From assembly GCA_019358985.1 (NCBI GenBank), contig JAHHIJ010000039.1:1-64000 (forward strand): a stretch of 64,000 nt of DNA, in the 5' to 3' direction. Origin of the DNA: Tolypothrix brevis GSE-NOS-MK-07-07A (GTDB lineage Bacteria; Cyanobacteriota; Cyanobacteriia; Cyanobacteriales; Nostocaceae). Below are positions 1-64,000 of this stretch, piece after piece (positions within the stretch are counted from its first letter, which is position 1; each line of letters starts with the position of its first letter). The notes beneath the pieces were generated by a model. That model had not been told where the DNA came from. It saw only the letters and a program-made list of their open reading frames with translations, and searched no databases. The position numbers and the translations under genes were made by a program.

Positions 1-123
1 AAACAAGAACATTCAAAATCCAAGTTTTCTAGCTTGAAGTAGGGCTTGAGCCGTGTGAGTGCGAAAGTCTCATGCACGGTTCTTAGGGGAGGGGAGAGCG
101 GTGACGCTTGAACCTTACCCGAC
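1..123 (+). ncRNA. 3' end of a group II intron (domains V and VI)
   Basis: Positions about 46-84 fold as a canonical domain V: GAGCCGTGTGAG pairs with CTCATGCACGGTTC around a GCGAAAGT core. A second G-rich hairpin at about 85-120 fits domain VI, and the intron would end near 122. The body and any reverse transcriptase gene of this intron lie left of the window. It stands directly before a second group II intron with only some 30 bases between, so the two are in tandem. The exact 3' boundary is inferred from the fold, not from exon comparison. Confidence 0.7.
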
Positions 124-485
124 CGCAATCAGACAACTATTATGGGATGACACTGGTGCTAACAGGGAGTTCCTACGGTAAAATCGATGCCTTAAAAAGT
201 AACCTAGTTTTAAGCGGGGCATAACCCAAAATCCCCGACTTCATCAGAGTTAAATCCCGCCGAGTTTTAACACTAACATCGGTAAGAATCTAGGGGTTCT
301 GATGGTTAAAATGGCACTACCTAACGGAACAATCAATCTATCGAAGGAACGAATAAAAACGGATTAAAGGTCTTGGGACGGTCGAACTCCAGGTAGGTAA
401 GACGAGATACGGAATCCCTTTAATGCGGGTAGGATGTGGCGTAATTGCCGCAAGGTATTCAGATTATATTCTTTGGAGTACGAGC

Positions 486-1790
486 ATGATTAGGCACATG
501 TACCAACATAGTGAATCGTGGAAGACTTTACCTTGGAAGAAATTTCGACGTAATTTATTCCGCCTACAAACGAGAATATACAAAGCAGTTCGAGCAGGAG
601 ATAAGCGTAAAGCAATGTCCCTTCAGAAACTTATCCTGAAATCCCAAGCGGCTAGATTACTGGCAATTCGCCAAGTAACTCAGCTAAATGCTGGTAAGAA
701 AACAGCAGGTGTAGACGGTAAAAAGCTACTATCTCCAAAAGAGCGCTTTGAACTGGAAGAACTGCTAAAAGCTTCTGGTAATAACTGGATACACGGGAAA
801 CTCCGGAGTATACCAATTCCTAAAAAGGACGGTTCTACCAGAATGCTTAAAATTCCGACCATTGCGGATAGAGCTTGGCAATGTTTAGCAAAATACGCAT
901 TAGAACCAGCACACGAAGCAACTTTCCACGCCAGGAGCTACGGGTTTAGAACAGGCAGGTCAGCACATGATGCCCAGAAAATCCTGTTTTTAAATCTTAA
1001 ATCTGGCGCTAAAGGAATAGAAAAACGAGTTATAGAACTCGATATCGAAAAATGCTTTGATAGGATAAACCACACCACCATAATGGACAGGCTCATAGCT
1101 CCCAGGAGTATAAAGCAGGGAATCTTCCGCTGCCTCAAATCAGGGGTCAATCCAGAGTTCCCCGAACAAGGAACACCACAAGGCGGGGTAGTGAGTCCAC
1201 TTTTAGCCAACATCGCCCTAAACGGTATTGAAAGTATCCATAAATACAAAGATATCGGGGGAAAAATAATAGAACCATCAATTCGCTACGCGGACGACAT
1301 GGTGATAATACTACGTCCTCAAGACGATGCCCAAAAGATACTTGACAAAATCAGTCAGTTTTTAGCAGAGCGGGGAATGAAAGTTAGTGAAAAGAAAACC
1401 AAGCTGACTGCCACGACAGATGGCTTTGATTTCCTCGGCTGGCACTTTAAAGTTCAGAAAAACGGAAAGTTTAGATGTGTCCCATCAGTGGATAACTTTA
1501 AATCTTTCCGCAAGAAAGTAAAAGCCATCGTCAACTGCTCGAATTATGGAGCTACCACCAAGGCTGAGAAATTAGCCCCTGTAGTTAGAGGTTGGAGGAA
1601 TTACCACCGCTTTTGTAAGATGGATGGGTCAAGGTTCTCCTTATGGCACATCAACCACAGAGCATTCAAGGTATTCAACAAGGAAGCTAAACAGAATCGC
1701 CATACCTGTAGACAATTAATAGAAAAGGCATTTCCGAAAATAAACACATCAATGTCAAAGGGGAAAAATCACCCTATGACGGAGATTTAA
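486..1790 (+). CDS. Group II intron reverse transcriptase/maturase (C-terminus frameshifted)
   Basis: Intron-encoded reverse transcriptase that helps splicing and copies the intron into new DNA sites. It begins with the usual N-terminal region (SWKTLPWKKF), then RT palm and fingers with TPQGGVVSPLLANI and the catalytic YADD at about residue 267, then a maturase/thumb region containing GWRNYHRF. The start at 486 is preferred over an in-frame ATG at 423 because GGAG lies 7 bases upstream. It stops early at 1790: near 1772-1774 a run of three C is one base short of what is needed to continue into the HNH reading frame. The fragment still carries all RT motifs, so splicing help and reverse transcription may persist without the endonuclease. 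Confidence 0.88.
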   Translation: MIRHMYQHSESWKTLPWKKFRRNLFRLQTRIYKAVRAGDKRKAMSLQKLILKSQAARLLAIRQVTQLNAGKKTAGVDGKKLLSPKERFELEELLKASGNNWIHGKLRSIPIPKKDGSTRMLKIPTIADRAWQCLAKYALEPAHEATFHARSYGFRTGRSAHDAQKILFLNLKSGAKGIEKRVIELDIEKCFDRINHTTIMDRLIAPRSIKQGIFRCLKSGVNPEFPEQGTPQGGVVSPLLANIALNGIESIHKYKDIGGKIIEPSIRYADDMVIILRPQDDAQKILDKISQFLAERGMKVSEKKTKLTATTDGFDFLGWHFKVQKNGKFRCVPSVDNFKSFRKKVKAIVNCSNYGATTKAEKLAPVVRGWRNYHRFCKMDGSRFSLWHINHRAFKVFNKEAKQNRHTCRQLIEKAFPKINTSMSKGKNHPMTEI

Positions 1791-2014
1791 GTTACTGGAG
1801 CGAACGCAACAGTAAGCTATACGACGATAATACCTCTAAAGCCCTCAAACGGCAAAACCATAAATGTGGACATTGTGGACTCAAAATGCTCAGTGACGAG
1901 AAGGTAAATTTACATCACGTCGATGGAAACCATAACAACTGGAAACCCAAGAATCTTCTAGCTATTCACGAAAGCTGTCACGATTATATCCACACGAGCA
2001 AAGCTAAAAGCTAA
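1775..2014 (+). pseudogene. HNH endonuclease domain of the intron protein, out of frame
   Basis: Read in the frame shifted against the reverse transcriptase, this stretch gives YDGDLSYWSERNSKLYDD, then a zinc-binding HNH endonuclease with C-x2-C (CGHCGL), LHHVDGNHNNW and NLLAIHESCHDYIH, ending at TAA 2012-2014. In related intron proteins this domain is fused to the RT and nicks the second DNA strand during retrohoming. It has no start codon or ribosome site of its own here, so it would only be made by frameshifting or if the missing base is a sequencing error. Confidence 0.75.
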
Positions 2015-2113
2015 GAACATCGGAAGCTGGGTGCGGTGAAAGTCGCACGCCCAGATTTAACTGAGAGGTGCGGGGAATAATATCCCCATCGACTCAACCC
2101 AATCTCGTTGAGT

Positions 2114-3700
2114 TTAATTCTTAGACACCTGTACAGGACTGGAAGCTGGTCGCGCAATCTTTGACCAAGACTGCATCCGCTCAACAGCAGCAGCATCTTG
2201 AACAGCTAAAGGGGTGATGTTTAGCTGGCAATTTTCTAAATCAGCCAGAGTGACCTGCTGAGGTCTTCCCTCATCAAAAGCCAGTAATGCTGCTTCTGAT
2301 GCCAGGGTTTCCAACTCAGCACCACTAAACTTGTCGGTGCTAGCAGCGATCGCCTCTAAATATTCCTGCGGAACTTCTATACCAAACCGTTCTAAGTGAA
2401 TTTTGAGAATCTGGCAACGTTCCAACTCAGTGGGTAGGTCAACAAAGAAATTTTCATCAAACCGCCCTTTCCGCTTAAACTCAATAGGCAGCGCTGTTGG
2501 GTCATTACAAGTTGCCACTACAAACACCCCCGCCGTACACTCAGACATGAAAGTGAGGATATTTCCCAAAATCCTTTGTGAGACTCCAGAGGTATCGCCA
2601 TTAGCTGAAAGTGCTTTCTCGACCTCATCAATCCACAAGATACAGGGTGCGATCGCTTCAGCAGTCTTGAGTGCGCGGCGGACATTGCCCTCAGATTCTC
2701 CCACCAGGCTACCAAGCATCGAGGCAATGTCTAATTGCAGCAGTGGAAGATTGAGTATGGTTGCAATGTTCTTTGCTACTATCGATTTACCCGTCCCTGG
2801 TGGCCCTGCCAGTAACACACCTTTAGGCTGGGGTAGATTTAGCGATCGCGCTTCCTGGGAAAATAACCGACGGCGGCGTTGCAACCAATCGCGCAACAGG
2901 TCTAGTCCACCAAAGGGTATGGTCGCCAGTTTACCTAATTCAATACCCATCTGAGACAGTAGGCGGGTTTTGTATTCGACAACCAAAGGGATGACCGTAG
3001 TATCAATTACTATACCTTTACAAGTTAATCGCTCCTTAACAGTGAGCCGGAGAAAGTCGCTAATTTCCTCCAGCGTCAAGCCTAATGCTGCTCTTGCCAA
3101 GGTTTCTTTATCTTCAGTAGTGAGAGATACGGTAAAAGTTACCTCTTGCTCACTGGCAGATTCTTGCAAGTACAGTAAATATGATTCTAAGTGGTCTTGA
3201 ATTTGCTCAATGCTGGGCAAAGGAACTTCACAGCAAGGAATTAGTCTCAGTAGGGATTCATGCAGTTGAATGTTTTGACCTAAAAACACAATTCGCTTTT
3301 CAGTCGGTTTGAGGCGATGGTACAAGTTTTTTACTCTAGTGAGGATTTCCCAACTCAATTGCAGGGAGTTTTTACCCACAAAAGGGTGAACATCTCCGAG
3401 GATAAAAACCCCATTACCGCCGAAATTGTTGATGTACTCGAACACATATATTAAAGTGTCTATATTATGAGGCTTTTTATACGTCTCGACTGACTTGAAC
3501 ACCAGTCCACCGTCGTCAGCAATCAGACATTGCTCCAAGCCAGAAATTCCCAAATTCCAGAAGTACACAGGACTGTTAAGTTTGTCCATCACTTCAGCAG
3601 TTAACCACTGAATGATAGTGGCTTCTTCGGGGGACAGAACATCTATTGCCACGATGGGTATTTGAGAATCAATGGTGGTTATCAGGTTTGATAGTTTCAT
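2114..3700 (-). CDS. ycf46: AAA+ ATPase, Ycf46 family
   Basis: AAA+ ATPase of the cyanobacterial/plastid Ycf46 type, 528 aa. The N-terminal half is the non-ATPase region of this family. The C-terminal half has Walker A GPPGTGKS at about residue 303, Walker B CILWIDEVEKAL at about 352, an arginine-finger region (FKRKGRFDENFF) and a lid helix domain. Such ATPases remodel or unfold protein partners; the partner here is unknown. Its start lies 5 bases after the stop of the 82-aa gene, and DUF2997 and DUF1257 (Ycf35-like) genes precede that, so they form one transcription unit. The chromosomal ycf46 of cyanobacteria has been linked to photosynthesis and carbon acclimation. A copy on accessory DNA may have another role. 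Confidence 0.85.
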   Translation of the reverse strand: MKLSNLITTIDSQIPIVAIDVLSPEEATIIQWLTAEVMDKLNSPVYFWNLGISGLEQCLIADDGGLVFKSVETYKKPHNIDTLIYVFEYINNFGGNGVFILGDVHPFVGKNSLQLSWEILTRVKNLYHRLKPTEKRIVFLGQNIQLHESLLRLIPCCEVPLPSIEQIQDHLESYLLYLQESASEQEVTFTVSLTTEDKETLARAALGLTLEEISDFLRLTVKERLTCKGIVIDTTVIPLVVEYKTRLLSQMGIELGKLATIPFGGLDLLRDWLQRRRRLFSQEARSLNLPQPKGVLLAGPPGTGKSIVAKNIATILNLPLLQLDIASMLGSLVGESEGNVRRALKTAEAIAPCILWIDEVEKALSANGDTSGVSQRILGNILTFMSECTAGVFVVATCNDPTALPIEFKRKGRFDENFFVDLPTELERCQILKIHLERFGIEVPQEYLEAIAASTDKFSGAELETLASEAALLAFDEGRPQQVTLADLENCQLNITPLAVQDAAAVERMQSWSKIARPASSPVQVSKN

Positions 3701-3705
3701 TGTTA

Positions 3706-3954
3706 CTAATTTTGATCGGGTACGGGAGAAAGTTTTTCGTGAGTGGTAACAAGATGCACGACTACTTCGTAAACTTCGGCATCGCCGTTAAACACTTCAG
3801 CAACTCCAGAAAAATTTGGATGAGCAATGGCGGAAATTAGGGCATTGACTAAAGCGCACAGTCCCTCCGCATTTCCTTTGATAATTACTGGTTCCCGCGC
3901 TCCTTTTGAGGGGTAAATATGGAGCATCGGATAATCTTCAGGTAGTTCGCTCAT
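3706..3954 (-). CDS. Small conserved-looking protein of the Ycf46 operon
   Basis: An 82-aa protein with no export signal or membrane segment. The middle reads VIIKGNAEGLCALVNALISAIAH, a strand-turn-helix pattern like that of immunity-protein-32-type small domains, but this resemblance is only by eye. It lies between DUF2997 and ycf46 with short gaps (44 and 5 bases), so it is cotranscribed and may be a subunit or adaptor of the ATPase. Function unknown. Confidence 0.6.
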   Translation of the reverse strand: MSELPEDYPMLHIYPSKGAREPVIIKGNAEGLCALVNALISAIAHPNFSGVAEVFNGDAEVYEVVVHLVTTHEKLSPVPDQN

Positions 3955-3998
3955 AGAAAAATTGTGCAGGGGGATTTTCCTCGTCCCCCATCGAATGT

Positions 3999-4205
3999 TT
4001 ATTGGTGCAGTCGTTGTTGATGAGTAATGATGCTACGAAGCTGTTGCTGAGATTCTGGTTTGTAAATGCGATCGCCTTGCACTATGCCTAAAGCTTCCTC
4101 AAAGGGTTGGGTTGCTTCTAGGCACGACAATCCCTCAAATCCCTCGGCTTCTATTTTCACTTCACCTGTAGCAGTGTCAAAATGTATCAATATTGCCCGT
4201 TCCAT
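3999..4205 (-). CDS. DUF2997 family protein
   Basis: A 68-aa protein with the DUF2997 pattern: a beta-strand start (ILIHFDTATGEVKIEAEGFEG) followed by the conserved SCLEATQPFEEALG. Known members are small proteins encoded beside DUF1257 and AAA ATPase genes in cyanobacteria, plastid-derived and other bacterial genomes; their biochemical role is not established. Here it starts 3 bases after the DUF1257 gene ends, a spacing typical of coupled translation, which supports a shared complex. Confidence 0.75.
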   Translation of the reverse strand: MERAILIHFDTATGEVKIEAEGFEGLSCLEATQPFEEALGIVQGDRIYKPESQQQLRSIITHQQRLHQ

Positions 4206-4208
4206 AAA

Positions 4209-4655
4209 TTACCTCCGTACTTGTTGAGTTTGCTGGTGTGCTGAAAATGCAAGGCGCAGAGTATGTACCTGACCATTGGTTTCTTCTGTGATGGTGCATT
4301 CTCCCAAATGTTCTTGTAACTGGGCTGCTTTAGCGCGAACCATCTTCTGTCCGTAGGCTTGTATTAGGGTGTGCGAAAAGAAGTCTTCTCCTAGTCGGGG
4401 TACAGTTTCATAGGCATCATGAATCAGTTGATACACCCCTGCCTCCTGATCCCACTTAAACCCGATATCTGCACGGACACTTAAACTACGATCAGGGACA
4501 ACAATCTCAGCACTTTGTCCTTGGGAGTCGTCGTAATAACCTCTCAGCGATTGTGGTTTTTCATAAACTTGGACAGTAAGCTGCAAATCTTGTAGAGCTT
4601 GTACTAAACATTCACGGTTAGTTAGTTTTGTGGTGACAGTTGAAAAATGTGACAT
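4209..4655 (-). CDS. ycf35: DUF1257 (Ycf35-like) protein
   Basis: A 148-aa protein starting MSHFSTVTTKLTNRECLVQALQDL, the signature opening of DUF1257/Ycf35. The body has the family's GYYDDSQGQSAEIVV and IGFKWDQEAGVYQLIHD segments. It is the first gene of the DUF1257, DUF2997, 82-aa, ycf46 unit. Family function is unknown; the steady pairing with an AAA ATPase suggests it is a substrate or cofactor of that machine. The symbol is given by family and may not denote the chromosomal orthologue. Confidence 0.75.
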   Translation of the reverse strand: MSHFSTVTTKLTNRECLVQALQDLQLTVQVYEKPQSLRGYYDDSQGQSAEIVVPDRSLSVRADIGFKWDQEAGVYQLIHDAYETVPRLGEDFFSHTLIQAYGQKMVRAKAAQLQEHLGECTITEETNGQVHTLRLAFSAHQQTQQVRR

Positions 4656-4767
4656 TTCCTACCTCTAAATACTGTGGACTGGTAAATTAATGCGAACAGT
4701 GGTGATAAACTCAAAGGAAAACCCTACGTATCACTTAACCTCCTTAATTGCCTAGCAAGCTTGGGAA

Positions 4768-4801
4768 GTGTGGGCGTATTGTCTTCCTCTACAACCCACA
4801 C
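4768..4801. terminator. Hairpin between the DUF1257 and 360-aa genes
   Basis: GTGTGGG at 4768-4774 pairs with CCCACAC at 4795-4801 over a 20-base loop. It lies just after the stop of the 360-aa gene (-), so it may end that transcript or act in the leader of the DUF1257 operon. There is no strong T-run, so confidence is low. Confidence 0.3.
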
Positions 4802-4848
4802 CTAGTTTTCGATCAAGGACGATACAGATACGTTCTTGATTGTTTTTT

Positions 4849-5931
4849 CTAGCGAAGTTTGAGAGACATCGCTGTAGCTCTGGTTAAGCCCATACCCTCA
4901 TCACTTGCTAATCGTTGGAGATGGCGTTGTTCATCCAAAAGCTTGGAGCAAATTTCATCCATTTTTTCCTGTAACTGAGAACGCCCTTGTGAATCCAGCT
5001 TTTTAGCATCCACAGAAGCGTTTTCGAGAACATTTTCTAGATGAGTCATCATTTGTCCAAGGCTGCTACCTGCTTCAAAACTGGCGTTAGCCAAAAGCAT
5101 TTGGACTTTTTTGAAATGGCGTTCCATCTTCTTCTTGAAGTTGACTGGCTTGCGTCCTGGTTCCCAATTGCTCAAATCTTCGAGCAACTGGGCTGCTAGT
5201 TGTTCTCCTCCAGCGATCGCTGATTCCCTCAGTGTTTGTTCTAAATTTCTGTCATACTGTTCGATAAACCGAGTTATTTGCCCTAAGCATTCAGCTTGTT
5301 TCTCTGAGAGTTGTTCACTGATGGCGGGAATAATGACAGGACGACCAATTACTACTTGTAAATAGTCCTCTAGTTCCTCTAAACAGGGAAAAGCTTTGGC
5401 TAAGTTCTGCTTAACTTCTTGTTGTTGTTCTACAGATAACTGCCAAGCATTGAGTGAGAGAAATTTGTCAATACGTTCTTGATAGTCGATGTACCCCTTT
5501 TCATACTCTTCTTTCAGTTGAGTGCGTAAAACAGGTGCAATATTATCTCGAATTCCGATTAGTTGATTCCAGACCAAGGGCGCTAAGTCTATAGAACAAA
5601 TCCAATCACCATTGTCATAATTCATCCATTCTTGGACTGAAGCAATTTCTTGCCTTAGTTGGCTTGCTGCTTCGTCTAAAGCTTTGAAAACTTTGATGCC
5701 CTTTAAACCAACTTCTGAGGTTGTAACCTTCACTAAGTCAGATTCTTGTTCATCTTGAGAATATTTGAGAACATCTGTCCATTTGGGAGCATTACTCTTG
5801 GTTGTCTTCTTTAACTGAATCTTGAAACGGATGCGAGTTTTATTCAGCTTAGAGAAGTTATATCTTTCAACAACAGCGTCTTTCAGAAAGGTTTGGCTTG
5901 AATTAGTAATCACTGAGTTTACCACATTCAC
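4849..5931 (-). CDS. Unknown helical protein, 360 aa
   Basis: A soluble protein with no signal or membrane segment. Charged heptad-like stretches dominate from about residue 90 to the end (for example QRIDKFLSLNAWQLSVEQQQEVKQ is not a motif but shows the style), so coiled coils are likely. Its size and helical character recall DUF3150-type plasmid/phage proteins that accompany ATPases, but no diagnostic motif was found. It lies upstream of the Ycf46 unit on the same strand, 193 bases away, with a hairpin between, so it is probably a separate transcript. Function unknown. Confidence 0.6.
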   Translation of the reverse strand: MNVVNSVITNSSQTFLKDAVVERYNFSKLNKTRIRFKIQLKKTTKSNAPKWTDVLKYSQDEQESDLVKVTTSEVGLKGIKVFKALDEAASQLRQEIASVQEWMNYDNGDWICSIDLAPLVWNQLIGIRDNIAPVLRTQLKEEYEKGYIDYQERIDKFLSLNAWQLSVEQQQEVKQNLAKAFPCLEELEDYLQVVIGRPVIIPAISEQLSEKQAECLGQITRFIEQYDRNLEQTLRESAIAGGEQLAAQLLEDLSNWEPGRKPVNFKKKMERHFKKVQMLLANASFEAGSSLGQMMTHLENVLENASVDAKKLDSQGRSQLQEKMDEICSKLLDEQRHLQRLASDEGMGLTRATAMSLKLR

Positions 5932-6411
5932 TAGGAATAATAATGTTTCTTAACCTCAGTAAAATAAAGCGTAAGCTTTACCTTTTTGCCACTCATTTTG
6001 GCTATAATTCTATTCATCCAAATCATTTAAATACTTACTAAATATAGATAAATTTGATTGTGATTTCAAGAAAATTGAGACTATAAAGCAGCTAGGAGCA
6101 GATTATTAGCTGAAATATTGTTAAAAAAAGGCAGGTTTTCTATAGTTAATAAGCAGTTATTAAAGTGAGCAAACGTTTAATCAGACATTGACAAATTCAA
6201 GGTCTTGGTATTTGTAACTTTTTTGATTACGCACACATAGTATATTCGCCAAGAGTATCCGTTGCTACTCAGACTCAGTATTTGAAAGGATTGAATGCGA
6301 CGCTCTAGTTTTTTTTGTAAGTGGTTTTATCCGGGTAAACACCAGTCCAGCCAATAAAATAACGAAACTGCTATAATACACCCGTATAATCTCTTACTTA
6401 TATTTTTATTT
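5932..6411. other. Intergenic region between divergent genes
   Basis: AT-rich stretch of 480 bases between the divergent 360-aa gene (-) and the NACHT locus (+). It must hold both promoters, but no convincing -35/-10 pair or repeat was picked out. No open reading frame of note was seen. Confidence 0.5.
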
Positions 6412-6831
6412 ATGGAACCTTTAAGTACTGCTGCGCTCGCCATTGGGACTGTGATTGCGACTAAGGCTTTGGAAAAAACTGGTGAAAAGGTAGGCGAAGC
6501 TCTGTGGGATAAGACTGGGCAGTTTCTTGTCACACTCAAAAAACATTCTCCCCATACTATTACTGCACTTGAGAAAGTACCTGAACAACCACTTGATTAC
6601 GGTAAAGCCGTAGTAGAGGTTGAAGCTGCTGCAAGGGAGAATCCTGAAGTTCATCAAGCTGTGCAGGAATTGGTAGCAGCAGCTAAAGCTGATCCAAAAG
6701 TTGCTTCAAAGGTTCAACAGTTAGAAACTAATATCAACTCTCAACCAGCAACTGTTATAAATAATACTAAGTTAGCTGAGTCAATTAAAAATGTTTTTCA
6801 AGGAAATACTATAATCGGTGGGACTTTTTGA
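6412..6831 (+). CDS. N-terminal domain of a STAND protein, cut off by an in-frame TGA
   Basis: A 139-aa protein: a helical start with an A/G-rich face (AALAIGTVIATKALEKTGEKVG), then QPLDYGKAVVEVEAAARENPEVHQAVQEL and an end TVINNTKLAESIKNVFQGNTIIGGTF. This kind of segment is often the N-terminus of cyanobacterial STAND/NACHT proteins. The stop is TGA at 6829-6831. The next 17 codons are open, and the NACHT ORF continues in the same frame, so this is probably the front part of one 1.37-kaa gene split by a nonsense codon, or a small partner protein. The base after TGA is C, a context known to favour readthrough. Confidence 0.7.
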   Translation: MEPLSTAALAIGTVIATKALEKTGEKVGEALWDKTGQFLVTLKKHSPHTITALEKVPEQPLDYGKAVVEVEAAARENPEVHQAVQELVAAAKADPKVASKVQQLETNINSQPATVINNTKLAESIKNVFQGNTIIGGTF

Positions 6832-6882
6832 CTGGAGTCGTCCGGAAGGGAACGGACAAAGGAAAGTACCCAGCAAGCATTA

Positions 6883-9800
6883 ATGAGATACCTAAACCAG
6901 GAAATCGAGCGTCGTGATTTTGTACGGCTGCCACTATTAAGCCGTCAAGATAACCCAATCACACTAGAAATTAAAACTCTTTATATTGACTTGCCCTTGC
7001 TGCTAACCTATAGCCCCTTCTCTGAACCATTTCAGGTAGAGACTACAGATGTAGAGCTAGTAAACTGGCAAATACGCGAAGGTTTCACAAGTGCTCTAAT
7101 TTTTGATCGATCTGCACGGAGTAAGCTTTTTCAAACTGAGGAGCCATCTTTTTGTCGAATCAGTGATCAATTAAAGACGGGTGCTAGGTTGGTAGTAGTT
7201 GGAGATCCTGGTTGTGGTAAGACAACCTTACTGCGTTTCCTAGCTTATAGTTATGCTTATAGTTATGCTTGCCGCCAATTACCTTCAAGGTTCCAAGACA
7301 AGTTTGTATCAACACTGGAAATTCCTCCAAGTCATAAGGCAGTACCCGATGAACCTTGGTTGCCTGTTACATTAACCTGTCGAGATTTGCTAGATGCTGA
7401 TTTGAATAGCAGCTTAATTGAGCTTATTCAGTATCAACTCCAAAAATTACATAGCAGTAGCAGTGATATTCAACTACTGACTAGCCTTCTAGAAGAACAA
7501 CTGCAAGAAGGTAAAGTTCTCTTGCTGATTGACGGTTTAGATGAAATCCCAACAGAAGAGAAGCGATCCAGGTTTGCCGAACTCATAGCTGACCAAGCCA
7601 GAATCTACTCTCAAACGCCAATAATTATTACTTCTAGAGTAGTTGGATTCAGAAACATTCGAGATGATCTTGACTCTTTCAAGCATCTTAATGTAGGTTC
7701 ACTAAAAATAGAAGACAAAAAACGATTTATTCATGCTTTCTCCACCTGTGTAGGCATTCGATTTAGACAAAATCCAACCTTAATTGAAAATAGTCTAGAA
7801 CCTTTGGTCTGCCACAGTCGCAAAGTTGCAAAACTATGCGAGAATATATTTCTGCTAACTCTAATTTCACAAGTTTTTCTTCGAGATAGCTACTTACCTA
7901 ACCGACGATTAGATATATATCGGCGTACAGTTGAGTTAATGATTGAACGCCGCAACGGTGATTGGCGATTACCTTTAACCCTCAATGAAGTTTGTCCGCA
8001 TTTAGAATATCTTGCATATTGTATGCGTTTAGATGGTTCACAACATTGGACGGAACCAAAGGTACTCCGAACTATTCAAGAGTTACGAGAACATGAACCA
8101 GACATGACCATTTTAGGGCAACGCACGCCTGCTCAATTTCTCGATTTGCTCATCAATCAGTCAGGATTGTTAAATATAGCAGGATTAAGTGAACCCGACG
8201 AGAGAGGTTTTGACCATCGTCTAATTCAATTTTTCCATCAATCCTTTCAAGAATATTTTGCGGCACAAGCTTTGCTGCATGGTCGTGGGATATTTGAGAA
8301 AACAGATGTTTTAGACGAGCTACGACAGAAAGTACGTGGATTAGATATTGTAGAACGCAAAGTTGAAACCCTTAGTTCTGGTGGGAAAACAGAACCTGTT
8401 GTAGCTGGTAGTTGGCAAGAAGTTGTACGTTTTTGCATTTGTGACTTAGATCGGAAATCAGATACTGAAAAAAGATCAGATGTAGTTACCTCCGACGATG
8501 CCATGTTAATGCTGTTGCCTAGTCATGGTATCCCTACAAGGGAGGCGCGTGCTCTTGCAGTATTTGCTCTACAAACTTTGGCAGAAGAGCCTAATTTGAG
8601 AAGTGATACGGTTGATGCAGTAATTGATTCAGCCATTGATAATTTAAGTGAGCTTGACGGCATAAATTCTAAGCCAAACACACTTATGGATGAAGCTTGG
8701 TATTCAGCTGCACGTTCTTGTTTTGGACAACAGTGTCGAGACAGATTACTACAAAGCTATATTCAATCTCGTGATGTTCGCCGAAATAAAATTGGTTCTA
8801 TCTACTCTTTGATGACGACGAATGACGAAATTCTAAATGCAGAAAATGCAGCCCAGATACTAGAGCCACTTTTAGCAAAACTAAATAGTTCTTGCTCAGT
8901 TGAAGAACGTGTTGAAATCAATCTCAGGTTGGTTGAAATATTTTTCCGTCCTCAAGCGATAGACTCTAGTGTAATAATCAATTTTTTACCAAGCAACATT
9001 TTGCAGAACACTATTAATCTGCTATTGAAAACTACTGAGAATGCAGCAATCAACAATGATTTAAATGATGCAATTTTATCTTCAGCGATGTGGGCACTTG
9101 CATGGCTAACTACGGCAAAAGACAAACACTCCTGTAGAATTTATACATTTAGCGAGACAGAACGTAAATATTTACAGAGAATTGTAATTGATGAAAGACG
9201 AGATGCCTATCCCCGAATGTGGTCTGCCCTTATCCTTAGTGCTTCTGGCTCTGAGAAAAATGTATTCGATCAAGTAGATTGGTTCTATGAGTGGGCAGAA
9301 GTTGCAGATGGTACTAAACCCCATAAAGAATTGCCAATACCAACTACTCTTTACCGCCCGCAAGATATAGATGTGTTAAATGCTTTAATTAATTCAAACT
9401 TGCCAATGCAAGCTAAACGTTGGGTTGCTATTGCAATGGGAAGATTGGGATATTTTGTGTCTGAGATAGCAGAACCGCTTTTGCAAGTTCTTCAAGATGA
9501 TTTGCTTAATAACATACGCGATGAAGCTCTAGTGTATTTGGTATTTGCAGGTGGAGATAAAGTTGCTTCCTCATTTATAGAGAAAATAAACTCTTTGGAA
9601 AAGGATGAAGCTAATAAAGATAGTCATTATTTTCGCTCGTGTTGTGTCCTAGCTTTGATTGCTATGGGAAATGTAAGCACAATTAAGCATCAACTTAATT
9701 TTGGTGTGGAGAAGAAACAATCCTATAGGAATGCTTATGCATATGCTCTAGCTGGTGTCGCAAGCATAGAAGGTTTCAAAGCCCTTGAAGCTATGAAAAA

Positions 9801-10518
9801 CCATGAAAATGTTAAGATTCGCAACTCCATCAATAATGCACTTTTGAGGATGACTGAATGGAATGCAGCGAGTGTCGAGCAAGATAAAACTAAGTCGTCT
9901 GCTAGTCAAAATTTTGCATATATATTCGATCTAATTAATGTATCTCTAGAACAAATTAAGGGAAAAAGCTCTTTAGCGCATAGACTGAAATCAGCCAAAA
10001 CTTTTGCGGGAAGTTCATATTTTACAAAATTGGTAAATCGAAATAATGCCCTAGTCTATGATATTCGGACTAATCGGAATGGCATTAGGGGATACATGAT
10101 TCTTAAGATTGATAAAAACAAACATACCGAATATTTAATCAAGATGAAAGGCACTAAGAGCTTCGATGCCACAGATTATGGGGAGATACTATATCGGGGT
10201 CTAGGTGAGCCTCCAACTTACATTATGCGCGAAATGCACGAAAAGTTTGGAATGTATGAGGACAGACAACCCGAAGATTTTGAGACAGAAGTTATTTGGG
10301 AAGATGGCGGTGAAGTTCGCCTCATTGTAGCTCTTGATAAAAAGGATAAATATTGGTTTATTGTCAAAATTGACCCTGAACTTGATGAAGAATACCAGCT
10401 AAAAGTGAAAGAAGGGAAAATGAATATAAGTGATTATGGAGAAATACTTTATAGAGGAAAAGGTGATATGCCTAGCTTCGATATGCAGGCAAAAATATTC
10501 AAAGAACTTGGCATTTAG
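6883..10518 (+). CDS. NACHT-domain STAND NTPase, probable defence protein
   Basis: 1211 aa. NACHT NTPase core with Walker A GDPGCGKTT at about residue 108 and Walker B LLLIDGLDEIP at about 214, followed by the winged-helix part ending FFHQSFQEYFAAQALL. Residues about 500-1000 are helical and repeat-like (HEAT/TPR style) without a clear signature. The last 170 residues hold two copies of a domain ending in SDYGEILYRG or TDYGEILYRG. Prokaryotic NACHT proteins commonly act in antiphage defence: the repeat region senses, the NTPase oligomerises, an N-terminal domain acts. Here the N-terminal part is separated by the TGA at 6829. The ATG at 6883 lies inside what looks like conserved linker (QQALMRYLNQEIERR), so it may not be the ancestral start. 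Confidence 0.85.
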   Translation: MRYLNQEIERRDFVRLPLLSRQDNPITLEIKTLYIDLPLLLTYSPFSEPFQVETTDVELVNWQIREGFTSALIFDRSARSKLFQTEEPSFCRISDQLKTGARLVVVGDPGCGKTTLLRFLAYSYAYSYACRQLPSRFQDKFVSTLEIPPSHKAVPDEPWLPVTLTCRDLLDADLNSSLIELIQYQLQKLHSSSSDIQLLTSLLEEQLQEGKVLLLIDGLDEIPTEEKRSRFAELIADQARIYSQTPIIITSRVVGFRNIRDDLDSFKHLNVGSLKIEDKKRFIHAFSTCVGIRFRQNPTLIENSLEPLVCHSRKVAKLCENIFLLTLISQVFLRDSYLPNRRLDIYRRTVELMIERRNGDWRLPLTLNEVCPHLEYLAYCMRLDGSQHWTEPKVLRTIQELREHEPDMTILGQRTPAQFLDLLINQSGLLNIAGLSEPDERGFDHRLIQFFHQSFQEYFAAQALLHGRGIFEKTDVLDELRQKVRGLDIVERKVETLSSGGKTEPVVAGSWQEVVRFCICDLDRKSDTEKRSDVVTSDDAMLMLLPSHGIPTREARALAVFALQTLAEEPNLRSDTVDAVIDSAIDNLSELDGINSKPNTLMDEAWYSAARSCFGQQCRDRLLQSYIQSRDVRRNKIGSIYSLMTTNDEILNAENAAQILEPLLAKLNSSCSVEERVEINLRLVEIFFRPQAIDSSVIINFLPSNILQNTINLLLKTTENAAINNDLNDAILSSAMWALAWLTTAKDKHSCRIYTFSETERKYLQRIVIDERRDAYPRMWSALILSASGSEKNVFDQVDWFYEWAEVADGTKPHKELPIPTTLYRPQDIDVLNALINSNLPMQAKRWVAIAMGRLGYFVSEIAEPLLQVLQDDLLNNIRDEALVYLVFAGGDKVASSFIEKINSLEKDEANKDSHYFRSCCVLALIAMGNVSTIKHQLNFGVEKKQSYRNAYAYALAGVASIEGFKALEAMKNHENVKIRNSINNALLRMTEWNAASVEQDKTKSSASQNFAYIFDLINVSLEQIKGKSSLAHRLKSAKTFAGSSYFTKLVNRNNALVYDIRTNRNGIRGYMILKIDKNKHTEYLIKMKGTKSFDATDYGEILYRGLGEPPTYIMREMHEKFGMYEDRQPEDFETEVIWEDGGEVRLIVALDKKDKYWFIVKIDPELDEEYQLKVKEGKMNISDYGEILYRGKGDMPSFDMQAKIFKELGI

Positions 10519-10521
10519 ACG

Positions 10522-10543
10522 ATTATGTTAATTGCAACATAAT
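10522..10543. terminator. Hairpin between convergent genes
   Basis: ATTATGTT at 10522-10529 pairs with AACATAAT at 10536-10543 around a 6-base loop. It lies between the 3' ends of the NACHT gene (+) and the 267-aa gene (-) and could end transcription both ways. Confidence 0.45.
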
Positions 10544-10574
10544 AACCCCAATATACCCATAACGTGTATTCAAT

Positions 10575-11378
10575 CTAGCTCAACATACTATGTGCTATTA
10601 TTTTACACTTATTGTCCAACTTTTCTTGATATTCAATTAACAATTTTTCTTTCATTTCGTCTCGATGTTTTTCTGGACTAACTTCCCCCCATTCTTCCCC
10701 TAACTCGTTGAAACTTTGTTTCATATTATGCAGGACTGCATGTTTCGTATTCTGATTTTGCATCGCCAAAAGAGCAAGAGCGCCAAGACCAAGACCTTTT
10801 CCAGCTATCAACGCTCTATCACCTAATACACGCCAACCATAATTGTCTTTGTCAATTTCAGCTAACTTTTCATCATACCACTTTTTAATATCTCCGCACT
10901 TAGGTAAAAATACTTTGTTGTAAACTTCTGGAAAATGATTTTTTCGTGCTGTTTCCGGATCGGCAACATAAGTCTTTAAAACATGACGAACTGCGAGTAT
11001 CTCATCTCCACGTAACTTACTAACAGTGAACAACCCAAAATGAGATAGACCAACCCAATAGGCAGGTGAATATTTTCCAATATTATTTTTTGAATTGGCA
11101 TTCAACCCCGTACAACGAAGTAACTGCTCTTCTGCATAATTTAGACGGCGTTCTTTTGCCGCTTCATTATTGGTTAAAGTTGCATCATTTAAAGCATCAA
11201 AAGCAGAACTGATGTCACGCAATAGAATTTGATCAACTTTTTCTAAAATATTCTTGATAAGAGATTGATTATCAGCAATTCGTTTTACCAATTCTTCAAC
11301 TATAGGAACTGCCACCTCTAATATTAATTTTATCGTATCTGGATCAATAGAATTTATTGTAATATTTGTATTATGCAT
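10575..11378 (-). CDS. Unknown 267-aa protein
   Basis: Not recognised. A soluble, mostly helical protein: residues 15-60 form a long amphipathic helix (VEELVKRIADNQSLIKNILEKVDQ is representative), followed by a region with paired helices (NYAEEQLLRCTGL, AYWVGLSHFGLFTVSKLRG) and a glycine/alanine stretch GKGLGLGALALLAM near residue 195 that is short for a membrane span. It converges on the NACHT gene. It is AT-rich and isolated; it might be a defence accessory, but nothing in the sequence shows this. Confidence 0.6.
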   Translation of the reverse strand: MHNTNITINSIDPDTIKLILEVAVPIVEELVKRIADNQSLIKNILEKVDQILLRDISSAFDALNDATLTNNEAAKERRLNYAEEQLLRCTGLNANSKNNIGKYSPAYWVGLSHFGLFTVSKLRGDEILAVRHVLKTYVADPETARKNHFPEVYNKVFLPKCGDIKKWYDEKLAEIDKDNYGWRVLGDRALIAGKGLGLGALALLAMQNQNTKHAVLHNMKQSFNELGEEWGEVSPEKHRDEMKEKLLIEYQEKLDNKCKIIAHSMLS

Positions 11379-11722
11379 TGTGTCTTTCTTAGAATTTTGT
11401 ATTCTTATATAAGTTCAGTTATTACTGATTACATTTAGAGACAGACCCTTGATAATTATCTTTTACTTGCTATCAACAACTAAAAGATACGTATCTATCG
11501 TTCAGTCACACTATTACAATTAGATTAAAAATCTACGCGATAAGTATGAATACTTGTCGCAAAAAATAAATATCATAGTAGGTGACTATGTAATTATACG
11601 ATATTTTTTCGAGATAAATCTGAAAGAATTATTTCAATCATTATTTTAAGCATAATTACTTATAACATATCAATAATTTCATCTCAGTTGTTTAGTAGTA
11701 TTGGGTTATAGGTAAGAGAAGT
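11379..11722. other. AT-rich intergenic region
   Basis: About 340 bases with no credible gene, very AT-rich. It should hold the promoter of the 267-aa gene (-). No repeat or known motif was seen apart from the terminator at its right edge. Confidence 0.5.
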
Positions 11723-11755
11723 AAAAAGCTAAACCTTATATAAGGTAAGCTTTTT
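11723..11755 (-). terminator. Intrinsic terminator of the helicase gene
   Basis: AAAAAGCT, then ACCTTATATAAGGT, then AGCTTTTT form a nearly continuous stem. On the minus strand it ends in TTTTT, right for a factor-independent terminator 48 bases after the helicase stop. Confidence 0.7.
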
Positions 11756-11802
11756 CAGCCTCTATTTCCGTTTGATAGGGTCGAGATTCCTATACACCAT
11801 TG

Positions 11803-13236
11803 TCACCGGATAACTAATATCCGTTGTCTAGCCCGTGAGCTAGAAACATAGTACAAACGATTAAACTCTCTAATCTTTGCCAGGACTGCCTTACTGTCAT
11901 CTCCTCGTTCTGGATAAAGTCGCTTACTCAAATCTTGACCATCAATACCCGCTTCTAAGAAAGTGCTACCTTGGCTATTGTGAACAGTTAATGCAAAGCA
12001 GTTTCTGATGTTGGCAAACTGCTCTAAATGTTTGTAGTACTGCTTCCACAGAAAGGGATTACGCTTGGCACTTTTGAGTAAGCGTTTGGTTTCTTGGTCA
12101 AATTGTTTTTGCTCATCTTCCTGCAAAACATAGAACTGACGCACAATCCCCTCATCTGTCTCTACCTTCAACCTCCAAGTATCATAGTTGTTGTAACGAT
12201 CGCCAAAGACATCTAAAACAGTAAACTCTGTAGATGTAGCAAGAATCGTAGTTTTACCATCAGGAGCCATCACAGGATCTCTGGTGATTAATCTCTCTCC
12301 AGGAATAAACCGATTGATATTTTCACCATATAAATGTGTGCGAATCTGCTGATTGTAAAAGTCAACTTGAGTATTAGTCCAGGACAAAATTCGGAAACAA
12401 TCTGGGTTTTGAGCAAATTCTCTCTTCATCTTTTTGCAGGCATAATGCAGCAAAGTTTGACGTTTAACCATTAGTGCCCCATTACTTTTATCAGGCAGAT
12501 ATTTGGCATAAGGCTCAAAAGGAAACTTGCTCTTGGTAACTGCATAGCGAGAAGCAGTGACAAACTCTAACAAAGGACTACCAGTTCCTTGACGCACAAC
12601 TTGAGTCAATACTGCTTTATCTGGCACTTGAAAACTAGGAGATTTTCCTTCATTAACTGGATTTAACTGTGCTGGGTCGCCCATGAGAATAATTTTGATT
12701 TTTGTCCAGGTGGATGATTGGTTAGCAACATCCTCAATCCAGCGCCAGAGTTGTTTGCCAATCATGGAACATTCATCAATAAAGACAACATCAAATAGAT
12801 TGATGTAAGAAGGCCCAGTTTGGTCAAGTACTTTCTCTTTACCTCTAGTTACCATACCCAGTCCTAACAACTGGTGAATGGTGAAGAATTCTACCCCGGT
12901 TACACCATTTTCTGCCGCCATGCGTTGCAGCACACCTACAGCTTTATTAGTGGGTGCAGTCAGTACAACTCGCTTACCCGCAGCAACAAGAACTTTAACT
13001 AGTTGGAAAACAATAGTTGACTTGCCGGTTCCCGCATAGCCAACCAGCAGAAATAAAGCAGCCATCACGGTTGGCTGTATAAATGTCCACATTGCATCTA
13101 AAGCTTTTTGCTGCTGCTGGGTGAGTTGAAATGGAAAAGAACCTGTTGCAGCGAAAGTAGGAAGTGTTTGGATCATCATTGCTTCGCTAATTCCATTAAT
13201 TGATCCACTCAATGCAGCGATAGCTGTTGGATTCAT
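11803..13236 (-). CDS. RecD/Dda-like superfamily 1 DNA helicase
   Basis: 477 aa. Superfamily 1B 5'-3' DNA helicase: Walker A GYAGTGKST at about residue 65, motif II DVVFIDECSM at about 148, a motif III region IILMGDPAQLNPV, and the C-terminal UvrD_C_2-type LTVHNSQGSTF and YVSSSRARQRILV. It lacks the long N-terminal part of RecD2 and is closest in layout to Dda-type helicases of phages and plasmids, which unwind DNA during replication or repair. It is a single gene followed by a strong terminator, with no recB/recC neighbours, so a plasmid or phage-derived role is more likely than RecBCD. Confidence 0.85.
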   Translation of the reverse strand: MNPTAIAALSGSINGISEAMMIQTLPTFAATGSFPFQLTQQQQKALDAMWTFIQPTVMAALFLLVGYAGTGKSTIVFQLVKVLVAAGKRVVLTAPTNKAVGVLQRMAAENGVTGVEFFTIHQLLGLGMVTRGKEKVLDQTGPSYINLFDVVFIDECSMIGKQLWRWIEDVANQSSTWTKIKIILMGDPAQLNPVNEGKSPSFQVPDKAVLTQVVRQGTGSPLLEFVTASRYAVTKSKFPFEPYAKYLPDKSNGALMVKRQTLLHYACKKMKREFAQNPDCFRILSWTNTQVDFYNQQIRTHLYGENINRFIPGERLITRDPVMAPDGKTTILATSTEFTVLDVFGDRYNNYDTWRLKVETDEGIVRQFYVLQEDEQKQFDQETKRLLKSAKRNPFLWKQYYKHLEQFANIRNCFALTVHNSQGSTFLEAGIDGQDLSKRLYPERGDDSKAVLAKIREFNRLYYVSSSRARQRILVIR

Positions 13237-13396
13237 TAAAAATGAATTGTTCGCCGAAAATGCTTATTAATTAAGTCCGCAACAAGTAGGCGACAAATCG
13301 AAGTTACTAACCTGATTAATAGTAATGTAAGTGACCAACCTTCACCGATTTGGTTTCAGCCTCCGCCGTCAGAACGCCCGATGAAGCACCCTACAC

Positions 13397-13434
13397 ACCT
13401 TTTTGACACTAGCATCACGACCTTTTTGACACTA
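13397..13434. repeat. Two direct copies of ACCTTTTTGACACTA
   Basis: The 15-base sequence ACCTTTTTGACACTA occurs at 13397-13411 and again at 13420-13434, a centre-to-centre distance of 23 bases, about two helical turns. Such spacing suits a dimer-binding operator or a short iteron pair, but two copies are few for an origin. Confidence 0.6.
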
Positions 13435-13869
13435 AACAAGATTGCAAAAGTCACTGTTAAGGTACGATGAATACTGGTAACAGGCGATCGTTACCACTTC
13501 ATCATAAAATTAGCTTATGAAATACGAACCCACGATTTTCGATTGTTTAAAGAAAGTAAAGTGGCGATCGCCTGGAATAAACCATCAGTTTCACCATCCC
13601 TGACTTTTGCAATCTTGTCTACTAGCATCAGGTGCGTAAACCTGATTCTTTATTGCGATGCAGCGCGATCACACAATGGGGTGCGGAATGTGAGTTTTAA
13701 TTGCGACTTGTTCACCAAATGTATATTTGGCTGCTTTAGCAAACGGGTGAGTGAATATGACAATTATGGTGTTCATTGTAGATTCCATTGCTTTCACCCG
13801 CATTTTTGGCGTAAGCCATCAATAATTTATTATGCTTGCAGAGAATTATGTTAGTTTGATGTTTATCGA

Positions 13870-13895
13870 CGCTTCAGGAAACTTTTCCTGAAGCG
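13870..13895. terminator. Perfect 12-bp hairpin after the caspase gene
   Basis: CGCTTCAGGAAA (13870-13881) pairs with TTTCCTGAAGCG (13884-13895). It lies about 93 bases beyond the stop of the caspase gene (-), the end of the three-gene unit starting at 20592. It has no T-run, so it may instead be a repeat or an RNA-stabilising end. Confidence 0.5.
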
Positions 13896-13987
13896 ATGCT
13901 CATGTAGAAAATTTGCGATCGCCCCGATTAAATTACTTCTACTTGCGGAATAGGGCAACAAAAATTATAATATAAAATACTACTTAT

Positions 13988-16204
13988 TCATCCTACCTCA
14001 AAACTCATTGATAAGGTAGCAATATTATCAGCTTTTATTTCTCTCGGTTGACTGCTACCGCTACGGCTGCCACTCAAATCATCTAGCAAATCATCAATCA
14101 CTGCAACAGGTTCTCCTCGGCTAATATCTATTGGCTTATTGGCTTCTCCTCTTCCTCCTCCTCTGGTTTCACGTACCAGTTGCTGTAACATCTTGGCAGC
14201 ATTTTTTAATTCCGACCGACTTGTAACTATCAATGCTTCGGCTGATCCTTTTTCTACAGCTTTGAGTTCTATTTGGTCTGGTTTACCTATTACTAAAGGA
14301 GGTTCATTTGGCTTGAGTTGTAGTGTCCTGTTCTTAATTATATTTTGATAGGGGAATACTACATAAGGTTTACCAGTTACATCAATTAATATAACCATGA
14401 CATAGAGATTTTCAGTCGTATTGTTTTTGATTTCAAACTGGAAGAGTTTATTCAGGGGTAAAACACGAGAATAAGTTTTTTTCGCTTGAATTTGATTACT
14501 TTTTGCTGTTTGAGTTTGAGCAATAATTGTATTGGGTTGTTCTAATAAACTGATAGATGCTTCTACATCCAATGTTGAAGAGTTAGCATTCAATGTTTGC
14601 TTGAGGAGACGCATTGCGAGGAAAGATGTGAGCTTGGGTTTTAAACGAGAGACTGCATCTGTGATAGATTCTCCTTGTTTTCCAAAAGAACCTGGGATAA
14701 ATTCTAATGCTTCGCTAAATAAACCTATAGTGTCAATATCTGGTAAATCTTCTCTATTTGTCTGCTTTTTCCTATTTTCTTTAGTCATCCGACCGAGAAT
14801 ATATTCTAATTTCCTTGGATATCGTGTGTTTGCTTGTGCGGTTATTGCTTCCATACGATTAATTTGAGAAAGCATTTTAATTGCATCACTTATATCTTTG
14901 GTTAAGGATGGGTCTAAACCAATATTGAGTTTTAAATTAGCTGGTATAACGCGACTAATTTCTTGAACTAACATTCCTGGCTGAATATTTAAATTAGCTG
15001 ATTTTGATACTAACTTTGCTTTTGCGTCCAGAAATTCGCGAGGAGATGTTAATATGATTTCTCCTAAGACTTTTCCACTATTATTTGAAAGAGCAAACTT
15101 CGCATCTTTTTGCATATTTGGTAAGCTTTGATATTCTACTCCTCCTAACCATAAATTTATTTCTTCCCCTTTAATGCTAGAAATTACACCCTCGGAGGGA
15201 GGAATTGATTTTGTATCAATAAAAAATATCGGCTGAGTGTCATCACCATCGACCACTGGATTTTGTTTACTAGCGAAAGATTGTATTGGACTTTTAATTT
15301 CAGTGATAATTTTACCAAGTGTATTTGTTTCTTGCCATAGATACTGTGTTAAAAAATAAGTAAAAGCGCCAGCAGAAAAGTCACGTATTGGTCCATCCCA
15401 TGATTGTATATCCTTTTCTGATGACGCAATTACAACTCCGTTTCCTACACTAGAACAACGTAAGTCTTTGAACGCATCTTCACCTTTAAACTTCAAATCA
15501 TCTATCCAGCGTTTCTGATATGCAATTTCATCAGGATGAGGATCATAACCATCTCCAGAAGCCCAACGCCCAACAAAGTTACCACGAGTTCCACCACCAG
15601 AAAAGCAGCTATCTAAAAGCATTGTTACATTAGTTACACCTTTTTTTTGTAAGGCTAATCTCAGCAGAAACAAAGTACGCCCCATAATGTCTGGTGCAAA
15701 ATTATTTTGGCTTTCGTCAATAACTGCTAAAGTACTATTAAATTCCAGAAATTTTTTATCATCACAATTCTTAATAGGTCTAGGGTCTCGCAAGTGAGAA
15801 CCGTGACCGGAGAAATGAAATACTACTATATCTCCTGGTCTTGCTTGTTTAATCAAATGTTCTTCAAATTTTTCTAAAATGTTTTTACGAGTTGGTTTAA
15901 ATTCATATGGGGTGTCCTTTTTAGTAGTTAATGTCACAATATCATCAGGACAAAATCCAAAACGGTGAACTAGAAGTTCCTTCTGTAAACGAACATCGTT
16001 TACACATCCTTCTAATTGCTGCTTTTCAAAACGTTTAATTTTCGGATATTCTGTAATTCCTACTAATAGTGCTAGTTTACGTGGTGTATTTTCTGCTAAA
16101 ACTTTAGCGTAGCGGTTTCCTTGATTAATAATATCAAGATGGCTCATTCCTAATGCTGCTAGGGTTGAGCCTGTTAATTGTAAAAAGTTACGACGTTTCA
16201 TCAT
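13988..16204 (-). CDS. Caspase-family protease (metacaspase-like) with C-terminal DUF4384-like region
   Basis: 738 aa. The N-terminus MMKRRNFLQLTGSTLAALGMS resembles a twin-arginine signal, so the protein is probably exported folded. The peptidase C14 caspase domain follows: catalytic His in FHFSGHGSH at about residue 132 and Cys in LLDSCFSGGG at about 199, both intact. These enzymes cut after Arg/Lys. The C-terminal third (ENLYVMVILIDVTGKPYVVFPY) looks like DUF4384, a beta domain common behind bacterial caspases. It is the last gene of a unit with a TPR protein and a TPR-CHAT protein (gaps 74 and 50 bases), probably driven from the element at 20621-20647. Its substrates are unknown; the CHAT neighbours are candidates as partners or targets. 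Confidence 0.85.
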   Translation of the reverse strand: MMKRRNFLQLTGSTLAALGMSHLDIINQGNRYAKVLAENTPRKLALLVGITEYPKIKRFEKQQLEGCVNDVRLQKELLVHRFGFCPDDIVTLTTKKDTPYEFKPTRKNILEKFEEHLIKQARPGDIVVFHFSGHGSHLRDPRPIKNCDDKKFLEFNSTLAVIDESQNNFAPDIMGRTLFLLRLALQKKGVTNVTMLLDSCFSGGGTRGNFVGRWASGDGYDPHPDEIAYQKRWIDDLKFKGEDAFKDLRCSSVGNGVVIASSEKDIQSWDGPIRDFSAGAFTYFLTQYLWQETNTLGKIITEIKSPIQSFASKQNPVVDGDDTQPIFFIDTKSIPPSEGVISSIKGEEINLWLGGVEYQSLPNMQKDAKFALSNNSGKVLGEIILTSPREFLDAKAKLVSKSANLNIQPGMLVQEISRVIPANLKLNIGLDPSLTKDISDAIKMLSQINRMEAITAQANTRYPRKLEYILGRMTKENRKKQTNREDLPDIDTIGLFSEALEFIPGSFGKQGESITDAVSRLKPKLTSFLAMRLLKQTLNANSSTLDVEASISLLEQPNTIIAQTQTAKSNQIQAKKTYSRVLPLNKLFQFEIKNNTTENLYVMVILIDVTGKPYVVFPYQNIIKNRTLQLKPNEPPLVIGKPDQIELKAVEKGSAEALIVTSRSELKNAAKMLQQLVRETRGGGRGEANKPIDISRGEPVAVIDDLLDDLSGSRSGSSQPREIKADNIATLSMSFEVG

Positions 16205-16253
16205 GACAGTTTTATATTGTTGATTGTTGGTTTGAGATTTGGGATGGTAAAAA

Positions 16254-19200
16254 CTAATTTGTCACCTGATTGGATTCCCCAATTAAGGTAAATGCTGCCC
16301 AATATGACGGTGGTTTATCTTTAAATTTGAGCATTGCTTGGCGTAATGCTTGGGCTTTATCCAGTGGCTTTTGCTTGTTGAGGAGATTTTTATAAAATTC
16401 GGTCATTAATTCGGCTGTGGGTGCGTCGGGGACAGCCCAAAGTGAGACAATTACGCTGGGGGTTCCGGCACTAATTAAGGAACGCGATAAGCCGATTACA
16501 CCGTCGCCAGTAATACGTCCTCTGCCTGTGTTGCAAGCACTAAGAACTACTAAGTCTGCATTGAGTTTCAAGTTGAGAATTTCTTCGGCTGTCAGTAAAC
16601 CGTTGTCTTTGCCTGATGGTGCAAGGGCGATCGCGCTTTGCAAACCTTGGATGTTATCAAATAAGCCGTGGGTGGCAAGATGTATAATTTTAGCTTGGGG
16701 TAATAGTTCTAAAACTGCGGCTTTAGTGGCTTGCTTATCGGTAAGGAGTTTGGTTTTGAGTTTATTTTCCTTGAAAAGAGGTGTAATGGCTTTCGCTTCT
16801 TTTTCTGCTCCCGGTAACTTGGATAAGGGTTGTGCTTCCTCTCCAATTTTTGGCGCTATACTCGGCATGTCGGGATTGCCGACGACTAAGGCATTTTGCA
16901 CAGATGCAAGTTCTTTTGCTCGTTCGTGGGTTAATCCTAGAACCTGAATTGAGGGTGCTGTTAATATTGTGTGTTTTTCAATTAAGTATTTGCCTTGTCG
17001 GTCTTTGAGTGCGGGAAAGGGAACTAAAAATAGTTCGTTTTGGGGGATAAAAATTACACGCTCATTTGGGTCAGTGGGGAGAAGATCGGCGATGGGGTCT
17101 ATTAATATTTCATGGAGTTTTTGTAAGTCTTTGCTGGGGTCATCGTCGGGGGATGGGAAAACTTTGATGGCAAATTGGTCGCGTTTGGCTGCGGTATTTG
17201 GGGGGGTGGAATTTGTTCTTTTGAAAATGCTGCGATCGCGCACTCCTATAGAGTCACGGATATTGTCAATAAGTTCTTCCAGAGTGGTGTTTTCTTTTTC
17301 TAAAAAAGATTTGAGCTTAACTGGGCGGAATGTGACTTCACCTGTAGGTTTAATTACCCAGATGTATATTTGTGAATTTTGCCACTTTTTGTTACCTCTT
17401 GTGTCAAATTTTTCATCAATAAATGAATATAAAATGAGGTTTGCCCGTTGTTGGTCAGCAATTTTTTTAAGTTGATTGATTGTAGGCGATAAACTCTCAT
17501 AATCAGTTTTGTTATTTGTTTGAGAATTTAATAATTCGATAAATGCACGGGCGCGACCACCTTCAGCAACTTCTAATGCATTGCTAATTTTCTCTTGATT
17601 AATTAATACTCTTTGTAGTAAACGATAGCTAACAGTTTGTCTTTCAAAAATTGAAATATTCTCATCATCTTTCAACTTATCTCTTAAAGCATTCCAAGCT
17701 TTAATTGATTTATATAAACTTTCTTCAGCTTCAGGATAATTACTCAAATTCATGTAAGCTTCTCCAATATTGATAAAGCTAATAGCTTCTGATTCTTTAT
17801 CCTGATTTTCGATTGCTAGTTTATTAGCCTCCTTATATTTCTCTAAAGCTTTTTCATTATTACCTTGATCGCTATATACTAATCCTAGATTATTAATAGT
17901 TTTTGCTATCCCATTTTTATCATTAAATTTTCTACGAATAGTTAATGCTTGTTCATAGTATTCTATCGATTTTTCATATTTACCAAGATTCCAATAAGCA
18001 GAGCCAATATTATTTAAGGTTCTACCTCTTAGTCCAGGCATATCGGAACCTGAATTATTCAATATTTTTAACGCCATCTCATATAAATCTAATGCGTTCT
18101 CAGATGCATTTGCAGCTTCTGAAATTCTTCCAAGAAAATTTAAATTACTAACTCTTCCAACAATATCATCTTCTTTAGTATAAATATCTAGTGCTTTTTT
18201 ATGTAGATCAAATGATTTATCGTACTGTGCTAATTTTCCATAAATCTCTCCTAAAGTTTCAAAAATAGGTGCTTTTAAGCTGTCTCTATTTTCTTTAGAA
18301 ATGATGTCTAATGACTTTTCAGCCTCTTTCAATGCCTCGGCATATCTTCCCAATTCAACATAAACTGATGCAACAGATGCTAATCTTTTTGCTTGTTTTT
18401 CAATATCCCTTTGTTCTTCAGCAATATCTATAGCTTGTTGATAAAGGCTTAATGACTCCTCATATTGCTTTTTATTAGCATATACTGATGCCATACTAGC
18501 AATAATAATGCCTTTAAGAAGTTTTTTATCCTCACCTTCTAATTGTTCAATACTTAATAAAGTTTGTTGATAATAATATAGTGCATTATCATCTTCTCCG
18601 AGAGCAGAATAAGTATCTCCAATATAACGGAGAACTCCTGTTTGTATAATATTTTTTATCGGATATTTTTTTAGCATTCCTAAAGCAGGTAATAAATAAT
18701 CCAATGCTTCTTGATACTTATTTTTTTGATAAGAGAAAAATCCTACTTTAAACCAAATTGTTAATTCTGTTTTTACCTCTTCGTTGTTCTTGGGATATGT
18801 ATTTATTTTTTCTATTTCCTGAAATGTGACTAAATATTGTTTATAGTAATTAATAGCTAAATCTTCTTGTTTTAATAGATCGTAAGCGTATCCAATCATG
18901 AGGAAACTAATTTTCCTCATCACGAGGACAGAATTTTGTTCTACTAAATCTCTATATCCTTCTTTTTTTGTAATAGCTAACACATTCTTAAAGCTCTCTA
19001 TTGCTTCTTTAAATTTACCCTCATCAAAGTTTTTCATTCCCAACTGAAAGGATTCAAGTGACTCAAGCTTTTTTTGTATTTCTTGTTGTATATTTTCACT
19101 ATTTACTGGTGTTTGGGCTAATACACTATTTAGCCTATTATTTAGAAATGACAACTGCCAAGAATTATTTTGATTGAGAAAATATAGCCAAAAAGGCTGC

Positions 19201-19262
19201 GAGATACAAAGTAATAAAGCAATAACAAAAATTACAATCAATCTCCGCAGCCCCATCTTCAT
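16254..19262 (-). CDS. Exported TPR-CHAT protease
   Basis: 1002 aa. A hydrophobic N-terminal signal (LIVIFVIALLLCISQPFWLYF) with SVLAQT after it directs export. Residues about 60-580 are tandem TPR repeats (about a dozen, some of the 40-residue type). The C-terminal CHAT domain is a caspase-fold cysteine protease with His in HLATHGLF at about 864 and Cys in VVLSACNTGRG at about 908, both present. CHAT means caspase HetF associated with TPRs. The TPR part would bind partners and the CHAT part would cut them. It is the middle gene of the 20592-13988 unit. Known CHAT proteins work in cell differentiation (HetF) and in defence-linked caspase systems; the substrate here cannot be told. Confidence 0.85.
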   Translation of the reverse strand: MKMGLRRLIVIFVIALLLCISQPFWLYFLNQNNSWQLSFLNNRLNSVLAQTPVNSENIQQEIQKKLESLESFQLGMKNFDEGKFKEAIESFKNVLAITKKEGYRDLVEQNSVLVMRKISFLMIGYAYDLLKQEDLAINYYKQYLVTFQEIEKINTYPKNNEEVKTELTIWFKVGFFSYQKNKYQEALDYLLPALGMLKKYPIKNIIQTGVLRYIGDTYSALGEDDNALYYYQQTLLSIEQLEGEDKKLLKGIIIASMASVYANKKQYEESLSLYQQAIDIAEEQRDIEKQAKRLASVASVYVELGRYAEALKEAEKSLDIISKENRDSLKAPIFETLGEIYGKLAQYDKSFDLHKKALDIYTKEDDIVGRVSNLNFLGRISEAANASENALDLYEMALKILNNSGSDMPGLRGRTLNNIGSAYWNLGKYEKSIEYYEQALTIRRKFNDKNGIAKTINNLGLVYSDQGNNEKALEKYKEANKLAIENQDKESEAISFINIGEAYMNLSNYPEAEESLYKSIKAWNALRDKLKDDENISIFERQTVSYRLLQRVLINQEKISNALEVAEGGRARAFIELLNSQTNNKTDYESLSPTINQLKKIADQQRANLILYSFIDEKFDTRGNKKWQNSQIYIWVIKPTGEVTFRPVKLKSFLEKENTTLEELIDNIRDSIGVRDRSIFKRTNSTPPNTAAKRDQFAIKVFPSPDDDPSKDLQKLHEILIDPIADLLPTDPNERVIFIPQNELFLVPFPALKDRQGKYLIEKHTILTAPSIQVLGLTHERAKELASVQNALVVGNPDMPSIAPKIGEEAQPLSKLPGAEKEAKAITPLFKENKLKTKLLTDKQATKAAVLELLPQAKIIHLATHGLFDNIQGLQSAIALAPSGKDNGLLTAEEILNLKLNADLVVLSACNTGRGRITGDGVIGLSRSLISAGTPSVIVSLWAVPDAPTAELMTEFYKNLLNKQKPLDKAQALRQAMLKFKDKPPSYWAAFTLIGESNQVTN

Positions 19263-19335
19263 ATAATCACCACTCCATTAATCAAAATAGGAAAAATTAA
19301 AACAACCACACCAACACCAACACATTCAAATCTGA

Positions 19336-20592
19336 TTAACTATTAATTTTCTTAATCATCTCATTGGCTTTTTTCGCCTCATCTTGTTTACCCTGCTCTC
19401 GGAATAAATTAGCCGCGACTTGTAAATCAGCAATTCCTTCTTGTTTATTCCCTAAAATTAGAGCGCGAGACATACCGCGATTTAAATATCCCAATGCATC
19501 TTGTGAATCTCTCACCTCCCAAAAAAACGGCGATATTCTACTAGCAGTTTTTTCCATAACTTTTGTTAAAGGTGATTGTAAGCTCTTGTAAAACTTATAC
19601 TTTTCGCTAATTTTTAAAGCTTGCTCATAATTTTCTAATGCCCTTTTAATATCGCCTAATCTACCATAAATTAACCCTAGATTATTACGGTAAGATGCTA
19701 CATTTTTATCTTTTTCGATGGCTCTATTCAAATCTTCTATTGCTCCTTTATTATCTCCTGTGTGAACACGAAGACTTGCTCGTTGTGCATAGACAGAAGC
19801 TTCATCAAATTTTTGATTTATCGCTTGATTTAAATCTTCCATCGCTCCTTTTGTGTTGTCCATTTGAAGCCGAATGATACTTCTAAAATAGTAAGCACCA
19901 GGTTCAGAACCAATTTTGATGATTTTTTCGATATCTTCACTCGCTTGCTTATCATTACCTGAAAGAAGATAAGCGAAACTTCGCATGATATATCCGTTAG
20001 CATTTTCGGGATTTTTTCGTATTGCTTGGCTAGCATTTTCTATTGCCTGCTTATAGTCATCAACAAGCAGCATCACTATCGCTCGAAAAGAATACCCATC
20101 AACAGAATAGTTATTGAGAACTAAAAAGCGATTAGAATCTTCAGTTGCTCCTTTCACATCCCCAGTCATTGCTCTAACCATAGCGCGTATATAGTATCCT
20201 TGTTCGGAATCGGGATTGATCGCTAATGCTCTATTAATATCTTGAATACCCGTCTTATCATCTCCTAAAATAAATTTACTTGTACCTCTAATTAAGTAAG
20301 CATTATCATTGTCTCCATCCGCTTCTATTGCTTTAGTACAACTACTTAATGCTCGCTCATACTCTTTTGATTGATATCGCTTAAAACACTGCTGTAATAA
20401 CTCATCAGCATTTGATTGTGCTAAAAGTAATGTTTGATTTGGTGCGATTTCTAAAGTCTTAACTGAAAAATTATTGCCTACATTTTTGTCTATAGAAATG
20501 TTAGCGATCGCATCCGATTTTGCAGTAAAAATTGTCCCTACTAAACTTAAAGCAACGACAGCAGCGTTGAGACATAAGTATCTAATTTTCAT
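19336..20592 (-). CDS. Exported TPR protein
   Basis: 418 aa. It opens with a signal peptide (YLCLNAAVVALSLVGTIFTAK) and then carries about eight TPR units of 34 residues from about residue 64 to 335 (for example NADELLQQCFKRYQSKEYERALSSCTKAIEADGDNDNAYLIRG is the first by pattern). It has no enzyme domain. It is the first gene of the caspase unit and is preceded by the shared promoter-like element with 28 bases between the element and ATG. A scaffold that brings substrates to the TPR-CHAT protease and the caspase encoded downstream is a fair guess. Confidence 0.75.
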   Translation of the reverse strand: MKIRYLCLNAAVVALSLVGTIFTAKSDAIANISIDKNVGNNFSVKTLEIAPNQTLLLAQSNADELLQQCFKRYQSKEYERALSSCTKAIEADGDNDNAYLIRGTSKFILGDDKTGIQDINRALAINPDSEQGYYIRAMVRAMTGDVKGATEDSNRFLVLNNYSVDGYSFRAIVMLLVDDYKQAIENASQAIRKNPENANGYIMRSFAYLLSGNDKQASEDIEKIIKIGSEPGAYYFRSIIRLQMDNTKGAMEDLNQAINQKFDEASVYAQRASLRVHTGDNKGAIEDLNRAIEKDKNVASYRNNLGLIYGRLGDIKRALENYEQALKISEKYKFYKSLQSPLTKVMEKTASRISPFFWEVRDSQDALGYLNRGMSRALILGNKQEGIADLQVAANLFREQGKQDEAKKANEMIKKINS

Positions 20593-20620
20593 CTTCTATA
20601 CCTCCAAACTTTATACACAT

Positions 20621-20647
20621 ATATCTCCAGCGTCAGGAACTTATGTA
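20621..20647 (-). promoter_or_regulatory. Shared promoter-like element, copy A
   Basis: On the minus strand: TACATAA, 13 bases, GAGATAT, preceded by a T-run. It ends 28 bases before the start codon of the exported TPR gene. It is one of five such elements in the CHAT block; spacing 13-15 suggests -35/-10 contacts of a dedicated sigma factor. Confidence 0.6.
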
Positions 20648-20677
20648 AAAATTTCACTGCAAACCAAACCTTCCTAT

Positions 20678-23437
20678 TTACTCAGACTCGCCAATCAGCG
20701 TAAATGCAGCCCACTTTCTCGGACTATCAGAATACTTGTCTTTCATTTTCAGCATTGCCATACGTAATGACTGCGCTTTGTCAAGTCTGTTTTTGCTTTT
20801 GTATAAATTCTTATAAAACTCCGTCATCAGTTCAGCAGTAGGTGCATCGGGAACAGCCCAAAGGGAAACGATAACGCTGGGAGTTCCAGCAATAAATAGC
20901 GATCGCGATAAGCCAATTACCCCATCACCAGTAATGCGTCCCCTACCTGTATCGCAAGCACTGAGGACGACTAAATCTGCTTTGAGTTTTTGCTGAAAGT
21001 TCAAAATTTCTTCAGCAGTTAATAAACCGTCGTCTTTCCCAGAAGGAGCTAAAGCGATCGCACTTTTTAAAGCTTGGAAATTATTGAGAATACCGTGGGT
21101 AGCGAGATGGATAATTTTAGCTTGGGGGATTTTCGATAAAACTACGGCTTTATTTGCAGCATCACCAGTGAGTGCTTTTGTACCTAATAATTTAGCGATT
21201 GCATCTGCTTCAAGTTTGGCTCCTGGTAAGTCTGCTAACTTCTGCGGTTCATCCCCAATTTTAGGACTAACACTCGGCATGGTGGGATTACCGACAATGA
21301 GAGTATCAGATGCAGGGGAAAGTTGATTTTTTTGCTTTTGCTGTTGAGTTAACTCTAATACCTGTATTGATGGAGCCGTTAAAATTGTGTGTTTTTCAAT
21401 CAGGTATTTACCCTTTTGGTCTAACAGTGCGGGGAAGGGAACCAGGAATAATTCATCTTGTGGGACAAAAATCACGCGATCGTCTGGGTTGGTGGGGAGA
21501 AGGTCAGCTATGGGTTCGATTAATATGCTGTGGAGCTTTTGTAAGTCTTTGCTGGGGTCATCTTCGGGAGAAGGGAAAACTTTGATTGCAAATTGGTCGC
21601 GTTTGGTTGTGGTGTTTTGGCTGGTGGAATTGGTTCGTGTGAAAATATTGCGATCGCTTACTCCTATAGAGTCACGAATATTTTCAACAAGTTCTTCCAG
21701 AGTGGTGTTTTCTTTTTCTAAAAAAGGTTTGAGGTCAACTGGTTGAAATTTGATTTCACCTGTGGGTTTAATAACCCATATATAAACTTGTGATTTCTGG
21801 GTTTGCTGTTTACCTGCAACTTTAAATTCATCATCAATAATCGAATATTGAACGAAGGTAGCGTTTTGTGATTTGGCGATTTGTTTAATTTCGTCAATAT
21901 TTGGTGGGTTAGGGAAGTTCAGTTTAGAGTTAGCAGATAATAGAGAAGGAAGTGCTGCAAGTGATTCAACAAAAGCCCGTCCCCGTCCCCGTTCGGATAT
22001 TTCTAAAGCAGCATCAGTTTTATTTTGAGCAACGAGAACTTTTTGTAAGGTGCGATAGGTGCTTCTTTGCGTTTCAAAAATGGAAATTTTGTCATCGTCC
22101 TTTAATTCTCTAGCTCGGAGAGATTCATAAACTTTCATGCCTTCAATTAGAGTACTCTCGGCTAGAGTGAGATTTTCTTGTTTATAGTAAGCAAGCCCTA
22201 AATTGTTTAGTGATTGAGCCTCACCTAAACGGTCTTTTATTTTTCTTTGAATAGCTAACGCTTGTAGATGATACTCAATGGCTTTAGGGTAGTTTTTCAA
22301 TGAATAGTAGGCATTACCAAGATTTCCTAGTGCATTACCCTCACCTTCACGGTCTTTAATTTGTCGTGCAATTTTTAAGCTTTGCTGGTGGTAATCAATT
22401 GCTTTAGGGTAGTTGCCCAAAGAACGGTAGGCAATACCAAGGTTTCCCAATGATGTACCCTCACCATTACGGTCTTTAATTTCGCGTGCGATCGCCAACC
22501 ATTGTTGTTGATAAGCAATGGCTTTAGGGTAATCTCTCAAGGAATAGTAGGCATTGCCGAGATTTCCCAATGATTTACCCTCACTTTGACGGTCTTTAAT
22601 TTGTCGTGCAATTTTTAAGCTTTGTTGATGGTAGTCAATTGATTTAGAGTAGTCACCCAAGGAATCGTAAGCAATACCAAGATTTCCCAGTGCTGCACCT
22701 TCACTTTGACGGTCTTTAATTTGTCGTGCAATTTTTAAGCTTTGTTGATGGTAATCAATTGCTTTGGGGTAGTCTCCCAAGGAACGGTAGACAAGAGCTA
22801 GATTGCCTATTGCATTACTCTCACTTTGGCGGTCTTTAATTTGTCGTGCAATTTTTAGGCTTTGTTGATAGTAGTCAATTGCTTTAGAGTAGTCACCCAA
22901 GTAATAGTAGGCAATACCGAGATTTCCTAGTACCTTACCCTCACCTTGGCGGTCTTTAATTTCTTGTGCAATTTTTAAGCTTTGTTGATAGTAGTCAATT
23001 GCTTTGGGGTAATCTCCCAAGGAATCGTAAGCACGACCAATGTTTCCCAGTGATTTCCCCTCACTTTGACGGTCTTTAATTTGTCGTGCAATTTTTAAGC
23101 TTTGTTGATGATGGTCAATCGCTGTGGGGTAGTCTCCCAATGAATTGTAAGCAAGACCGAGATTTCCCAATACACTAGCCTCTCCTTTACGGTCTTTAAT
23201 TTCACGGTAGATTTGTAGTGCTTCTTGCCAAGATTTTAGTGCTACTGTAAATTGACTGGTTTGAAACTGTTGAAGACCTTGTTGTAACAATCGCTCTGCT
23301 TCCACTTTCCGTGCATCTAGCGTCTGCGCTACTACCGCAAACTTCCCAAACACAGGAGCAAAACTAAACCACCAAGGTTGCGACACACAAAGCAACAAAG
23401 CACTAAAAATAATCAGGACAAATTTATGTAATCGCAT
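20678..23437 (-). CDS. Exported TPR-CHAT protease with near-identical repeats
   Basis: 919 aa. Signal peptide FVLIIFSALLLCVSQPWWFSF followed by VVAQT. Residues 82 to about 441 are nine 40-residue TPR units of the kinesin-light-chain type, each like DRQSEGKSLGNLGIAYDSLG plus DYPKAIDYHQQSLKIARQIK, and very similar at DNA level. The C-terminal CHAT domain has His in HLATHGIL at about 780 and Cys in VVLSACDTGRG at about 827. It stands alone as a transcript with the shared element (copy B) 48 bases upstream of the ATG. Its CHAT part is close to that of the 16254-19262 protein, pointing to duplication. Confidence 0.85.
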   Translation of the reverse strand: MRLHKFVLIIFSALLLCVSQPWWFSFAPVFGKFAVVAQTLDARKVEAERLLQQGLQQFQTSQFTVALKSWQEALQIYREIKDRKGEASVLGNLGLAYNSLGDYPTAIDHHQQSLKIARQIKDRQSEGKSLGNIGRAYDSLGDYPKAIDYYQQSLKIAQEIKDRQGEGKVLGNLGIAYYYLGDYSKAIDYYQQSLKIARQIKDRQSESNAIGNLALVYRSLGDYPKAIDYHQQSLKIARQIKDRQSEGAALGNLGIAYDSLGDYSKSIDYHQQSLKIARQIKDRQSEGKSLGNLGNAYYSLRDYPKAIAYQQQWLAIAREIKDRNGEGTSLGNLGIAYRSLGNYPKAIDYHQQSLKIARQIKDREGEGNALGNLGNAYYSLKNYPKAIEYHLQALAIQRKIKDRLGEAQSLNNLGLAYYKQENLTLAESTLIEGMKVYESLRARELKDDDKISIFETQRSTYRTLQKVLVAQNKTDAALEISERGRGRAFVESLAALPSLLSANSKLNFPNPPNIDEIKQIAKSQNATFVQYSIIDDEFKVAGKQQTQKSQVYIWVIKPTGEIKFQPVDLKPFLEKENTTLEELVENIRDSIGVSDRNIFTRTNSTSQNTTTKRDQFAIKVFPSPEDDPSKDLQKLHSILIEPIADLLPTNPDDRVIFVPQDELFLVPFPALLDQKGKYLIEKHTILTAPSIQVLELTQQQKQKNQLSPASDTLIVGNPTMPSVSPKIGDEPQKLADLPGAKLEADAIAKLLGTKALTGDAANKAVVLSKIPQAKIIHLATHGILNNFQALKSAIALAPSGKDDGLLTAEEILNFQQKLKADLVVLSACDTGRGRITGDGVIGLSRSLFIAGTPSVIVSLWAVPDAPTAELMTEFYKNLYKSKNRLDKAQSLRMAMLKMKDKYSDSPRKWAAFTLIGESE
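22115..23194 (-). repeat. Nine tandem 120-bp coding repeats
   Basis: The TPR part of the 919-aa CHAT protein is made of nine 120-base units with long identical stretches (for example ATTTGTCGTGCAATTTTTAA recurs on the plus strand). High DNA identity means recent amplification or gene conversion; copy number may vary between strains. Confidence 0.75.
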
Positions 23438-23485
23438 CTACGTAAAACTACAACCCCATAAGCCGTAATAACTACCCCCTAATAC

Positions 23486-23514
23486 ATATCTCACATATCA
23501 GGGGGACTTGTGTA
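23486..23514 (-). promoter_or_regulatory. Shared promoter-like element, copy B
   Basis: On the minus strand: TACACAA, 15 bases, GAGATAT, preceded by a T-run, 48 bases before the ATG of the 919-aa TPR-CHAT gene. It is the most divergent copy, with one change in the first half. Confidence 0.55.
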
Positions 23515-23532
23515 AAAAATTTTATTCAGAAG

Positions 23533-24291
23533 CTAGGGCAACGTAGAAACCGCAGCCTGCTTTGGATTACAAAAGTTATGTCCTTCAACATTCTTGATAG
23601 TATCCACTAATTGTGGTGATGGATTCTGCACCGAGTAAAGCTGTTCTAATACATCTGTCCACATTTCTTTCTTAGCGAAATAATCAGCTTTCTCCAGAGC
23701 AATTTTTTCTACAGTAGCTCCTTTCTTTTTGAGCGTTGCTTCCAACTTTGTCAAGTCATCTGTGATACTCGCTCTTTCTTTATTACCCATCATTGTAAAA
23801 TTAGAACCAGAGTCTTTGATAGGGAGTCCTCTGACTTTTTCAGCTGTAATTTGCCATGCATAAGACTGTCCTGGTTGCAATGGTTTACCATTATATTTAA
23901 TCTTTGTTAACCCTTCTTTGACTTTTAAAGTTGCAAAAACTTCATCCTTTCCCCTTTCAAAGATATCAATTTGCGTAACCCCTAAACCTCGCCAAAGAAA
24001 TACAGGTTTATCCGTCCAAATTTCCTCGGTTCCTTTTTGTTCATTACTCGAATCGACTAATGCTTGCGGAAGAATTGCACAAATTTCTCCTTTTCCTCCT
24101 CCCGGAGTTTTACGACGACGAAAGACATTAAAAATATCAGCCCAGGAAAATGCTAAATATGAATTATTAGTTATTTTTGGTAACTTTCTATTTTGTTGTT
24201 TGATAGCAGCTTCTATTGGTAAGCTCGACAAAAGAGAAAGTGTTAAGAACAAAAATGCAAAATTCAAACCTAAATATTTCAGGCTATTCAT
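23533..24291 (-). CDS. DUF928-like exported protein
   Basis: 252 aa with a signal peptide (FAFLFLTLSLLSSLPIEAA). The middle resembles DUF928: a GGGKGEICAILP start, a beta-rich region with KPVFLWRGLG and LQPGQSYAWQITAEK, then a helical end with TPR-like character. DUF928 proteins are cyanobacterial secreted proteins of unknown role, often seen with CHASE2/CHAT genes. The ATG overlaps the end of the CHAT-CHASE2 gene by 8 bases, so translation is coupled and a joint function is likely. Confidence 0.65.
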   Translation of the reverse strand: MNSLKYLGLNFAFLFLTLSLLSSLPIEAAIKQQNRKLPKITNNSYLAFSWADIFNVFRRRKTPGGGKGEICAILPQALVDSSNEQKGTEEIWTDKPVFLWRGLGVTQIDIFERGKDEVFATLKVKEGLTKIKYNGKPLQPGQSYAWQITAEKVRGLPIKDSGSNFTMMGNKERASITDDLTKLEATLKKKGATVEKIALEKADYFAKKEMWTDVLEQLYSVQNPSPQLVDTIKNVEGHNFCNPKQAAVSTLP

Positions 24292-26755
24292 TAGATAATC
24301 TCCTCAAAGTAAAGTGTATGTATTTCCAAAAGACAATAGAAGGTAAAAACACAGGAAATAAAATATATCCTGATATATATAACTGGAATGAAGTTAAGAA
24401 ATAAATAATAGTATTTGCAAATACAACTTTCATTAATAATTTTTGATTTTGAGGATTATCAATTAAATATAATGACACACCTTTGGCGAGTAAAGCTGCT
24501 AATAAAATCATTAAAAAATCGGGAACTGGAACCACCAAATGTTTATTAAGTAAATGATGAACCATATAAGCATGACCTTCTCCTTTAGAAAAATTCTTCT
24601 CAAAATCAAAAATTGATTGCTTTCTCCAGTAAGCTATTGCCCAAGGATTATTTCTGTTATCTTCCCCAGTGCCAGTTAAACCTGCTTTAGCGTATCCTCC
24701 AGGTGCAATAATAACGATATATTTATCTAAGTTTTTTGGTATCTTCTCTTCTTCCCCTCGACTATCCAGCAATTCACGAGCAGATATACTTTTATAAGCT
24801 TGAATGGGGGAAATAGAAAAGTCTATAATTGGATGAAACCAGCCTGTCAAATGTGAAATAGGCTTTAAACGAAGATTTTTAATAAAATTAGCTTCTTCAT
24901 ATTTTCTATTATTAGCCGTGTTAATAAAATTCAATAACTCTTTTGTAGTATTAAAATTTTGCTGTGAATACTGATTGACACTGGAATCATTTAAACGTGA
25001 ATTTTGCCAGATATAAGCTAGTGATAGCATATAACTAAAAGGAAGAGGATATTCATCTGTATAATGTTGGTTTATTTCTGGCAATTCTAAATACCCATCA
25101 AAAAAATAAATATCTCCATTGATACTCCAGTCTAAAGCAGAAATTTGATTACTTACTTGATTCTCTGTTTTGTCTTGTTCTTGTTTATCATATCCAAATA
25201 TAAACCAAGAATTTTTAGCAACACCATTGCGAATTGCATCCTTCAGATTGCTAACATTATCCGGTTGTGTTTGATTTTCAACTTCACTTAGAATATAATC
25301 AATACCAATTAATTGAGCATTTTTGTTAGAGAGTGTTGTAATAAGTTGTGCTAAATAACTATAATCTAAGGGATGAAATTTTTGAAGAGGTTTTTGTTTC
25401 TGAGCTTCCTTTAGTGAATCATCATCAATTTTTACCAACAATAAAGGTGCTTGTTTAATGACTGATTTTATTGGTGTAATTTTTTGACGATAAATAGCTT
25501 GCACTAAAATACGTGGTTCAAGTAATAAACTCTGTACTCCTGGCAATAAACTCAAAAGTAATAATCCACCAAGCCATTTTGCCTCTAATTTTGTAGGGAA
25601 CCATCGCTTAATCTTTGAAGTAATATTAAAAGGTTGAATCTGAAATAATTCAGCTTCTGGATGACGAAATAAGGACGGAACCAAATAAGCAGAAGGATAA
25701 GAAACGCGCTTTTCATCTTCTTTCAGCAACTGACTTGCATCTAACAAAGCAGTGTGAACATCTTTATGTTCAGCTAAACTCTGAAGAAACTTAACTAAAA
25801 ATATCTGTGCAACTTGGTCGTGAATGGGTTCCCGCATCACCGCAACTTGACTCAACCCCAAATTAATCAAAAATTCAGCAATATTGATTCCATTACAAGA
25901 ACTAAAAATAGCGAATTGCAATCCTCGTTTCCTAGCTACTTTGAGCGAACCTTCTATTTCTTGCATTGATAATGCAACCCCTGGTGCAATTCCTAATTCC
26001 CCTCCTGTAAGTTGAGTTTCGTTACTATGTCCAGCAAAAAATAAGATGTCCCAACCTCTTTCATCGGAAATCGCTTTGATGATTTGATGTTTGAGTGCAT
26101 TAGCATCAAAATTTGTGGCATCTGTGCTTTTATTCCAACCAGCAAACTTAACATCAACGATAGAATTTAGAGATTTTACAGCTTGTTTATCATCTTCCAA
26201 ATCTAAACCGGTATCATCTCCTAAAATTGCTAAAACTCTAATTTTGTGACGAACTGGATGTATTGCTTCATTAGAAATATTAGCAGGACTACGAGCAATA
26301 CGTATTTTTTTTGGTGAATCAGAATCTGTATCAAAATAAATATCCCAACTTTCCCAAGGAAGTCTTGCTATTTCAATAGGTGTACAAGTGAGGAAAATTT
26401 CAACAGGTTGTTTTTCCGAAGTTTGGTTTACTGCTTTAGTAATTGTACGATTTATGCTAACCAATTCAGGACTTAACAACCATTGCTGGAACTCGCTCAA
26501 TAATTGAGCTTCTGTCTCTACCAGTTGTTTATGAAAGTCTCTAGGTGCGCTTCCAGTACCGCTTATTCCCTTTTTCCCTCGCAATCTCACATAATAATCT
26601 AAATACGCTCTATGCCATTTTTCATAACTTTGAGTTAGGGAGAAAGGATAGTTAACATTAACATCAATAACTAGACCATCACCCCAACTTAATTCAAAAT
26701 TACAAGTTGAAGTAATTTGTCGAACTTTAAGTTTAAAAATAGTATTGTTAGTCAT
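24284..26755 (-). CDS. Membrane CHAT-CHASE2 protein
   Basis: 823 aa. The N-terminal half is a CHAT domain with His in LFFAGHSNE at about residue 242 and Cys in FSSCNG at about 287. A membrane segment follows (LEAKWLGGLLLLSLLPGVQS, near 400), then an extracytoplasmic CHASE2 sensor domain (starting around PRILVQAIYRQKI, with LLLVKIDDDSL and IGIDYILSE), then two or three C-terminal membrane spans. So the protease part would be cytoplasmic and the sensor outside, the reverse location of the exported CHAT proteins of this block. It suggests a receptor that turns an outside signal into proteolysis inside. It is the third gene of the unit starting at 29577. Confidence 0.85.
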   Translation of the reverse strand: MTNNTIFKLKVRQITSTCNFELSWGDGLVIDVNVNYPFSLTQSYEKWHRAYLDYYVRLRGKKGISGTGSAPRDFHKQLVETEAQLLSEFQQWLLSPELVSINRTITKAVNQTSEKQPVEIFLTCTPIEIARLPWESWDIYFDTDSDSPKKIRIARSPANISNEAIHPVRHKIRVLAILGDDTGLDLEDDKQAVKSLNSIVDVKFAGWNKSTDATNFDANALKHQIIKAISDERGWDILFFAGHSNETQLTGGELGIAPGVALSMQEIEGSLKVARKRGLQFAIFSSCNGINIAEFLINLGLSQVAVMREPIHDQVAQIFLVKFLQSLAEHKDVHTALLDASQLLKEDEKRVSYPSAYLVPSLFRHPEAELFQIQPFNITSKIKRWFPTKLEAKWLGGLLLLSLLPGVQSLLLEPRILVQAIYRQKITPIKSVIKQAPLLLVKIDDDSLKEAQKQKPLQKFHPLDYSYLAQLITTLSNKNAQLIGIDYILSEVENQTQPDNVSNLKDAIRNGVAKNSWFIFGYDKQEQDKTENQVSNQISALDWSINGDIYFFDGYLELPEINQHYTDEYPLPFSYMLSLAYIWQNSRLNDSSVNQYSQQNFNTTKELLNFINTANNRKYEEANFIKNLRLKPISHLTGWFHPIIDFSISPIQAYKSISARELLDSRGEEEKIPKNLDKYIVIIAPGGYAKAGLTGTGEDNRNNPWAIAYWRKQSIFDFEKNFSKGEGHAYMVHHLLNKHLVVPVPDFLMILLAALLAKGVSLYLIDNPQNQKLLMKVVFANTIIYFLTSFQLYISGYILFPVFLPSIVFWKYIHFTLRRLSNE

Positions 26756-26831
26756 TTTAGTATTTCTTATCTTAATTATTTTTAATTTTTTATTACTATG
26801 TAATTTAATAATTTTATCTTTTCATTTTTCT

Positions 26832-28172
26832 CTATTCTCTAACAAATGCAAACGGATTCAACGTCCTCACTTCACCATTGGATGAGGTGAACGTTACCAA
26901 AAACTTATCTTCATAATTACCAATAACTTGAGCAAAGATATAATCATGATAAGTATTTGGTTGTAACTGTTCTTCAACTAAAATTTCATTTTGGTCGCTG
27001 ATTCGTAAATTTAAGCTGTAAGGTATTTGATTTCCAGGAAGAACCTTTAGCACTACTAATAATGTCCATTCATCATCAGGTAAAGACCAAACAGCAGCAT
27101 AAACTCGTAGAGGAACTTCTAGGACAATATCTTGATGAAAATAATTAGCTATATTCGGAATTACGAGATTGCGTCTAATTTCTGCGAGAATACCTTCTAA
27201 TTCTTGGCTTAAATTTGAGGATTCACGTATTGGACTTGGAAGTGCATTTGCTAATTGTCCCTGTATCGGTGACATTTGCCAAGAGAATGCTTGCATCACA
27301 TCATCAATTTGGTTATCTAACCAACGTTGAACATTTACTGCTTGTTGACTGACCATTTGCATAAAATCTGATAAATGCAAAGCAGATATTTGAGAATTTG
27401 TAGTGGAATTGTCATATAACCATTTCACTAATTCAGGATTTGTAAGAATAGCTATACCCTGTTCCCAAGTTAAAACTTCCCAGAGTTGACGGTTATTTAG
27501 TTGAGGTAATAAATTCACAAGTTGTCTCTGCATTTGAGCTAGAATACTTTGACGATTATTCGGAACTTCTGCTAAAGGTATTGTAGCAGGTGAGTAACAT
27601 TGCAAGTACATTAATAATTCGTCAATTTCGTGATTAAATAAAGTTAAAGATGATTGATAAGTCCAATCTTTCTCTAGCTGAAATCCTGATTGATTATCAA
27701 TCAAGTCGCTATAACGGATAAATCCTTTAATAGCAGCGATTTCTAATTCTTCTTCTATCGCAATAACTATATAAAAATGAGCATTAAATTCTGGTATATC
27801 AACTACTGCTCTCGAAATAGTAACTTCATCCTCACTAAAAGAAATAATTGGGATTAAACAAATTTTAAACTTACCTACTTGTAAATTATAAACAGCATTG
27901 ATCAGACTAGCATATTCAGGTTTTAATATTGAAGATATTTCTTGATGGATAGTGTGATAAATAGAAAGTGATGGTTCTCGTTTCTCCAGCCATTCTGCAA
28001 ACGCAAATAAAGCCAAAGCTTGAAGGTAAACCTGCCATTGTTTCCCCTCTATCCTGATATTTTGACTAATCTGTAAAGCCTTTTCGCATTGTTCAGGTTC
28101 TAACTCGATAGTTTCAATATGCTCTGGAAAATCAAATAAATCATCAATAAAATCATTTAAATTATTATTCAT
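26832..28172 (-). CDS. DUF1822 family protein
   Basis: 446 aa, no signal or membrane span. The N-terminal part fits DUF1822 (IELEPEQCEKALQISQNI, then WQVYLQALALFAFAEWLEKREP), a cyanobacterial family usually encoded directly behind a sigma-like gene and before CHASE2/CHAT genes. The function is unknown. The gene begins one base after the sigma-like gene, so the two products probably act together, perhaps with DUF1822 as its regulator (anti-sigma-like); this is inference. Confidence 0.75.
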   Translation of the reverse strand: MNNNLNDFIDDLFDFPEHIETIELEPEQCEKALQISQNIRIEGKQWQVYLQALALFAFAEWLEKREPSLSIYHTIHQEISSILKPEYASLINAVYNLQVGKFKICLIPIISFSEDEVTISRAVVDIPEFNAHFYIVIAIEEELEIAAIKGFIRYSDLIDNQSGFQLEKDWTYQSSLTLFNHEIDELLMYLQCYSPATIPLAEVPNNRQSILAQMQRQLVNLLPQLNNRQLWEVLTWEQGIAILTNPELVKWLYDNSTTNSQISALHLSDFMQMVSQQAVNVQRWLDNQIDDVMQAFSWQMSPIQGQLANALPSPIRESSNLSQELEGILAEIRRNLVIPNIANYFHQDIVLEVPLRVYAAVWSLPDDEWTLLVVLKVLPGNQIPYSLNLRISDQNEILVEEQLQPNTYHDYIFAQVIGNYEDKFLVTFTSSNGEVRTLNPFAFVRE

Positions 28173-28173
28173 A

Positions 28174-29577
28174 CTATCCTCTACTACGATTTAAGTAGTA
28201 ACAAATATATTCACAAATAGTCCTAGCCATTTTACTATTCATAGTTTGCCTTTGTCCGTTTCTCGCTTCTTGTTCTGCTTCTTGAATCACAGTTTGAATT
28301 TCCTTTTCTAAAAAAAATTGTACTTTCAATTCCCAATCTGGAGGTAAATCATAATCGAATTGAGCTTGAATTAATTTTAAAATACATTGTTTCAAACACA
28401 ATGAAGTGTTACGACCAATATCATTACGTAAACCTTTCAATTCCAACAAACGGCTAACATAAGGTTGGTCAATTAAATTTAAACGAGGAGCAATTTCTGT
28501 CATCGGAACTCCTTCACAGTGAAATAAATGCAGTGCTTCGACAAAATTCTTTAATTTTTTTTGAGATTTAGCAGTTCTCTTGGCTTGAAAATATGTAATT
28601 CTTGCTTCAACAACTTTTTTGACAGCACCAGTAAAACACCCATCAAATGAAGAATTATATAATCCCGAAAACTCTGATTGTTCCTCTTCACTATTATGAT
28701 TTTTTTCAGGGATATTATCCCAAGAATCTTGAGGATTTATCGATGTTGTTCCTTGCCTAACTCGAATACGTTCTTCTCGGAGATAATGAGCGACATTTTG
28801 TAATTTACTACGAACATCTTGGAGAACATCTGGAGGATAGTTTCTACGGTTAGGAAATAATTTTTCCGCAATTTGACGTAACTGTTCATCCGTCGGTTCT
28901 GGATATCTACTTTTAGTACCAGCTTGCCGAGTTTGCAGTAGCTGACTACGATAAATTTGGTGATAAGTATCAAGTAATTGCAATGATTGTTGAATTTCTC
29001 CTGCACTACAACGATTATTTTTGAGAATTTTTTCTAATTTTACAGGTGTTATATAGCTAAGAATCATCCAATCGGTAACTTGCTCTATTCTATGGTGTAA
29101 TAATAATTGTTTGACTTCTTTATCGCTTTTAAATATCCTAATCGTCCAAGTCGAGAGATTGCTCTTTTCGGCATCGAATGTTTCTAAAATACGATTAATT
29201 AAACTTGAAGGATTAGAGGTAGAGGAATTCGGCATCTCTTCAATTTTTCGAGATTTATCCAAAACAAGAAGTAATATGTGATTACTTGTCAAGTCATGGG
29301 TTTTACCAAATTTGCCCTCTAATCGAGTAGAAATATTGCGGAGTTGGTTGGATATAAAGCAACGCAGACATAGCTCCGCCATTTGACGACGGTTGTCGTC
29401 ATGACGCAACCACAGCATGAGTTGACGTTGAATCTCCCGATCTGATACATCATTACCTGGACTGAATTGAGGAAATTCTTGCTGAAAAAAAGCTTTAACC
29501 TCGTTCAATTCAATACTTTGACATCTACTTAAACCAATAACCCTCACCCATATCCAGTATTTCGACACCACTCCCAT
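28174..29577 (-). CDS. Sigma-factor-like transcription protein
   Basis: 467 aa, soluble. The first 100 residues hold helices with sigma region 2-like character (LCLRCFISNQLRNISTRL is one). Near residue 340-370, HLFHCEGVPMTEIAPRLNLIDQPYVSRLLELK looks like a helix-turn-helix of sigma region 4. Homologues in cyanobacteria are found at the head of DUF1822 and CHASE2/CHAT operons and are often called sigma-70-like. The assignment is by weak pattern and context. It starts its own operon and carries a copy of the shared element upstream, so it may drive itself and the other four units. A non-sigma DNA-binding role is the main alternative. Confidence 0.6.
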   Translation of the reverse strand: MGVVSKYWIWVRVIGLSRCQSIELNEVKAFFQQEFPQFSPGNDVSDREIQRQLMLWLRHDDNRRQMAELCLRCFISNQLRNISTRLEGKFGKTHDLTSNHILLLVLDKSRKIEEMPNSSTSNPSSLINRILETFDAEKSNLSTWTIRIFKSDKEVKQLLLHHRIEQVTDWMILSYITPVKLEKILKNNRCSAGEIQQSLQLLDTYHQIYRSQLLQTRQAGTKSRYPEPTDEQLRQIAEKLFPNRRNYPPDVLQDVRSKLQNVAHYLREERIRVRQGTTSINPQDSWDNIPEKNHNSEEEQSEFSGLYNSSFDGCFTGAVKKVVEARITYFQAKRTAKSQKKLKNFVEALHLFHCEGVPMTEIAPRLNLIDQPYVSRLLELKGLRNDIGRNTSLCLKQCILKLIQAQFDYDLPPDWELKVQFFLEKEIQTVIQEAEQEARNGQRQTMNSKMARTICEYICYYLNRSRG

Positions 29578-29773
29578 ACTGATTTTGCCTTTTGTGTTTG
29601 GTAAAAATATTACCGTGAATCAGGGGACAGAGGGAGAAATCTTTGGGGTTTTATAGTCTGGAATGCTGATAGTCATGGATTTACGAAGATTATCTAGGTT
29701 TTACCCAGATTTACCCTCAGAAGCAAATGTTACATCTGTGAGCATGAACCTTAATCAAGTGTGTTACTCCCAT

Positions 29774-29800
29774 ATATCTCTGAGACGTTGAGCTTATGTA
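29774..29800 (-). promoter_or_regulatory. Shared promoter-like element, copy C
   Basis: On the minus strand: TACATAA, 13 bases, GAGATAT, preceded by an A/T run. It lies 196 bases before the sigma-like gene, leaving a long leader. It is divergent from copy D, 76 bases away on the other strand. Confidence 0.55.
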
Positions 29801-29876
29801 TTTTTTTTTGTTCCCACGCGAGAAAAATATTGACGACCGTGAAAATACTTATACAGCAAAGATTTGACCCTTTTTT

Positions 29877-29904
29877 TACATAACCTCTGAAGCTCTGGAG
29901 ATAT
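29877..29904 (+). promoter_or_regulatory. Shared promoter-like element, copy D
   Basis: TACATAA, 14 bases, GAGATAT, preceded by seven T, ending 37 bases before the ATG at 29942. With copy C it forms a divergent promoter region between the sigma-like operon and the small secreted protein. Confidence 0.6.
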
Positions 29905-29941
29905 GCGTAAGTACAAAGCATAACGGTGGAGAATCATAAAT

Positions 29942-30427
29942 ATGAACTTCAAACGAACCGGAGCGATCGCACTTCTCTCTCTAACTGTGGGATTGTTTGG
30001 TATTGAGTCAGCAAATGCGAAAAACCCATTAACGGAAGTACCTGTAACCGCACCTTCCAATTATATTGCTCAAGTGACTGATGCGAGTAATCCAATTTAC
30101 GGAAGCTGGAAATTAAGACACAGCGTTGATGGAATTGTCTATGAAAGCGTTCTCGTGATGAAGGGATTTTCGGGAAGCATGAGAACCAGATATTACCATC
30201 CCAGCTTAGGAAAGCAAGCTGTAGACCAAACAATGTATCTTAAAAATTCGCCAGATGGATTAGTTTTATTGGGATACAGTCCCGTTTACGCTGGAACCAA
30301 TAGAAAACATCCCACTTATTCTGCCGATAACTTTTTATTTGCAATTGAGCCTGATGGTAGTGCAAAAGTTGAAACTTGCGATGATTCACGACAATGTTCT
30401 GCTGTAACTGCACAAACCATTAGATAG
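29942..30427 (+). CDS. Small secreted protein, unknown
   Basis: 161 aa with a signal peptide (TGAIALLSLTVGLFGIESANA, likely cut after ANA). The mature part is beta-rich: IYGSWKLRHSVDGIVYESVLVMKGFSGSMRTRYY, a pattern of lipocalin-like or similar small barrels, and it contains one Cys pair (TCDDSRQC). No known family was recognised. It is expressed from promoter-like copy D, so it may be an output or substrate of the exported proteases. An 11-bp hairpin follows it. Confidence 0.65.
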   Translation: MNFKRTGAIALLSLTVGLFGIESANAKNPLTEVPVTAPSNYIAQVTDASNPIYGSWKLRHSVDGIVYESVLVMKGFSGSMRTRYYHPSLGKQAVDQTMYLKNSPDGLVLLGYSPVYAGTNRKHPTYSADNFLFAIEPDGSAKVETCDDSRQCSAVTAQTIR

Positions 30428-30436
30428 GGAATGGTT

Positions 30437-30487
30437 TTAGATTTCAGGCTCGTCAATATGCTGAAAATTATCGAATCTGAAATCTAA
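30437..30487 (+). terminator. Inverted repeat after the 161-aa gene
   Basis: TTAGATTTCAG (30437-30447) pairs with CTGAAATCTAA (30477-30487) over a 29-base loop, just after the stop at 30427. It has no T-run; a terminator or small repeat element. Confidence 0.4.
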
Positions 30488-30578
30488 TAATTCCTTTAAA
30501 TATCAAAAATAAATGGTAAAAATTACCACTTCATTTTACTAATCAAAACTCAAAAATTATTCATCACTAGGAGTTACT

Positions 30579-31067
30579 ATGCAACGCTTATTAAAGTCCG
30601 TCGTAACAATTGCTGCTGTTTCTACATTCGCTTGCGTTTCTACTTTCTTTTCTGCTAAATCAGCCAGTGCTGAACAAAGAATGAATGGTAGTTATATCGG
30701 AGTTGGTGTTGCTGCTGATGGTAGTGGTGCAGCAGTTGCTGGAACTGTACGCTGGGACTTAAAGCCCGTTTCAATTCGTGCCACTGCTACAGGTGCTTGC
30801 GAAGGTAATCTCTGCGCGACTCTATTTATTCCTACTGTCACCTATGATTTTGGCATTAGTAAAAATGCAAATATCTACGCAGGTATTGGTGGTTCTGCTG
30901 TTTCCATAAGCGATGGTGACTCCTCTGTTTCTTTGGGTACGGGTGCTGTTTTACAAGCTGGTGCCGAAGGAGCAATTAGTCAAAATGTAGTCCTCTACGG
31001 TGATGGGACTTATTTCACCAATGGTGGTGGAACTCTTTGGAAAGTTGGGGCTGGTTGGAAGTTTTAA
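30579..31067 (+). CDS. Outer-membrane beta-barrel-like protein
   Basis: 162 aa. Signal peptide (VVTIAAVSTFACVSTFFSAKSASA), AGGAG ribosome site, and a mature part of alternating strands (GSYIGVGVAADGSGAAVAGTVRWDL, IYAGIGGSAVSI, NVVLYGDGTYF) ending WKVGAGWKF. The terminal aromatic F is the usual mark of outer-membrane barrels, so a small eight-strand barrel is likely. A strong terminator follows. It does not carry the shared element and may be unrelated to the protease block. Confidence 0.65.
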   Translation: MQRLLKSVVTIAAVSTFACVSTFFSAKSASAEQRMNGSYIGVGVAADGSGAAVAGTVRWDLKPVSIRATATGACEGNLCATLFIPTVTYDFGISKNANIYAGIGGSAVSISDGDSSVSLGTGAVLQAGAEGAISQNVVLYGDGTYFTNGGGTLWKVGAGWKF

Positions 31068-31079
31068 AAGAGTTTAATG

Positions 31080-31120
31080 TTGGGAAAAAGATAAAGGTGA
31101 AAATCCTTTATCTTTCCCAA
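31080..31120 (+). terminator. Terminator of the beta-barrel gene
   Basis: TTGGGAAA-(AA)-GATAAAGG pairs with CCTTTATCTTTCCCAA around a TGAAAAT loop, 13 bases after the stop. It is a strong stem with a two-base bulge and no long T-run. Confidence 0.65.
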
Positions 31121-31165
31121 AGTATTTGATTTACATATAGTTATACAAAGGAGAATAAATCAAAT

Positions 31166-31234
31166 ATGATTGCAACAATAATCATGTTATTCATATTAGT
31201 CATTGAGTTAAAACAATTAACCGAAATGTATTGA
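31166..31234 (+). CDS. Possible 22-aa hydrophobic peptide
   Basis: ATG at 31166 opens MIATIIMLFILVIELKQLTE and two more residues, then TGA. AAAGGAG lies about 12 bases upstream, rather far. The peptide has one potential membrane helix. It sits between the barrel terminator and the 228-aa membrane protein gene and may be its leader or simply chance. Confidence 0.2.
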   Translation: MIATIIMLFILVIELKQLTEMY

Positions 31235-31293
31235 AATTAGTCATAAATTTTAAACTGCAAAGTTTTGATAGTATTTGAATCAAGGAGCAGGCA

Positions 31294-31980
31294 ATGCAAA
31301 TAGTAAAAAATAAGAATTTTGGTTTTCACAACAAACGTAGTTTTGTCTTATTTGAAAAGTGGGTATTAGTCAACTTCATCGCGGAATTATTGGGTTTAGG
31401 AATTATTGCATTTGTAGATACAATATTTCCAGTCCATAATAATCAAAATTTACAGCTAGTTTTAATTTTAGCGGGTGTATTTCAAGGACTAATATTAGGA
31501 GTTGCTCAATGGTTAGTGTTACGTCGTTACATGCGTAACTCGATTTGGTGGATATTAGCGACAACAATTGGATGGCTTTTGGGATGGTTGGTGATATTGT
31601 TCGTTCGTGCGATCGCTCTTTTTACCATCGCAGTTACGCAAAAAGAATTCGATTTCGTCACATCATTATTGGGAGTGATTTGGCTGGGAACAGCAGCGGG
31701 AATGCTGATAGGATTAGCTCAAGCGATAGTTTTGCGATTCTGTTTGAAGGTTAAGTTTCATAAAGTTGTTTGGTGGATGAATGCAAATGCTCTAATTTGC
31801 GCTTTACGTTTTTTCTTGACATTCATCGTATCCAGTATCATGCCAAATAGATTTTCTCTAAGTACAGGCTTGATAATACTTGGTATGGAAGGGGTAATGA
31901 CAGTTGTCTGTAGTGGAATTACGGCTATTATCTTGATTTATTTATTGCAAGCGAACTTACGGAAGCGTTATTCATATTAA
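31294..31980 (+). CDS. Polytopic membrane protein, 228 aa
   Basis: About six membrane segments: WVLVNFIAELLGLGIIAFV, LVLILAGVFQGLILGVAQWLV, WWILATTIGWLLGWLVILFV, a fourth around LLGVIWLGTAAGMLIGLAQ, and two near the end. The repeated GLAQ/GVAQWLVLRR after hairpins suggests internal duplication (residues about 60-85 and 140-160). The motif recalls small cyanobacterial membrane proteins of unknown role. AAGGAGCAGGC upstream gives a fair ribosome site. No transporter signature was found. Confidence 0.65.
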   Translation: MQIVKNKNFGFHNKRSFVLFEKWVLVNFIAELLGLGIIAFVDTIFPVHNNQNLQLVLILAGVFQGLILGVAQWLVLRRYMRNSIWWILATTIGWLLGWLVILFVRAIALFTIAVTQKEFDFVTSLLGVIWLGTAAGMLIGLAQAIVLRFCLKVKFHKVVWWMNANALICALRFFLTFIVSSIMPNRFSLSTGLIILGMEGVMTVVCSGITAIILIYLLQANLRKRYSY

Positions 31981-32067
31981 CATGATTTTTCATCAAAATT
32001 ACTTTGAATAGAGAAAATTTTCTTGAAAATAAAACTTTAGTTTAGCCCGTAATTGTCAGATTTTTTT

Positions 32068-32095
32068 TACATAAGCTCCGAAATGTGGGAGATAT
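32068..32095 (+). promoter_or_regulatory. Shared promoter-like element, copy E
   Basis: TACATAA, 14 bases, GAGATAT after eight T, ending 41 bases before the ATG at 32137. It lies inside the open frame that could start at 32053, which argues for the later start of the CHAT gene. Confidence 0.6.
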
Positions 32096-32136
32096 ATATA
32101 AGTGCTTTATCGAGCAAATACAATAGGATACTGTGT

Positions 32137-35100
32137 ATGAATTTTCCTCTGTGCTGTCTTAGCGTGCTTACTGCTACTGCATTGCTATCGCTGAGTTTTC
32201 CGCTAGAAATGGCTGGGAATACTTGGGGAAGTAGTACAGTTGTGGCACAGACAACAGGCGATCGCAAAGTTGAAGCTTTACTACTTTTAGGAGTCGGAAG
32301 TGATTTTTTAAAAGCTGGTCAATTAAAGGAAGCTTTAGCCGCATTAGAGAAAGCTTTAGTCATTACTAGAGAAACAGGCGATCGCAAAACAGAAGGTCTT
32401 GCTCTCATGGCTATAGGGAGCTTCTACGAAAATATAAGAGAATACCCTAGAGCTTTAGATTATTATCAACAAGCTTTAACTGTTACGATGGTTACTAAAA
32501 ATAAAGATATCGAAGGCAAAACACGTAACAATATTGGCTGGGTTTACTTCAATTTACAACAATATAATACAGCGTTAGAATACTACCAGCAAGCCTTGAC
32601 TATTGCTAAACAAATTGGTGATGAAAGAGATATAAGTATCAGAATTAGAGGTGTTGGGCTAGTTTACTATAAACAAGGGGAATATCCTAAAGCTTTACAA
32701 AGCTATAATCAGGCTTTAGCTATAGCCCGGAAAATAAAGGATGAAGAGGGAGAGGGAATTAGTCTGGGTAATATTGGAGAAATTTATAAAAATCAAGGGC
32801 AATATGCAAAAGCGTTAGAGACTTATAACAAAGCATTAGCTATTTATAAAAAAAATAATGATGCGAAAAAGATAGCTGATACCCTTAGCAGTATAGGAGA
32901 GGTTTATTTCAAGCAAAAACAATATTCTCAAGCATTAAATTACGAACAAGAAAATTTGGGTATTCGTCAAAAAAATCGTGACAAAAATGGAGAAACTTTA
33001 GCCCTAGTTGGGATAGGTAATATTTATCTTATTCAAAAACAATACTCTCAATCACTAGATTACTATCAAAAAGGTCTAATTCTTGCTAAACAGAATGGAA
33101 GAAAATCTCAAGAAATTTTAGCTCTTAGTAATATAGGACAAGTTTATCAAAGTCAAAGGAATTTTCCTAAAGCTTTGGAATTTCATAACACAGCTTTAAT
33201 TATTGCTCAAGAGATGGGTAATGCACCACGGGCAAATGAATTGCTGCTCAGTATTGGCAAAATTTATGCATTGCAAGAAAGGTATGCTAGTGCTTTAGAA
33301 CATTATCAGAAATCTCTAATCGTAGCTCAGAAATTTGGATATCAAGCTAGAAAAGCTTATTCATTAAACGCTATTGGCGTAATGTATCGCAAAGTAGGAC
33401 AGTATCGTAAAGCTTTAGATATTTATCAGCAAGCTCTAGATATTTATAAACAAGTTGGCAGCAAGGATGGAGAAGGTATAACTCTCAATAATATTGGTAC
33501 TGCTCATAATGGTTTAAAACAATATTATGATGCAGAGAAATATTATCAAGCTTCTTTAGAAATTTCTCAACAAACTGGGGATAAAGTAGAAGAGAGTGAA
33601 AGGCTAAAAAATCTTGGTTTAGTTTACCATTACCAGCAGAAATTTACCGAAGCATTAAATCATTACAATCAAGCTCTAGGCATTGCTAAACAATTGAATG
33701 ATAAGGGAGGAGAAAGTACAACACTTCATAATATTGGTGGAATTTATTTGGATACAGGAAACTATCCTAAAGCTATAGAATACTATCAAAAATCTTTGGC
33801 AATGACTAAGGAAATAGGCTCTAAAGAATGGGAAAGTTTAACACTTAATAATGCTGGAGCAGCATATGTGGCTATCGGTAAATATCCCGAAGCTGAAAAA
33901 ACTTTATTTTCTGCGATAGAAACTAGGGAATCTTTACGAGATGGTTTAAAAGATGACCAAAAAATCTCAATTTTTGAACAACAATCTGCCTCTTATCGCT
34001 TTTTACAAAAAGCATTAGTTGCTCAAAATAAAATCGAAAAAGCTTTGGAAATATCAGAAAGGGGACGTGCTAGAGCGTTTGTAGAGTTATTAGCTTCAAA
34101 ACAGTCACAAGATACTGAGAATAAACAAAATACTAAACCCAATATTCAGCAAATTAAACAAGTTGCTCAAGACCAAAAAGCAACTATTATCCAATATTCT
34201 ATTGTTCCATCTAATGTTAAATATGTACAAGAAAAAGGAAAGCAAGAATTCCGTCCATCACAAGAGTATGTTTGGCTCTATATCTGGGTAGTTAAACCCA
34301 CAGGAGAAATTACATTTAAACAAGTAGATTTAAAATCCTTCAATACATCATTACAAGACTTAGTTATCAACAGTCGTGATTCTATTGGTGTCAGAAGTCG
34401 GGATATGTTTGATATTAAAGTGATAAATCCTCAACCTGAAGACCCAACTGAAGAATTAAAACAACTGCATAAAATCCTCATTGCACCTATTGCTAATTTA
34501 CTACCGAAAGACCCAAACGAGAAAATTATTTTTATTCCTCAAGAATCCCTCTTCCTAGTTCCCTTCCCTGCATTATTAGACGATAAAGGTAAATATTTAA
34601 TTGAAAAACATACTATCCTGACAGCACCATCAATTCAAGTCTTAGATTTAACTCGCAAGCAAAAACAAAATTCCTTCAAGATTGAAACATCAAACAGAAA
34701 TACAGCATTGGTAGTCGGAAACCCCACCATGCCAAAAATTAAGATTGGTGATTTAGAGTCAAACTTAAAACCTCTTCCCGGTTCCCAAAAAGAAGCTCTT
34801 AAAATCGCTAAATTTTTCAATATTGAAGCACTTACAGGTAGCAAAGCAACTAAAAGTTCAATCATGCAAAAAATGGAGCAAGCAAGCATCATTCATCTAG
34901 CTACCCACGGCTTGCTTCATGATTTTAAGGGCTTTGGTGTTCCAGGTGCGATCGCATTAGCTCCTTCTGGTAATAAAAATGATTCAATTGATGGTTTACT
35001 TACCGCAGGTGAAATTCTGGACATGAAACTAAAAGCTGATTTAGTTGTCCTCAGTGCTTGCGATACGGGACGGGGAACAATTACAGGTGATGGAGTAATT

Positions 35101-35340
35101 GGTTTGTCTCGCTCTTTATTTTCTGCTGGTGTCCCTAGTGTCATCGTGTCGCTATGGGCAGTTGATGATGATTCTACAGCTTTCTTGATGACTGAATTTT
35201 ATCAAAATTTGCTCAACAAAGAAAAGCCACTTAATAAAGCCCAAGCATTACGTCAAGCCATGTTAACAACAATGAAACAAAAAGAATATTCTAACCCTCT
35301 TCATTGGGCTGCTTTTACCCTGATTGGTGAGGCTGATTAG
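32137..35340 (+). CDS. Exported TPR-CHAT protease
   Basis: 1067 aa from the ATG at 32137. This start is preferred over 32053 because it gives a clean signal peptide (MNFPLCCLSVLTATALLSLS, then VVAQT as in its relatives) and because promoter-like copy E lies upstream of it. About 14 TPR units of 40 residues fill residues 45-590. The CHAT domain has His in HLATHGLL at about 924 and Cys in VVLSACDTGRG at about 974. It is the first of three genes on this strand (RDD protein, then WD40-TPR-CHAT). It probably works with the latter; both would be exported. Confidence 0.85.
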   Translation: MNFPLCCLSVLTATALLSLSFPLEMAGNTWGSSTVVAQTTGDRKVEALLLLGVGSDFLKAGQLKEALAALEKALVITRETGDRKTEGLALMAIGSFYENIREYPRALDYYQQALTVTMVTKNKDIEGKTRNNIGWVYFNLQQYNTALEYYQQALTIAKQIGDERDISIRIRGVGLVYYKQGEYPKALQSYNQALAIARKIKDEEGEGISLGNIGEIYKNQGQYAKALETYNKALAIYKKNNDAKKIADTLSSIGEVYFKQKQYSQALNYEQENLGIRQKNRDKNGETLALVGIGNIYLIQKQYSQSLDYYQKGLILAKQNGRKSQEILALSNIGQVYQSQRNFPKALEFHNTALIIAQEMGNAPRANELLLSIGKIYALQERYASALEHYQKSLIVAQKFGYQARKAYSLNAIGVMYRKVGQYRKALDIYQQALDIYKQVGSKDGEGITLNNIGTAHNGLKQYYDAEKYYQASLEISQQTGDKVEESERLKNLGLVYHYQQKFTEALNHYNQALGIAKQLNDKGGESTTLHNIGGIYLDTGNYPKAIEYYQKSLAMTKEIGSKEWESLTLNNAGAAYVAIGKYPEAEKTLFSAIETRESLRDGLKDDQKISIFEQQSASYRFLQKALVAQNKIEKALEISERGRARAFVELLASKQSQDTENKQNTKPNIQQIKQVAQDQKATIIQYSIVPSNVKYVQEKGKQEFRPSQEYVWLYIWVVKPTGEITFKQVDLKSFNTSLQDLVINSRDSIGVRSRDMFDIKVINPQPEDPTEELKQLHKILIAPIANLLPKDPNEKIIFIPQESLFLVPFPALLDDKGKYLIEKHTILTAPSIQVLDLTRKQKQNSFKIETSNRNTALVVGNPTMPKIKIGDLESNLKPLPGSQKEALKIAKFFNIEALTGSKATKSSIMQKMEQASIIHLATHGLLHDFKGFGVPGAIALAPSGNKNDSIDGLLTAGEILDMKLKADLVVLSACDTGRGTITGDGVIGLSRSLFSAGVPSVIVSLWAVDDDSTAFLMTEFYQNLLNKEKPLNKAQALRQAMLTTMKQKEYSNPLHWAAFTLIGEAD

Positions 35341-35413
35341 TATCCCGCATATATAGCTGAGATAGATTGCAATTTTAGAAAAGCTGATTTTTTTAGACAA
35401 AATGTGGTGACTT

Positions 35414-35929
35414 ATGAAACCTGTAATTGAATATGACAAGCCTGCTGTTACTTCTGTAATTGAGATAGTCAAAAAATACAATAACACATATATATTATGT
35501 CGTCGCTGGATTAGTAGTTGGATAGATTTGTTTGTCTTGATTTCTATCTTATTTATTCCCACATTATTATTAGATGCTGTCACATATGAAAAATTATTCC
35601 ATCTTTGGTTTTGGCTGATGTTGGCTTATTTTTGTATTACTGAGTTGTGCTGGGGTAGAACTTTGGGCAAAGTAATTATGGGGACAGTGGTTGTTAACAA
35701 ACATGGTAAATATCCTAATATTTGTCAGGTATTAATCCGAAATATACTCCGCATTTTTGAAGCGAATCCATTTTTATTCGGAATATATTCAGCCGGAGGA
35801 TTTCCAGCAGGAATGCTCGTTTTGATGACAAAACGCAAGCAAAGAGCAGGTGATATGTTTGCAGGGACTTATGTAGTTTTATTAAAAGACCTCAAACGTC
35901 TCCAAGCTATGAAAAATTCGTTGCAGTAA
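35414..35929 (+). CDS. RDD family membrane protein
   Basis: 171 aa. RDD domain: RRWISSWIDLFVLISILFIP (the Arg-Asp pair of the first span), then WFWLMLAYFCITELCWGRTLGKVIMGTVVV, and KQRAGDMFAGTYVV at the end. RDD proteins are three-span membrane proteins of mostly unknown or transport-related role. It lies 73 bases after one CHAT gene and 21 bases before the next, so it is in their operon and might anchor or assist the exported proteases at the membrane. Confidence 0.75.
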   Translation: MKPVIEYDKPAVTSVIEIVKKYNNTYILCRRWISSWIDLFVLISILFIPTLLLDAVTYEKLFHLWFWLMLAYFCITELCWGRTLGKVIMGTVVVNKHGKYPNICQVLIRNILRIFEANPFLFGIYSAGGFPAGMLVLMTKRKQRAGDMFAGTYVVLLKDLKRLQAMKNSLQ

Positions 35930-35950
35930 TAGCAGTCTACCCTGATTAAT

Positions 35951-38900
35951 ATGCGCGATCGCAAACAAAAACGAATTGTAACGGTATTTATCGCTCTCGT
36001 GGCAATGGTTTCGACTTATTTGCCCCATTTACCAATCCTACCTGCTCAACAAGTATTTGCCCAAACCCCAAATACAGAAGTTGAAGCTAAACCTGTTGAA
36101 AAAGCTCCGGTATCGGGGAATTTTATCGATTACTATGCAGAGGAAAGACAACTTAAAGGACATGAGGGTAGCGTTAACAGTGCTAATTTTAGTCCCAATG
36201 GTAAGTTTATAGTCACTGCGGGTGTCGATAAAACAGCTCGTATATGGGATTTTTCAGGTCAACAATTGCAAGTATTACGAGGACATGAAGGTAGTGTACG
36301 TAGTGCAAATTTTAGTCCCAATGGACAACTGATTGTTACTGCATCCTTTGATCGCACGGCGCGAGTGTGGGACAATTCGGGTAAAGAGCTTGTTTCGCTG
36401 AAAGGGCATGAGGGTAAGCTTTTCAGTGCAAATTTTAGCCCAGATGGTCAACGAATAGTGACTGCTGGGGTGGATGGTGTTCGCTTGTGGGATACGGATG
36501 GTAAGCAGTTGGGGGAAATTAAGGGACATCTGGGAAGTGTTTACAGTGCCAATTTTAGCCCTGATGGTAAGTTGATTGTTACCGCAGGTGCGGATAAAAC
36601 TGCGCGTATTTGGGATAGTTCGGGTAAGTTTTTAACAGAGTTGAAAGGGCATACGGATACAGTTTGGAGTGCGAATTTTAGCCCTGATAGTCAGCAGGTT
36701 GTCACGGCTTCTGAGGATAAGACAGCACGGGTGTGGGATTTATCGGGGAAGGAGTTAGCGGTTTTATCAGCACATGTGGATACGGTGTGGAGTGCGAGTT
36801 TTAGTCCTGATGGGCAGAAAATTGTTACCGCATCCGTTGATAGAATTGGGCGACTGTGGGATTTAGAAGGTAGGTTGTTGGCAAAGTTGCAGCAGCATAC
36901 TGATGGGGTGAATAGTGGAAGTTTTAGTTTTGATGGGAAGTGGATAGTTACTGCGGGGAATGATGGAACAGGAAGGGTTTGGGATATTAACAGTAAATTA
37001 TTGACCGAGTTAAAAGTAAGTGATACCCCAGTAGAGGAACTACGAGATAGGTCGCTTGAGGGTGCTAGTGCAAGTTTCAGTGCCAATGGTAAATTTATAG
37101 TTACTGAGTCCAACCATGTAATCCGTGTTTGGGATAGTTCTGGAACCTTACTTTTTGAACGTGAAGGTGAATATGCGAGCTTTAGCCCTGATAGTACAAA
37201 AATTATCACTCTATCTGGCGGCACTCCTTACATATGCGACATATCAGGTAAATTACTTTTAACAATACAATCCCAGAATGGTGAGCATAATCTTGGAATC
37301 AACAAGGCTGTTTTTAGTCCAGACAGCAAACATATTGCTACCGTATCTGATGATGATCTTCAACTTTGGGATTTACGGGGTAAGCCAATTGTAAAATTCA
37401 AAGAAAATATATATTTTTACGCCGATGATATAGAATTTAGTCCAGATGGCAAATTCATTATTACTTCAAAATCGTCTCAAAATTCAACATTGTTATGGAA
37501 TATTGCAAGTAAATTTAAAATAGAACTTAAAGGTCATAAAGGTCATATTAAAAGTAATAATTTTAGTCCAGATAGTAAGTATATTGTTACTGCATCTAGG
37601 AATGGAGATGTTTTGTTGTGGGATAATTCAGGCAAGTTTATTATAAAAATGCAAGGACATCAAGATGCTCTATATAGTGCTAAATTTAGTTCAGATGGTA
37701 AACTAATAATTACTACATCACTAGATGGAACAGCTATACTTTGGGATATATATGGTAAAGCACTATTAAAGATACAGGGAGATAAATCTTCTATAGTGAG
37801 CGCAAGTTTGAGTTCTGATAATAAAAGAATTTTAACTACATATAGAGACGGTTCCGCCAAAATTTGGGATTTATCTGGAAAAGAATTAGTGCTTCTTCAA
37901 GGACATAAACATGGAGTGAATGGCATTTTCAGCCCTGATGATAAAAGAATTATCACAGCATCTTGGGACGGTAGCGTAAAAGTTTGGTATTTATTAAATA
38001 AGCATTTACATCAATTGGCATTACCAGAAAATATATCTTCCAAAAAAGCCAAACTAAGATATGATTCTAGGGAACAGCAGCTTAATCGCAGATATAAAAA
38101 TATTAACAGTATCAGTTTTAGTCATGATGAAAAACTAGTAGCAACAGCTTTTGGAGATGATAAAAAGTATAATGCTCAAATCTGGGATATTTCCGGGAAG
38201 CTGTTGTTTGAATTGCAAGGACATGAGGGTAGTGTTAATAGTGTTAATTTCAGTTATGATAATAAATATATTGTCACAGCATCTTCTGATAAAACTGCTA
38301 GGATATGGAACACATCTGGGAAGCAGATAGTAATATTAACAGGTCAAAATAAAATATTGAATAGCGCAGTTTTTAGCCCTGATAATGATTATATAGTTAC
38401 TAGTTCTGAATATATTGTTTGTATTTTGGATAGTAAAGAAAGTATTACCTTAAAATATAAGCAAACATCTGAACATAATATAACGAATCAGCACGCAAAA
38501 AATCAGTATGCTAAAGTTAATAAAGAAGAAGCAGTAGATACATCATTAAATTGTAAAGCAACTTTAAGACATCAAGAACCTATTATTAATACGATTATTA
38601 GTCCGAATAGTAAGTTTATTATTACTACATCATATAATACTACTAGTTTATGGGACATGACTGGCAATTTAATAACTGAATTTAAAGGTTCGCATATGAC
38701 CCAAGCAAGCTTTAGCTCTGATAGCCAAAGTATTGCAATCGCACATGATGATGTAGCTGATATTTATGATGTTTCTGGAAAACTAAAATCCAGATTTAAA
38801 ATAGGTAGTTTGTTTACTACAGGACAAAATAAATTTCAGCGCATTAGTTTTAGTCCAGATGGTAAAAAGATTTTAATTTCAAATGGAGGAGTAAAAATAT

Positions 38901-41900
38901 TTGATATTTGGGGTAAATTAATTACCAATTTTTTTCAGTCAGATGTTGGTGTTTTTAGCCCAGATGGGGATAAAGTTATTACTATTTCAAATTCAGACAT
39001 AATGTTTTGGAATGTTTCTGAGATAGATAATAAATTGACACAAGATATCTCGAAAAAATTATTAAAAAGATTTAATATTAAAACATCATTATCGCTATTA
39101 TCCAATATAGTTATCAGCCCAAATGGTAATTTTATTGCAACTATTCCTAACGATTTAGATTCATTTAACCAACCACAGCTATGGAATATGTCAGGTCAGT
39201 TAGTAGCAGAATTAAAAATAAGCTCTAGCCCAAATATAATTAATTTTAGTCCAGATGGAAAATTAATTGTCACCACATCAGAATCAGAAGTTAAAAATAT
39301 AAAAATATGGAATAATTCTGGTAAGTTCTTAACTTTATTTAAACAGAAAAAAACTAACAAAAATTTTAGTGTTTTAAAATTTAGCCCTGATAGTCAGAGA
39401 ATTATAAATATAGATAATAATGTTGTCTATATACGAGATACTTCTGGAAATATACTAAATAGCATAAGACATGAAAAAGAGAGTATTAATGATGTCATTT
39501 TTAGTCATGACAGTAAGTATATTATTACTATAGGCTCTAATACAGTTCGCGTATGGAATAATTCTGGGAAGCTACAATGTAGTATTAAGCATGAACAAGG
39601 TCGTATTAATTATGCTAGTTTTAATCTGGATGGAAAGTATATCTTGACCAAAGGTACTGATACTACATTCCGAGTATGGGATAATTCTGGTAAACAAATT
39701 CTTAAATTAGGCTCACCACAAAAGATAGATCATTATTTAGAACTGAGGGTCGGAGGAGAACCTGAAGTTGTTCCAGATTTCACCCATGCTAGTTTTAGCC
39801 CAAATGGTAAATTAATTGCAGCATCAGATAAAAATCGAATCACTACAATTTTGGATGTTAGCGGAAAAAAAATAGCAGAACTTAAAGGGACTTATTTAAG
39901 TTTTAATCCTGATAGCAAACATATCCTCACAATGACTGATGAAAAAACAGTCAAATTATGGGATATTTACGGCAAATCAATAGCCGATTTTAGACATCAT
40001 CAATATATCGAACAAGTAGTATTTAGTCCTAATGGAAAATTCATATCTATTGTTACGCAAGGTACAGTTGAAAATAGCCAATTATCGACAGAAAAATTAG
40101 ATAGAAATAACACTATCAATATATGGAATATATCTGGAGAAAAAACAGCAGAAATTCAAGGGCTGTACCAAGGCTTTAGTCCCGACAGTAAAATGATTCT
40201 AACTATATTTGTGAGTAAATCTACTCTAAAGAATGCTAGAGATTATAGTTTTCCAGAAATTAGGGATACTTCTGGGAAATTATTAGCCTCGCTAAAAATA
40301 CCACGATATAGCGTCGAAAACGCAAGTTTTAGTCCTGATAGTAAACTAGTTGTCACTAATTCTTGGGATGAGATACCCCGAATATGGGATATTTCTGGTA
40401 ACATGCTAGCCAAATTCAGAGGAAACATGCTAGCCAAATTCAGAGAAAATAACTTAATTTTCAACAGCATTTTCAAGAGTGCAGAATTTAGTCCAGATGG
40501 AAAGCGAATAATAACAGTATATGATGGCACTTCTATATTATGGGACTTATCTGGTAAACAGTTAGCTCGCTTTGGAGAAAACCCTAATTCTTCTCCAAAA
40601 GTAGAAGCAGATAGATTGAGAGATTTGGAATTCTATGCTCCCAATTGTGATTTAGCATTAGAACCTTGGCAAAAAGCATTAAAAATATATAGAGAAATAG
40701 ATGAACACGAAAATCACACCTTGATGTATGAAAAGCTGGGGAATGCTTACTCTTGTCTCAGTGATTACAGCAAAGCTATTCAATCTTACTCCCAAGGATT
40801 ATTAATCGCCCAGAAATTTAAATATTCTGAAAGACAAGCAACTATTCTTAGCACTTTAGGAAATGTTTACAATACTTTAGTTGAAGATGATACAGCACTT
40901 CAGAAATATGATGAAGCCTTAAAAATTCTTCCTCAAGGTAATTCCCGACTCAAATCAGAAGTTTTACGAGGAAGAGGAAATATTTATAACTTGCGAGGTA
41001 GCTTTCCAGAAGCCGTGAAGGACTATCAGGAAGCATTAAATATAGACGAATCAATAAAGAATGAGTCTGCTATCTCCGAAAGCCAAGTCCAATTGGCAAG
41101 CATTTATCTAGCATTAGAAGATATAAATAAAGCCACCCAATATTATAAAGATAATTTAGATTTTAACGAAATTGAATCATTAGCTGGTTTGGGGAGAATT
41201 GAACTTTTATTAAGCAATGTAGATAAATCAATCACTTTATTTAATAAAAGTTTAAGAGCAGCAGAACAACTTGCAAATAAAGAAGGCAAAGGAAATGCTT
41301 TTTACAATTTAGGATTAGCTTATTATAAATTAGGTCAGCTTCCTGAAGCCGAGCAAAATCTTCGTAATGCAATTGAAGTATGGGAAAACCTACGTCTTAA
41401 TCTTGAAGATACCAATAAAATCTCCATATTTGAAAAACAGACTCGTACCTATCGCCTACTTCAACAAATATTAATCGCTCAAAATCAACCCGATAAAGCA
41501 CTCGAAATCAGCGAAAGTGGACGTGCCAGAGCCTTTGTAGAACTCCTCAGCCAAAAACTATCACCCAACCCAAAAGAAGAATCAAAAATTACACCACCAG
41601 ACCTAAATCAAATAAAGCAAATTGCCGACTCTCAAAACGCCACTATCGTCCAATACTCAATTATCTACGATGAATCAAAAAACGAAAGTAAAGCACAAAA
41701 GCAAGAATCAAAACTCTATATCTGGGTAGTCAAACCCAATGACGAAAAAATAGAATTTACAGAAGTAAACCTCAATAAATATTTACAAGCAGACGATATT
41801 AACCTAGAAGAACTTGTTAACAACTCTCGCGAATCATTTGGTGTTTACCGTAATGCCTCTAGAGCTAAAACTCCAGTCACTAACACCCCAGGCAAGCGCG

Positions 41901-42799
41901 ATCAATTTTTAATAACAATTAATCCTGAACTTGAAAAAGAAAATCTCACCGAATACTTAGAGAAACTCCATAAAATATTAATCGCTCCCATCGCCCAATT
42001 TTTACCCAAATATGAAACTCAGCGCGTGATTTTCGTTCCGCAAGGAGAACTCTTCTTAGTACCTTTCCCCGCACTAATCGACGAAACTGGTAAACATCTC
42101 ATCGAAAAACATACCATCCTCACCGCACCCTCAATTCAAGTATTAGAATTAACTCGCAAAGCAAAAGAAGACAAAAAACAAATAAACCCAAGGAAAGCTT
42201 TAGTTGTCGGTAATCCCACAATGCCAGATGCATCCTTAAAAAGTTTAGAAGGTGCAGAAGCAGAAGCAAAAGCCATATCATGCCCCACACTACTCAACAC
42301 TAAACCCCTAATCGGTAAAGCAGCTACCGAAACAGAAGTAGTCGCCAAAATGCCCCAAGCTAAAATAATTCACCTAGCAACACACGGATTATTCGATGAC
42401 TTACGCGGTTTGGGGAGTGCGATCGCTTTAGCACCTTCTGGTAAAGACGACGGTTTGCTAACTGCGGAAGAAATTTTGAATTTTAAACAAAAACTAAACG
42501 CTGATTTAGTTGTTCTCAGCGCTTGTGATACAGGTAGGGGAAGAATTACAGGTGACGGGGTAATTGGCTTATCACGCGCTTTTATTAGTGCAGGAGTACC
42601 AAGCGTTGTTGTCTCCCTGTGGGCTGTACCCGATGGTGAAACAGCATTTTTGATGGAAAGATTCTATGAAAATTGGCTACAAAATATTGATGAACCAGAC
42701 AAAGCAACAGCATTACGAAATGCGATGCTAACAACGAAGCAGAAATATCCAAATCCCCGTCAGTGGGCAGCATTTACTTTGATTGGGGAAGCAGAGTAA
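35951..42799 (+). CDS. Giant exported WD40-TPR-CHAT protease
   Basis: 2282 aa. Signal peptide (IVTVFIALVAMVSTYLPHLP, then VFAQTP). Residues about 65-1535 are WD40 repeats, roughly 35 blades, with the first ones canonical (SANFSPDGKLIVTAGADKTA, then RIWDSSGK) and the middle ones more divergent, enough for several propellers. TPR units occupy about 1555-1850. The CHAT domain ends the protein, with His in HLATHGLF at about 2144 and Cys in VVLSACDTGRG at about 2190. So two binding modules are joined to one protease. WD40 and TPR in front of caspase-fold proteases recall apoptosome-like assemblies, but no NTPase domain is present. It is last in the operon from 32137. Confidence 0.85.
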   Translation: MRDRKQKRIVTVFIALVAMVSTYLPHLPILPAQQVFAQTPNTEVEAKPVEKAPVSGNFIDYYAEERQLKGHEGSVNSANFSPNGKFIVTAGVDKTARIWDFSGQQLQVLRGHEGSVRSANFSPNGQLIVTASFDRTARVWDNSGKELVSLKGHEGKLFSANFSPDGQRIVTAGVDGVRLWDTDGKQLGEIKGHLGSVYSANFSPDGKLIVTAGADKTARIWDSSGKFLTELKGHTDTVWSANFSPDSQQVVTASEDKTARVWDLSGKELAVLSAHVDTVWSASFSPDGQKIVTASVDRIGRLWDLEGRLLAKLQQHTDGVNSGSFSFDGKWIVTAGNDGTGRVWDINSKLLTELKVSDTPVEELRDRSLEGASASFSANGKFIVTESNHVIRVWDSSGTLLFEREGEYASFSPDSTKIITLSGGTPYICDISGKLLLTIQSQNGEHNLGINKAVFSPDSKHIATVSDDDLQLWDLRGKPIVKFKENIYFYADDIEFSPDGKFIITSKSSQNSTLLWNIASKFKIELKGHKGHIKSNNFSPDSKYIVTASRNGDVLLWDNSGKFIIKMQGHQDALYSAKFSSDGKLIITTSLDGTAILWDIYGKALLKIQGDKSSIVSASLSSDNKRILTTYRDGSAKIWDLSGKELVLLQGHKHGVNGIFSPDDKRIITASWDGSVKVWYLLNKHLHQLALPENISSKKAKLRYDSREQQLNRRYKNINSISFSHDEKLVATAFGDDKKYNAQIWDISGKLLFELQGHEGSVNSVNFSYDNKYIVTASSDKTARIWNTSGKQIVILTGQNKILNSAVFSPDNDYIVTSSEYIVCILDSKESITLKYKQTSEHNITNQHAKNQYAKVNKEEAVDTSLNCKATLRHQEPIINTIISPNSKFIITTSYNTTSLWDMTGNLITEFKGSHMTQASFSSDSQSIAIAHDDVADIYDVSGKLKSRFKIGSLFTTGQNKFQRISFSPDGKKILISNGGVKIFDIWGKLITNFFQSDVGVFSPDGDKVITISNSDIMFWNVSEIDNKLTQDISKKLLKRFNIKTSLSLLSNIVISPNGNFIATIPNDLDSFNQPQLWNMSGQLVAELKISSSPNIINFSPDGKLIVTTSESEVKNIKIWNNSGKFLTLFKQKKTNKNFSVLKFSPDSQRIINIDNNVVYIRDTSGNILNSIRHEKESINDVIFSHDSKYIITIGSNTVRVWNNSGKLQCSIKHEQGRINYASFNLDGKYILTKGTDTTFRVWDNSGKQILKLGSPQKIDHYLELRVGGEPEVVPDFTHASFSPNGKLIAASDKNRITTILDVSGKKIAELKGTYLSFNPDSKHILTMTDEKTVKLWDIYGKSIADFRHHQYIEQVVFSPNGKFISIVTQGTVENSQLSTEKLDRNNTINIWNISGEKTAEIQGLYQGFSPDSKMILTIFVSKSTLKNARDYSFPEIRDTSGKLLASLKIPRYSVENASFSPDSKLVVTNSWDEIPRIWDISGNMLAKFRGNMLAKFRENNLIFNSIFKSAEFSPDGKRIITVYDGTSILWDLSGKQLARFGENPNSSPKVEADRLRDLEFYAPNCDLALEPWQKALKIYREIDEHENHTLMYEKLGNAYSCLSDYSKAIQSYSQGLLIAQKFKYSERQATILSTLGNVYNTLVEDDTALQKYDEALKILPQGNSRLKSEVLRGRGNIYNLRGSFPEAVKDYQEALNIDESIKNESAISESQVQLASIYLALEDINKATQYYKDNLDFNEIESLAGLGRIELLLSNVDKSITLFNKSLRAAEQLANKEGKGNAFYNLGLAYYKLGQLPEAEQNLRNAIEVWENLRLNLEDTNKISIFEKQTRTYRLLQQILIAQNQPDKALEISESGRARAFVELLSQKLSPNPKEESKITPPDLNQIKQIADSQNATIVQYSIIYDESKNESKAQKQESKLYIWVVKPNDEKIEFTEVNLNKYLQADDINLEELVNNSRESFGVYRNASRAKTPVTNTPGKRDQFLITINPELEKENLTEYLEKLHKILIAPIAQFLPKYETQRVIFVPQGELFLVPFPALIDETGKHLIEKHTILTAPSIQVLELTRKAKEDKKQINPRKALVVGNPTMPDASLKSLEGAEAEAKAISCPTLLNTKPLIGKAATETEVVAKMPQAKIIHLATHGLFDDLRGLGSAIALAPSGKDDGLLTAEEILNFKQKLNADLVVLSACDTGRGRITGDGVIGLSRAFISAGVPSVVVSLWAVPDGETAFLMERFYENWLQNIDEPDKATALRNAMLTTKQKYPNPRQWAAFTLIGEAE

Positions 42800-43119
42800 G
42801 TAAAAATCGAGTATTTGACATTTGTAGAGATAAGCGATCGCGCTATGCGATGCTCCCCTTGTGAGCATCGCATACCGACTCTTCCTGAGTATCCCTTAAT
42901 CGGGACTTTCAGCGGCTTCTATGCGGAGCAAAATCCATCCTCTGAAAACACCTTCATTGGAGGATTGGGTAAAGGTCACTCTCATTGATTCAAAAAAATA
43001 TCGCTATCACTCACAGACAAAATCAATTTAGCACTCTCACAAAGATACGTACCAATATTGTGGTTTTTAGCGGCTTGTTAACACTATTGTCAACTATTTG
43101 AGAGTTGTTAACTTCCTTT
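42800..43119. other. Intergenic region between convergent blocks
   Basis: 320 bases between the CHAT operon (+) and the conjugation operon (-). Besides the hairpin at 42845-42873, only weak palindromes were seen. No gene. Confidence 0.5.
42845..42873. terminator. 11-bp hairpin after the giant CHAT gene
   Basis: ATGCGATGCTC (42845-42855) pairs with GAGCATCGCAT (42863-42873) around a 7-base loop. It is 45 bases after the stop of the WD40-TPR-CHAT gene. It overlaps a HIP1-like run and has no T-tract, so it may be a repeat rather than a terminator. Confidence 0.45.
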
Positions 43120-43980
43120 CTATTTTCCCCTGTGCATCACCGAAGAGCGCTGCTGTCCTAGTCTGAGTAAACGGTCATTTAAGGCGATTCTTCCTAATTC
43201 AGAAATAACCTCAACTGGAACACCAACAGATGTAGCTACTTCTGGGATTGTTACTCTGCTATTTCGCAATAGAGATAAAACTTGCTGCATTTTAAGAACA
43301 ACTGGATCGCTTTTGTTGGTGTAACCCCGATTAATAGCAATTCTCAACCCGGTTTCAATATCATCTACTCTCGCTCTGCGATTTTTATCTATTAATAGTG
43401 TCTGCTGTCCAGCGATTGCGCTACTTTCAGAAGCTGCTCCGCGTCTTAGCGCAGTGCCGGAGACAATGCCTTCTCTACGAGAGGCTCCGCCAACGGCAAC
43501 GTCTTCTCTGCGAGACGCTACGCGAACGACGAACGCATCTGCAATTTTAATACCAACATAGTCAATGTTTCTACGCACTGTAACAATATCGAAGTTATAG
43601 AGTCGCTTTTGTCCCGCTTGGTCTACAGTTTGGACAAGTAAGTTAGTAATGGCAGTGGTGGTAGCCCCTGGAAACTTTAGTGGTCGGATTGCCCTCAGAA
43701 AGATGGTTGTAGCGCGTCCGCTTTTTAAATCTGTATCTGTGGTGTAGACTAATTGTGAAGGATCTGCTACCAAAATATAGGCGATCGCCTCGTCGGTTTG
43801 AGTAAAGCTAATAGGCGTAGCACGTCCTGGAGTAATTTGAACCTGAATTCTGTTGTTTGCAGCCATATCCCTTTCAATCAAGCGATATGCAGGAGTTTGT
43901 GCTTGTGCCTGTACAACAGGTGCTGTCACACTGAGCAGTAATGTGCTAGTGCCGATGATAAGAGTAGCAAATTGTTTCAT
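43120..43980 (-). CDS. VirB9/TrbG-like conjugation protein
   Basis: 286 aa with a signal peptide (LIIGTSTLLLSVTAPVVQAQA). The N-terminal half has the VirB9/TrbG style: strand-rich with ISFTQTDEAIAYILVADPSQLVY and TTIFLRAIR, and matches a type IV secretion outer-ring protein. It overlaps the VirB10 gene by 4 bases (ATGA), which fits a complex partner. Around residues 150-185 the protein contains ASRREDVAVGGASRREG and TALRRGAAS, which come from inserted dispersed repeats (43430-43535), so the C-terminal half is interrupted by about 35 foreign residues. The call rests on position and general shape; no single decisive motif. Confidence 0.6.
   Translation of the reverse strand: MKQFATLIIGTSTLLLSVTAPVVQAQAQTPAYRLIERDMAANNRIQVQITPGRATPISFTQTDEAIAYILVADPSQLVYTTDTDLKSGRATTIFLRAIRPLKFPGATTTAITNLLVQTVDQAGQKRLYNFDIVTVRRNIDYVGIKIADAFVVRVASRREDVAVGGASRREGIVSGTALRRGAASESSAIAGQQTLLIDKNRRARVDDIETGLRIAINRGYTNKSDPVVLKMQQVLSLLRNSRVTIPEVATSVGVPVEVISELGRIALNDRLLRLGQQRSSVMHRGK
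43430..43535. repeat. Small dispersed repeats inserted in frame in the VirB9-like gene
   Basis: A chain of palindromic pieces typical of Nostoc repeats (TCTCTACGAGAGGCTCCGCC, TCTCTGCGAGACGCTACGCG) lies within the gene and adds about 35 residues rich in R, G and A without breaking the frame. Confidence 0.7.
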
Positions 43981-45629
43981 CGTTCAACTTTCAAAAAACT
44001 ATTGACGACAACCGAGACTTCTGTACCTTCAGGTAAAAACTGGATATTGGGACGTTGTAGTAATTCCTGCACTGCTTGGTCAGAGCGTCTAGACAGACGT
44101 TCACTGACTGGACTAAAAAAGCCTTCTAGCGCCGCAGCCCAAATCTGAGGATTAGAGTTACTAGTAATAGTACTTTGGTTAAAAGTGCCACTAGAAACAA
44201 CAGTGCTAGATTGAGTACGGGGCTGATTCACTATGCTTCCCACCTTACCCAAACTACTGAGTAATCCAACTAACAAATCTTGTTGGGCAATATCTGTCCC
44301 CACATCATTCAGCTTTTTAGCAATTAATGGTTGCTGTCCTCGACCGCGAATTAACAGAGTTTCAGCCGGAATGGTTTCCTGTTTGACTGTACCTTGGGAG
44401 TCAGGGTAAATCAGTGCGATCGCACTAGCAGATACCAAGTTATTCTTTTTACCTACTGCCACTGTTTTCGTTACTAAAACAGTACCAGCCGGGAGTGCCA
44501 CCGTGCCATCTGTGGCTGTGAGAGGTTTGGTTAACTCGATAGCAAAGCGATCACTCTTATTATTCCCTCCCTGATCCCAAATCATCGGCATGATAATTCT
44601 ACCTGTGGCAGATGTACCCAGTGCTACCTCTTTAGTTTCATTGACATTGAGATTGGTTGTAGCTACAGGGGTGCGATTGAGGATACCTACCATTCCTGGA
44701 GTCAAGTTATCAGTTTTACTGTCAGTGCTTTTAGAGCCAATTAAAACTGTTTGAATACCAGGGTCTTGGGGAGTAGAAATAGATGCCCTAGCTGTTTGTT
44801 TCGAGTCAGTTGGAGTTTGAGTCTTCACTGCAACTTCTGACTGAGTTTCAGCTGCTTTAGAGTTACCAATTTGCGACTGTCCCAGGCTAGCTAGTTGGTT
44901 CCACTGCTGGAAAGGATCGACATTACTTTCAGGCTGTCGTATTGGTGTTGAAGCTTGATAACTTACAGGATTTGGAGAAATATACCGCACTACTGGGGGC
45001 GCAGGTTGAGAAATTCTTACAGGAGTTATTGGTGTTGTGCGTGATGCAGGAGTTGTGCGCGGTGAAAAAGTTTGAGGTGCTGTACGAGGAGGTGGAGGTG
45101 GAGATGGCGTTGGTTTGAGTTTATTTTGTAGTGTTGGACTTGGGGATTTAGCAGCAACAGGTTCCACTTTGAGTTGTTGCCGTTGGTCTTGAAATGCTAA
45201 TCTGCTTTTAAGTTCGGCAGATTCATCCAAAACTGGTTCGTCTTTTGGAGATGTAGTAAGCTGTTGGACTACTTGTTTGACAGGAGGTTTCGGTTGGAGA
45301 AATCCAAACCAGATCAGTGCTACAGAGCCAATAACCATTCCGACTAAGCCAACTACCGAACCTAGTCGCACACTAGGTTTTTCTGCTAACGGTCGCTCTA
45401 CCGCTCCTTCTGCATCTTGTTTCAAGCGATATTCTTCGGAAATGAGATTACTTGCGGTAGGGTTATAACCTGCTAACAACTGCTCCTCTTCAGGGCTGAT
45501 ATCATCATCAGCGACCAAAGTGGCTTGGGTAGAGTGATGATTGCCGTTAGTACTGTTGAATTCAGGCGAGGAATCAGCAGAATTTTCGTTTAGGTAGTCA
45601 AATTCATGGTTTTGATTTGAATTGGTCAT
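43977..45629 (-). CDS. virB10: VirB10/TrbI-like conjugation protein
   Basis: 550 aa from the ATG at 45629. This start is chosen over 45818 because AAAGGAAAAGGG lies just upstream and because the longer frame would overlap the virB8-like gene and the palindrome at 45663-45737. Layout: acidic cytoplasmic N-terminus, one membrane span (VVGLVGMVIGSVALIWFGFL), a proline-rich periplasmic arm (PTPSPPPPPRTAP), and the C-terminal TrbI domain (ATGRIIMPMIWDQG, AIELTKPLTATDGTVALPAGT, ETLLIRGRG). VirB10 links inner and outer membrane parts of the type IV secretion channel. Confidence 0.8.
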   Translation of the reverse strand: MTNSNQNHEFDYLNENSADSSPEFNSTNGNHHSTQATLVADDDISPEEEQLLAGYNPTASNLISEEYRLKQDAEGAVERPLAEKPSVRLGSVVGLVGMVIGSVALIWFGFLQPKPPVKQVVQQLTTSPKDEPVLDESAELKSRLAFQDQRQQLKVEPVAAKSPSPTLQNKLKPTPSPPPPPRTAPQTFSPRTTPASRTTPITPVRISQPAPPVVRYISPNPVSYQASTPIRQPESNVDPFQQWNQLASLGQSQIGNSKAAETQSEVAVKTQTPTDSKQTARASISTPQDPGIQTVLIGSKSTDSKTDNLTPGMVGILNRTPVATTNLNVNETKEVALGTSATGRIIMPMIWDQGGNNKSDRFAIELTKPLTATDGTVALPAGTVLVTKTVAVGKKNNLVSASAIALIYPDSQGTVKQETIPAETLLIRGRGQQPLIAKKLNDVGTDIAQQDLLVGLLSSLGKVGSIVNQPRTQSSTVVSSGTFNQSTITSNSNPQIWAAALEGFFSPVSERLSRRSDQAVQELLQRPNIQFLPEGTEVSVVVNSFLKVER

Positions 45630-45662
45630 AATTCTACCCTTTTCCTTTAGGGGTTGTGCAAA

Positions 45663-45737
45663 AATAAATTGGTCAGCCGTCTTACCTAGATCCGCGATAC
45701 CAACGAAAAATTTCAATACACGGCTGACCAATTTATT
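45663..45737. repeat. 75-bp palindromic element
   Basis: AATAAATTGGTCAGCCGT at 45663-45680 and its exact complement at 45720-45737, 39 bases apart. It lies between the VirB8-like and VirB10 genes. It could be a MITE-like insertion or an RNA hairpin that tunes expression within the operon. Confidence 0.75.
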
Positions 45738-45750
45738 CAAGCAAGGGTGC

Positions 45751-46482
45751 TTAGCGTCCTTGCTGAGAATTGAACTCAACCATCTTGGTAATTTGCAGTC
45801 CAGACGATCGCACTTCATAAATTTTCTGTTCTACCAGAGGGGCATCTTTACTTAAAGGAGATCGGGGAATCTCCACTGCTTGGACGGTAAATGTGCGGTT
45901 AAAAGGAATACGCTCATCTCTACCAGTAGTGCGGTCAACTAAGATACGGGTAGCAATCATGTCTATTTCCCATTCCCCAGGTCGTACTGCTCTCGGTTCT
46001 GACAGATAGGAAATAATAGTGGTGCTACGCAGCTGACCTGAAAAGAAGTTTGTAGGAACTAATTCGGCAATCTTCGGTAGAGAAGCTTTGGCAAATTCCG
46101 GTTCTAGCAGCAGGGAAGCAAACCAAGTATTTGTGGGAATCCGCCCATTTCTACCAACTTGAATGCCTTGGTCTGGTTGATTAGTGCCAGTGAGTTTGTC
46201 ATCCCAGTTAAATGTTAGGGTTGTCCAATCACTAACTACCTTTTGAATTACAGCTGGATAGCGCCAGTTGCGGTCTTGCTCAGAAATGTAGATTGTCTCG
46301 CCATTTACTAACTGGGCAAAGGTCGTCTTGCGATCGGCGATTTTATTGACCCTGAAAGCGGTGAATAGAGTCAACAAAAATATCAGACCGTTAAATGCAG
46401 TTAGGCAGATAAAGCAAACAGCTAGGAGGTTTTTGGCTTCTGGAAGCAATGGAGCTTGAAGTCGTTTAATTTGCAGAGTCAT
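45751..46482 (-). CDS. VirB8/TraE-like conjugation protein
   Basis: 243 aa. A short cytoplasmic start, one membrane span (LLAVCFICLTAFNGLIFLLTLF) and a periplasmic domain with TVQAVEIPRS near the end. This is the plan of VirB8/TraE, the inner-membrane assembly factor of type IV secretion. Position between VirB6 and VirB10 agrees. The periplasmic part is not close enough to known VirB8 to be certain. Confidence 0.6.
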   Translation of the reverse strand: MTLQIKRLQAPLLPEAKNLLAVCFICLTAFNGLIFLLTLFTAFRVNKIADRKTTFAQLVNGETIYISEQDRNWRYPAVIQKVVSDWTTLTFNWDDKLTGTNQPDQGIQVGRNGRIPTNTWFASLLLEPEFAKASLPKIAELVPTNFFSGQLRSTTIISYLSEPRAVRPGEWEIDMIATRILVDRTTGRDERIPFNRTFTVQAVEIPRSPLSKDAPLVEQKIYEVRSSGLQITKMVEFNSQQGR

Positions 46483-46576
46483 ACCAAATTGGCATAAGTA
46501 GTATTGTTTGAAAATCCTGGAACAGCCTTGTGTTAAAGGTTTTTAATTCGTCTTAGAAAGTTCTGATGCCTGTCTT

Positions 46577-46640
46577 GAAAATAGGGACTAGGGACTGGGG
46601 ACTTTCCGCAAAATCCAAAATCTAAAATCCAAAATTGGTA
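46577..46640. repeat. Short tandem repeats of cyanobacterial type
   Basis: GGGACTAGGGACTGGGGACT followed by repeated AAAATCCAAAATCTAAAATC units. These heptamer-like runs are frequent filler between genes in filamentous cyanobacteria. Confidence 0.6.
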
Positions 46641-47759
46641 TTACCCCCTGCGGAGTAGAGCAATACTGGTTGCAGTTCCAATGGCACTGCTAAAAATATC
46701 GATTAAGCCTTTGACATTGGCAGAAATGCCGTTATAAATAGCCATTCCCCCACCTCCAGCTATCAATACCGCCAAAACTGGTGCAAAGATGCTTAGGAAA
46801 CATAAAAATGCTACATCAGATGCTAATTCAGCACCAGACTTCACCAGCACGACGGCTGCTAAACCTACTAAAATGTTGTAACCAAGTTGAACACCAAACA
46901 AGGAAATAAACCCTGTCAGCCACGCCCAAATAGGACGACCTTGTAATGGCAGTAAAGATAAACCAACTGCGATCGGTGCAAATAATGCCGTCAGCAGCAG
47001 AGCAGCTTCCAAAATATTTACAAAGCCCCATTGCAGGGCATACAGGATAAAGCGAATAATGGGGATGGCAGTATCTCGAAACACACTACCTGGATCATTG
47101 GCAAACTGAACAGCAGTACCGATTTGACCAGGCAAAGTTCTATTCCAAAGAAAACTACCAAAGTCTCGTAGTGGTTGGAGTGGAGATTTAGCTTGCTCTT
47201 CAGCTTTGGTAACAATTGCCTGTGCCTGGGCTTGCTTTGAGTTCCAGCATTCAACTAACTCTGTACCGACTTTTCCTTGACATTCGCTATAGAGGTTTTC
47301 TAGCTGTTGTCTAGCGATACTGCTAATTGCCACATTGGTAATAGCATCTCGAAATGTTAGTTCACCTACTTGAAGCTGAAGAACGCTTTGCACTTGGTTG
47401 TAAGCGAAGCCTCGGATAACAGTAATTGTCTTCGCCAGCATATTGCCGTTGGCCCCCAAGAAAATCATAATCACGATGGGCCAAACAAAGATTGATGCCA
47501 GTTCTGACCATGATTGCTTTTCAATGATTTCCTTGCCAGTGGTCAGCGCCACAAATAATATGCTGGCGGCTCCCAAGGTGATGCCCAATTTAATCAAGCC
47601 AATCCATAATGCCGAACCGAGCGGATCTAAAGTAACTAGCCAGACGGTATTCCACGACTCAACTGTGGCGCGAGAAAGTTCTAAAGAACTGGAGATAATT
47701 TCTAGGGCATCGGATTCTCCGCCTGTTACTGGAAATGATTGAGCAATAATGTGGATCAT
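46641..47759 (-). CDS. VirB6/TrbL-like membrane protein
   Basis: 372 aa with at least six membrane spans (LGITLGAASILFVALTTG, ELASIFVWPIVIMIFLG, FVNILEAALLLTALFAPIAVGLSLL, WLTGFISLFGVQLGYNILVGLAAVVLV, VAFLCFLSIFAPVLAVLIAGGG). A large loop between the second and third spans and the overall plan fit VirB6/TrbL, the polytopic channel component of the type IV secretion inner membrane complex. It lies between VirB5-like and VirB8-like genes, the expected place. Confidence 0.65.
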   Translation of the reverse strand: MIHIIAQSFPVTGGESDALEIISSSLELSRATVESWNTVWLVTLDPLGSALWIGLIKLGITLGAASILFVALTTGKEIIEKQSWSELASIFVWPIVIMIFLGANGNMLAKTITVIRGFAYNQVQSVLQLQVGELTFRDAITNVAISSIARQQLENLYSECQGKVGTELVECWNSKQAQAQAIVTKAEEQAKSPLQPLRDFGSFLWNRTLPGQIGTAVQFANDPGSVFRDTAIPIIRFILYALQWGFVNILEAALLLTALFAPIAVGLSLLPLQGRPIWAWLTGFISLFGVQLGYNILVGLAAVVLVKSGAELASDVAFLCFLSIFAPVLAVLIAGGGGMAIYNGISANVKGLIDIFSSAIGTATSIALLRRG

Positions 47760-48097
47760 GAGTGTCGAAAGCGTTAGCGATCGCAGCTAAAATTGACAGG
47801 ACTTACGGATAAGGAATGAGTTTGCTGAGTGTCCCATAAAGCCTGCGGCATAGCTCCGCTTAGGGCACAGCCTCTCGTAGAGAAGGGAAGACACAAAGAA
47901 ATGGAAGGTTTTGCGTAAATTGTAATTGCTTTACAATGTCTAATTAATTACTTAGAGCTAGTACAGCACGACATAAATAAACCAACCATATCCCTACTCT
48001 TAAAACTTGCTATAAAATAGCTAAAAAGGTTGATTAATCAGCTTTTTGACTTTTGACTTCCGCCTTACCGTACTAGCTCTAAGATTCCAATTCCTAG
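47760..48097. other. Intergenic region with repeats
   Basis: 338 bases between the VirB6-like and VirB5-like genes. It holds a small dispersed repeat at about 47830-47893 (CTCTCGTAGAGAAGGGAAGA) and an inverted-repeat element at 47951-48083. No gene was seen. Confidence 0.6.
47951..48083. mobile_element. Candidate MITE with 14-bp inverted ends
   Basis: CTTAGAGCTAGTAC at 47951-47964 and its exact complement at 48070-48083 bound a 133-base segment with no coding capacity. No clear target duplication was found. Confidence 0.45.
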
Positions 48098-48916
48098 CTA
48101 CTGCTTGTCAGAACCAAGGGTAATGCCACCAGGCATGATCAATAACCCCGCCTGTTGAGTGGCAGCATTGCCTGCGGCAACACTCTTACGGCGATCGGCT
48201 GTATTGATGGCTGAAAGTTCCTTGGCTGTTTGAGCGGTTAAGGTGTTACTCAATGCCCTGTCAATGCGTGCTTGCTGGGCTTCAATAAGCATCCGCTCGT
48301 TGACGCGACTGGTAAGGGCAGTCTGTTGGGATAGGTTTTGCAAAATGTGTTGGGTGACATCTAAACTTTGGGATTCCTCACCCAAGCTGACGCTTTCTTG
48401 AGTATCTTGTTGAGTAGCTTGCTTAATTTGAGCCATCTGACTTTGGGCTGTTTGGCTCAAAGTAGCCTGATTAGCAATCTCTGTGGCAAATGTTCTAGTA
48501 GCGTATTTACCAAGGTCTTCACGGATACCATAAGAGCTTTGACCATTGGTTTTGTTCTCCAAAGTTTCAGACAGCACCGCTCCAGGATCGTTGTTGGCAG
48601 AACCGTTCATGATTCCAGCCAAAACTTTGTTTAAATCTGGAATTTGAATTGCACCCAAGGCAGAATTGAGCAGATTGCCAAGAGGATTAAATAGGTCATT
48701 TTGAGCGAAATTTTTGACATCTCCCACAAAATCATTGATTTGAGATGCTGTGTCTGAGGTGAAAATACTACTACCAGTAGTTTTATTACTAACAGGAGCA
48801 GCTACCGGATCTCGACCGTTGTCTTGAGTGCGAGCAAGGGCTGGACTGGCGATAGAACCAAGTGACAAAATTAGAATCGGTGCTATCAATCTGATAAAGG
48901 TAAGTTTAGATTTCAT
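48098..48916 (-). CDS. VirB5/TrbJ-like secreted conjugation protein
   Basis: 272 aa with a signal peptide (LIAPILILSLGSIASPALA). The mature part is mostly alpha-helical and Gln/Ala-rich (ATLSQTAQSQMAQIKQATQQ, ALTSRVNERMLIEAQQAR), resembling VirB5/TrbJ pilus-tip proteins. It follows the virB4 gene by 33 bases on the same strand, the usual virB5 position. Sequence identity to known VirB5 cannot be judged. Confidence 0.55.
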   Translation of the reverse strand: MKSKLTFIRLIAPILILSLGSIASPALARTQDNGRDPVAAPVSNKTTGSSIFTSDTASQINDFVGDVKNFAQNDLFNPLGNLLNSALGAIQIPDLNKVLAGIMNGSANNDPGAVLSETLENKTNGQSSYGIREDLGKYATRTFATEIANQATLSQTAQSQMAQIKQATQQDTQESVSLGEESQSLDVTQHILQNLSQQTALTSRVNERMLIEAQQARIDRALSNTLTAQTAKELSAINTADRRKSVAAGNAATQQAGLLIMPGGITLGSDKQ

Positions 48917-48949
48917 AATTCACCTTCCTTAGTGCAGTTTTTAGATATA

Positions 48950-51900
48950 TCAACTTGCAATCAGGCGTTCTTGAGCCTGTTGGCCATCGTTACTTTCTTG
49001 GCGATCGCCTTCTTCTTGCAGAGATGCTCCACTTTGGTGCGGCCTGTCCGCAGGACTTACCCAATCACGCAATGCTGAGGTTTGATGTATCTCTCGACCA
49101 ATATGCTTAAAGCCTCTGTTTTCCTTCAAAGCAGGAATGTAAGCATCGGTAAACGCTCTCAGTCCTAACAGATTGCCTTTAGCGGTATCTGGATACTGAG
49201 CCATCACCCGTTCTCGTGCTTCCCGTTCATCTTGGTTATTGGCAACACTGGCCAGCATCATTTCTCCAGGGTAAAAGCGGGTACGCCAGAATCTACCACC
49301 TGTTTCTACTAGCCAACAGGAATAAAGGTCGCTGGTACGGGGCAAAAATGCTTCAGTTGCATTCTGACTGATAATATTGACGGGATAGCCCAGATACTGT
49401 TGGAAAGAAGCAATACCGCTACTGGTAATACGTCCGGTAATCCGGTAGGTCATGTTCTGCATAATTTGAGCGCCTGTCGAACACTCGCAAATGGTATCCG
49501 GGTCTTGGGACATCAGCAGAACAGCAATGCCTTCTTTTCTTCCCGTGGCACAGGTTTCGCCTATAATCTGGGCAAAGCCATCTTTACGTAATAATACGGA
49601 AAGCTCATCGCCAATAAACAAACTCTTAGGATGGGATAGTGCATTACGGATACAAGCACTATGGGCGTTAATTGCCATCAAGTAAGCATCCTGTTCGTTA
49701 CTCAATCCACTGAGGGCAAAGAATTTAATCGCCGGTAATGGGGAAAAAGTGCTGGGACGAGCGATCGCTTTCCCCAACCTAGATGCTAGTAAAGCGCTAA
49801 CCTGATTTTGGATTTGGTTAAGTGCCTGTCGGTCAATCTCTTCAAAGGATCTCAGATTAAGGCGCTCTCTAGTGCAGAACTTAACGAAATCTGGTAGTGT
49901 GGGTATCTGCTGCCATTCTGGTGAAAGCCAGCCCATCTCAAAGGCTTGGTTATAGCGAGTAATAATTTCTGGGTCTTTTAGAAATACATCCAAAGCTTTG
50001 ACTAGCAAGGCATCAACCCGTTGAGCTAGATGCGGGTTTTCGACTTTACCCATTGCGATCGCTGTTAATGCTTTGCGAATAAAATCCTTCCACGATTCCA
50101 TGCGCCGTTCCCGTTCTGACTTGTCGAAGCGTCGCAAATCTGGCGGTTCCAGTAGGTTACTGCTGCCACTGGAAATATCGTAATATGCTCCTTGCTCGCC
50201 CAAAAGTTCAATTGCCGTTTTGAAGGTGCTATTGCCACTGGCAGAGATATCCATACCAACAACGGGAATATTGTTCGCTAATGCCTCTAGAGCAAAGCGC
50301 CATCCCAAAACGCTCTTTCCTGAGCCGGAAGTACCTGTAATTAGAGCGCGTCCAATCTGTTGGTGAAATAAGTCAACATAAATAGGCTTGCCACCACGAC
50401 TGGTAAGGAATTCTACACCCTGTTTATCGATGTCCTTGGGGACAGTTAGGGGCATGATTCCAGCCACAGTATGGGTATCTAAAGTTATTCTGCGTTCGCT
50501 GAGATTGCCTCCGTGCAGCAACCATTTGCAGGTAATTGGTAGGGTTTGCAGCCAAATTTCCCAAGCAATATTACGTTCCCGAATTACTTTGGCAGTCTCA
50601 AAACTATTAGCTAATAAGTTGCAAGCGTGGGTTAACTCTTGGGCACTGTGACGATAAACTAGAAATACAGGCGCACAGTGCAATGCTTTCGTCCCTTCAT
50701 AAAGTCGTCGTTGGGCTTCAAAGGATTCCTCCTGTTTGATTTCCGCTCCAACGTCCCGTCCCTGTCCTTTGGTTATGGCTAAAGTGCGGGCTGTTTTGGA
50801 TTGTTTTGCCTGACGCGCTAGGTTGTCTTGGATTAAGAAGTCATTGCTGCGGCTGATTTCAATCCAAGCTTCTGTATCGTGGACGTAGCTGGAAGCAAGG
50901 ATTTTCCAGACCCACTTTAGCTGATCTTGGGCATTAGACCAACCGACGGGAGGATCAGTTACAACCATGACTCCACAAACCTTGCTTTTACCTGTGAGGT
51001 AAACTCGGTCATTATCTCCCCGATGTTCGGGACAAGCGGAACGTCCCTGTTGTCCTTCAATCAGTAATGTACAGATGTGTTTATCGGTGGTTAGGGTTTC
51101 TGTTAACTCCAGTCCCGTCTCAGTCTCCTTCAGTGTAATGACTTGGGGAATAGGAGGTGCTGCACCCTCATTAAATCGATTCCAAAGCCACTGCCACAAA
51201 TCTGTAGCATTGCAAGGTGTTACTTCTAAGCCAATTTTGGTATTGAGCAGCAATTCCCACTGGATAAATCCTTGCTGAAACCCTTGCAGTAAAAGCTTTT
51301 TGAAAAACTTTTCTTGGTAAATGCGCTTATTCCCTGTAATCAATTCAACTGCCCAAGAGCCGAATTTTCTACATTTTTCAATCAGTCCACCCACGAAATC
51401 CTTTTGCTGTGAACCAGCTTCATCATCGCTTGTCCAAGTACAGAAGGCGATTTGGTTCCAGATTTGGCGAGAACCTGCTTCCTTGAGTTGCTCCACCCGC
51501 AATTGCTCGTTGCGAAGCAGCACAGAAACTGGTTTCAAGTGGCAATCGTCTGCTAAGGCAGTAAGTAGGGTTTGGTGTTTGTGGGGTACTCCCTTGGTAA
51601 AGTCTGTGTGTAGGGGATATGACTCACTATCATCACTATAACAACCAGTACAAAAGGTAATTTTTTCACCGGGGGGTAGTTCTTTCAAACCCTCTTCGAT
51701 AGAGTGGGCAAATTCGCTGACCTCATTTTCATGCAGTATGTCATGCAGTCCAGCGATGCGGAACCCAAACACGAGTTGATACTGAGAGTTGCCTTTATCC
51801 AATAACAGGGCAGCCACTTCACGATCATCTTTCTTAATTTCTGCAATACAGCAGATGTTTACCTCATTTTGGAAGGGCATGAGCTTACTTTTGCCTCTAT

Positions 51901-52285
51901 ATTGATTCGGTACAATCAGTGGCTTGAATCGGATTTGCACTTGCGAGTCCCCGTAGCGCCGACGCACCCACCAGGGTCGATATTCGGGGATCGGTGAGAT
52001 GTAAATGCTGTTACTATTGCACCACTCTGTTCCTGGTGGATTACGCCATCGATCTAAAAACTGATGGGGCTGGTTGCCTGTGAGAATCCACCAGCTGATA
52101 ATTAGCCAGAAGGAGGTGGCAAAGAACCAACCCATACCCAAACTGAGTAAACCATTGGTGAGAACATAGCAAACTACAATGATGGCAATCCAAGGAAGTA
52201 ACTGTTCAGCCGGAATTGGCCCAATGCTGGCTTGTTTGCCCAGAATCCGATTGACTTTGATGAATTCTCGATTGTCTTGTACCAT
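48950..52285 (-). CDS. virB4: Type IV secretion ATPase, VirB3-VirB4 fusion
   Basis: 1111 aa. The first 100 residues have two membrane helices (LLPWIAIIVVCYVLTNGLLSLGM..WFFATSFWLIISWWIL in parts), matching a VirB3 domain fused to the ATPase. The VirB4/TraC part has Walker A GTSGSGKS at about residue 651 and Walker B SLFIGDELSVL at about 887, with the usual QDPDTI motif after it. VirB4 powers pilus assembly and substrate transfer. It is the best-supported gene of the operon and shows that this DNA carries a conjugation or secretion machine. VirB11, VirD4 and a relaxase were not found in the window. Confidence 0.85.
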   Translation of the reverse strand: MVQDNREFIKVNRILGKQASIGPIPAEQLLPWIAIIVVCYVLTNGLLSLGMGWFFATSFWLIISWWILTGNQPHQFLDRWRNPPGTEWCNSNSIYISPIPEYRPWWVRRRYGDSQVQIRFKPLIVPNQYRGKSKLMPFQNEVNICCIAEIKKDDREVAALLLDKGNSQYQLVFGFRIAGLHDILHENEVSEFAHSIEEGLKELPPGEKITFCTGCYSDDSESYPLHTDFTKGVPHKHQTLLTALADDCHLKPVSVLLRNEQLRVEQLKEAGSRQIWNQIAFCTWTSDDEAGSQQKDFVGGLIEKCRKFGSWAVELITGNKRIYQEKFFKKLLLQGFQQGFIQWELLLNTKIGLEVTPCNATDLWQWLWNRFNEGAAPPIPQVITLKETETGLELTETLTTDKHICTLLIEGQQGRSACPEHRGDNDRVYLTGKSKVCGVMVVTDPPVGWSNAQDQLKWVWKILASSYVHDTEAWIEISRSNDFLIQDNLARQAKQSKTARTLAITKGQGRDVGAEIKQEESFEAQRRLYEGTKALHCAPVFLVYRHSAQELTHACNLLANSFETAKVIRERNIAWEIWLQTLPITCKWLLHGGNLSERRITLDTHTVAGIMPLTVPKDIDKQGVEFLTSRGGKPIYVDLFHQQIGRALITGTSGSGKSVLGWRFALEALANNIPVVGMDISASGNSTFKTAIELLGEQGAYYDISSGSSNLLEPPDLRRFDKSERERRMESWKDFIRKALTAIAMGKVENPHLAQRVDALLVKALDVFLKDPEIITRYNQAFEMGWLSPEWQQIPTLPDFVKFCTRERLNLRSFEEIDRQALNQIQNQVSALLASRLGKAIARPSTFSPLPAIKFFALSGLSNEQDAYLMAINAHSACIRNALSHPKSLFIGDELSVLLRKDGFAQIIGETCATGRKEGIAVLLMSQDPDTICECSTGAQIMQNMTYRITGRITSSGIASFQQYLGYPVNIISQNATEAFLPRTSDLYSCWLVETGGRFWRTRFYPGEMMLASVANNQDEREARERVMAQYPDTAKGNLLGLRAFTDAYIPALKENRGFKHIGREIHQTSALRDWVSPADRPHQSGASLQEEGDRQESNDGQQAQERLIAS

Positions 52286-52382
52286 ATTTGTGTAATTCTC
52301 TGGTGCTGCATTAGTAGTCAGTCAACCAAGAAGTGACAAGTGAGGGGGGAGTAACGCGAAAAAGTGAGATTATGGTGAAGAG

Positions 52383-52421
52383 AGCAGGGGAGGCAGGGGA
52401 AGCTTCGGGAGCAGGGGAGGC
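52383..52421. repeat. GC-rich repeat, left of the four-helix-bundle gene
   Basis: GCAGGGGAGGCAGGGGAAG, then GGGAGCAGGGGAGG. It is the reverse complement type of the repeat at 52868-52939, so the two arrays flank the gene in inverted orientation. Confidence 0.65.
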
Positions 52422-52427
52422 AAAACA

Positions 52428-52865
52428 ATGAATAAAGAAGCAATCAAAGATCATAAAGATTTGGGAATTTATAAAATTGCCTTTGAAGCAGCAATGAAAA
52501 TTTTTGAGTTATCAAAGAAGTTCCCTGTCGAGGAGAGATATTCGTTAACCGATCAAATTCGTAGATCAGACGCTCCTAACGTCGCTACCGCTTCGCTATC
52601 ACGTTCTGTGTGTGCAAATATGGCAGAAGCATGGAGAAAACGGCGTTATGAAGCAGCTTTTATCGCTAAATTAAATGATTGTGTTCGCGGAGCGTGTCGT
52701 AGACAAGCAGAAGCTGCCGAAACTCAAACCTGGATTGAATTTGCTGTAAAATGCAACTACATGAATGTAGAATTAGGACGAGAAATTTATGCAAATTACA
52801 ACCAAGTTTTATCTGGTCTGGTGAATATGATTAATAATCCATCACCTTGGTTGAGAAATCACTAA
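52428..52865 (+). CDS. Four-helix bundle protein (S23/IVS family) with in-frame repeat insertions
   Basis: 145 aa. The S23/four-helix-bundle family (also called 23S rRNA intervening-sequence protein; related to the Avd of diversity-generating retroelements): HKDLGIYKIAFEAAMKIFELSKKFP, YSLTDQIRRS, SVCANMAEAWRKRRYEAAFIAKL, AETQTWIEFAVKCNY. Members are small basic bundles of unclear function. Two insertions of dispersed-repeat DNA stay in frame: 11 residues after QIRRS (DNA 52568-52600) and 8 after KLNDC (DNA 52683-52706). The gene is opposite to the conjugation operon, sits between two of its genes, and is framed by inverted GC-rich repeats, so it looks like an inserted cassette. Confidence 0.8.
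   Translation: MNKEAIKDHKDLGIYKIAFEAAMKIFELSKKFPVEERYSLTDQIRRSDAPNVATASLSRSVCANMAEAWRKRRYEAAFIAKLNDCVRGACRRQAEAAETQTWIEFAVKCNYMNVELGREIYANYNQVLSGLVNMINNPSPWLRNH
52568..52706. repeat. Two small dispersed repeats inside the four-helix-bundle gene
   Basis: GACGCTCCTAACGTCGCTAC and following bases (52568-52600) and TTCGCGGAGCGTGTCGTAGA (about 52683-52706) belong to the GC-rich palindromic repeats of Nostoc type. Both lengths are multiples of three. Confidence 0.6.
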
Positions 52866-52867
52866 AC

Positions 52868-52939
52868 CCCCCTGCGTCCCCTGCTCCCCCTGCATCCCCT
52901 GCTCCCCCTGCGTCCCCTGCTCCCCCTGCATCCCCTGCT
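52868..52939. repeat. Four 18-bp tandem repeats, right of the four-helix-bundle gene
   Basis: Four units alternating CCCCCTGCGTCCCCTGCT and CCCCCTGCATCCCCTGCT (52868, 52886, 52904, 52922). They abut the stop of the four-helix-bundle gene and the 3' end of the pilin-like gene. No spacers, so not CRISPR. Confidence 0.85.
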
Positions 52940-52951
52940 CCCAGTGAGGGT

Positions 52952-53584
52952 TTACCTGATGGCTGTTGTTCCTGCGCCATTACCGACAAATATGAAAGTG
53001 ATGACATCAATGGCAATTACGATGGAGAACGCTAAACCAACTTGAGTAACAATCGGTCGCCAGTCGTTACCTTGCTGTGCTTGGTTGTAAGCAAATAAGG
53101 AAGCAGCAGCAACCAGTAGCAAGAATGCACCTCGGATGAGGTTGAATGTTAAACCAACAACGTTGGCATCCAAAGTGCTAGTGGAACCGCCTCCTGCTTG
53201 GGAACTTTGTTGGGCTAAATTGTTGAAGAAGCTTTCCAACCCGCTTAAGAAAATAGCTTGGGCTGGAGTTGTAAAGGTATCGAGTAAAGCGGTAACAGTG
53301 ATAATGGCGGCAACAATATGCCAAAAGCGAATTTTTCTACCTAAATACTTTTCTAAAATTGGTACTGTCCGAATTACATACCCAATACTCAAGAAAACAA
53401 TGGTGGCACATCCCAAAATAGTGACGAATATGGGTTTGGTAGCTAACAAATAAATTCCAATCGCAAGACATAGTAAAATGAAAAGTAAGTCAGTGCGGTT
53501 GATTTTCAGGTTTCTCAAGTTGGTTGAAAATTTCCGAGATGGCAGCAGTTTTAACTGAGAAATGTGAGATTTTGTATTGTTCAT
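52952..53584 (-). CDS. VirB2-like pilin candidate
   Basis: 210 aa with four or five membrane segments: LLFILLCLAIGIYLLATKPIF, VTILGCATIVFLSIGYVI, a third (HIVAAIITVTALLDTFTTPAQA) that reads like a pilin signal ending in AQA, and two near the end (FNLIRGAFLLLVAAASLFAY, VGLAFSIVIAIDVITFIFVG). The last two segments after AQA form the two-helix layout of VirB2 pilins. So it may be a pilin with an extra membrane N-terminus. It lies upstream of virB4 in the operon as virB2 does. Confidence 0.5.
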   Translation of the reverse strand: MNNTKSHISQLKLLPSRKFSTNLRNLKINRTDLLFILLCLAIGIYLLATKPIFVTILGCATIVFLSIGYVIRTVPILEKYLGRKIRFWHIVAAIITVTALLDTFTTPAQAIFLSGLESFFNNLAQQSSQAGGGSTSTLDANVVGLTFNLIRGAFLLLVAAASLFAYNQAQQGNDWRPIVTQVGLAFSIVIAIDVITFIFVGNGAGTTAIR

Positions 53585-53606
53585 TTTTCTCTTCTCGTTT
53601 GTAGAA

Positions 53607-55652
53607 TTAAACTTGCATTTCTGGTTTGCTGGCTTTTCTTTGAGTTTGTTTCTGGCGTTGCTTTGCAGTATCTTTATCAGTCTGGGCTTGGGTAGAGCGA
53701 GTTGATTGTTGATTGTCCAGTAGCGTTTCTATCTCACGCAGGGGGATGCTACACTGCAAAATCTCCGGGGGCTGCCCCGGTACTAAAACGGCATCAAGCA
53801 CTTGTTCATCGTTACGATTAGGGTTAAATCCTTGAAGTAGGCGTGTACCATTGGGCAGTTTTACTACTTCAAACTCGTACTTGACTTTGCCCTTTTCAGT
53901 CCAGGTGAATGTCGGTTCATCATTGCTGTTAAATCGGTTAGGTAGTTGTTCTTGAAATGTTTGAATTAATGCTTGGGTGCTGGCTTTGAGGGCGTATTCT
54001 TCTTTCGACTGTGGCAGTTTGCAGATGCCCGTCTTTTCATCAGGGCTGAGATTGTCTTGTGCGATCGCCCACTGTCCCTGAGTGCGAGTACCAGCAAAGA
54101 GTGTTTCACCTTGGGTATTTTCTAAGGCGATCGCTACGCCCAACCCAGGCATCGCTACTTGTTTGTCCTGTGCTTCCACCCATAAAGTTTTGTTACTGGA
54201 AATGGCGATACCTGCTTGGGGTGATTGGTCAAATAACTCACCAGCAACTTTGGCAAATCCAATTAAAGCATCGGCACAAGCTGCTTGTTGTTGCTGTGCT
54301 TGGCGTTTCGTCAGATGTTCTAAAATGTCAACATCTGCTGGTGGCTGGTTAGCAGAGTTAGGTTGGACAATATCTGCATCAGTTTCTGACTCAACAACAG
54401 TAGAATTATTCTGTGGTGCTGCCATCTGTTTTTCCAATCGGCTAATTACCATTTCTAAACGGTCAAGTCGCTTGGAAAGAACTTTCAGGTAGGCTTCAAT
54501 TTGGTCAAGCTGTTCACTGACGCTAGCATCCTTATTTAATTCAAATGGTTGTGATTGGTATTTGGGGTCTAGCTTGGAACCAAGATTGTCTACTTTAGAA
54601 CCGATTTTGGTAGCAGCTACAGCCAGTGGATTGTCTGCGGCTGATTCTTCAGATACAGTTTGAAAATCTTGAGACTTTTGAGACTCTGGTAAGTCTGGCT
54701 TTGCCTCTTGCAAGCGACTGGCTATGTTATCTACGCGGTCATTCTGCTGTTGCAGTTCTTTGAGAATTCGTTCAAGCCGCTTTTCATCAGCTTCGGCTGC
54801 TAGCTGTTCCAAAACACCTTGTCCCACCGCAATTCCCAGAGATGCCAGTTGTCCTGCTAATCCTGCTAAATTCACCCCATTCACTTCTCGTCCATTGGTG
54901 GCAGCTGTGGCACTTAAACGCGAAGCTTCGTCCAGAGGTTCTCTGGATTTGGAGTTTTTAGCAGCAGTTTTATTGGTATTAGCTCTGTTCTGAGTTTTAG
55001 AGGATGTTTTAGGCTGAGAATTACTTTGGGTTTTAGTTGAAGTTTTGGCTTGAGTTTTAGTTTGGGCTGCGCTAATACGACTAACAGATGGCTCGTCTTC
55101 TTCACCTAAGTCATCTAGGTCGTCTAGTTTAGTGTTGAAATCATCATTTAATAGGTCGTCTAGTTCGTCGTTTGTATCATCTATTTCTTCATTTTCTTCA
55201 TCTAAATCGAGCAGATCATCTTCTAATTCATCATCGAGTTCGTCTAGTTCTGTTTCAGCAAAACCGCAAATTTCAGCAATGTTAGAAGGGGTGAAGTAGT
55301 TTTCATCTTTGCTGGTAATTCCTTCGAGGTTTTTAATCAGGTACTTGCCACTGGTTCTATGGTTGGGATCATTGGTGAGGTAGAAACGATAGCCTCTAAT
55401 CTCGTCATCATCCCCACCTCCAACACAGAGTTCTACTGTGATGGGGGCTTTACCTGATTCCTGGCTGTAATTTTCTACATAGGCTTTAAAGTCTTCGTGG
55501 GACTGGATAGAATCATCCTGAATTGAGGATGCGATCGCTTTATCCAATGTGTTTTCAATATGGCGGAGTTTGCGGCGATCTGTCAGGTTTTCCCATGAAC
55601 GATTTTGAGAATTTTGTCTTTGCTTAGGTTTGGTCAGTGTTTTGGTAGCCAT
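53607..55652 (-). CDS. Large acidic unknown protein of the conjugation operon
   Basis: 681 aa, no membrane span. An N-terminal globular part (SWENLTDRRKLRHIENTLDKAIAS, ENYSQESGKAPITVELCVGGG), then a highly acidic stretch (residues about 135-190, ELDDELEDDLLDLDEENEE), then a Ser/Thr/Lys linker, a coiled coil near 375-420, and a C-terminal domain of about 200 residues (QVAMPGLGVAIALENTQGE, FTWTEKGKVKYEFEVV). No relaxase or ATPase motif. It is first in the operon, 22 bases before the pilin-like gene. It could be a relaxosome or chaperone factor. Confidence 0.6.
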   Translation of the reverse strand: MATKTLTKPKQRQNSQNRSWENLTDRRKLRHIENTLDKAIASSIQDDSIQSHEDFKAYVENYSQESGKAPITVELCVGGGDDDEIRGYRFYLTNDPNHRTSGKYLIKNLEGITSKDENYFTPSNIAEICGFAETELDELDDELEDDLLDLDEENEEIDDTNDELDDLLNDDFNTKLDDLDDLGEEDEPSVSRISAAQTKTQAKTSTKTQSNSQPKTSSKTQNRANTNKTAAKNSKSREPLDEASRLSATAATNGREVNGVNLAGLAGQLASLGIAVGQGVLEQLAAEADEKRLERILKELQQQNDRVDNIASRLQEAKPDLPESQKSQDFQTVSEESAADNPLAVAATKIGSKVDNLGSKLDPKYQSQPFELNKDASVSEQLDQIEAYLKVLSKRLDRLEMVISRLEKQMAAPQNNSTVVESETDADIVQPNSANQPPADVDILEHLTKRQAQQQQAACADALIGFAKVAGELFDQSPQAGIAISSNKTLWVEAQDKQVAMPGLGVAIALENTQGETLFAGTRTQGQWAIAQDNLSPDEKTGICKLPQSKEEYALKASTQALIQTFQEQLPNRFNSNDEPTFTWTEKGKVKYEFEVVKLPNGTRLLQGFNPNRNDEQVLDAVLVPGQPPEILQCSIPLREIETLLDNQQSTRSTQAQTDKDTAKQRQKQTQRKASKPEMQV

Positions 55653-56054
55653 AGGTACTCAAAGCTGATTGCCTTAAGAGTTAACCTAACAAGACTTGAT
55701 CTGCAAACAGCTAGACCAAATGGCGATTTATAAGTTGTCCAGTTGGCTAATATTGAGAGTTAGCAGTTTTATGAACAAATATCCTCAAGCTACTTTTCTC
55801 ATATGACTCAGAATAAACGATGAATCTGAAAAAAAAGTTACCAGCAGTGATCTATATTATTGTAAACATTTATCAGAACTGCGCGCTTTGCATAATTGTA
55901 TTAATATTATGTAGGTAATTAACAGTAAAAGTACTAAAGATGCTATTGTTCAAAGTGTGAAAAATGCTAAAATCTACATCAGGATACAAAACGTCCCCAG
56001 AAGATATTTTTGTGCCGAATGCGGAGATTTGGATGTGTTGGAGGAGTTGCTAGG
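55653..56054. other. Intergenic region upstream of the conjugation operon
   Basis: About 400 AT-rich bases between the divergent conjugation operon (-) and the Rpn gene (+). It must hold both promoters, but no clear motif or repeat stood out. Confidence 0.5.
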
Positions 56055-56951
56055 ATGATTGACCATGACAGGCTTTTCAAAGAATTAATATCTACATTCT
56101 TTGTTGAGTTTCTCGATTTATTCCTGCCTCAAGTAGCCAGCCAAATAGACCGCGATTCTATCCAGTTTTTACCCCAAGATGTATTTACTGATGTCACATC
56201 TGGGGAAAAGAAAGAAATTGATTTGCTGGCGCAGGTGCGTTATCAGCAACAAGATACTTGTTTTTTAATTCACGTTGAAAATCAATCTTATACTGAGACA
56301 GCATTTGCGAAGCGGATGTTTAAGTATTTTGCGCGTCTCCATGAAAAATATGATTTAGCGATTTACCCAGTTGTGATTTTCTCCTTCGACGAACCAAAAC
56401 GTGCTGAACCTCAAAATTATCGTGTCACGTTTCCCGATTTAAAGGTGCTGGAATTTCAGTTTGCAGCAATTCAATTAAATCGCCTAAGTTGGCGGGATTT
56501 TCTAGCGCAACACAATCCAGTCGCAGCGGCGTTGATGGCCAAGATGAATATTGCGGTGTCAGAACGTCCGCAGGTGAAGGCAGAATGTTTGCGGTTGCTA
56601 ACAACTTTAAGGTTAGACCCAGCGCGGATGCAATTAATTTCGGGGTTTGTTGATACTTATTTACGGCTGGATGATACTGAGAAGCAGGTTTTTCAAGCGG
56701 CTATTAGTACAATGGGGTTAGATGAACGGGAGGAAGTTATGGAAATTGTTACCAGTTGGCAACAGGAAGGTGCGGAAGCCGAACGAAAAAAAGTCATTTC
56801 AGGGCTTTTGAAGTTACGATTTGGTAATTTAGATACTGATTTAGAAGGCATTATTCCATCTTTGTTACAGTTGTCACCAGATGAATATTTGGGCTTAATA
56901 TTACAGGCTGACCGTGAGGAGTTATTATTGCGTTTTCTAGGACAATCGTAA
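56055..56951 (+). CDS. Rpn-family recombination-promoting nuclease/putative transposase with DUF4351
   Basis: 298 aa from the ATG at 56055, chosen over 56010 because GGAG precedes it and because the family starts MIDHDRLFKELI. The N-terminal PD-(D/E)XK Rpn-type nuclease has FTDVTSGEKKEIDLLAQV and FLIHVENQ (catalytic D and ExQ in place). The C-terminal DUF4351 (RKKVISGLLKLRFGNLDTDL, then LLQLSPDEYLGLILQADREE) is present. Rpn proteins are DNA endonucleases that raise recombination. The end of the gene is duplicated twice just downstream. Confidence 0.85.
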   Translation: MIDHDRLFKELISTFFVEFLDLFLPQVASQIDRDSIQFLPQDVFTDVTSGEKKEIDLLAQVRYQQQDTCFLIHVENQSYTETAFAKRMFKYFARLHEKYDLAIYPVVIFSFDEPKRAEPQNYRVTFPDLKVLEFQFAAIQLNRLSWRDFLAQHNPVAAALMAKMNIAVSERPQVKAECLRLLTTLRLDPARMQLISGFVDTYLRLDDTEKQVFQAAISTMGLDEREEVMEIVTSWQQEGAEAERKKVISGLLKLRFGNLDTDLEGIIPSLLQLSPDEYLGLILQADREELLLRFLGQS

Positions 56952-57158
56952 ATGGAAATGGTAACGAGTTGGGAACGAGAAGGTATCCAGAAAGAACGAC
57001 GGGCAACTATTACTAAGATTTTAAAGCTGCGCTTTGGGGACATCGATGCTTCTTTAGAAGGCATTATTCCCGCTTTGTTACAATTGTCCCCCGATGAATA
57101 TATGGATTCACTCTTGCAAGCTGACCGTGAGGAGTTATTATCGCAGTTTCAAGGGTAA
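56952..57158 (+). pseudogene. First extra copy of the DUF4351 end
   Basis: 68 aa starting MEMVTSWEREG and matching the last 70 residues of the Rpn protein (ITKILKLRFGDIDASLEGII, LLQADREELLSQF). It is in the same frame and begins at the base after the Rpn stop codon. It may be translated by reinitiation; it may also be a dead remnant of tandem duplication. Confidence 0.6.
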
Positions 57159-57164
57159 TCGTAA

Positions 57165-57371
57165 ATGGAATTTGTGACCAGTTGGCAAGAGGAAGGTGCA
57201 GAAGCCGAACGAAGAAAAGTCATTTCCGGGCTTTTGAAGTTACGATTTGGTAATTTAGATGCTGAGTTAGAGGCGATTATTCCTCAATTAATGCAGTTAT
57301 CTAGGGAAGAATATCTTGGCTTACTTTTACAGGCTGACCGTGAAGAATTATTATCGCGGTTTCAAAGGTAA
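57165..57371 (+). pseudogene. Second extra copy of the DUF4351 end
   Basis: 68 aa starting MEFVTSWQEEGAEAERRKVI, closer to the Rpn protein than the first copy. It is in the same frame again, after TAA-TCG-TAA. Both extra copies keep ATG and stop, so small DUF4351 proteins could be made. Confidence 0.6.
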
Positions 57372-57431
57372 TCGTAATTTAAGAAAAGTGGGTGTGTTAT
57401 TTAGTATATTTACAGAATCTCCTTTGCTACT

Positions 57432-58463
57432 TCAGTTCAACTCAATATTATGACTGCTAATATGGTGTCCATTGTGTGATAACTCATGTTTTCTGTGAGC
57501 TAATCGTTCCCTCTCTAAAATCATCGCTTCTAGCTCACTGGCACGTTCTTCTGAAAGTGGAAATATCTCCTCACCCGTCTGGAGATTGCCTCGACAAATC
57601 GTCCGCTTATCTTCATTTCGTACAATAAAATCACCACTGGGTTGCACATAAGCAGTCCAATGGCTACCAATCTTAAACTGCTCAATTTCATTACTTGCAG
57701 ATTGATTGGCTTGTCGCTGTTCGTAGGTAGTAGCGATCGCTCCTACCAAATTATCAAACATTTCCTTACGCCAGAGTTCACGGTGAATGGCTCGGAATTG
57801 CCCAGCAGTATCTAACTTTGGTTCTGATTCCGGTAATGGAACTTCTGGCAGATTGATTGACTCAGGATTAACTTTGAGGATAATACTAGAGCCATCTGGT
57901 TGCAAAGTAGCTGCAAATGTAGCACCAATCGGCAGTTTCGGACTATCAGGAGCAAAAGTACCTAAATTCTTACCATCAATCTGTAATATTGGTGTACCGT
58001 TGTAACGATAAAACTCTGGGTGTGATTCGGGTAACTCAAAAACTCCCACTTCCAGAGTAACGCTGCGCTTTTTCCATTGCTTACTAGCAAAGTTTTCATT
58101 GGCGAAGTCATTGTATTTGATACCCAACACTTTAATTTCATCAAACTGAAAATCCTGAAGCTGTTGACATACTTCCTCTGTAAACAGGTTATATGCCAAA
58201 GCACCAACACCTGAATCCTGACGTGATGTTGCCCAACTATGATCTGCTGGAGGAATAATTCTTAAGTCCTTGGGGATATTAAGTTCATCTAAATCGTTAA
58301 TGTTTTCGCCAAATTTAGCTGCTAATTTATCAATTACTTTGGGGGATAAGTCTAATGGAGTAATCCTTTCCTTGAAACCATATTCGACAGTTAGAAAAGT
58401 ATAGTTATCAAGCTGCTGAGGTAAATGATGGGAGATATTCGAGTAGCAATTATTGAAGACCAC
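57432..58463 (-). CDS. Unknown 343-aa protein
   Basis: Not recognised. It is soluble. Residues 70-215 contain a compact domain (LRIIPPADHSWATSRQDSGV, GTPILQIDGKNLGTFAPDSP, GATFAATLQPDGSSIILKVN) that is strand-rich. A helical linker follows (FRAIHRELWRKEMFDNLVGA), then a small beta part (WTAYVQPSGDFIVRNEDKRT). The start at 58463 makes its first codons overlap the response regulator gene on the other strand by 39 bases. No alternative ATG exists before the conserved-looking part. It may be plasmid-specific. Confidence 0.6.
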   Translation of the reverse strand: MVFNNCYSNISHHLPQQLDNYTFLTVEYGFKERITPLDLSPKVIDKLAAKFGENINDLDELNIPKDLRIIPPADHSWATSRQDSGVGALAYNLFTEEVCQQLQDFQFDEIKVLGIKYNDFANENFASKQWKKRSVTLEVGVFELPESHPEFYRYNGTPILQIDGKNLGTFAPDSPKLPIGATFAATLQPDGSSIILKVNPESINLPEVPLPESEPKLDTAGQFRAIHRELWRKEMFDNLVGAIATTYEQRQANQSASNEIEQFKIGSHWTAYVQPSGDFIVRNEDKRTICRGNLQTGEEIFPLSEERASELEAMILERERLAHRKHELSHNGHHISSHNIELN

Positions 58464-59144
58464 AGCTTAACGCGGATTGGGATGCGTAGTTCTCTCAACG
58501 AGCAAGAAGGTATTCAAGTCGTGGGTGATGAAGCTACAGCGGACAATGGGTTGAAACTGCTCCAAAGTACAAAACCAGACATAGCGATCGTTGATATTGG
58601 CTTGCCGGATAGAGACGGAATATGGCTGGTGCAGCAGTTTCGGGAATCTCTAGTATCGCAAACAGCAGCACAGACTAAAGTCATGATGCTCACTTCCTTT
58701 GCCAAGGAGCAGATGGTACTGGCAGCGTTTGCAGCCGGGGCAGACTCTTACTGTGTGAAGACAATTAAGTTCGAGTTGTTGCTGGAAGCGCTGCACATGA
58801 CCCATGAAGGTCAGTCGTGGATTGACCCAGCGATCGCTCGTATTGTTCTTAAACATACTCGTCAAGGAGCGGCGGCGGTAAAACCGAATGCTACTCAGAC
58901 GGTGACAATCTCTGCAATTGATCTAGAGCAAGCAAGCATTCTGCAAGCAGATCCATTGACAAATCGGGAACTGCAAGTCTTGGAGTTAATTGTCCAAGGC
59001 TATAGCAATAACGAGATTGCCCAGAAACTCTATCTCAGCTTGGGAAGTGTAAAAGTATATGTGCGTGGGGTTTTGAACAAGCTTTGTGCAAGCGATCGCA
59101 CTCAAGCAGCTGTATTAGCGTTGCGGGCTGGTTTGCTCAATTGA
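58425..59144 (+). CDS. NarL/FixJ-type response regulator
   Basis: 239 aa. The receiver domain (IRVAIIEDHSLTRIGMRSSL; phospho-Asp in DIAIVDIGLPDRDG at about residue 57; MMLTSFA; YCVKTIKFE with the conserved Lys) is followed by a LuxR-type HTH (LTNRELQVLELIVQGYSNNE, IAQKLYLSLGSVKVYVRGVL). It binds DNA after phosphorylation. No histidine kinase is next to it. The start may be 58425 or 58428. It could control the divergent gene, since the 5' ends overlap. Confidence 0.88.
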   Translation: MMGDIRVAIIEDHSLTRIGMRSSLNEQEGIQVVGDEATADNGLKLLQSTKPDIAIVDIGLPDRDGIWLVQQFRESLVSQTAAQTKVMMLTSFAKEQMVLAAFAAGADSYCVKTIKFELLLEALHMTHEGQSWIDPAIARIVLKHTRQGAAAVKPNATQTVTISAIDLEQASILQADPLTNRELQVLELIVQGYSNNEIAQKLYLSLGSVKVYVRGVLNKLCASDRTQAAVLALRAGLLN

Positions 59145-59148
59145 AGTC

Positions 59149-59170
59149 ACTGTACAATTGCTACTGTACA
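59149..59170. repeat. Two copies of ACTGTACA
   Basis: ACTGTACA at 59149-59156 and 59163-59170, 14 bases apart, each containing the palindrome TGTACA. They stand just after the response regulator stop and might be a regulator site or terminator part. Confidence 0.35.
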
Positions 59171-59227
59171 GTACTTGGTTGTTAAGTTGAGAGGGGAGCG
59201 ATGTCTACGACGGTCACTGAGCTTTGT

Positions 59228-59320
59228 CGTACCACTTCCCTACGGGACGCTACGCGAACGTGGAAGCAAGCTACGAGCAGCGTCTCGTAGAGAAGTGCGG
59301 GCTACGCCTACGCGCAGGAT
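59228..59320. repeat. Small dispersed repeats at the end of the ThiF gene
   Basis: CCTACGGGACGCTACGCGAA, GCAGCGTCTCGTAGAGAAG and GGCTACGCCTACGCGCAGG in a row, GC-rich and palindromic. The ThiF stop codon at 59308 lies in the repeat, so the last residues of ThiF come from it. Confidence 0.65.
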
Positions 59321-60216
59321 TGACCGAGGAGAATCGCCTGCATAATACTGGCTTGCGTTGTATACAGGGATTTTCCGCTACCACTCTCTAAGTCGAAATA
59401 AGTAGCAAATCGTCGTAGTTTCCCCGCCGTCAATTGCAATAAATAATCAAAGGCTTCCGCAGCAACTCGCTGGTTAATGCTCAAGGACTGGCTATTAAGC
59501 AAGGCCATTTGTTCACAGGACAAGTTGTTGTCTGCCAACTCTTCTGGTTGTGAAACCAGTAGGTCAGGTTGCTGTATAGTTGGCGCAGGTAAGCGAAAGC
59601 AGCCTAAAGCCTCGAAATCATAGTCATTGGGGTTAGTAGACAGATGGGAACCTAACAGTACCTGACCACTGCGTTTGGAATTGCCGCAATCTAAATGCCA
59701 AACGTGAGGCGCAGGGCGATGAGTGTTGTGCTGAAGTACTTGGGTAATTGACTCTCTGGCTTTGGCATTATCTACGCAAGCCGTGACAACAATTAGGGTA
59801 TTGTAACTGGGGACAATCCATTCGGGTCGGAAAGGTTGAGCGATCGCTGTAACTTCCATCTTCCAAGCCAGAGAGTAGCGCAGCGCCAGGGTTTTGGCTT
59901 TGTTGAGTCCGATTTCTGCATCACAGAAGCACTGGCGTAAAACGTTAGCTGACTCAACATGATCCGGGTCAACAAAGTAGAGTTTCACCTGTTTACCTTG
60001 CTGAGAAAGAACTCTGCCTAACCGAACCAAAGAAGGAGCCAACCAAGAACCAGTACCGCCGCACCCAACTAGCCACAGTTCTATCTTCGAGTAGTTGACA
60101 GTCACGACAGGAGAAGCATTTGCCAAATCAAGATTTAGCTCTATAGTACAGTTGGTTAAATTGATACAGTTATCGGTGAGGGAACAGGCATTTGCTAAAG
60201 TGAAATTCACCTCCAT
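59308..60216 (-). CDS. PRTRC system ThiF family protein (E1-like)
   Basis: 302 aa. ThiF/E1-like adenylating enzyme: nucleotide-binding LWLVGCGGTGSWLAPSLVRLG at about residue 48, the acidic strand YFVDPDHVESANVLRQCF, and TACVDNAKARE. It has the PRTRC pattern HLDCGNSKRSGQVLLG. E1-like enzymes activate the C-terminal glycine of ubiquitin-like proteins as an adenylate. It is last in the cassette, overlapping protein A by 10 bases. Its final six residues or so come from the dispersed repeat. Confidence 0.85.
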   Translation of the reverse strand: MEVNFTLANACSLTDNCINLTNCTIELNLDLANASPVVTVNYSKIELWLVGCGGTGSWLAPSLVRLGRVLSQQGKQVKLYFVDPDHVESANVLRQCFCDAEIGLNKAKTLALRYSLAWKMEVTAIAQPFRPEWIVPSYNTLIVVTACVDNAKARESITQVLQHNTHRPAPHVWHLDCGNSKRSGQVLLGSHLSTNPNDYDFEALGCFRLPAPTIQQPDLLVSQPEELADNNLSCEQMALLNSQSLSINQRVAAEAFDYLLQLTAGKLRRFATYFDLESGSGKSLYTTQASIMQAILLGQSCA

Positions 60217-60899
60217 AGCTTCTCCATCACATTTACAGGCGGTACATCGGTACTGTAAAATTTGCAGCCAGATGAAAGTGAGACATCAACCATAAAAAAG
60301 TCTCGGTCGATGTCAAACACTGCTCTAGCAGGTACATCCCAACAGTGGCGAAACAGTCCAACCCGTATTTTAATCTCTGGTTTGAGGGTATTAACTCTAC
60401 CTAGTACCCCATAAATGCGAAAGCCAGATTCGTCAGCATTATCAGTGGTAGAGAAAAAGGCAGGTAAGGAACCGTGGGAATGGATGTCCACAGCCGCTTT
60501 CTGGTGGGAAGAGTCACTACCAGAATGAGTTGGCTGGCAGCTAGTTGGAGTTTGAATTTGCTCTGGGACTTGTAAATCCCAGTCTGCATCAGTACAGTGG
60601 AGGTGAAAGAGAATTTCATGGAATTGATTGCCAGCTTGATAACTCGACCGCCACATTTCCAGTAGTAGCGGTTTGGGAATTAAGGGAATGACTTTGAGAT
60701 AAGGTGTTAGGTGAGGTAGCCCTTTGATAGTTTGGGAACACAAGCAAATAGGCATTAATACCTCTATGCCAGGACGAATGGCTCTAGCAAAGATGCCATT
60801 TCCGGCATAAAGGTACTCTAATCCACTGCTCGTGTGTGTTGGCAGAGATGAAGTTGTGACAATTTTGTAACCAATAATACCTTCAAGTAATGGGTTCAT
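60207..60899 (-). CDS. PRTRC system protein A, JAB-type peptidase
   Basis: 230 aa from the ATG at 60899 (the longer frame from 60953 would overlap protein B by 71 bases). It holds the JAMM/MPN metal motif VDIHSHGSLPAFFSTTDNADE at about residue 133-153: H-x-H, then S-x2-D, typical of Zn isopeptidases that remove or trim ubiquitin-like tags. PRTRC protein A is this family. It probably processes the ubiquitin-like protein C encoded upstream. Confidence 0.8.
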   Translation of the reverse strand: MNPLLEGIIGYKIVTTSSLPTHTSSGLEYLYAGNGIFARAIRPGIEVLMPICLCSQTIKGLPHLTPYLKVIPLIPKPLLLEMWRSSYQAGNQFHEILFHLHCTDADWDLQVPEQIQTPTSCQPTHSGSDSSHQKAAVDIHSHGSLPAFFSTTDNADESGFRIYGVLGRVNTLKPEIKIRVGLFRHCWDVPARAVFDIDRDFFMVDVSLSSGCKFYSTDVPPVNVMEKLWR

Positions 60900-61641
60900 C
60901 GAGGATTTCCTGCACAAGCATAGCGACACTTTTCTGATTGCCGATAGGCACAAGGTCAGATACAGGATAGGTTGCGCGTCTACATCTTTTGTGCAGTTTT
61001 AGAAGTTGCTGGCGAACATCGTTGCGGTATTTTTGTGATTTCCTTATTGTTAAATGGTTGGTGAAAATACTGGAAATAAACAAATTCCAAGCATGGTTAA
61101 TTGATAGACCATTAGCAGCAGGTGGTTCGTTCACTCCCCAACACACCTGTCCAGAACTGTAGACATTGGGTAGTGGCACATGAAAGGCTGGTGCTTGAGG
61201 AGTAAACTCCTGTTCTTGAATTGCCCAAACCCAATATTTTAATCCCTTGCCCACAAACACCATTGCAGGTAGCGGAACGGTTAAAGAACCAAGTTCATCG
61301 CAATTGATCGTATGAGTGGTTATTGGTATAAATTTCACCAAATATGTGTCTGTACTATCCGTACCCCAGCGCACAATTCCTGGTTCCATCCAACCAGTAT
61401 CAATTGGTTCACTGCTGAAAGCAATTCTCAGGGCTGCGGGTGAGATACATTTGTAAATATGAGCATCGGCAATTTCTTTGTCTCGGTGATGGAAGATGTA
61501 AATGCCATCTAAAAACAGCAATTCCGCTTGAATTACTGGAGATTTTCGGGGATGGTCTGCCAAAATTGCTTGTAAAATCTCGCCTGATAAAACTGCTGTC
61601 GATGTGGTTTCAATTAACGTGGTTTCGATGCTTGTTTCCAT
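60883..61641 (-). CDS. PRTRC system protein B (E2-like)
   Basis: 252 aa from the ATG at 61641 (preferred to 61689, which overlaps the F-like gene by 76 bases). It fits PRTRC protein B/Prok-E2_D: GWMEPGIVRWGTDSTDTYLV, KFIPITTHTINCD, HVPLPNVYSSGQVCWGVNEP with the Cys in QVCWG likely taking the place of the E2 active cysteine. It would accept the activated ubiquitin-like protein from ThiF and pass it on. Overlaps with both neighbours show tight coupling. Confidence 0.75.
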   Translation of the reverse strand: METSIETTLIETTSTAVLSGEILQAILADHPRKSPVIQAELLFLDGIYIFHHRDKEIADAHIYKCISPAALRIAFSSEPIDTGWMEPGIVRWGTDSTDTYLVKFIPITTHTINCDELGSLTVPLPAMVFVGKGLKYWVWAIQEQEFTPQAPAFHVPLPNVYSSGQVCWGVNEPPAANGLSINHAWNLFISSIFTNHLTIRKSQKYRNDVRQQLLKLHKRCRRATYPVSDLVPIGNQKSVAMLVQEILDEPIT

Positions 61642-62438
61642 AGTTTTAGTAGGATTTGAGCATGAGGTTTTAAGTCTGCTTTTAACCAATCTATTAAGTT
61701 AGCTGCACAGTTCAGCAATCGGTCAGCTTGCTGCCATTTTCTGGTAAGAAAATCAATAGATGCTTTTGACCAAGGTAAAAAGGTGCGGTCAGGTTGGTAG
61801 TAATAATCGCCTGCGTACTCGTCCAACCAGAGGTTTTTAGTTTCATGGTCTAGCAGCTTTAAAGTTAAAGGCAGAAACTTTAAAGGATTATCTAAGTGAT
61901 GACACTGCCGTTTCAGTTTTTTGTGGTCAATTTTGTCTGGGTGGTCGATGTCACTGTACGTAATTTCGTAAATTGCAAATTCACTATCAAACCAATCGCT
62001 ACCTTCTGGGTCTATGTCATCAAGCCAACAGCGACCATTATGGCTAAAAGGTAAAAGTAATTGCCAACCGTCTTTAAGATGTTCAATTTCTCCATCCATT
62101 GTCCAGTCAATACCCATTGGCGTAATAGGAATGCTGTGCAATCTTTGTTCGTAGGCTGTTTCTACAGTCCAGTGAGATAACGGAAACAGATGAGTGTAAA
62201 TCAGTACAATGAATTCCAGTTCTCTGGGACTATGGCAATCTACATCTGTAGGTGGGTAAATAGGAGCTTGGCTGGCTTTCCATTCAGTGGGAAAATAGTG
62301 CTGATACAGTGCTAGTAAGGAGTAAATGTTGAGTTGGGTTTCCAGATAATCAAGTGATTCTGTGGCATCTAAGGTAAATTGGCACTGATAAAGACTATAG
62401 ATTGCCTCTGCCATACTGAGGGGTACGAGATGAGACAT
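61614..62438 (-). CDS. PRTRC system protein F-like
   Basis: 274 aa. It is rich in Trp and aromatic residues (GIDWTMDGEIEHLKDGWQLL, GSDWFDSEFAIYEITYSDID). It is placed where PRTRC protein F occurs, between C and B. No single diagnostic motif was seen, so the name rests on position and size. The role of F is unknown. Confidence 0.5.
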   Translation of the reverse strand: MSHLVPLSMAEAIYSLYQCQFTLDATESLDYLETQLNIYSLLALYQHYFPTEWKASQAPIYPPTDVDCHSPRELEFIVLIYTHLFPLSHWTVETAYEQRLHSIPITPMGIDWTMDGEIEHLKDGWQLLLPFSHNGRCWLDDIDPEGSDWFDSEFAIYEITYSDIDHPDKIDHKKLKRQCHHLDNPLKFLPLTLKLLDHETKNLWLDEYAGDYYYQPDRTFLPWSKASIDFLTRKWQQADRLLNCAANLIDWLKADLKPHAQILLKLWKQASKPR

Positions 62439-62587
62439 ATTTTGTACAACTCATTATTATGGGGTCGGAATTGAAAAACAAAGAGACAGAGGTAGGGTAT
62501 GGGATCTACTTCAGTCGAAATGCAAACTGCTGTAATGTGGACAATCATTTATCCCTCAAGTCAATTTCCAACTCCTTTTATCAGCAC

Positions 62588-63025
62588 TCAAAAACCTTCA
62601 GGAATAACGCTAGATGTGGGAGTGCAGGCTGTTAGGGATTTTAGGGTTTGGTTGAGTGACTGAGAAAATTCTGTTCCAGCTGCGATCGCCTCTTCAATCT
62701 GGACTGATAGCTGTGCTGCATTTTGCCAGTCAATTCCGGTGATGATCTGACGTTGACGCATTTGGTGGCACATTTGGACTGCGGGGTTGATTTCTTCAGG
62801 AGCCACTATCAGGGAATCTAGAGAAGAAGCACCTTTTTTACCGGGCTTCTTGATAATGTGAATGGGTTCTCCTGGTTTCCGCTCAATGTCTGCGTTTGCC
62901 AGTTCAGCGCAAAGAGGAGTGAAGGCATCCCGTAGTAATTGGTCATCAAAGGCGATCGCTTCTGGAATCCAGTGCTGTTGACCTTCGTAGATAACAAGTA
63001 ATTTGTTGGTATTTGTAGTAGTCAT
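62588..63025 (-). CDS. PRTRC system protein C-like, ubiquitin-like domain plus extension
   Basis: 145 aa. Residues 7-65 follow the PRTRC C/Prok-Ub pattern: a start LLVIYEGQQHWIPEAIAF, then LLRDAFTPLCAELANADIE and IHIIKKPGKKG. Ordinary PRTRC C proteins are about 70 residues and end around the GTKG position. Here the matching GKKG is followed by an extra 80 residues (helical, QIEEAIAAGTEFSQSLNQTL). So it may be a proprotein cut after the glycine by the JAB peptidase, or a fused version. It lies 5 bases after the E-like gene. Confidence 0.6.
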   Translation of the reverse strand: MTTTNTNKLLVIYEGQQHWIPEAIAFDDQLLRDAFTPLCAELANADIERKPGEPIHIIKKPGKKGASSLDSLIVAPEEINPAVQMCHQMRQRQIITGIDWQNAAQLSVQIEEAIAAGTEFSQSLNQTLKSLTACTPTSSVIPEGF

Positions 63026-63030
63026 GGCAT

Positions 63031-63675
63031 TTAAAACAGTGAAATTTGCGTAGTATTACTGGCTGATTTAGTAGTATCTGAGCTAGCAGTTTCAGTGCGA
63101 ACTGGAGTCTGGGTAGTGGGCGGTTTATTGGTTTTGACAGCTTTAGTCTGGGCTATATTCCGGCGAATTTGGCGATTAGGAAAATCGGCTTTCAGTTCGT
63201 CCAGTAGTTGAACAATTGCAGGTGGGAAATCACCGAGTTCTTCTTGATTGAGCATAGTAACTACAGGGAAATCACCGTGACTGCTGGCAGCAATCATTAC
63301 AGGTCTATCTCCTGTTTGTTGTGTAGGTAGTAGGGTGATAACGATTTGAACTTTGCATTGCTCGAAAATAAATGGTTCTAGTTGATTTCCCTTGTTGGTA
63401 GCAGATATTTCTATGTCATCGTCGTCTAACTCATGAGAGTCGATTTCGTCGTCGGCGTAGCTATTTTCATCACTTACTGGTTCTAAAAGTTGCAAGAAGT
63501 TAGGTTTACCTGCACGCAAGCGTTCCCTGTCAAATAGCAATCCTAAAGCTTGGAATTGTTCTTCAGCAGTGGTTTTTCCCTGTCGTTCTGAAATGTAAGA
63601 TTTTAAGATTTCAGATGTAACAGTGAGGTTGGCTTTGACAATGGCCTGTTCTGGTGTTAGCCATTTTGTAGTCAT
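63031..63675 (-). CDS. PRTRC system protein E-like
   Basis: 214 aa. The N-terminal part is helical (TTKWLTPEQAIVKANLTVTS, then GLLFDRERLRAGKPNFLQLL), then an acidic linker, then a strand-rich part CKVQIVITLLPTQQTGDRPV, MIAASSHGDFPVVTMLNQEE that fits the general shape of PRTRC protein E. The Thr/Ser-rich tail ends in SLF. It is the first gene of the cassette seen in the window. The parB usually present in PRTRC cassettes is not seen. Confidence 0.45.
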   Translation of the reverse strand: MTTKWLTPEQAIVKANLTVTSEILKSYISERQGKTTAEEQFQALGLLFDRERLRAGKPNFLQLLEPVSDENSYADDEIDSHELDDDDIEISATNKGNQLEPFIFEQCKVQIVITLLPTQQTGDRPVMIAASSHGDFPVVTMLNQEELGDFPPAIVQLLDELKADFPNRQIRRNIAQTKAVKTNKPPTTQTPVRTETASSDTTKSASNTTQISLF

Positions 63676-63797
63676 AGCTTTTTTAGCCTTGTTAACTGGT
63701 GTGCAAGCTGTTGTGGCGGTAGCCAGAAGTAGAAACTGTTTTTGAGAGTAGGTACTGCTAGACTAAAAGATATCCCCTTTGCTTTTCTTCGGGAGCC

Positions 63798-64000
63798 ATG
63801 TCTACGGTAATTACCCAATCCCTGACTCTGGAGGAGTTTCTCAAGCTACCAGAAACAAAGCCTGCAAGCGTTTACATTAATGGTGAGATTATTCAAAAAC
63901 CAATGCCAAAAGGGAAGCATAGCCGATTACAGTTAAGGCTATGCAATAGTATCAACGATGTTGCCGAAAGCCTTCATGTTGCTTATGCCTTTCCAGAACT
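63798..64000 (+). CDS. Uma2-family endonuclease, start only
   Basis: 67 residues before the window ends: MSTVITQSLTLEEFLKLPET, then YINGEIIQKPMPKGKHSRLQ. This is the Uma2 (DUF820) PD-(D/E)XK restriction-endonuclease-like family, very common in cyanobacteria. GGGAG lies just before the ATG. The catalytic part is beyond the window. It diverges from the PRTRC cassette. Confidence 0.8.
   Translation, partial: MSTVITQSLTLEEFLKLPETKPASVYINGEIIQKPMPKGKHSRLQLRLCNSINDVAESLHVAYAFPE

Follow-up and report, generated by a model that had tools for sequence, protein, structure and literature searches.

A candidate receptor protease, DUF1822 and sigma factor operon with a promoter-like motif in the cyanobacterium Tolypothrix brevis

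Receptor-linked caspase-like proteases of bacteria have mostly been treated as parts of cell death or defence that lack known outputs. HetF is a CHAT protein, and the EACC2-caspases were treated in an eLife study of 2021 whose authors are reportedly Kaur, Iyer, Burroughs and Aravind. The kind of system considered here was already predicted in that study, passages of which describe neighbourhoods of EACC2-caspase, ECF sigma factor and DUF1822 genes and propose control of transcription (PMC8195603). In the Craspase system the CHAT protease Csx29 is described as cutting the sigma inhibitor Csx30, in a module with CASP-sigma (PMC10028731), and the HetF protein of Anabaena, as reported in passages of another paper, can cut PatU3, the inhibitor of the regulator HetZ (PMC12288457). 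Single reports describe a CHASE2-DUF928 gene cluster in Nostoc punctiforme (PMC5587647) and a metacaspase-CHASE2 protein in Trichodesmium (PMC3501461).

In this study we analysed a stretch of 64,000 nucleotides from T. brevis GSE-NOS-MK-07-07A (contig JAHHIJ010000039.1, positions 1 to 64,000), hereafter the window, in which genes for a sigma-like protein, a DUF1822 protein, a CHAT-CHASE2 protein and a DUF928 protein follow one another. The reading we favour, with a confidence that falls a little short of even, is a one-operon signalling system, in which sensing at the outer face of the membrane would fall to the DUF928 protein and the CHASE2 part, and these would activate the cytoplasmic CHAT domain, a predicted cysteine protease in the same protein as CHASE2. 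By analogy, CHAT would then cut DUF1822, a putative anti-sigma factor holding the divergent sigma-70 factor, most plausibly in a flexible loop at about residues 300-316 between its two folded parts, and the sigma factor thus released would read a bipartite promoter before its own gene and before neighbouring TPR, TPR-CHAT and small-protein genes, whose products are all probably exported. In this way a receptor protease would induce a set of exported CHAT proteins. In a broader form, which we consider conceivable and somewhat doubtful, the transmembrane receptor would itself be a caspase-like protease that releases a dedicated sigma factor by cutting a new class of anti-sigma factor, the sigma factor would drive its own operon and a local set of exported CHAT proteins in a cascade from protease to sigma factor to protease, and DUF1822 would be the general sigma partner in a large cyanobacterial family of switches with exchangeable sensors. 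Here a sigma factor with its candidate promoter would be the output, so that one simple reporter assay could test the receptor, the protease, the inhibitor and the promoter jointly. The analysis also suggests jobs for DUF1822, as sigma partner, and for DUF928, as the outer partner of CHASE2, as well as a role for a branch of sigma factors overlooked by standard models.

Conservation of the gene set and the receptor protease

The open reading frame coordinates (Table 1) confirmed the arrangement of four genes with a 1-base gap, a 76-base gap and an 8-base overlap which a sequence-only reading had described, and the span it had assigned to the operon, 24284-29577, covers three of the genes and excludes DUF928 apart from 8 bases. 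The window also encodes a NACHT-type protein, a caspase-domain protein and a WD40-CHAT protein.

Table 1. Positions of genes, protein features and motif sites in the window
Feature	Position	Strand	Basis or remark
Sigma-like gene	28174-29577	-	ORF, 467 aa
Sigma-2-like part	residues ~14-163 of sigma-like protein		Fold comparison, model
Low-confidence linker	residues 281-294 of sigma-like protein		Model; between sigma-2-like and sigma-4-like parts
Sigma-4-like helix-turn-helix	residues ~336-394 of sigma-like protein		Fold comparison, model
DUF1822 gene	26832-28172	-	ORF, 446 aa; Pfam E 1.6e-42
DUF1822 residues 300-316, interdomain loop with Arg316	27225-27275	-	pLDDT means 53-60; candidate cleavage region
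CHAT-CHASE2 gene	24284-26755	-	ORF, 823 aa; Pfam CHAT and CHASE2 above cut-off
Predicted layout of CHAT-CHASE2 protein			From the N-terminus: cytoplasmic domain, CHAT protease, CHASE2 receptor flanked by membrane helices
His243	26027-26029	-	FFAGH243S
Cys287	25895-25897	-	FSSC287NG
Hydrophobic segments of CHAT-CHASE2 protein	residues 394-412, 747-765, 786-804		Hydropathy
DUF928 gene	23533-24291	-	ORF, 252 aa; start overlaps CHAT-CHASE2 stop by 8 bases
Motif	29775-29799	-	197 nt before sigma gene ATG
Motif	29878-29903	+	38 nt before ORF at 29942
Motif	32069-32094	+	42 nt before ATG 32137, TPR-CHAT gene
Weaker motif copy (ACACAAGTCC)	23487-23513	-	49 nt before TPR-CHAT ATG 23437; overlaps terminator-like hairpin 23505-23475
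Motif	20622-20646	-	29 nt before ATG 20592, TPR gene
TPR-CHAT protein, 919 aa, probably exported	20678-23437	-	Pfam, hydropathy, motif upstream; predicted regulon member
TPR protein, 418 aa, probably exported	19336-20592	-	Pfam, hydropathy, motif upstream; predicted regulon member
TPR-CHAT protein	32137-35340	+	Pfam, motif upstream
161-aa protein	29942-30427	+	Signal-peptide-like start (by eye), motif upstream; predicted regulon member

In most of 87 distinct cyanobacterial loci the genes stand in the same order, which is more than chance would give. Among the 63 distinct loci with enough flank, DUF1822 adjoins the sigma gene in 59, the CHAT-CHASE2 gene is present in 51, and DUF928 lies directly behind it in 46; the 5 loci that keep the protease gene with DUF928 not directly behind count against the favoured reading. 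An overlap of exactly 8 bases is the commonest spacing between CHAT-CHASE2 and DUF928, seen in 27 of the 51 pairs from distinct loci, and some longer overlaps may mask it, since each reading frame was taken to begin at its first possible start. A promoter could lie in the 76-base gap and gaps elsewhere reach hundreds of bases, as would suit four neighbours without a common function, but with order and 8-base overlap conserved over the 87 loci we regard this explanation as very improbable. A CHAT-CHASE2 and DUF928 pair with no neighbouring sigma or DUF1822 gene is also found in the genome of the window, and sigma-DUF1822 pairs free of a protease gene are frequent, both of which argue against a simple fixed chain.

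The CHAT domain (E 2.7e-10, 40.6 bits, cut-off 24) and the CHASE2 domain (E 2.5e-13, 50.6 bits, cut-off 26.3) were both recognised by Pfam, which found no TPR in this protein. Cys-287 had been correctly named; together with His243 it is invariant in 15 of 15 aligned proteins, the His/Cys motif is kept in 62 of 62 distinct CHASE2-type proteins, and under a stricter pattern the pair was present in 105 of 116 proteins of the wider set. The CHAT His/Cys pair is intact, and proteolytic activity is predicted. In the 15 aligned proteins a conserved region, a candidate EACC2 domain, lies N-terminal to CHAT, and a profile search of solved structures with the CHAT-CHASE2 alignment gave no credible match.

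Scoring 27.1 bits where the cut-off is 26 (E 4.2e-6), the DUF928 protein is a marginal member of its Pfam family. Hydropathy revealed a hydrophobic N-terminal stretch, and the protein is probably exported. This stretch supports the secreted protein of the sequence-only reading, and DUF928 is a general companion of CHASE2: in 12 hand-picked genomes, 46 of 66 DUF928 genes lie within 3 kb of CHASE2, where 0.82 would be expected.

The sigma-like protein and DUF1822

Profile match and modelled fold upheld the assignment of the sigma-like protein to the sigma-70 family. By hhalign, the profile of 68 homologues matched that of 20 DUF1822-linked sigma factors at 99.2% (E 8.3e-20, 386 columns), and two of these 20, from this genome, match TIGR02937 above its cut-off (4e-31 and 6e-29). 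The nearest relative, L042, matches TIGR02937 at 5.3e-4 only, below the cut-off, and the window protein itself gave nothing above Pfam cut-offs and nothing at E 0.1 in NCBIfam. In the fold comparison all 50 matches listed were chains of RNA polymerase sigma complexes, with Z of 6-9, modest for a helical protein; 8dy9_F (Z 8.3, 106 residues, 3.4 A) covers the sigma-2 part, model residues 14-163. At E 0.001 Foldseek by itself returned nothing for the model, and a profile search of solved structures with the sigma alignment found no credible match. Taken on homology and model, the 467-aa protein is a divergent sigma-70 family factor of a long branch that standard models miss, and it is predicted to bind polymerase core and promoter DNA. 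A further, short sigma family matched the other two sigma families only locally (hhalign), but 15 of its 24 members have a TIGR02937 match with E no higher than 0.1.

The low-confidence linker in the sigma model, together with the autopeptidase activation proposed in passages of PMC8195603, would also fit cleavage by CHAT of the sigma factor at residues 281-294, or of CHAT itself off the membrane, whereby proteolysis would end the response or relocate the protease. This we consider improbable: the linker separates the two promoter-binding parts, so that a cut there should inactivate the factor, and the Arg-Ser pattern is found in 1 of 15 CHAT-membrane linkers (known CHAT sites need none).

The favoured reading places the cut in DUF1822. 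Among the 80 DUF1822 genes sampled, 70 lie immediately behind a gene of the sigma family and the other 10 have no recognised sigma gene directly upstream, while in 45 a CHAT-type gene of the family found here stands directly behind DUF1822. These 80 loci were hand-chosen from 150 rows listed, this genome, weak partial matches of family f38 and several fragments being left out, and the comparison of downstream genes took in 61 of the 70 genes behind DUF1822, with the largest omitted. On the DUF1822 tree the sigma class changes twice, the minimum for three classes, and the type of the following gene 16 times. DUF1822 is a constant genetic partner of a sigma factor, and, encoded with the sigma gene, it is a candidate anti-sigma factor.

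The DUF1822 model (pLDDT 89.4) combines an alpha/beta-helical part at the N-terminus with an Ig-like sandwich at the C-terminus; Pfam found no TPR in the protein, and fold comparison gave matches to the Ig-like part only. A likeness to the anti-sigma sensor domain RsgI4 (7cg5, Z 6.1) was set aside, as many unrelated Ig-like folds appeared alongside. The DUF1822 profile searched against solved structures at E 10 gave 16 weak matches, none of them a Csx30 chain. Across the family a hydrophobic-Arg-Ser/Asn/Gly pattern is enriched at the interdomain loop, and it is present in 46 of 62 proteins linked to a protease gene and in 25 of 31 unlinked ones (p 0.61), with no trend in independent pairs. The pattern was rejected as evidence for a CHAT site when an early excess near the protease vanished with better alignment and linkage definition. 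L058, the nearest relative of the window, has no Arg in the loop. Passages on orthocaspases report cutting after positively charged residues (PMC6426788), while Craspases are described as cutting A|S, L|D and M|K (PMC11106740); as these preferences differ, the Arg pattern is not decisive.

That the loop pattern is independent of the protease gene, and that sigma-DUF1822 and protease-DUF928 pairs each stand alone, would suit a DUF1822 that assists the sigma factor as a chaperone or co-factor instead of inhibiting it, with the CHAT target elsewhere (e.g. the TPR-CHAT neighbours or a distant target) and the operon only co-expressing a regulator and a receptor protease. The CHAT-type gene behind 45 of the 80 sampled DUF1822 genes and the widely kept four-gene order speak against this, and we judge it unlikely.

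A promoter-like motif and its candidate targets

The earlier claim that a regulon would be turned on is supported by a candidate regulon, with five motif sites at the sigma gene and its neighbours. The motif is bipartite and consists of a T-run, ACATAA[G/C][C/T]TC, 8-11 bases and [A/G]AGATA. A scan of the whole genome (6.52 Mb), with the motif refined stepwise and the site at 23513 added by eye, gave five matches, all five within the window and 29-197 nt before start codons; the reversed motif gave 0 matches in the same genome, and the background was 4 matches in 2.33 Mb. This promoter-like motif is new here. Confined to the window within the genome, it suggests that the operon is under the control of its own sigma factor, together with nearby genes whose products are probably exported.

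For one TPR-CHAT gene, ATG 32137 is favoured over the listed TTG 32053, since the motif falls between the two codons and the residues after the ATG resemble a signal peptide, start and signal peptide both being judged by eye. The 161-aa protein has no Pfam match and no blastp match in L057, L058, L059 or L042, so that by homology this target is not common to these relatives. The motif also precedes sigma and TPR-CHAT genes in the three relatives L057, L058 and L059, and two further sites, L057 -2523 and L059 -6401, have no clear reading frame close behind. A first genome-wide search allowing 3 mismatches was discarded as mostly noise (37 + 19 against 14 + 20 in the control). A scan of the region for the sigma-70 consensus showed no excess (36 found against 39 expected). 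Across 35 sigma loci, a crude local alignment showed no general promoter sharing (mean percentile 0.515), and the motif is therefore established for the clade of the window only.

A further reading, proposed for this kind of system in PMC8195603, is that infection would be sensed by the protease and that the sigma factor would start a programme of suicide or defence. Passages of that paper class such neighbourhoods among conflict systems, and the NACHT-type, caspase-domain and WD40-CHAT proteins lie in the same window; on the other side, none of the four proteins has a PADLOC match, the predicted targets resemble exported proteins and not cytoplasmic toxins, and the receptor faces outward. We hold such a counter-invader or cell-death system to be quite improbable.

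Comparison with described systems

No paper on the set of four genes or on a promoter of it was found in a search of open-licence literature. The predicted systems of PMC8195603 resemble the present one, in the passages compared, in having a caspase-fold domain and a variable C-terminus, CHASE2 being among those named, and in the adjacency of a sigma factor gene (ECF in those systems) and a DUF1822 gene; their N-terminal alpha+beta domain may correspond to the conserved region before CHAT. They differ in that DUF1822 is there called a TPR protein, that a term search of the text did not find DUF928, that the window sigma factor belongs to a long divergent branch, and that the compared passages describe no promoter or regulon. 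The Nostoc punctiforme cluster shares the adjacency of CHASE2 and DUF928 genes, and the Trichodesmium protein likewise carries its protease domain on a CHASE2 receptor that faces outward and has four membrane helices, whereas both are single cases whose sigma-DUF1822 partners are not given in the passages of PMC5587647 and PMC3501461.

As far as the cited passages go, Csx29/Csx30 and HetF/PatU3 are known, close precedents, by analogy, for a CHAT protein cutting a negative regulator of transcription. As in the HetF-PatU3-HetZ case, a cyanobacterial protease would cut the restrainer of a transcription regulator (PMC12288457), but that case has neither a sigma factor nor a CHASE2 sensor. The III-E sigma model matched 9 of 76 upstream genes (best 4.7e-8), a weak similarity that may be general sigma likeness, and no Cas gene was seen among the window reading frames scanned. 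According to the passages of PMC10028731, Craspase likewise combines a CHAT protease, a sigma inhibitor and an ECF-type sigma factor in one locus, with sigma-binding motifs within that locus and a cut that lifts inhibition, as we propose here; in contrast, the window system is without Cas7-11, its CHAT protein is without TPR, and a membrane receptor would take the place of RNA sensing.

The four-gene cluster and its occurrence in related genomes

The gene order and intergenic gaps that the sequence-only reading had proposed agreed with the ORF coordinates of the window, and the span it gave leaves out the DUF928 gene. Three of the four proteins were matched by Pfam models, while nothing credible was found in Pfam for the sigma-like protein, and searches of NCBIfam at E 0.1 and of PADLOC gave zero matches for all four proteins. 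The neighbourhood carries further caspase, CHAT and NTPase genes, and 53 CHAT matches were counted in this genome.

Features of the cluster, its neighbourhood and the candidate motif sites
Feature	Position	Strand	Remark
Sigma-like gene	28174-29577	-	467 aa
DUF1822 gene	26832-28172	-	Pfam over cut-off
CHAT-CHASE2 gene	24284-26755	-	Pfam CHAT and CHASE2 over cut-offs
DUF928 gene	23533-24291	-	Pfam marginally over cut-off
NACHT-type NTPase	6883-10518	+	upstream of cluster
AAA/PIF1-like helicase	11803-13236	-	upstream of cluster
Caspase-domain protein	13988-16204	-	738 aa
TPR-CHAT protein	16254-19262	-	1002 aa
WD40 protein, C-terminal CHAT	35951-42799	+	2282 aa
Motif site	197 nt before sigma ATG		
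Motif site	49 nt before ATG 23437		TPR-CHAT gene
Motif site	29 nt before ATG 20592		TPR gene
Motif site	42 nt before ATG 32137	other strand	TPR-CHAT gene
Motif site	38 nt before ORF at 29942		161 aa

Homologues of the sigma-like protein were present in 24 of 59 related genomes. Further homologue loci were taken from named cyanobacterial genomes, where 168 were confirmed and the best 80 of these used, and removal of near-copies left 87 distinct loci, the window counted in. DUF1822 lay within 500 bases of the sigma gene in 76 of the 82 distinct loci with 1.5 kb behind that gene. For the 63 loci with 6.5 kb behind it, DUF1822 was found in 59, a CHAT-CHASE2 gene within 9 kb in 51, and DUF928 directly after CHAT-CHASE2 in 46, and the overlap was exactly 8 bases in 27 of 51 CHAT-CHASE2/DUF928 pairs. 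At some loci (e.g., L046, L080 and L099) a TPR-CHAT gene is inserted between DUF1822 and CHAT-CHASE2, and there are exceptions where sigma and DUF1822 are kept and the protease is missing, as well as solitary cases (L043, L125). At locus L088 the order is DUF1822, CHAT-CHASE2, DUF928 and then sigma last, and this speaks for a functional link over inheritance of a single gene order.

The sigma-like protein and its pairing with DUF1822

Family models miss the sigma protein of the window, yet they reach genes at the same position in other copies of the system, such as those before DUF1822 on contigs C72 (L039; TIGR02937, 4.3e-31) and C15 (L037; 5.9e-29) of this genome, both over the cut-off. When 68 homologues of the sigma-like protein were combined into a profile, it aligned to one of 20 DUF1822-linked sigma factors with 99.2% probability (E 8.3e-20, 386 columns); these 20 had been collected by an iterated search seeded with the L037 and L039 proteins, and some of them were checked against TIGR02937. 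The structure model (pLDDT 89.9) had no Foldseek match at E 0.001. A second comparison, with VIA-align, listed nothing but sigma chains from RNA polymerase complexes in the 50 rows shown (Z 6.4-8.6), of which the tightest match aligns 106 residues at 3.4 A over model residues 14-163; such Z values are modest for helical proteins, and more weight falls on how uniform the list is. The predicted sigma-like identity is supported by profile alignment and by comparison of the modelled fold, and the protein differs from typical ECF factors in its long extra parts. A second long divergent pair was observed on contig C11 (L041), whose sigma protein is 33% identical to that of the window and where a TPR-CHAT gene (1852 aa) lies between DUF1822 and CHAT-CHASE2.

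DUF1822 was found in 81 of 117 genomes sampled across the phylum, many of the DUF1822 matches in family f38 being weak and partial. Among 80 DUF1822 loci drawn from the phylum list, 70 were immediately preceded, at no more than 400 bases, by a sigma-family gene (26 classical, 14 long divergent and 30 short). By NCBIfam alone, TIGR02937 was matched at E 0.001 by 34 of 76 upstream genes, and at E 0.1 by 15 of 24 short-class members (best 2.4e-11). Minimal sigma factors of 210-260 aa (L167-L220), largely missed by Pfam, precede short DUF1822 proteins and were paired with this class in every sampled case. In a tree built from 95 DUF1822 proteins, of which 85 have a sigma gene of assigned class, that class changed twice, the minimum possible, compared with 16 changes (84 rows) for the type of gene behind DUF1822; sigma and DUF1822 are therefore passed on together, while the sensor or effector that follows them is swapped. 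That gene carried CHAT in 42 and CHASE2 in 29 of the 61 scanned, and the one after it was DUF928 in 18 of 51.

The DUF1822 model (pLDDT 89.4) consists of an N-terminal alpha/beta-helical part and a C-terminal Ig-like sandwich, with a low-confidence stretch at about residues 291-320; judged by this model, DUF1822 is not a TPR protein. Proteins of about 1000 aa from small-genome cyanobacteria (L238, 2890-6141) weakly match its first half, one of them with a TonB-type C-terminus.

The receptor-protease and DUF928

His243 and Cys287 were invariant in all 15 aligned proteins, and the CHAT His/Cys motifs were kept by 62 of 62 distinct CHASE2-type proteins. A stricter pattern was matched by 105 of 116 proteins in a broader set that also takes in other C-termini; some of the rest failed through the pattern itself, and others seem to lack the pair. 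By hydropathy, CHASE2 is flanked by membrane helices, one side and the other, and DUF928 has a hydrophobic stretch at its N-terminus. Across 12 genomes, 46 of 66 DUF928 genes had a CHASE2 match no more than 3 kb away (0.82 expected if placed at random), 45 of them on the same strand and 24 of these downstream, and DUF928 is therefore likely the outer partner of CHASE2. On contig C26 of this genome (L233, 4197-7471) a CHAT-CHASE2 gene overlaps DUF928 by 4 bases with no adjoining sigma or DUF1822 gene, and an equal-scoring second copy of the pair lies on another contig (G000:C41:284827-287660), suggesting that the sensor-protease can serve other targets.

Candidate promoter motif and proposed mechanism

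A block before the sigma gene is conserved between the window and its nearest relatives, Calothrix membranacea (L057), Calothrix brevissima (L059) and Amazonocrinis nigriterrae (L058). The first pattern from this block was noisy over the whole genome (56 matches at up to 3 mismatches, 34 in the control), but next to the sigma site its best matches included a site 29 bases ahead of the TPR gene at 20592. The site before the TPR-CHAT gene 23437 was added by eye and the patterns merged, which gave 5 matches in 6.52 Mb, 4 of them inside the window with 32069 new among these (controls 1 and 2). With a C variant from the relatives allowed, ACAYAASYYCN{8,11}RAGATA had exactly 5 matches genome-wide, all within the window (controls 0 and 0). 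Since refining a motif on its own sites is partly circular, a pattern from the sigma-gene sites alone was also used; it recovered 4 of the 5 window sites, missing 23513, occurred among all loci compared only in L057, L058, L059 and the window, and had 0 matches in 3.84 Mb of random sequence of the same composition. The looser motif also lies 35-38 nt before a TPR-CHAT gene in the three relatives. The motif was absent from the L042 locus, whose sigma factor is 47% identical, and around the other DUF1822 copies of this genome, L041 included, and a crude test of 35 other sigma loci showed no similar promoter sharing. The 29942 ORF runs divergently from the sigma gene, with back-to-back motif copies at 29878 (+) and 29799 (-) (region 29820-29900). 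The AAC[C/T]TC ... AGATA layout is similar to that of an ECF promoter, in keeping with autoregulation.

A hydrophobic-Arg-Ser/Asn/Gly/Gln/Thr pattern was found in the DUF1822 interdomain loop of 78 of 118 proteins below 70% identity (18.9 expected by shuffling), in a poorly ordered part of the model (window residues 298-335), and was enriched in all sigma classes. Considered as a CHAT cleavage signature, it occurred irrespective of the protease gene (46 of 62 with, 25 of 31 without) and is not followed by the clade of the window; the pattern may therefore be structural.

A system of this kind was predicted in a 2021 eLife paper, in which EACC2-caspase proteins with variable C-termini, CHASE2 being one of these, are encoded next to DUF1822 and an ECF sigma factor (PMC8195603). 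Two other papers note CHASE2 adjoining DUF928 once, in Nostoc punctiforme (PMC5587647), and, in Trichodesmium, a metacaspase joined to CHASE2 (PMC3501461). Our literature search turned up no account of the promoter, of a fixed four-gene set that includes DUF928, or of sigma and DUF1822 as a constant pair.

The best model is a more precise form of that in the sequence-only reading, in which CHASE2 senses, CHAT cuts DUF1822 or the sigma-like protein, and a regulon turns on. CHASE2 with DUF928 would act as the sensor and activate CHAT, which, as we infer, would cut DUF1822. The freed sigma factor would then act at its own promoter and at the promoters of genes nearby, the majority coding for TPR or TPR-CHAT proteins that carry predicted export signals. 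Two systems are close precedents for the proposed cut of DUF1822: the CHAT protease Csx29 cuts Csx30, the inhibitor of CASP-sigma, whose motifs are located in its own locus (PMC10028731), and Anabaena HetF is able to cut PatU3, the restrainer of HetZ (PMC12288457).
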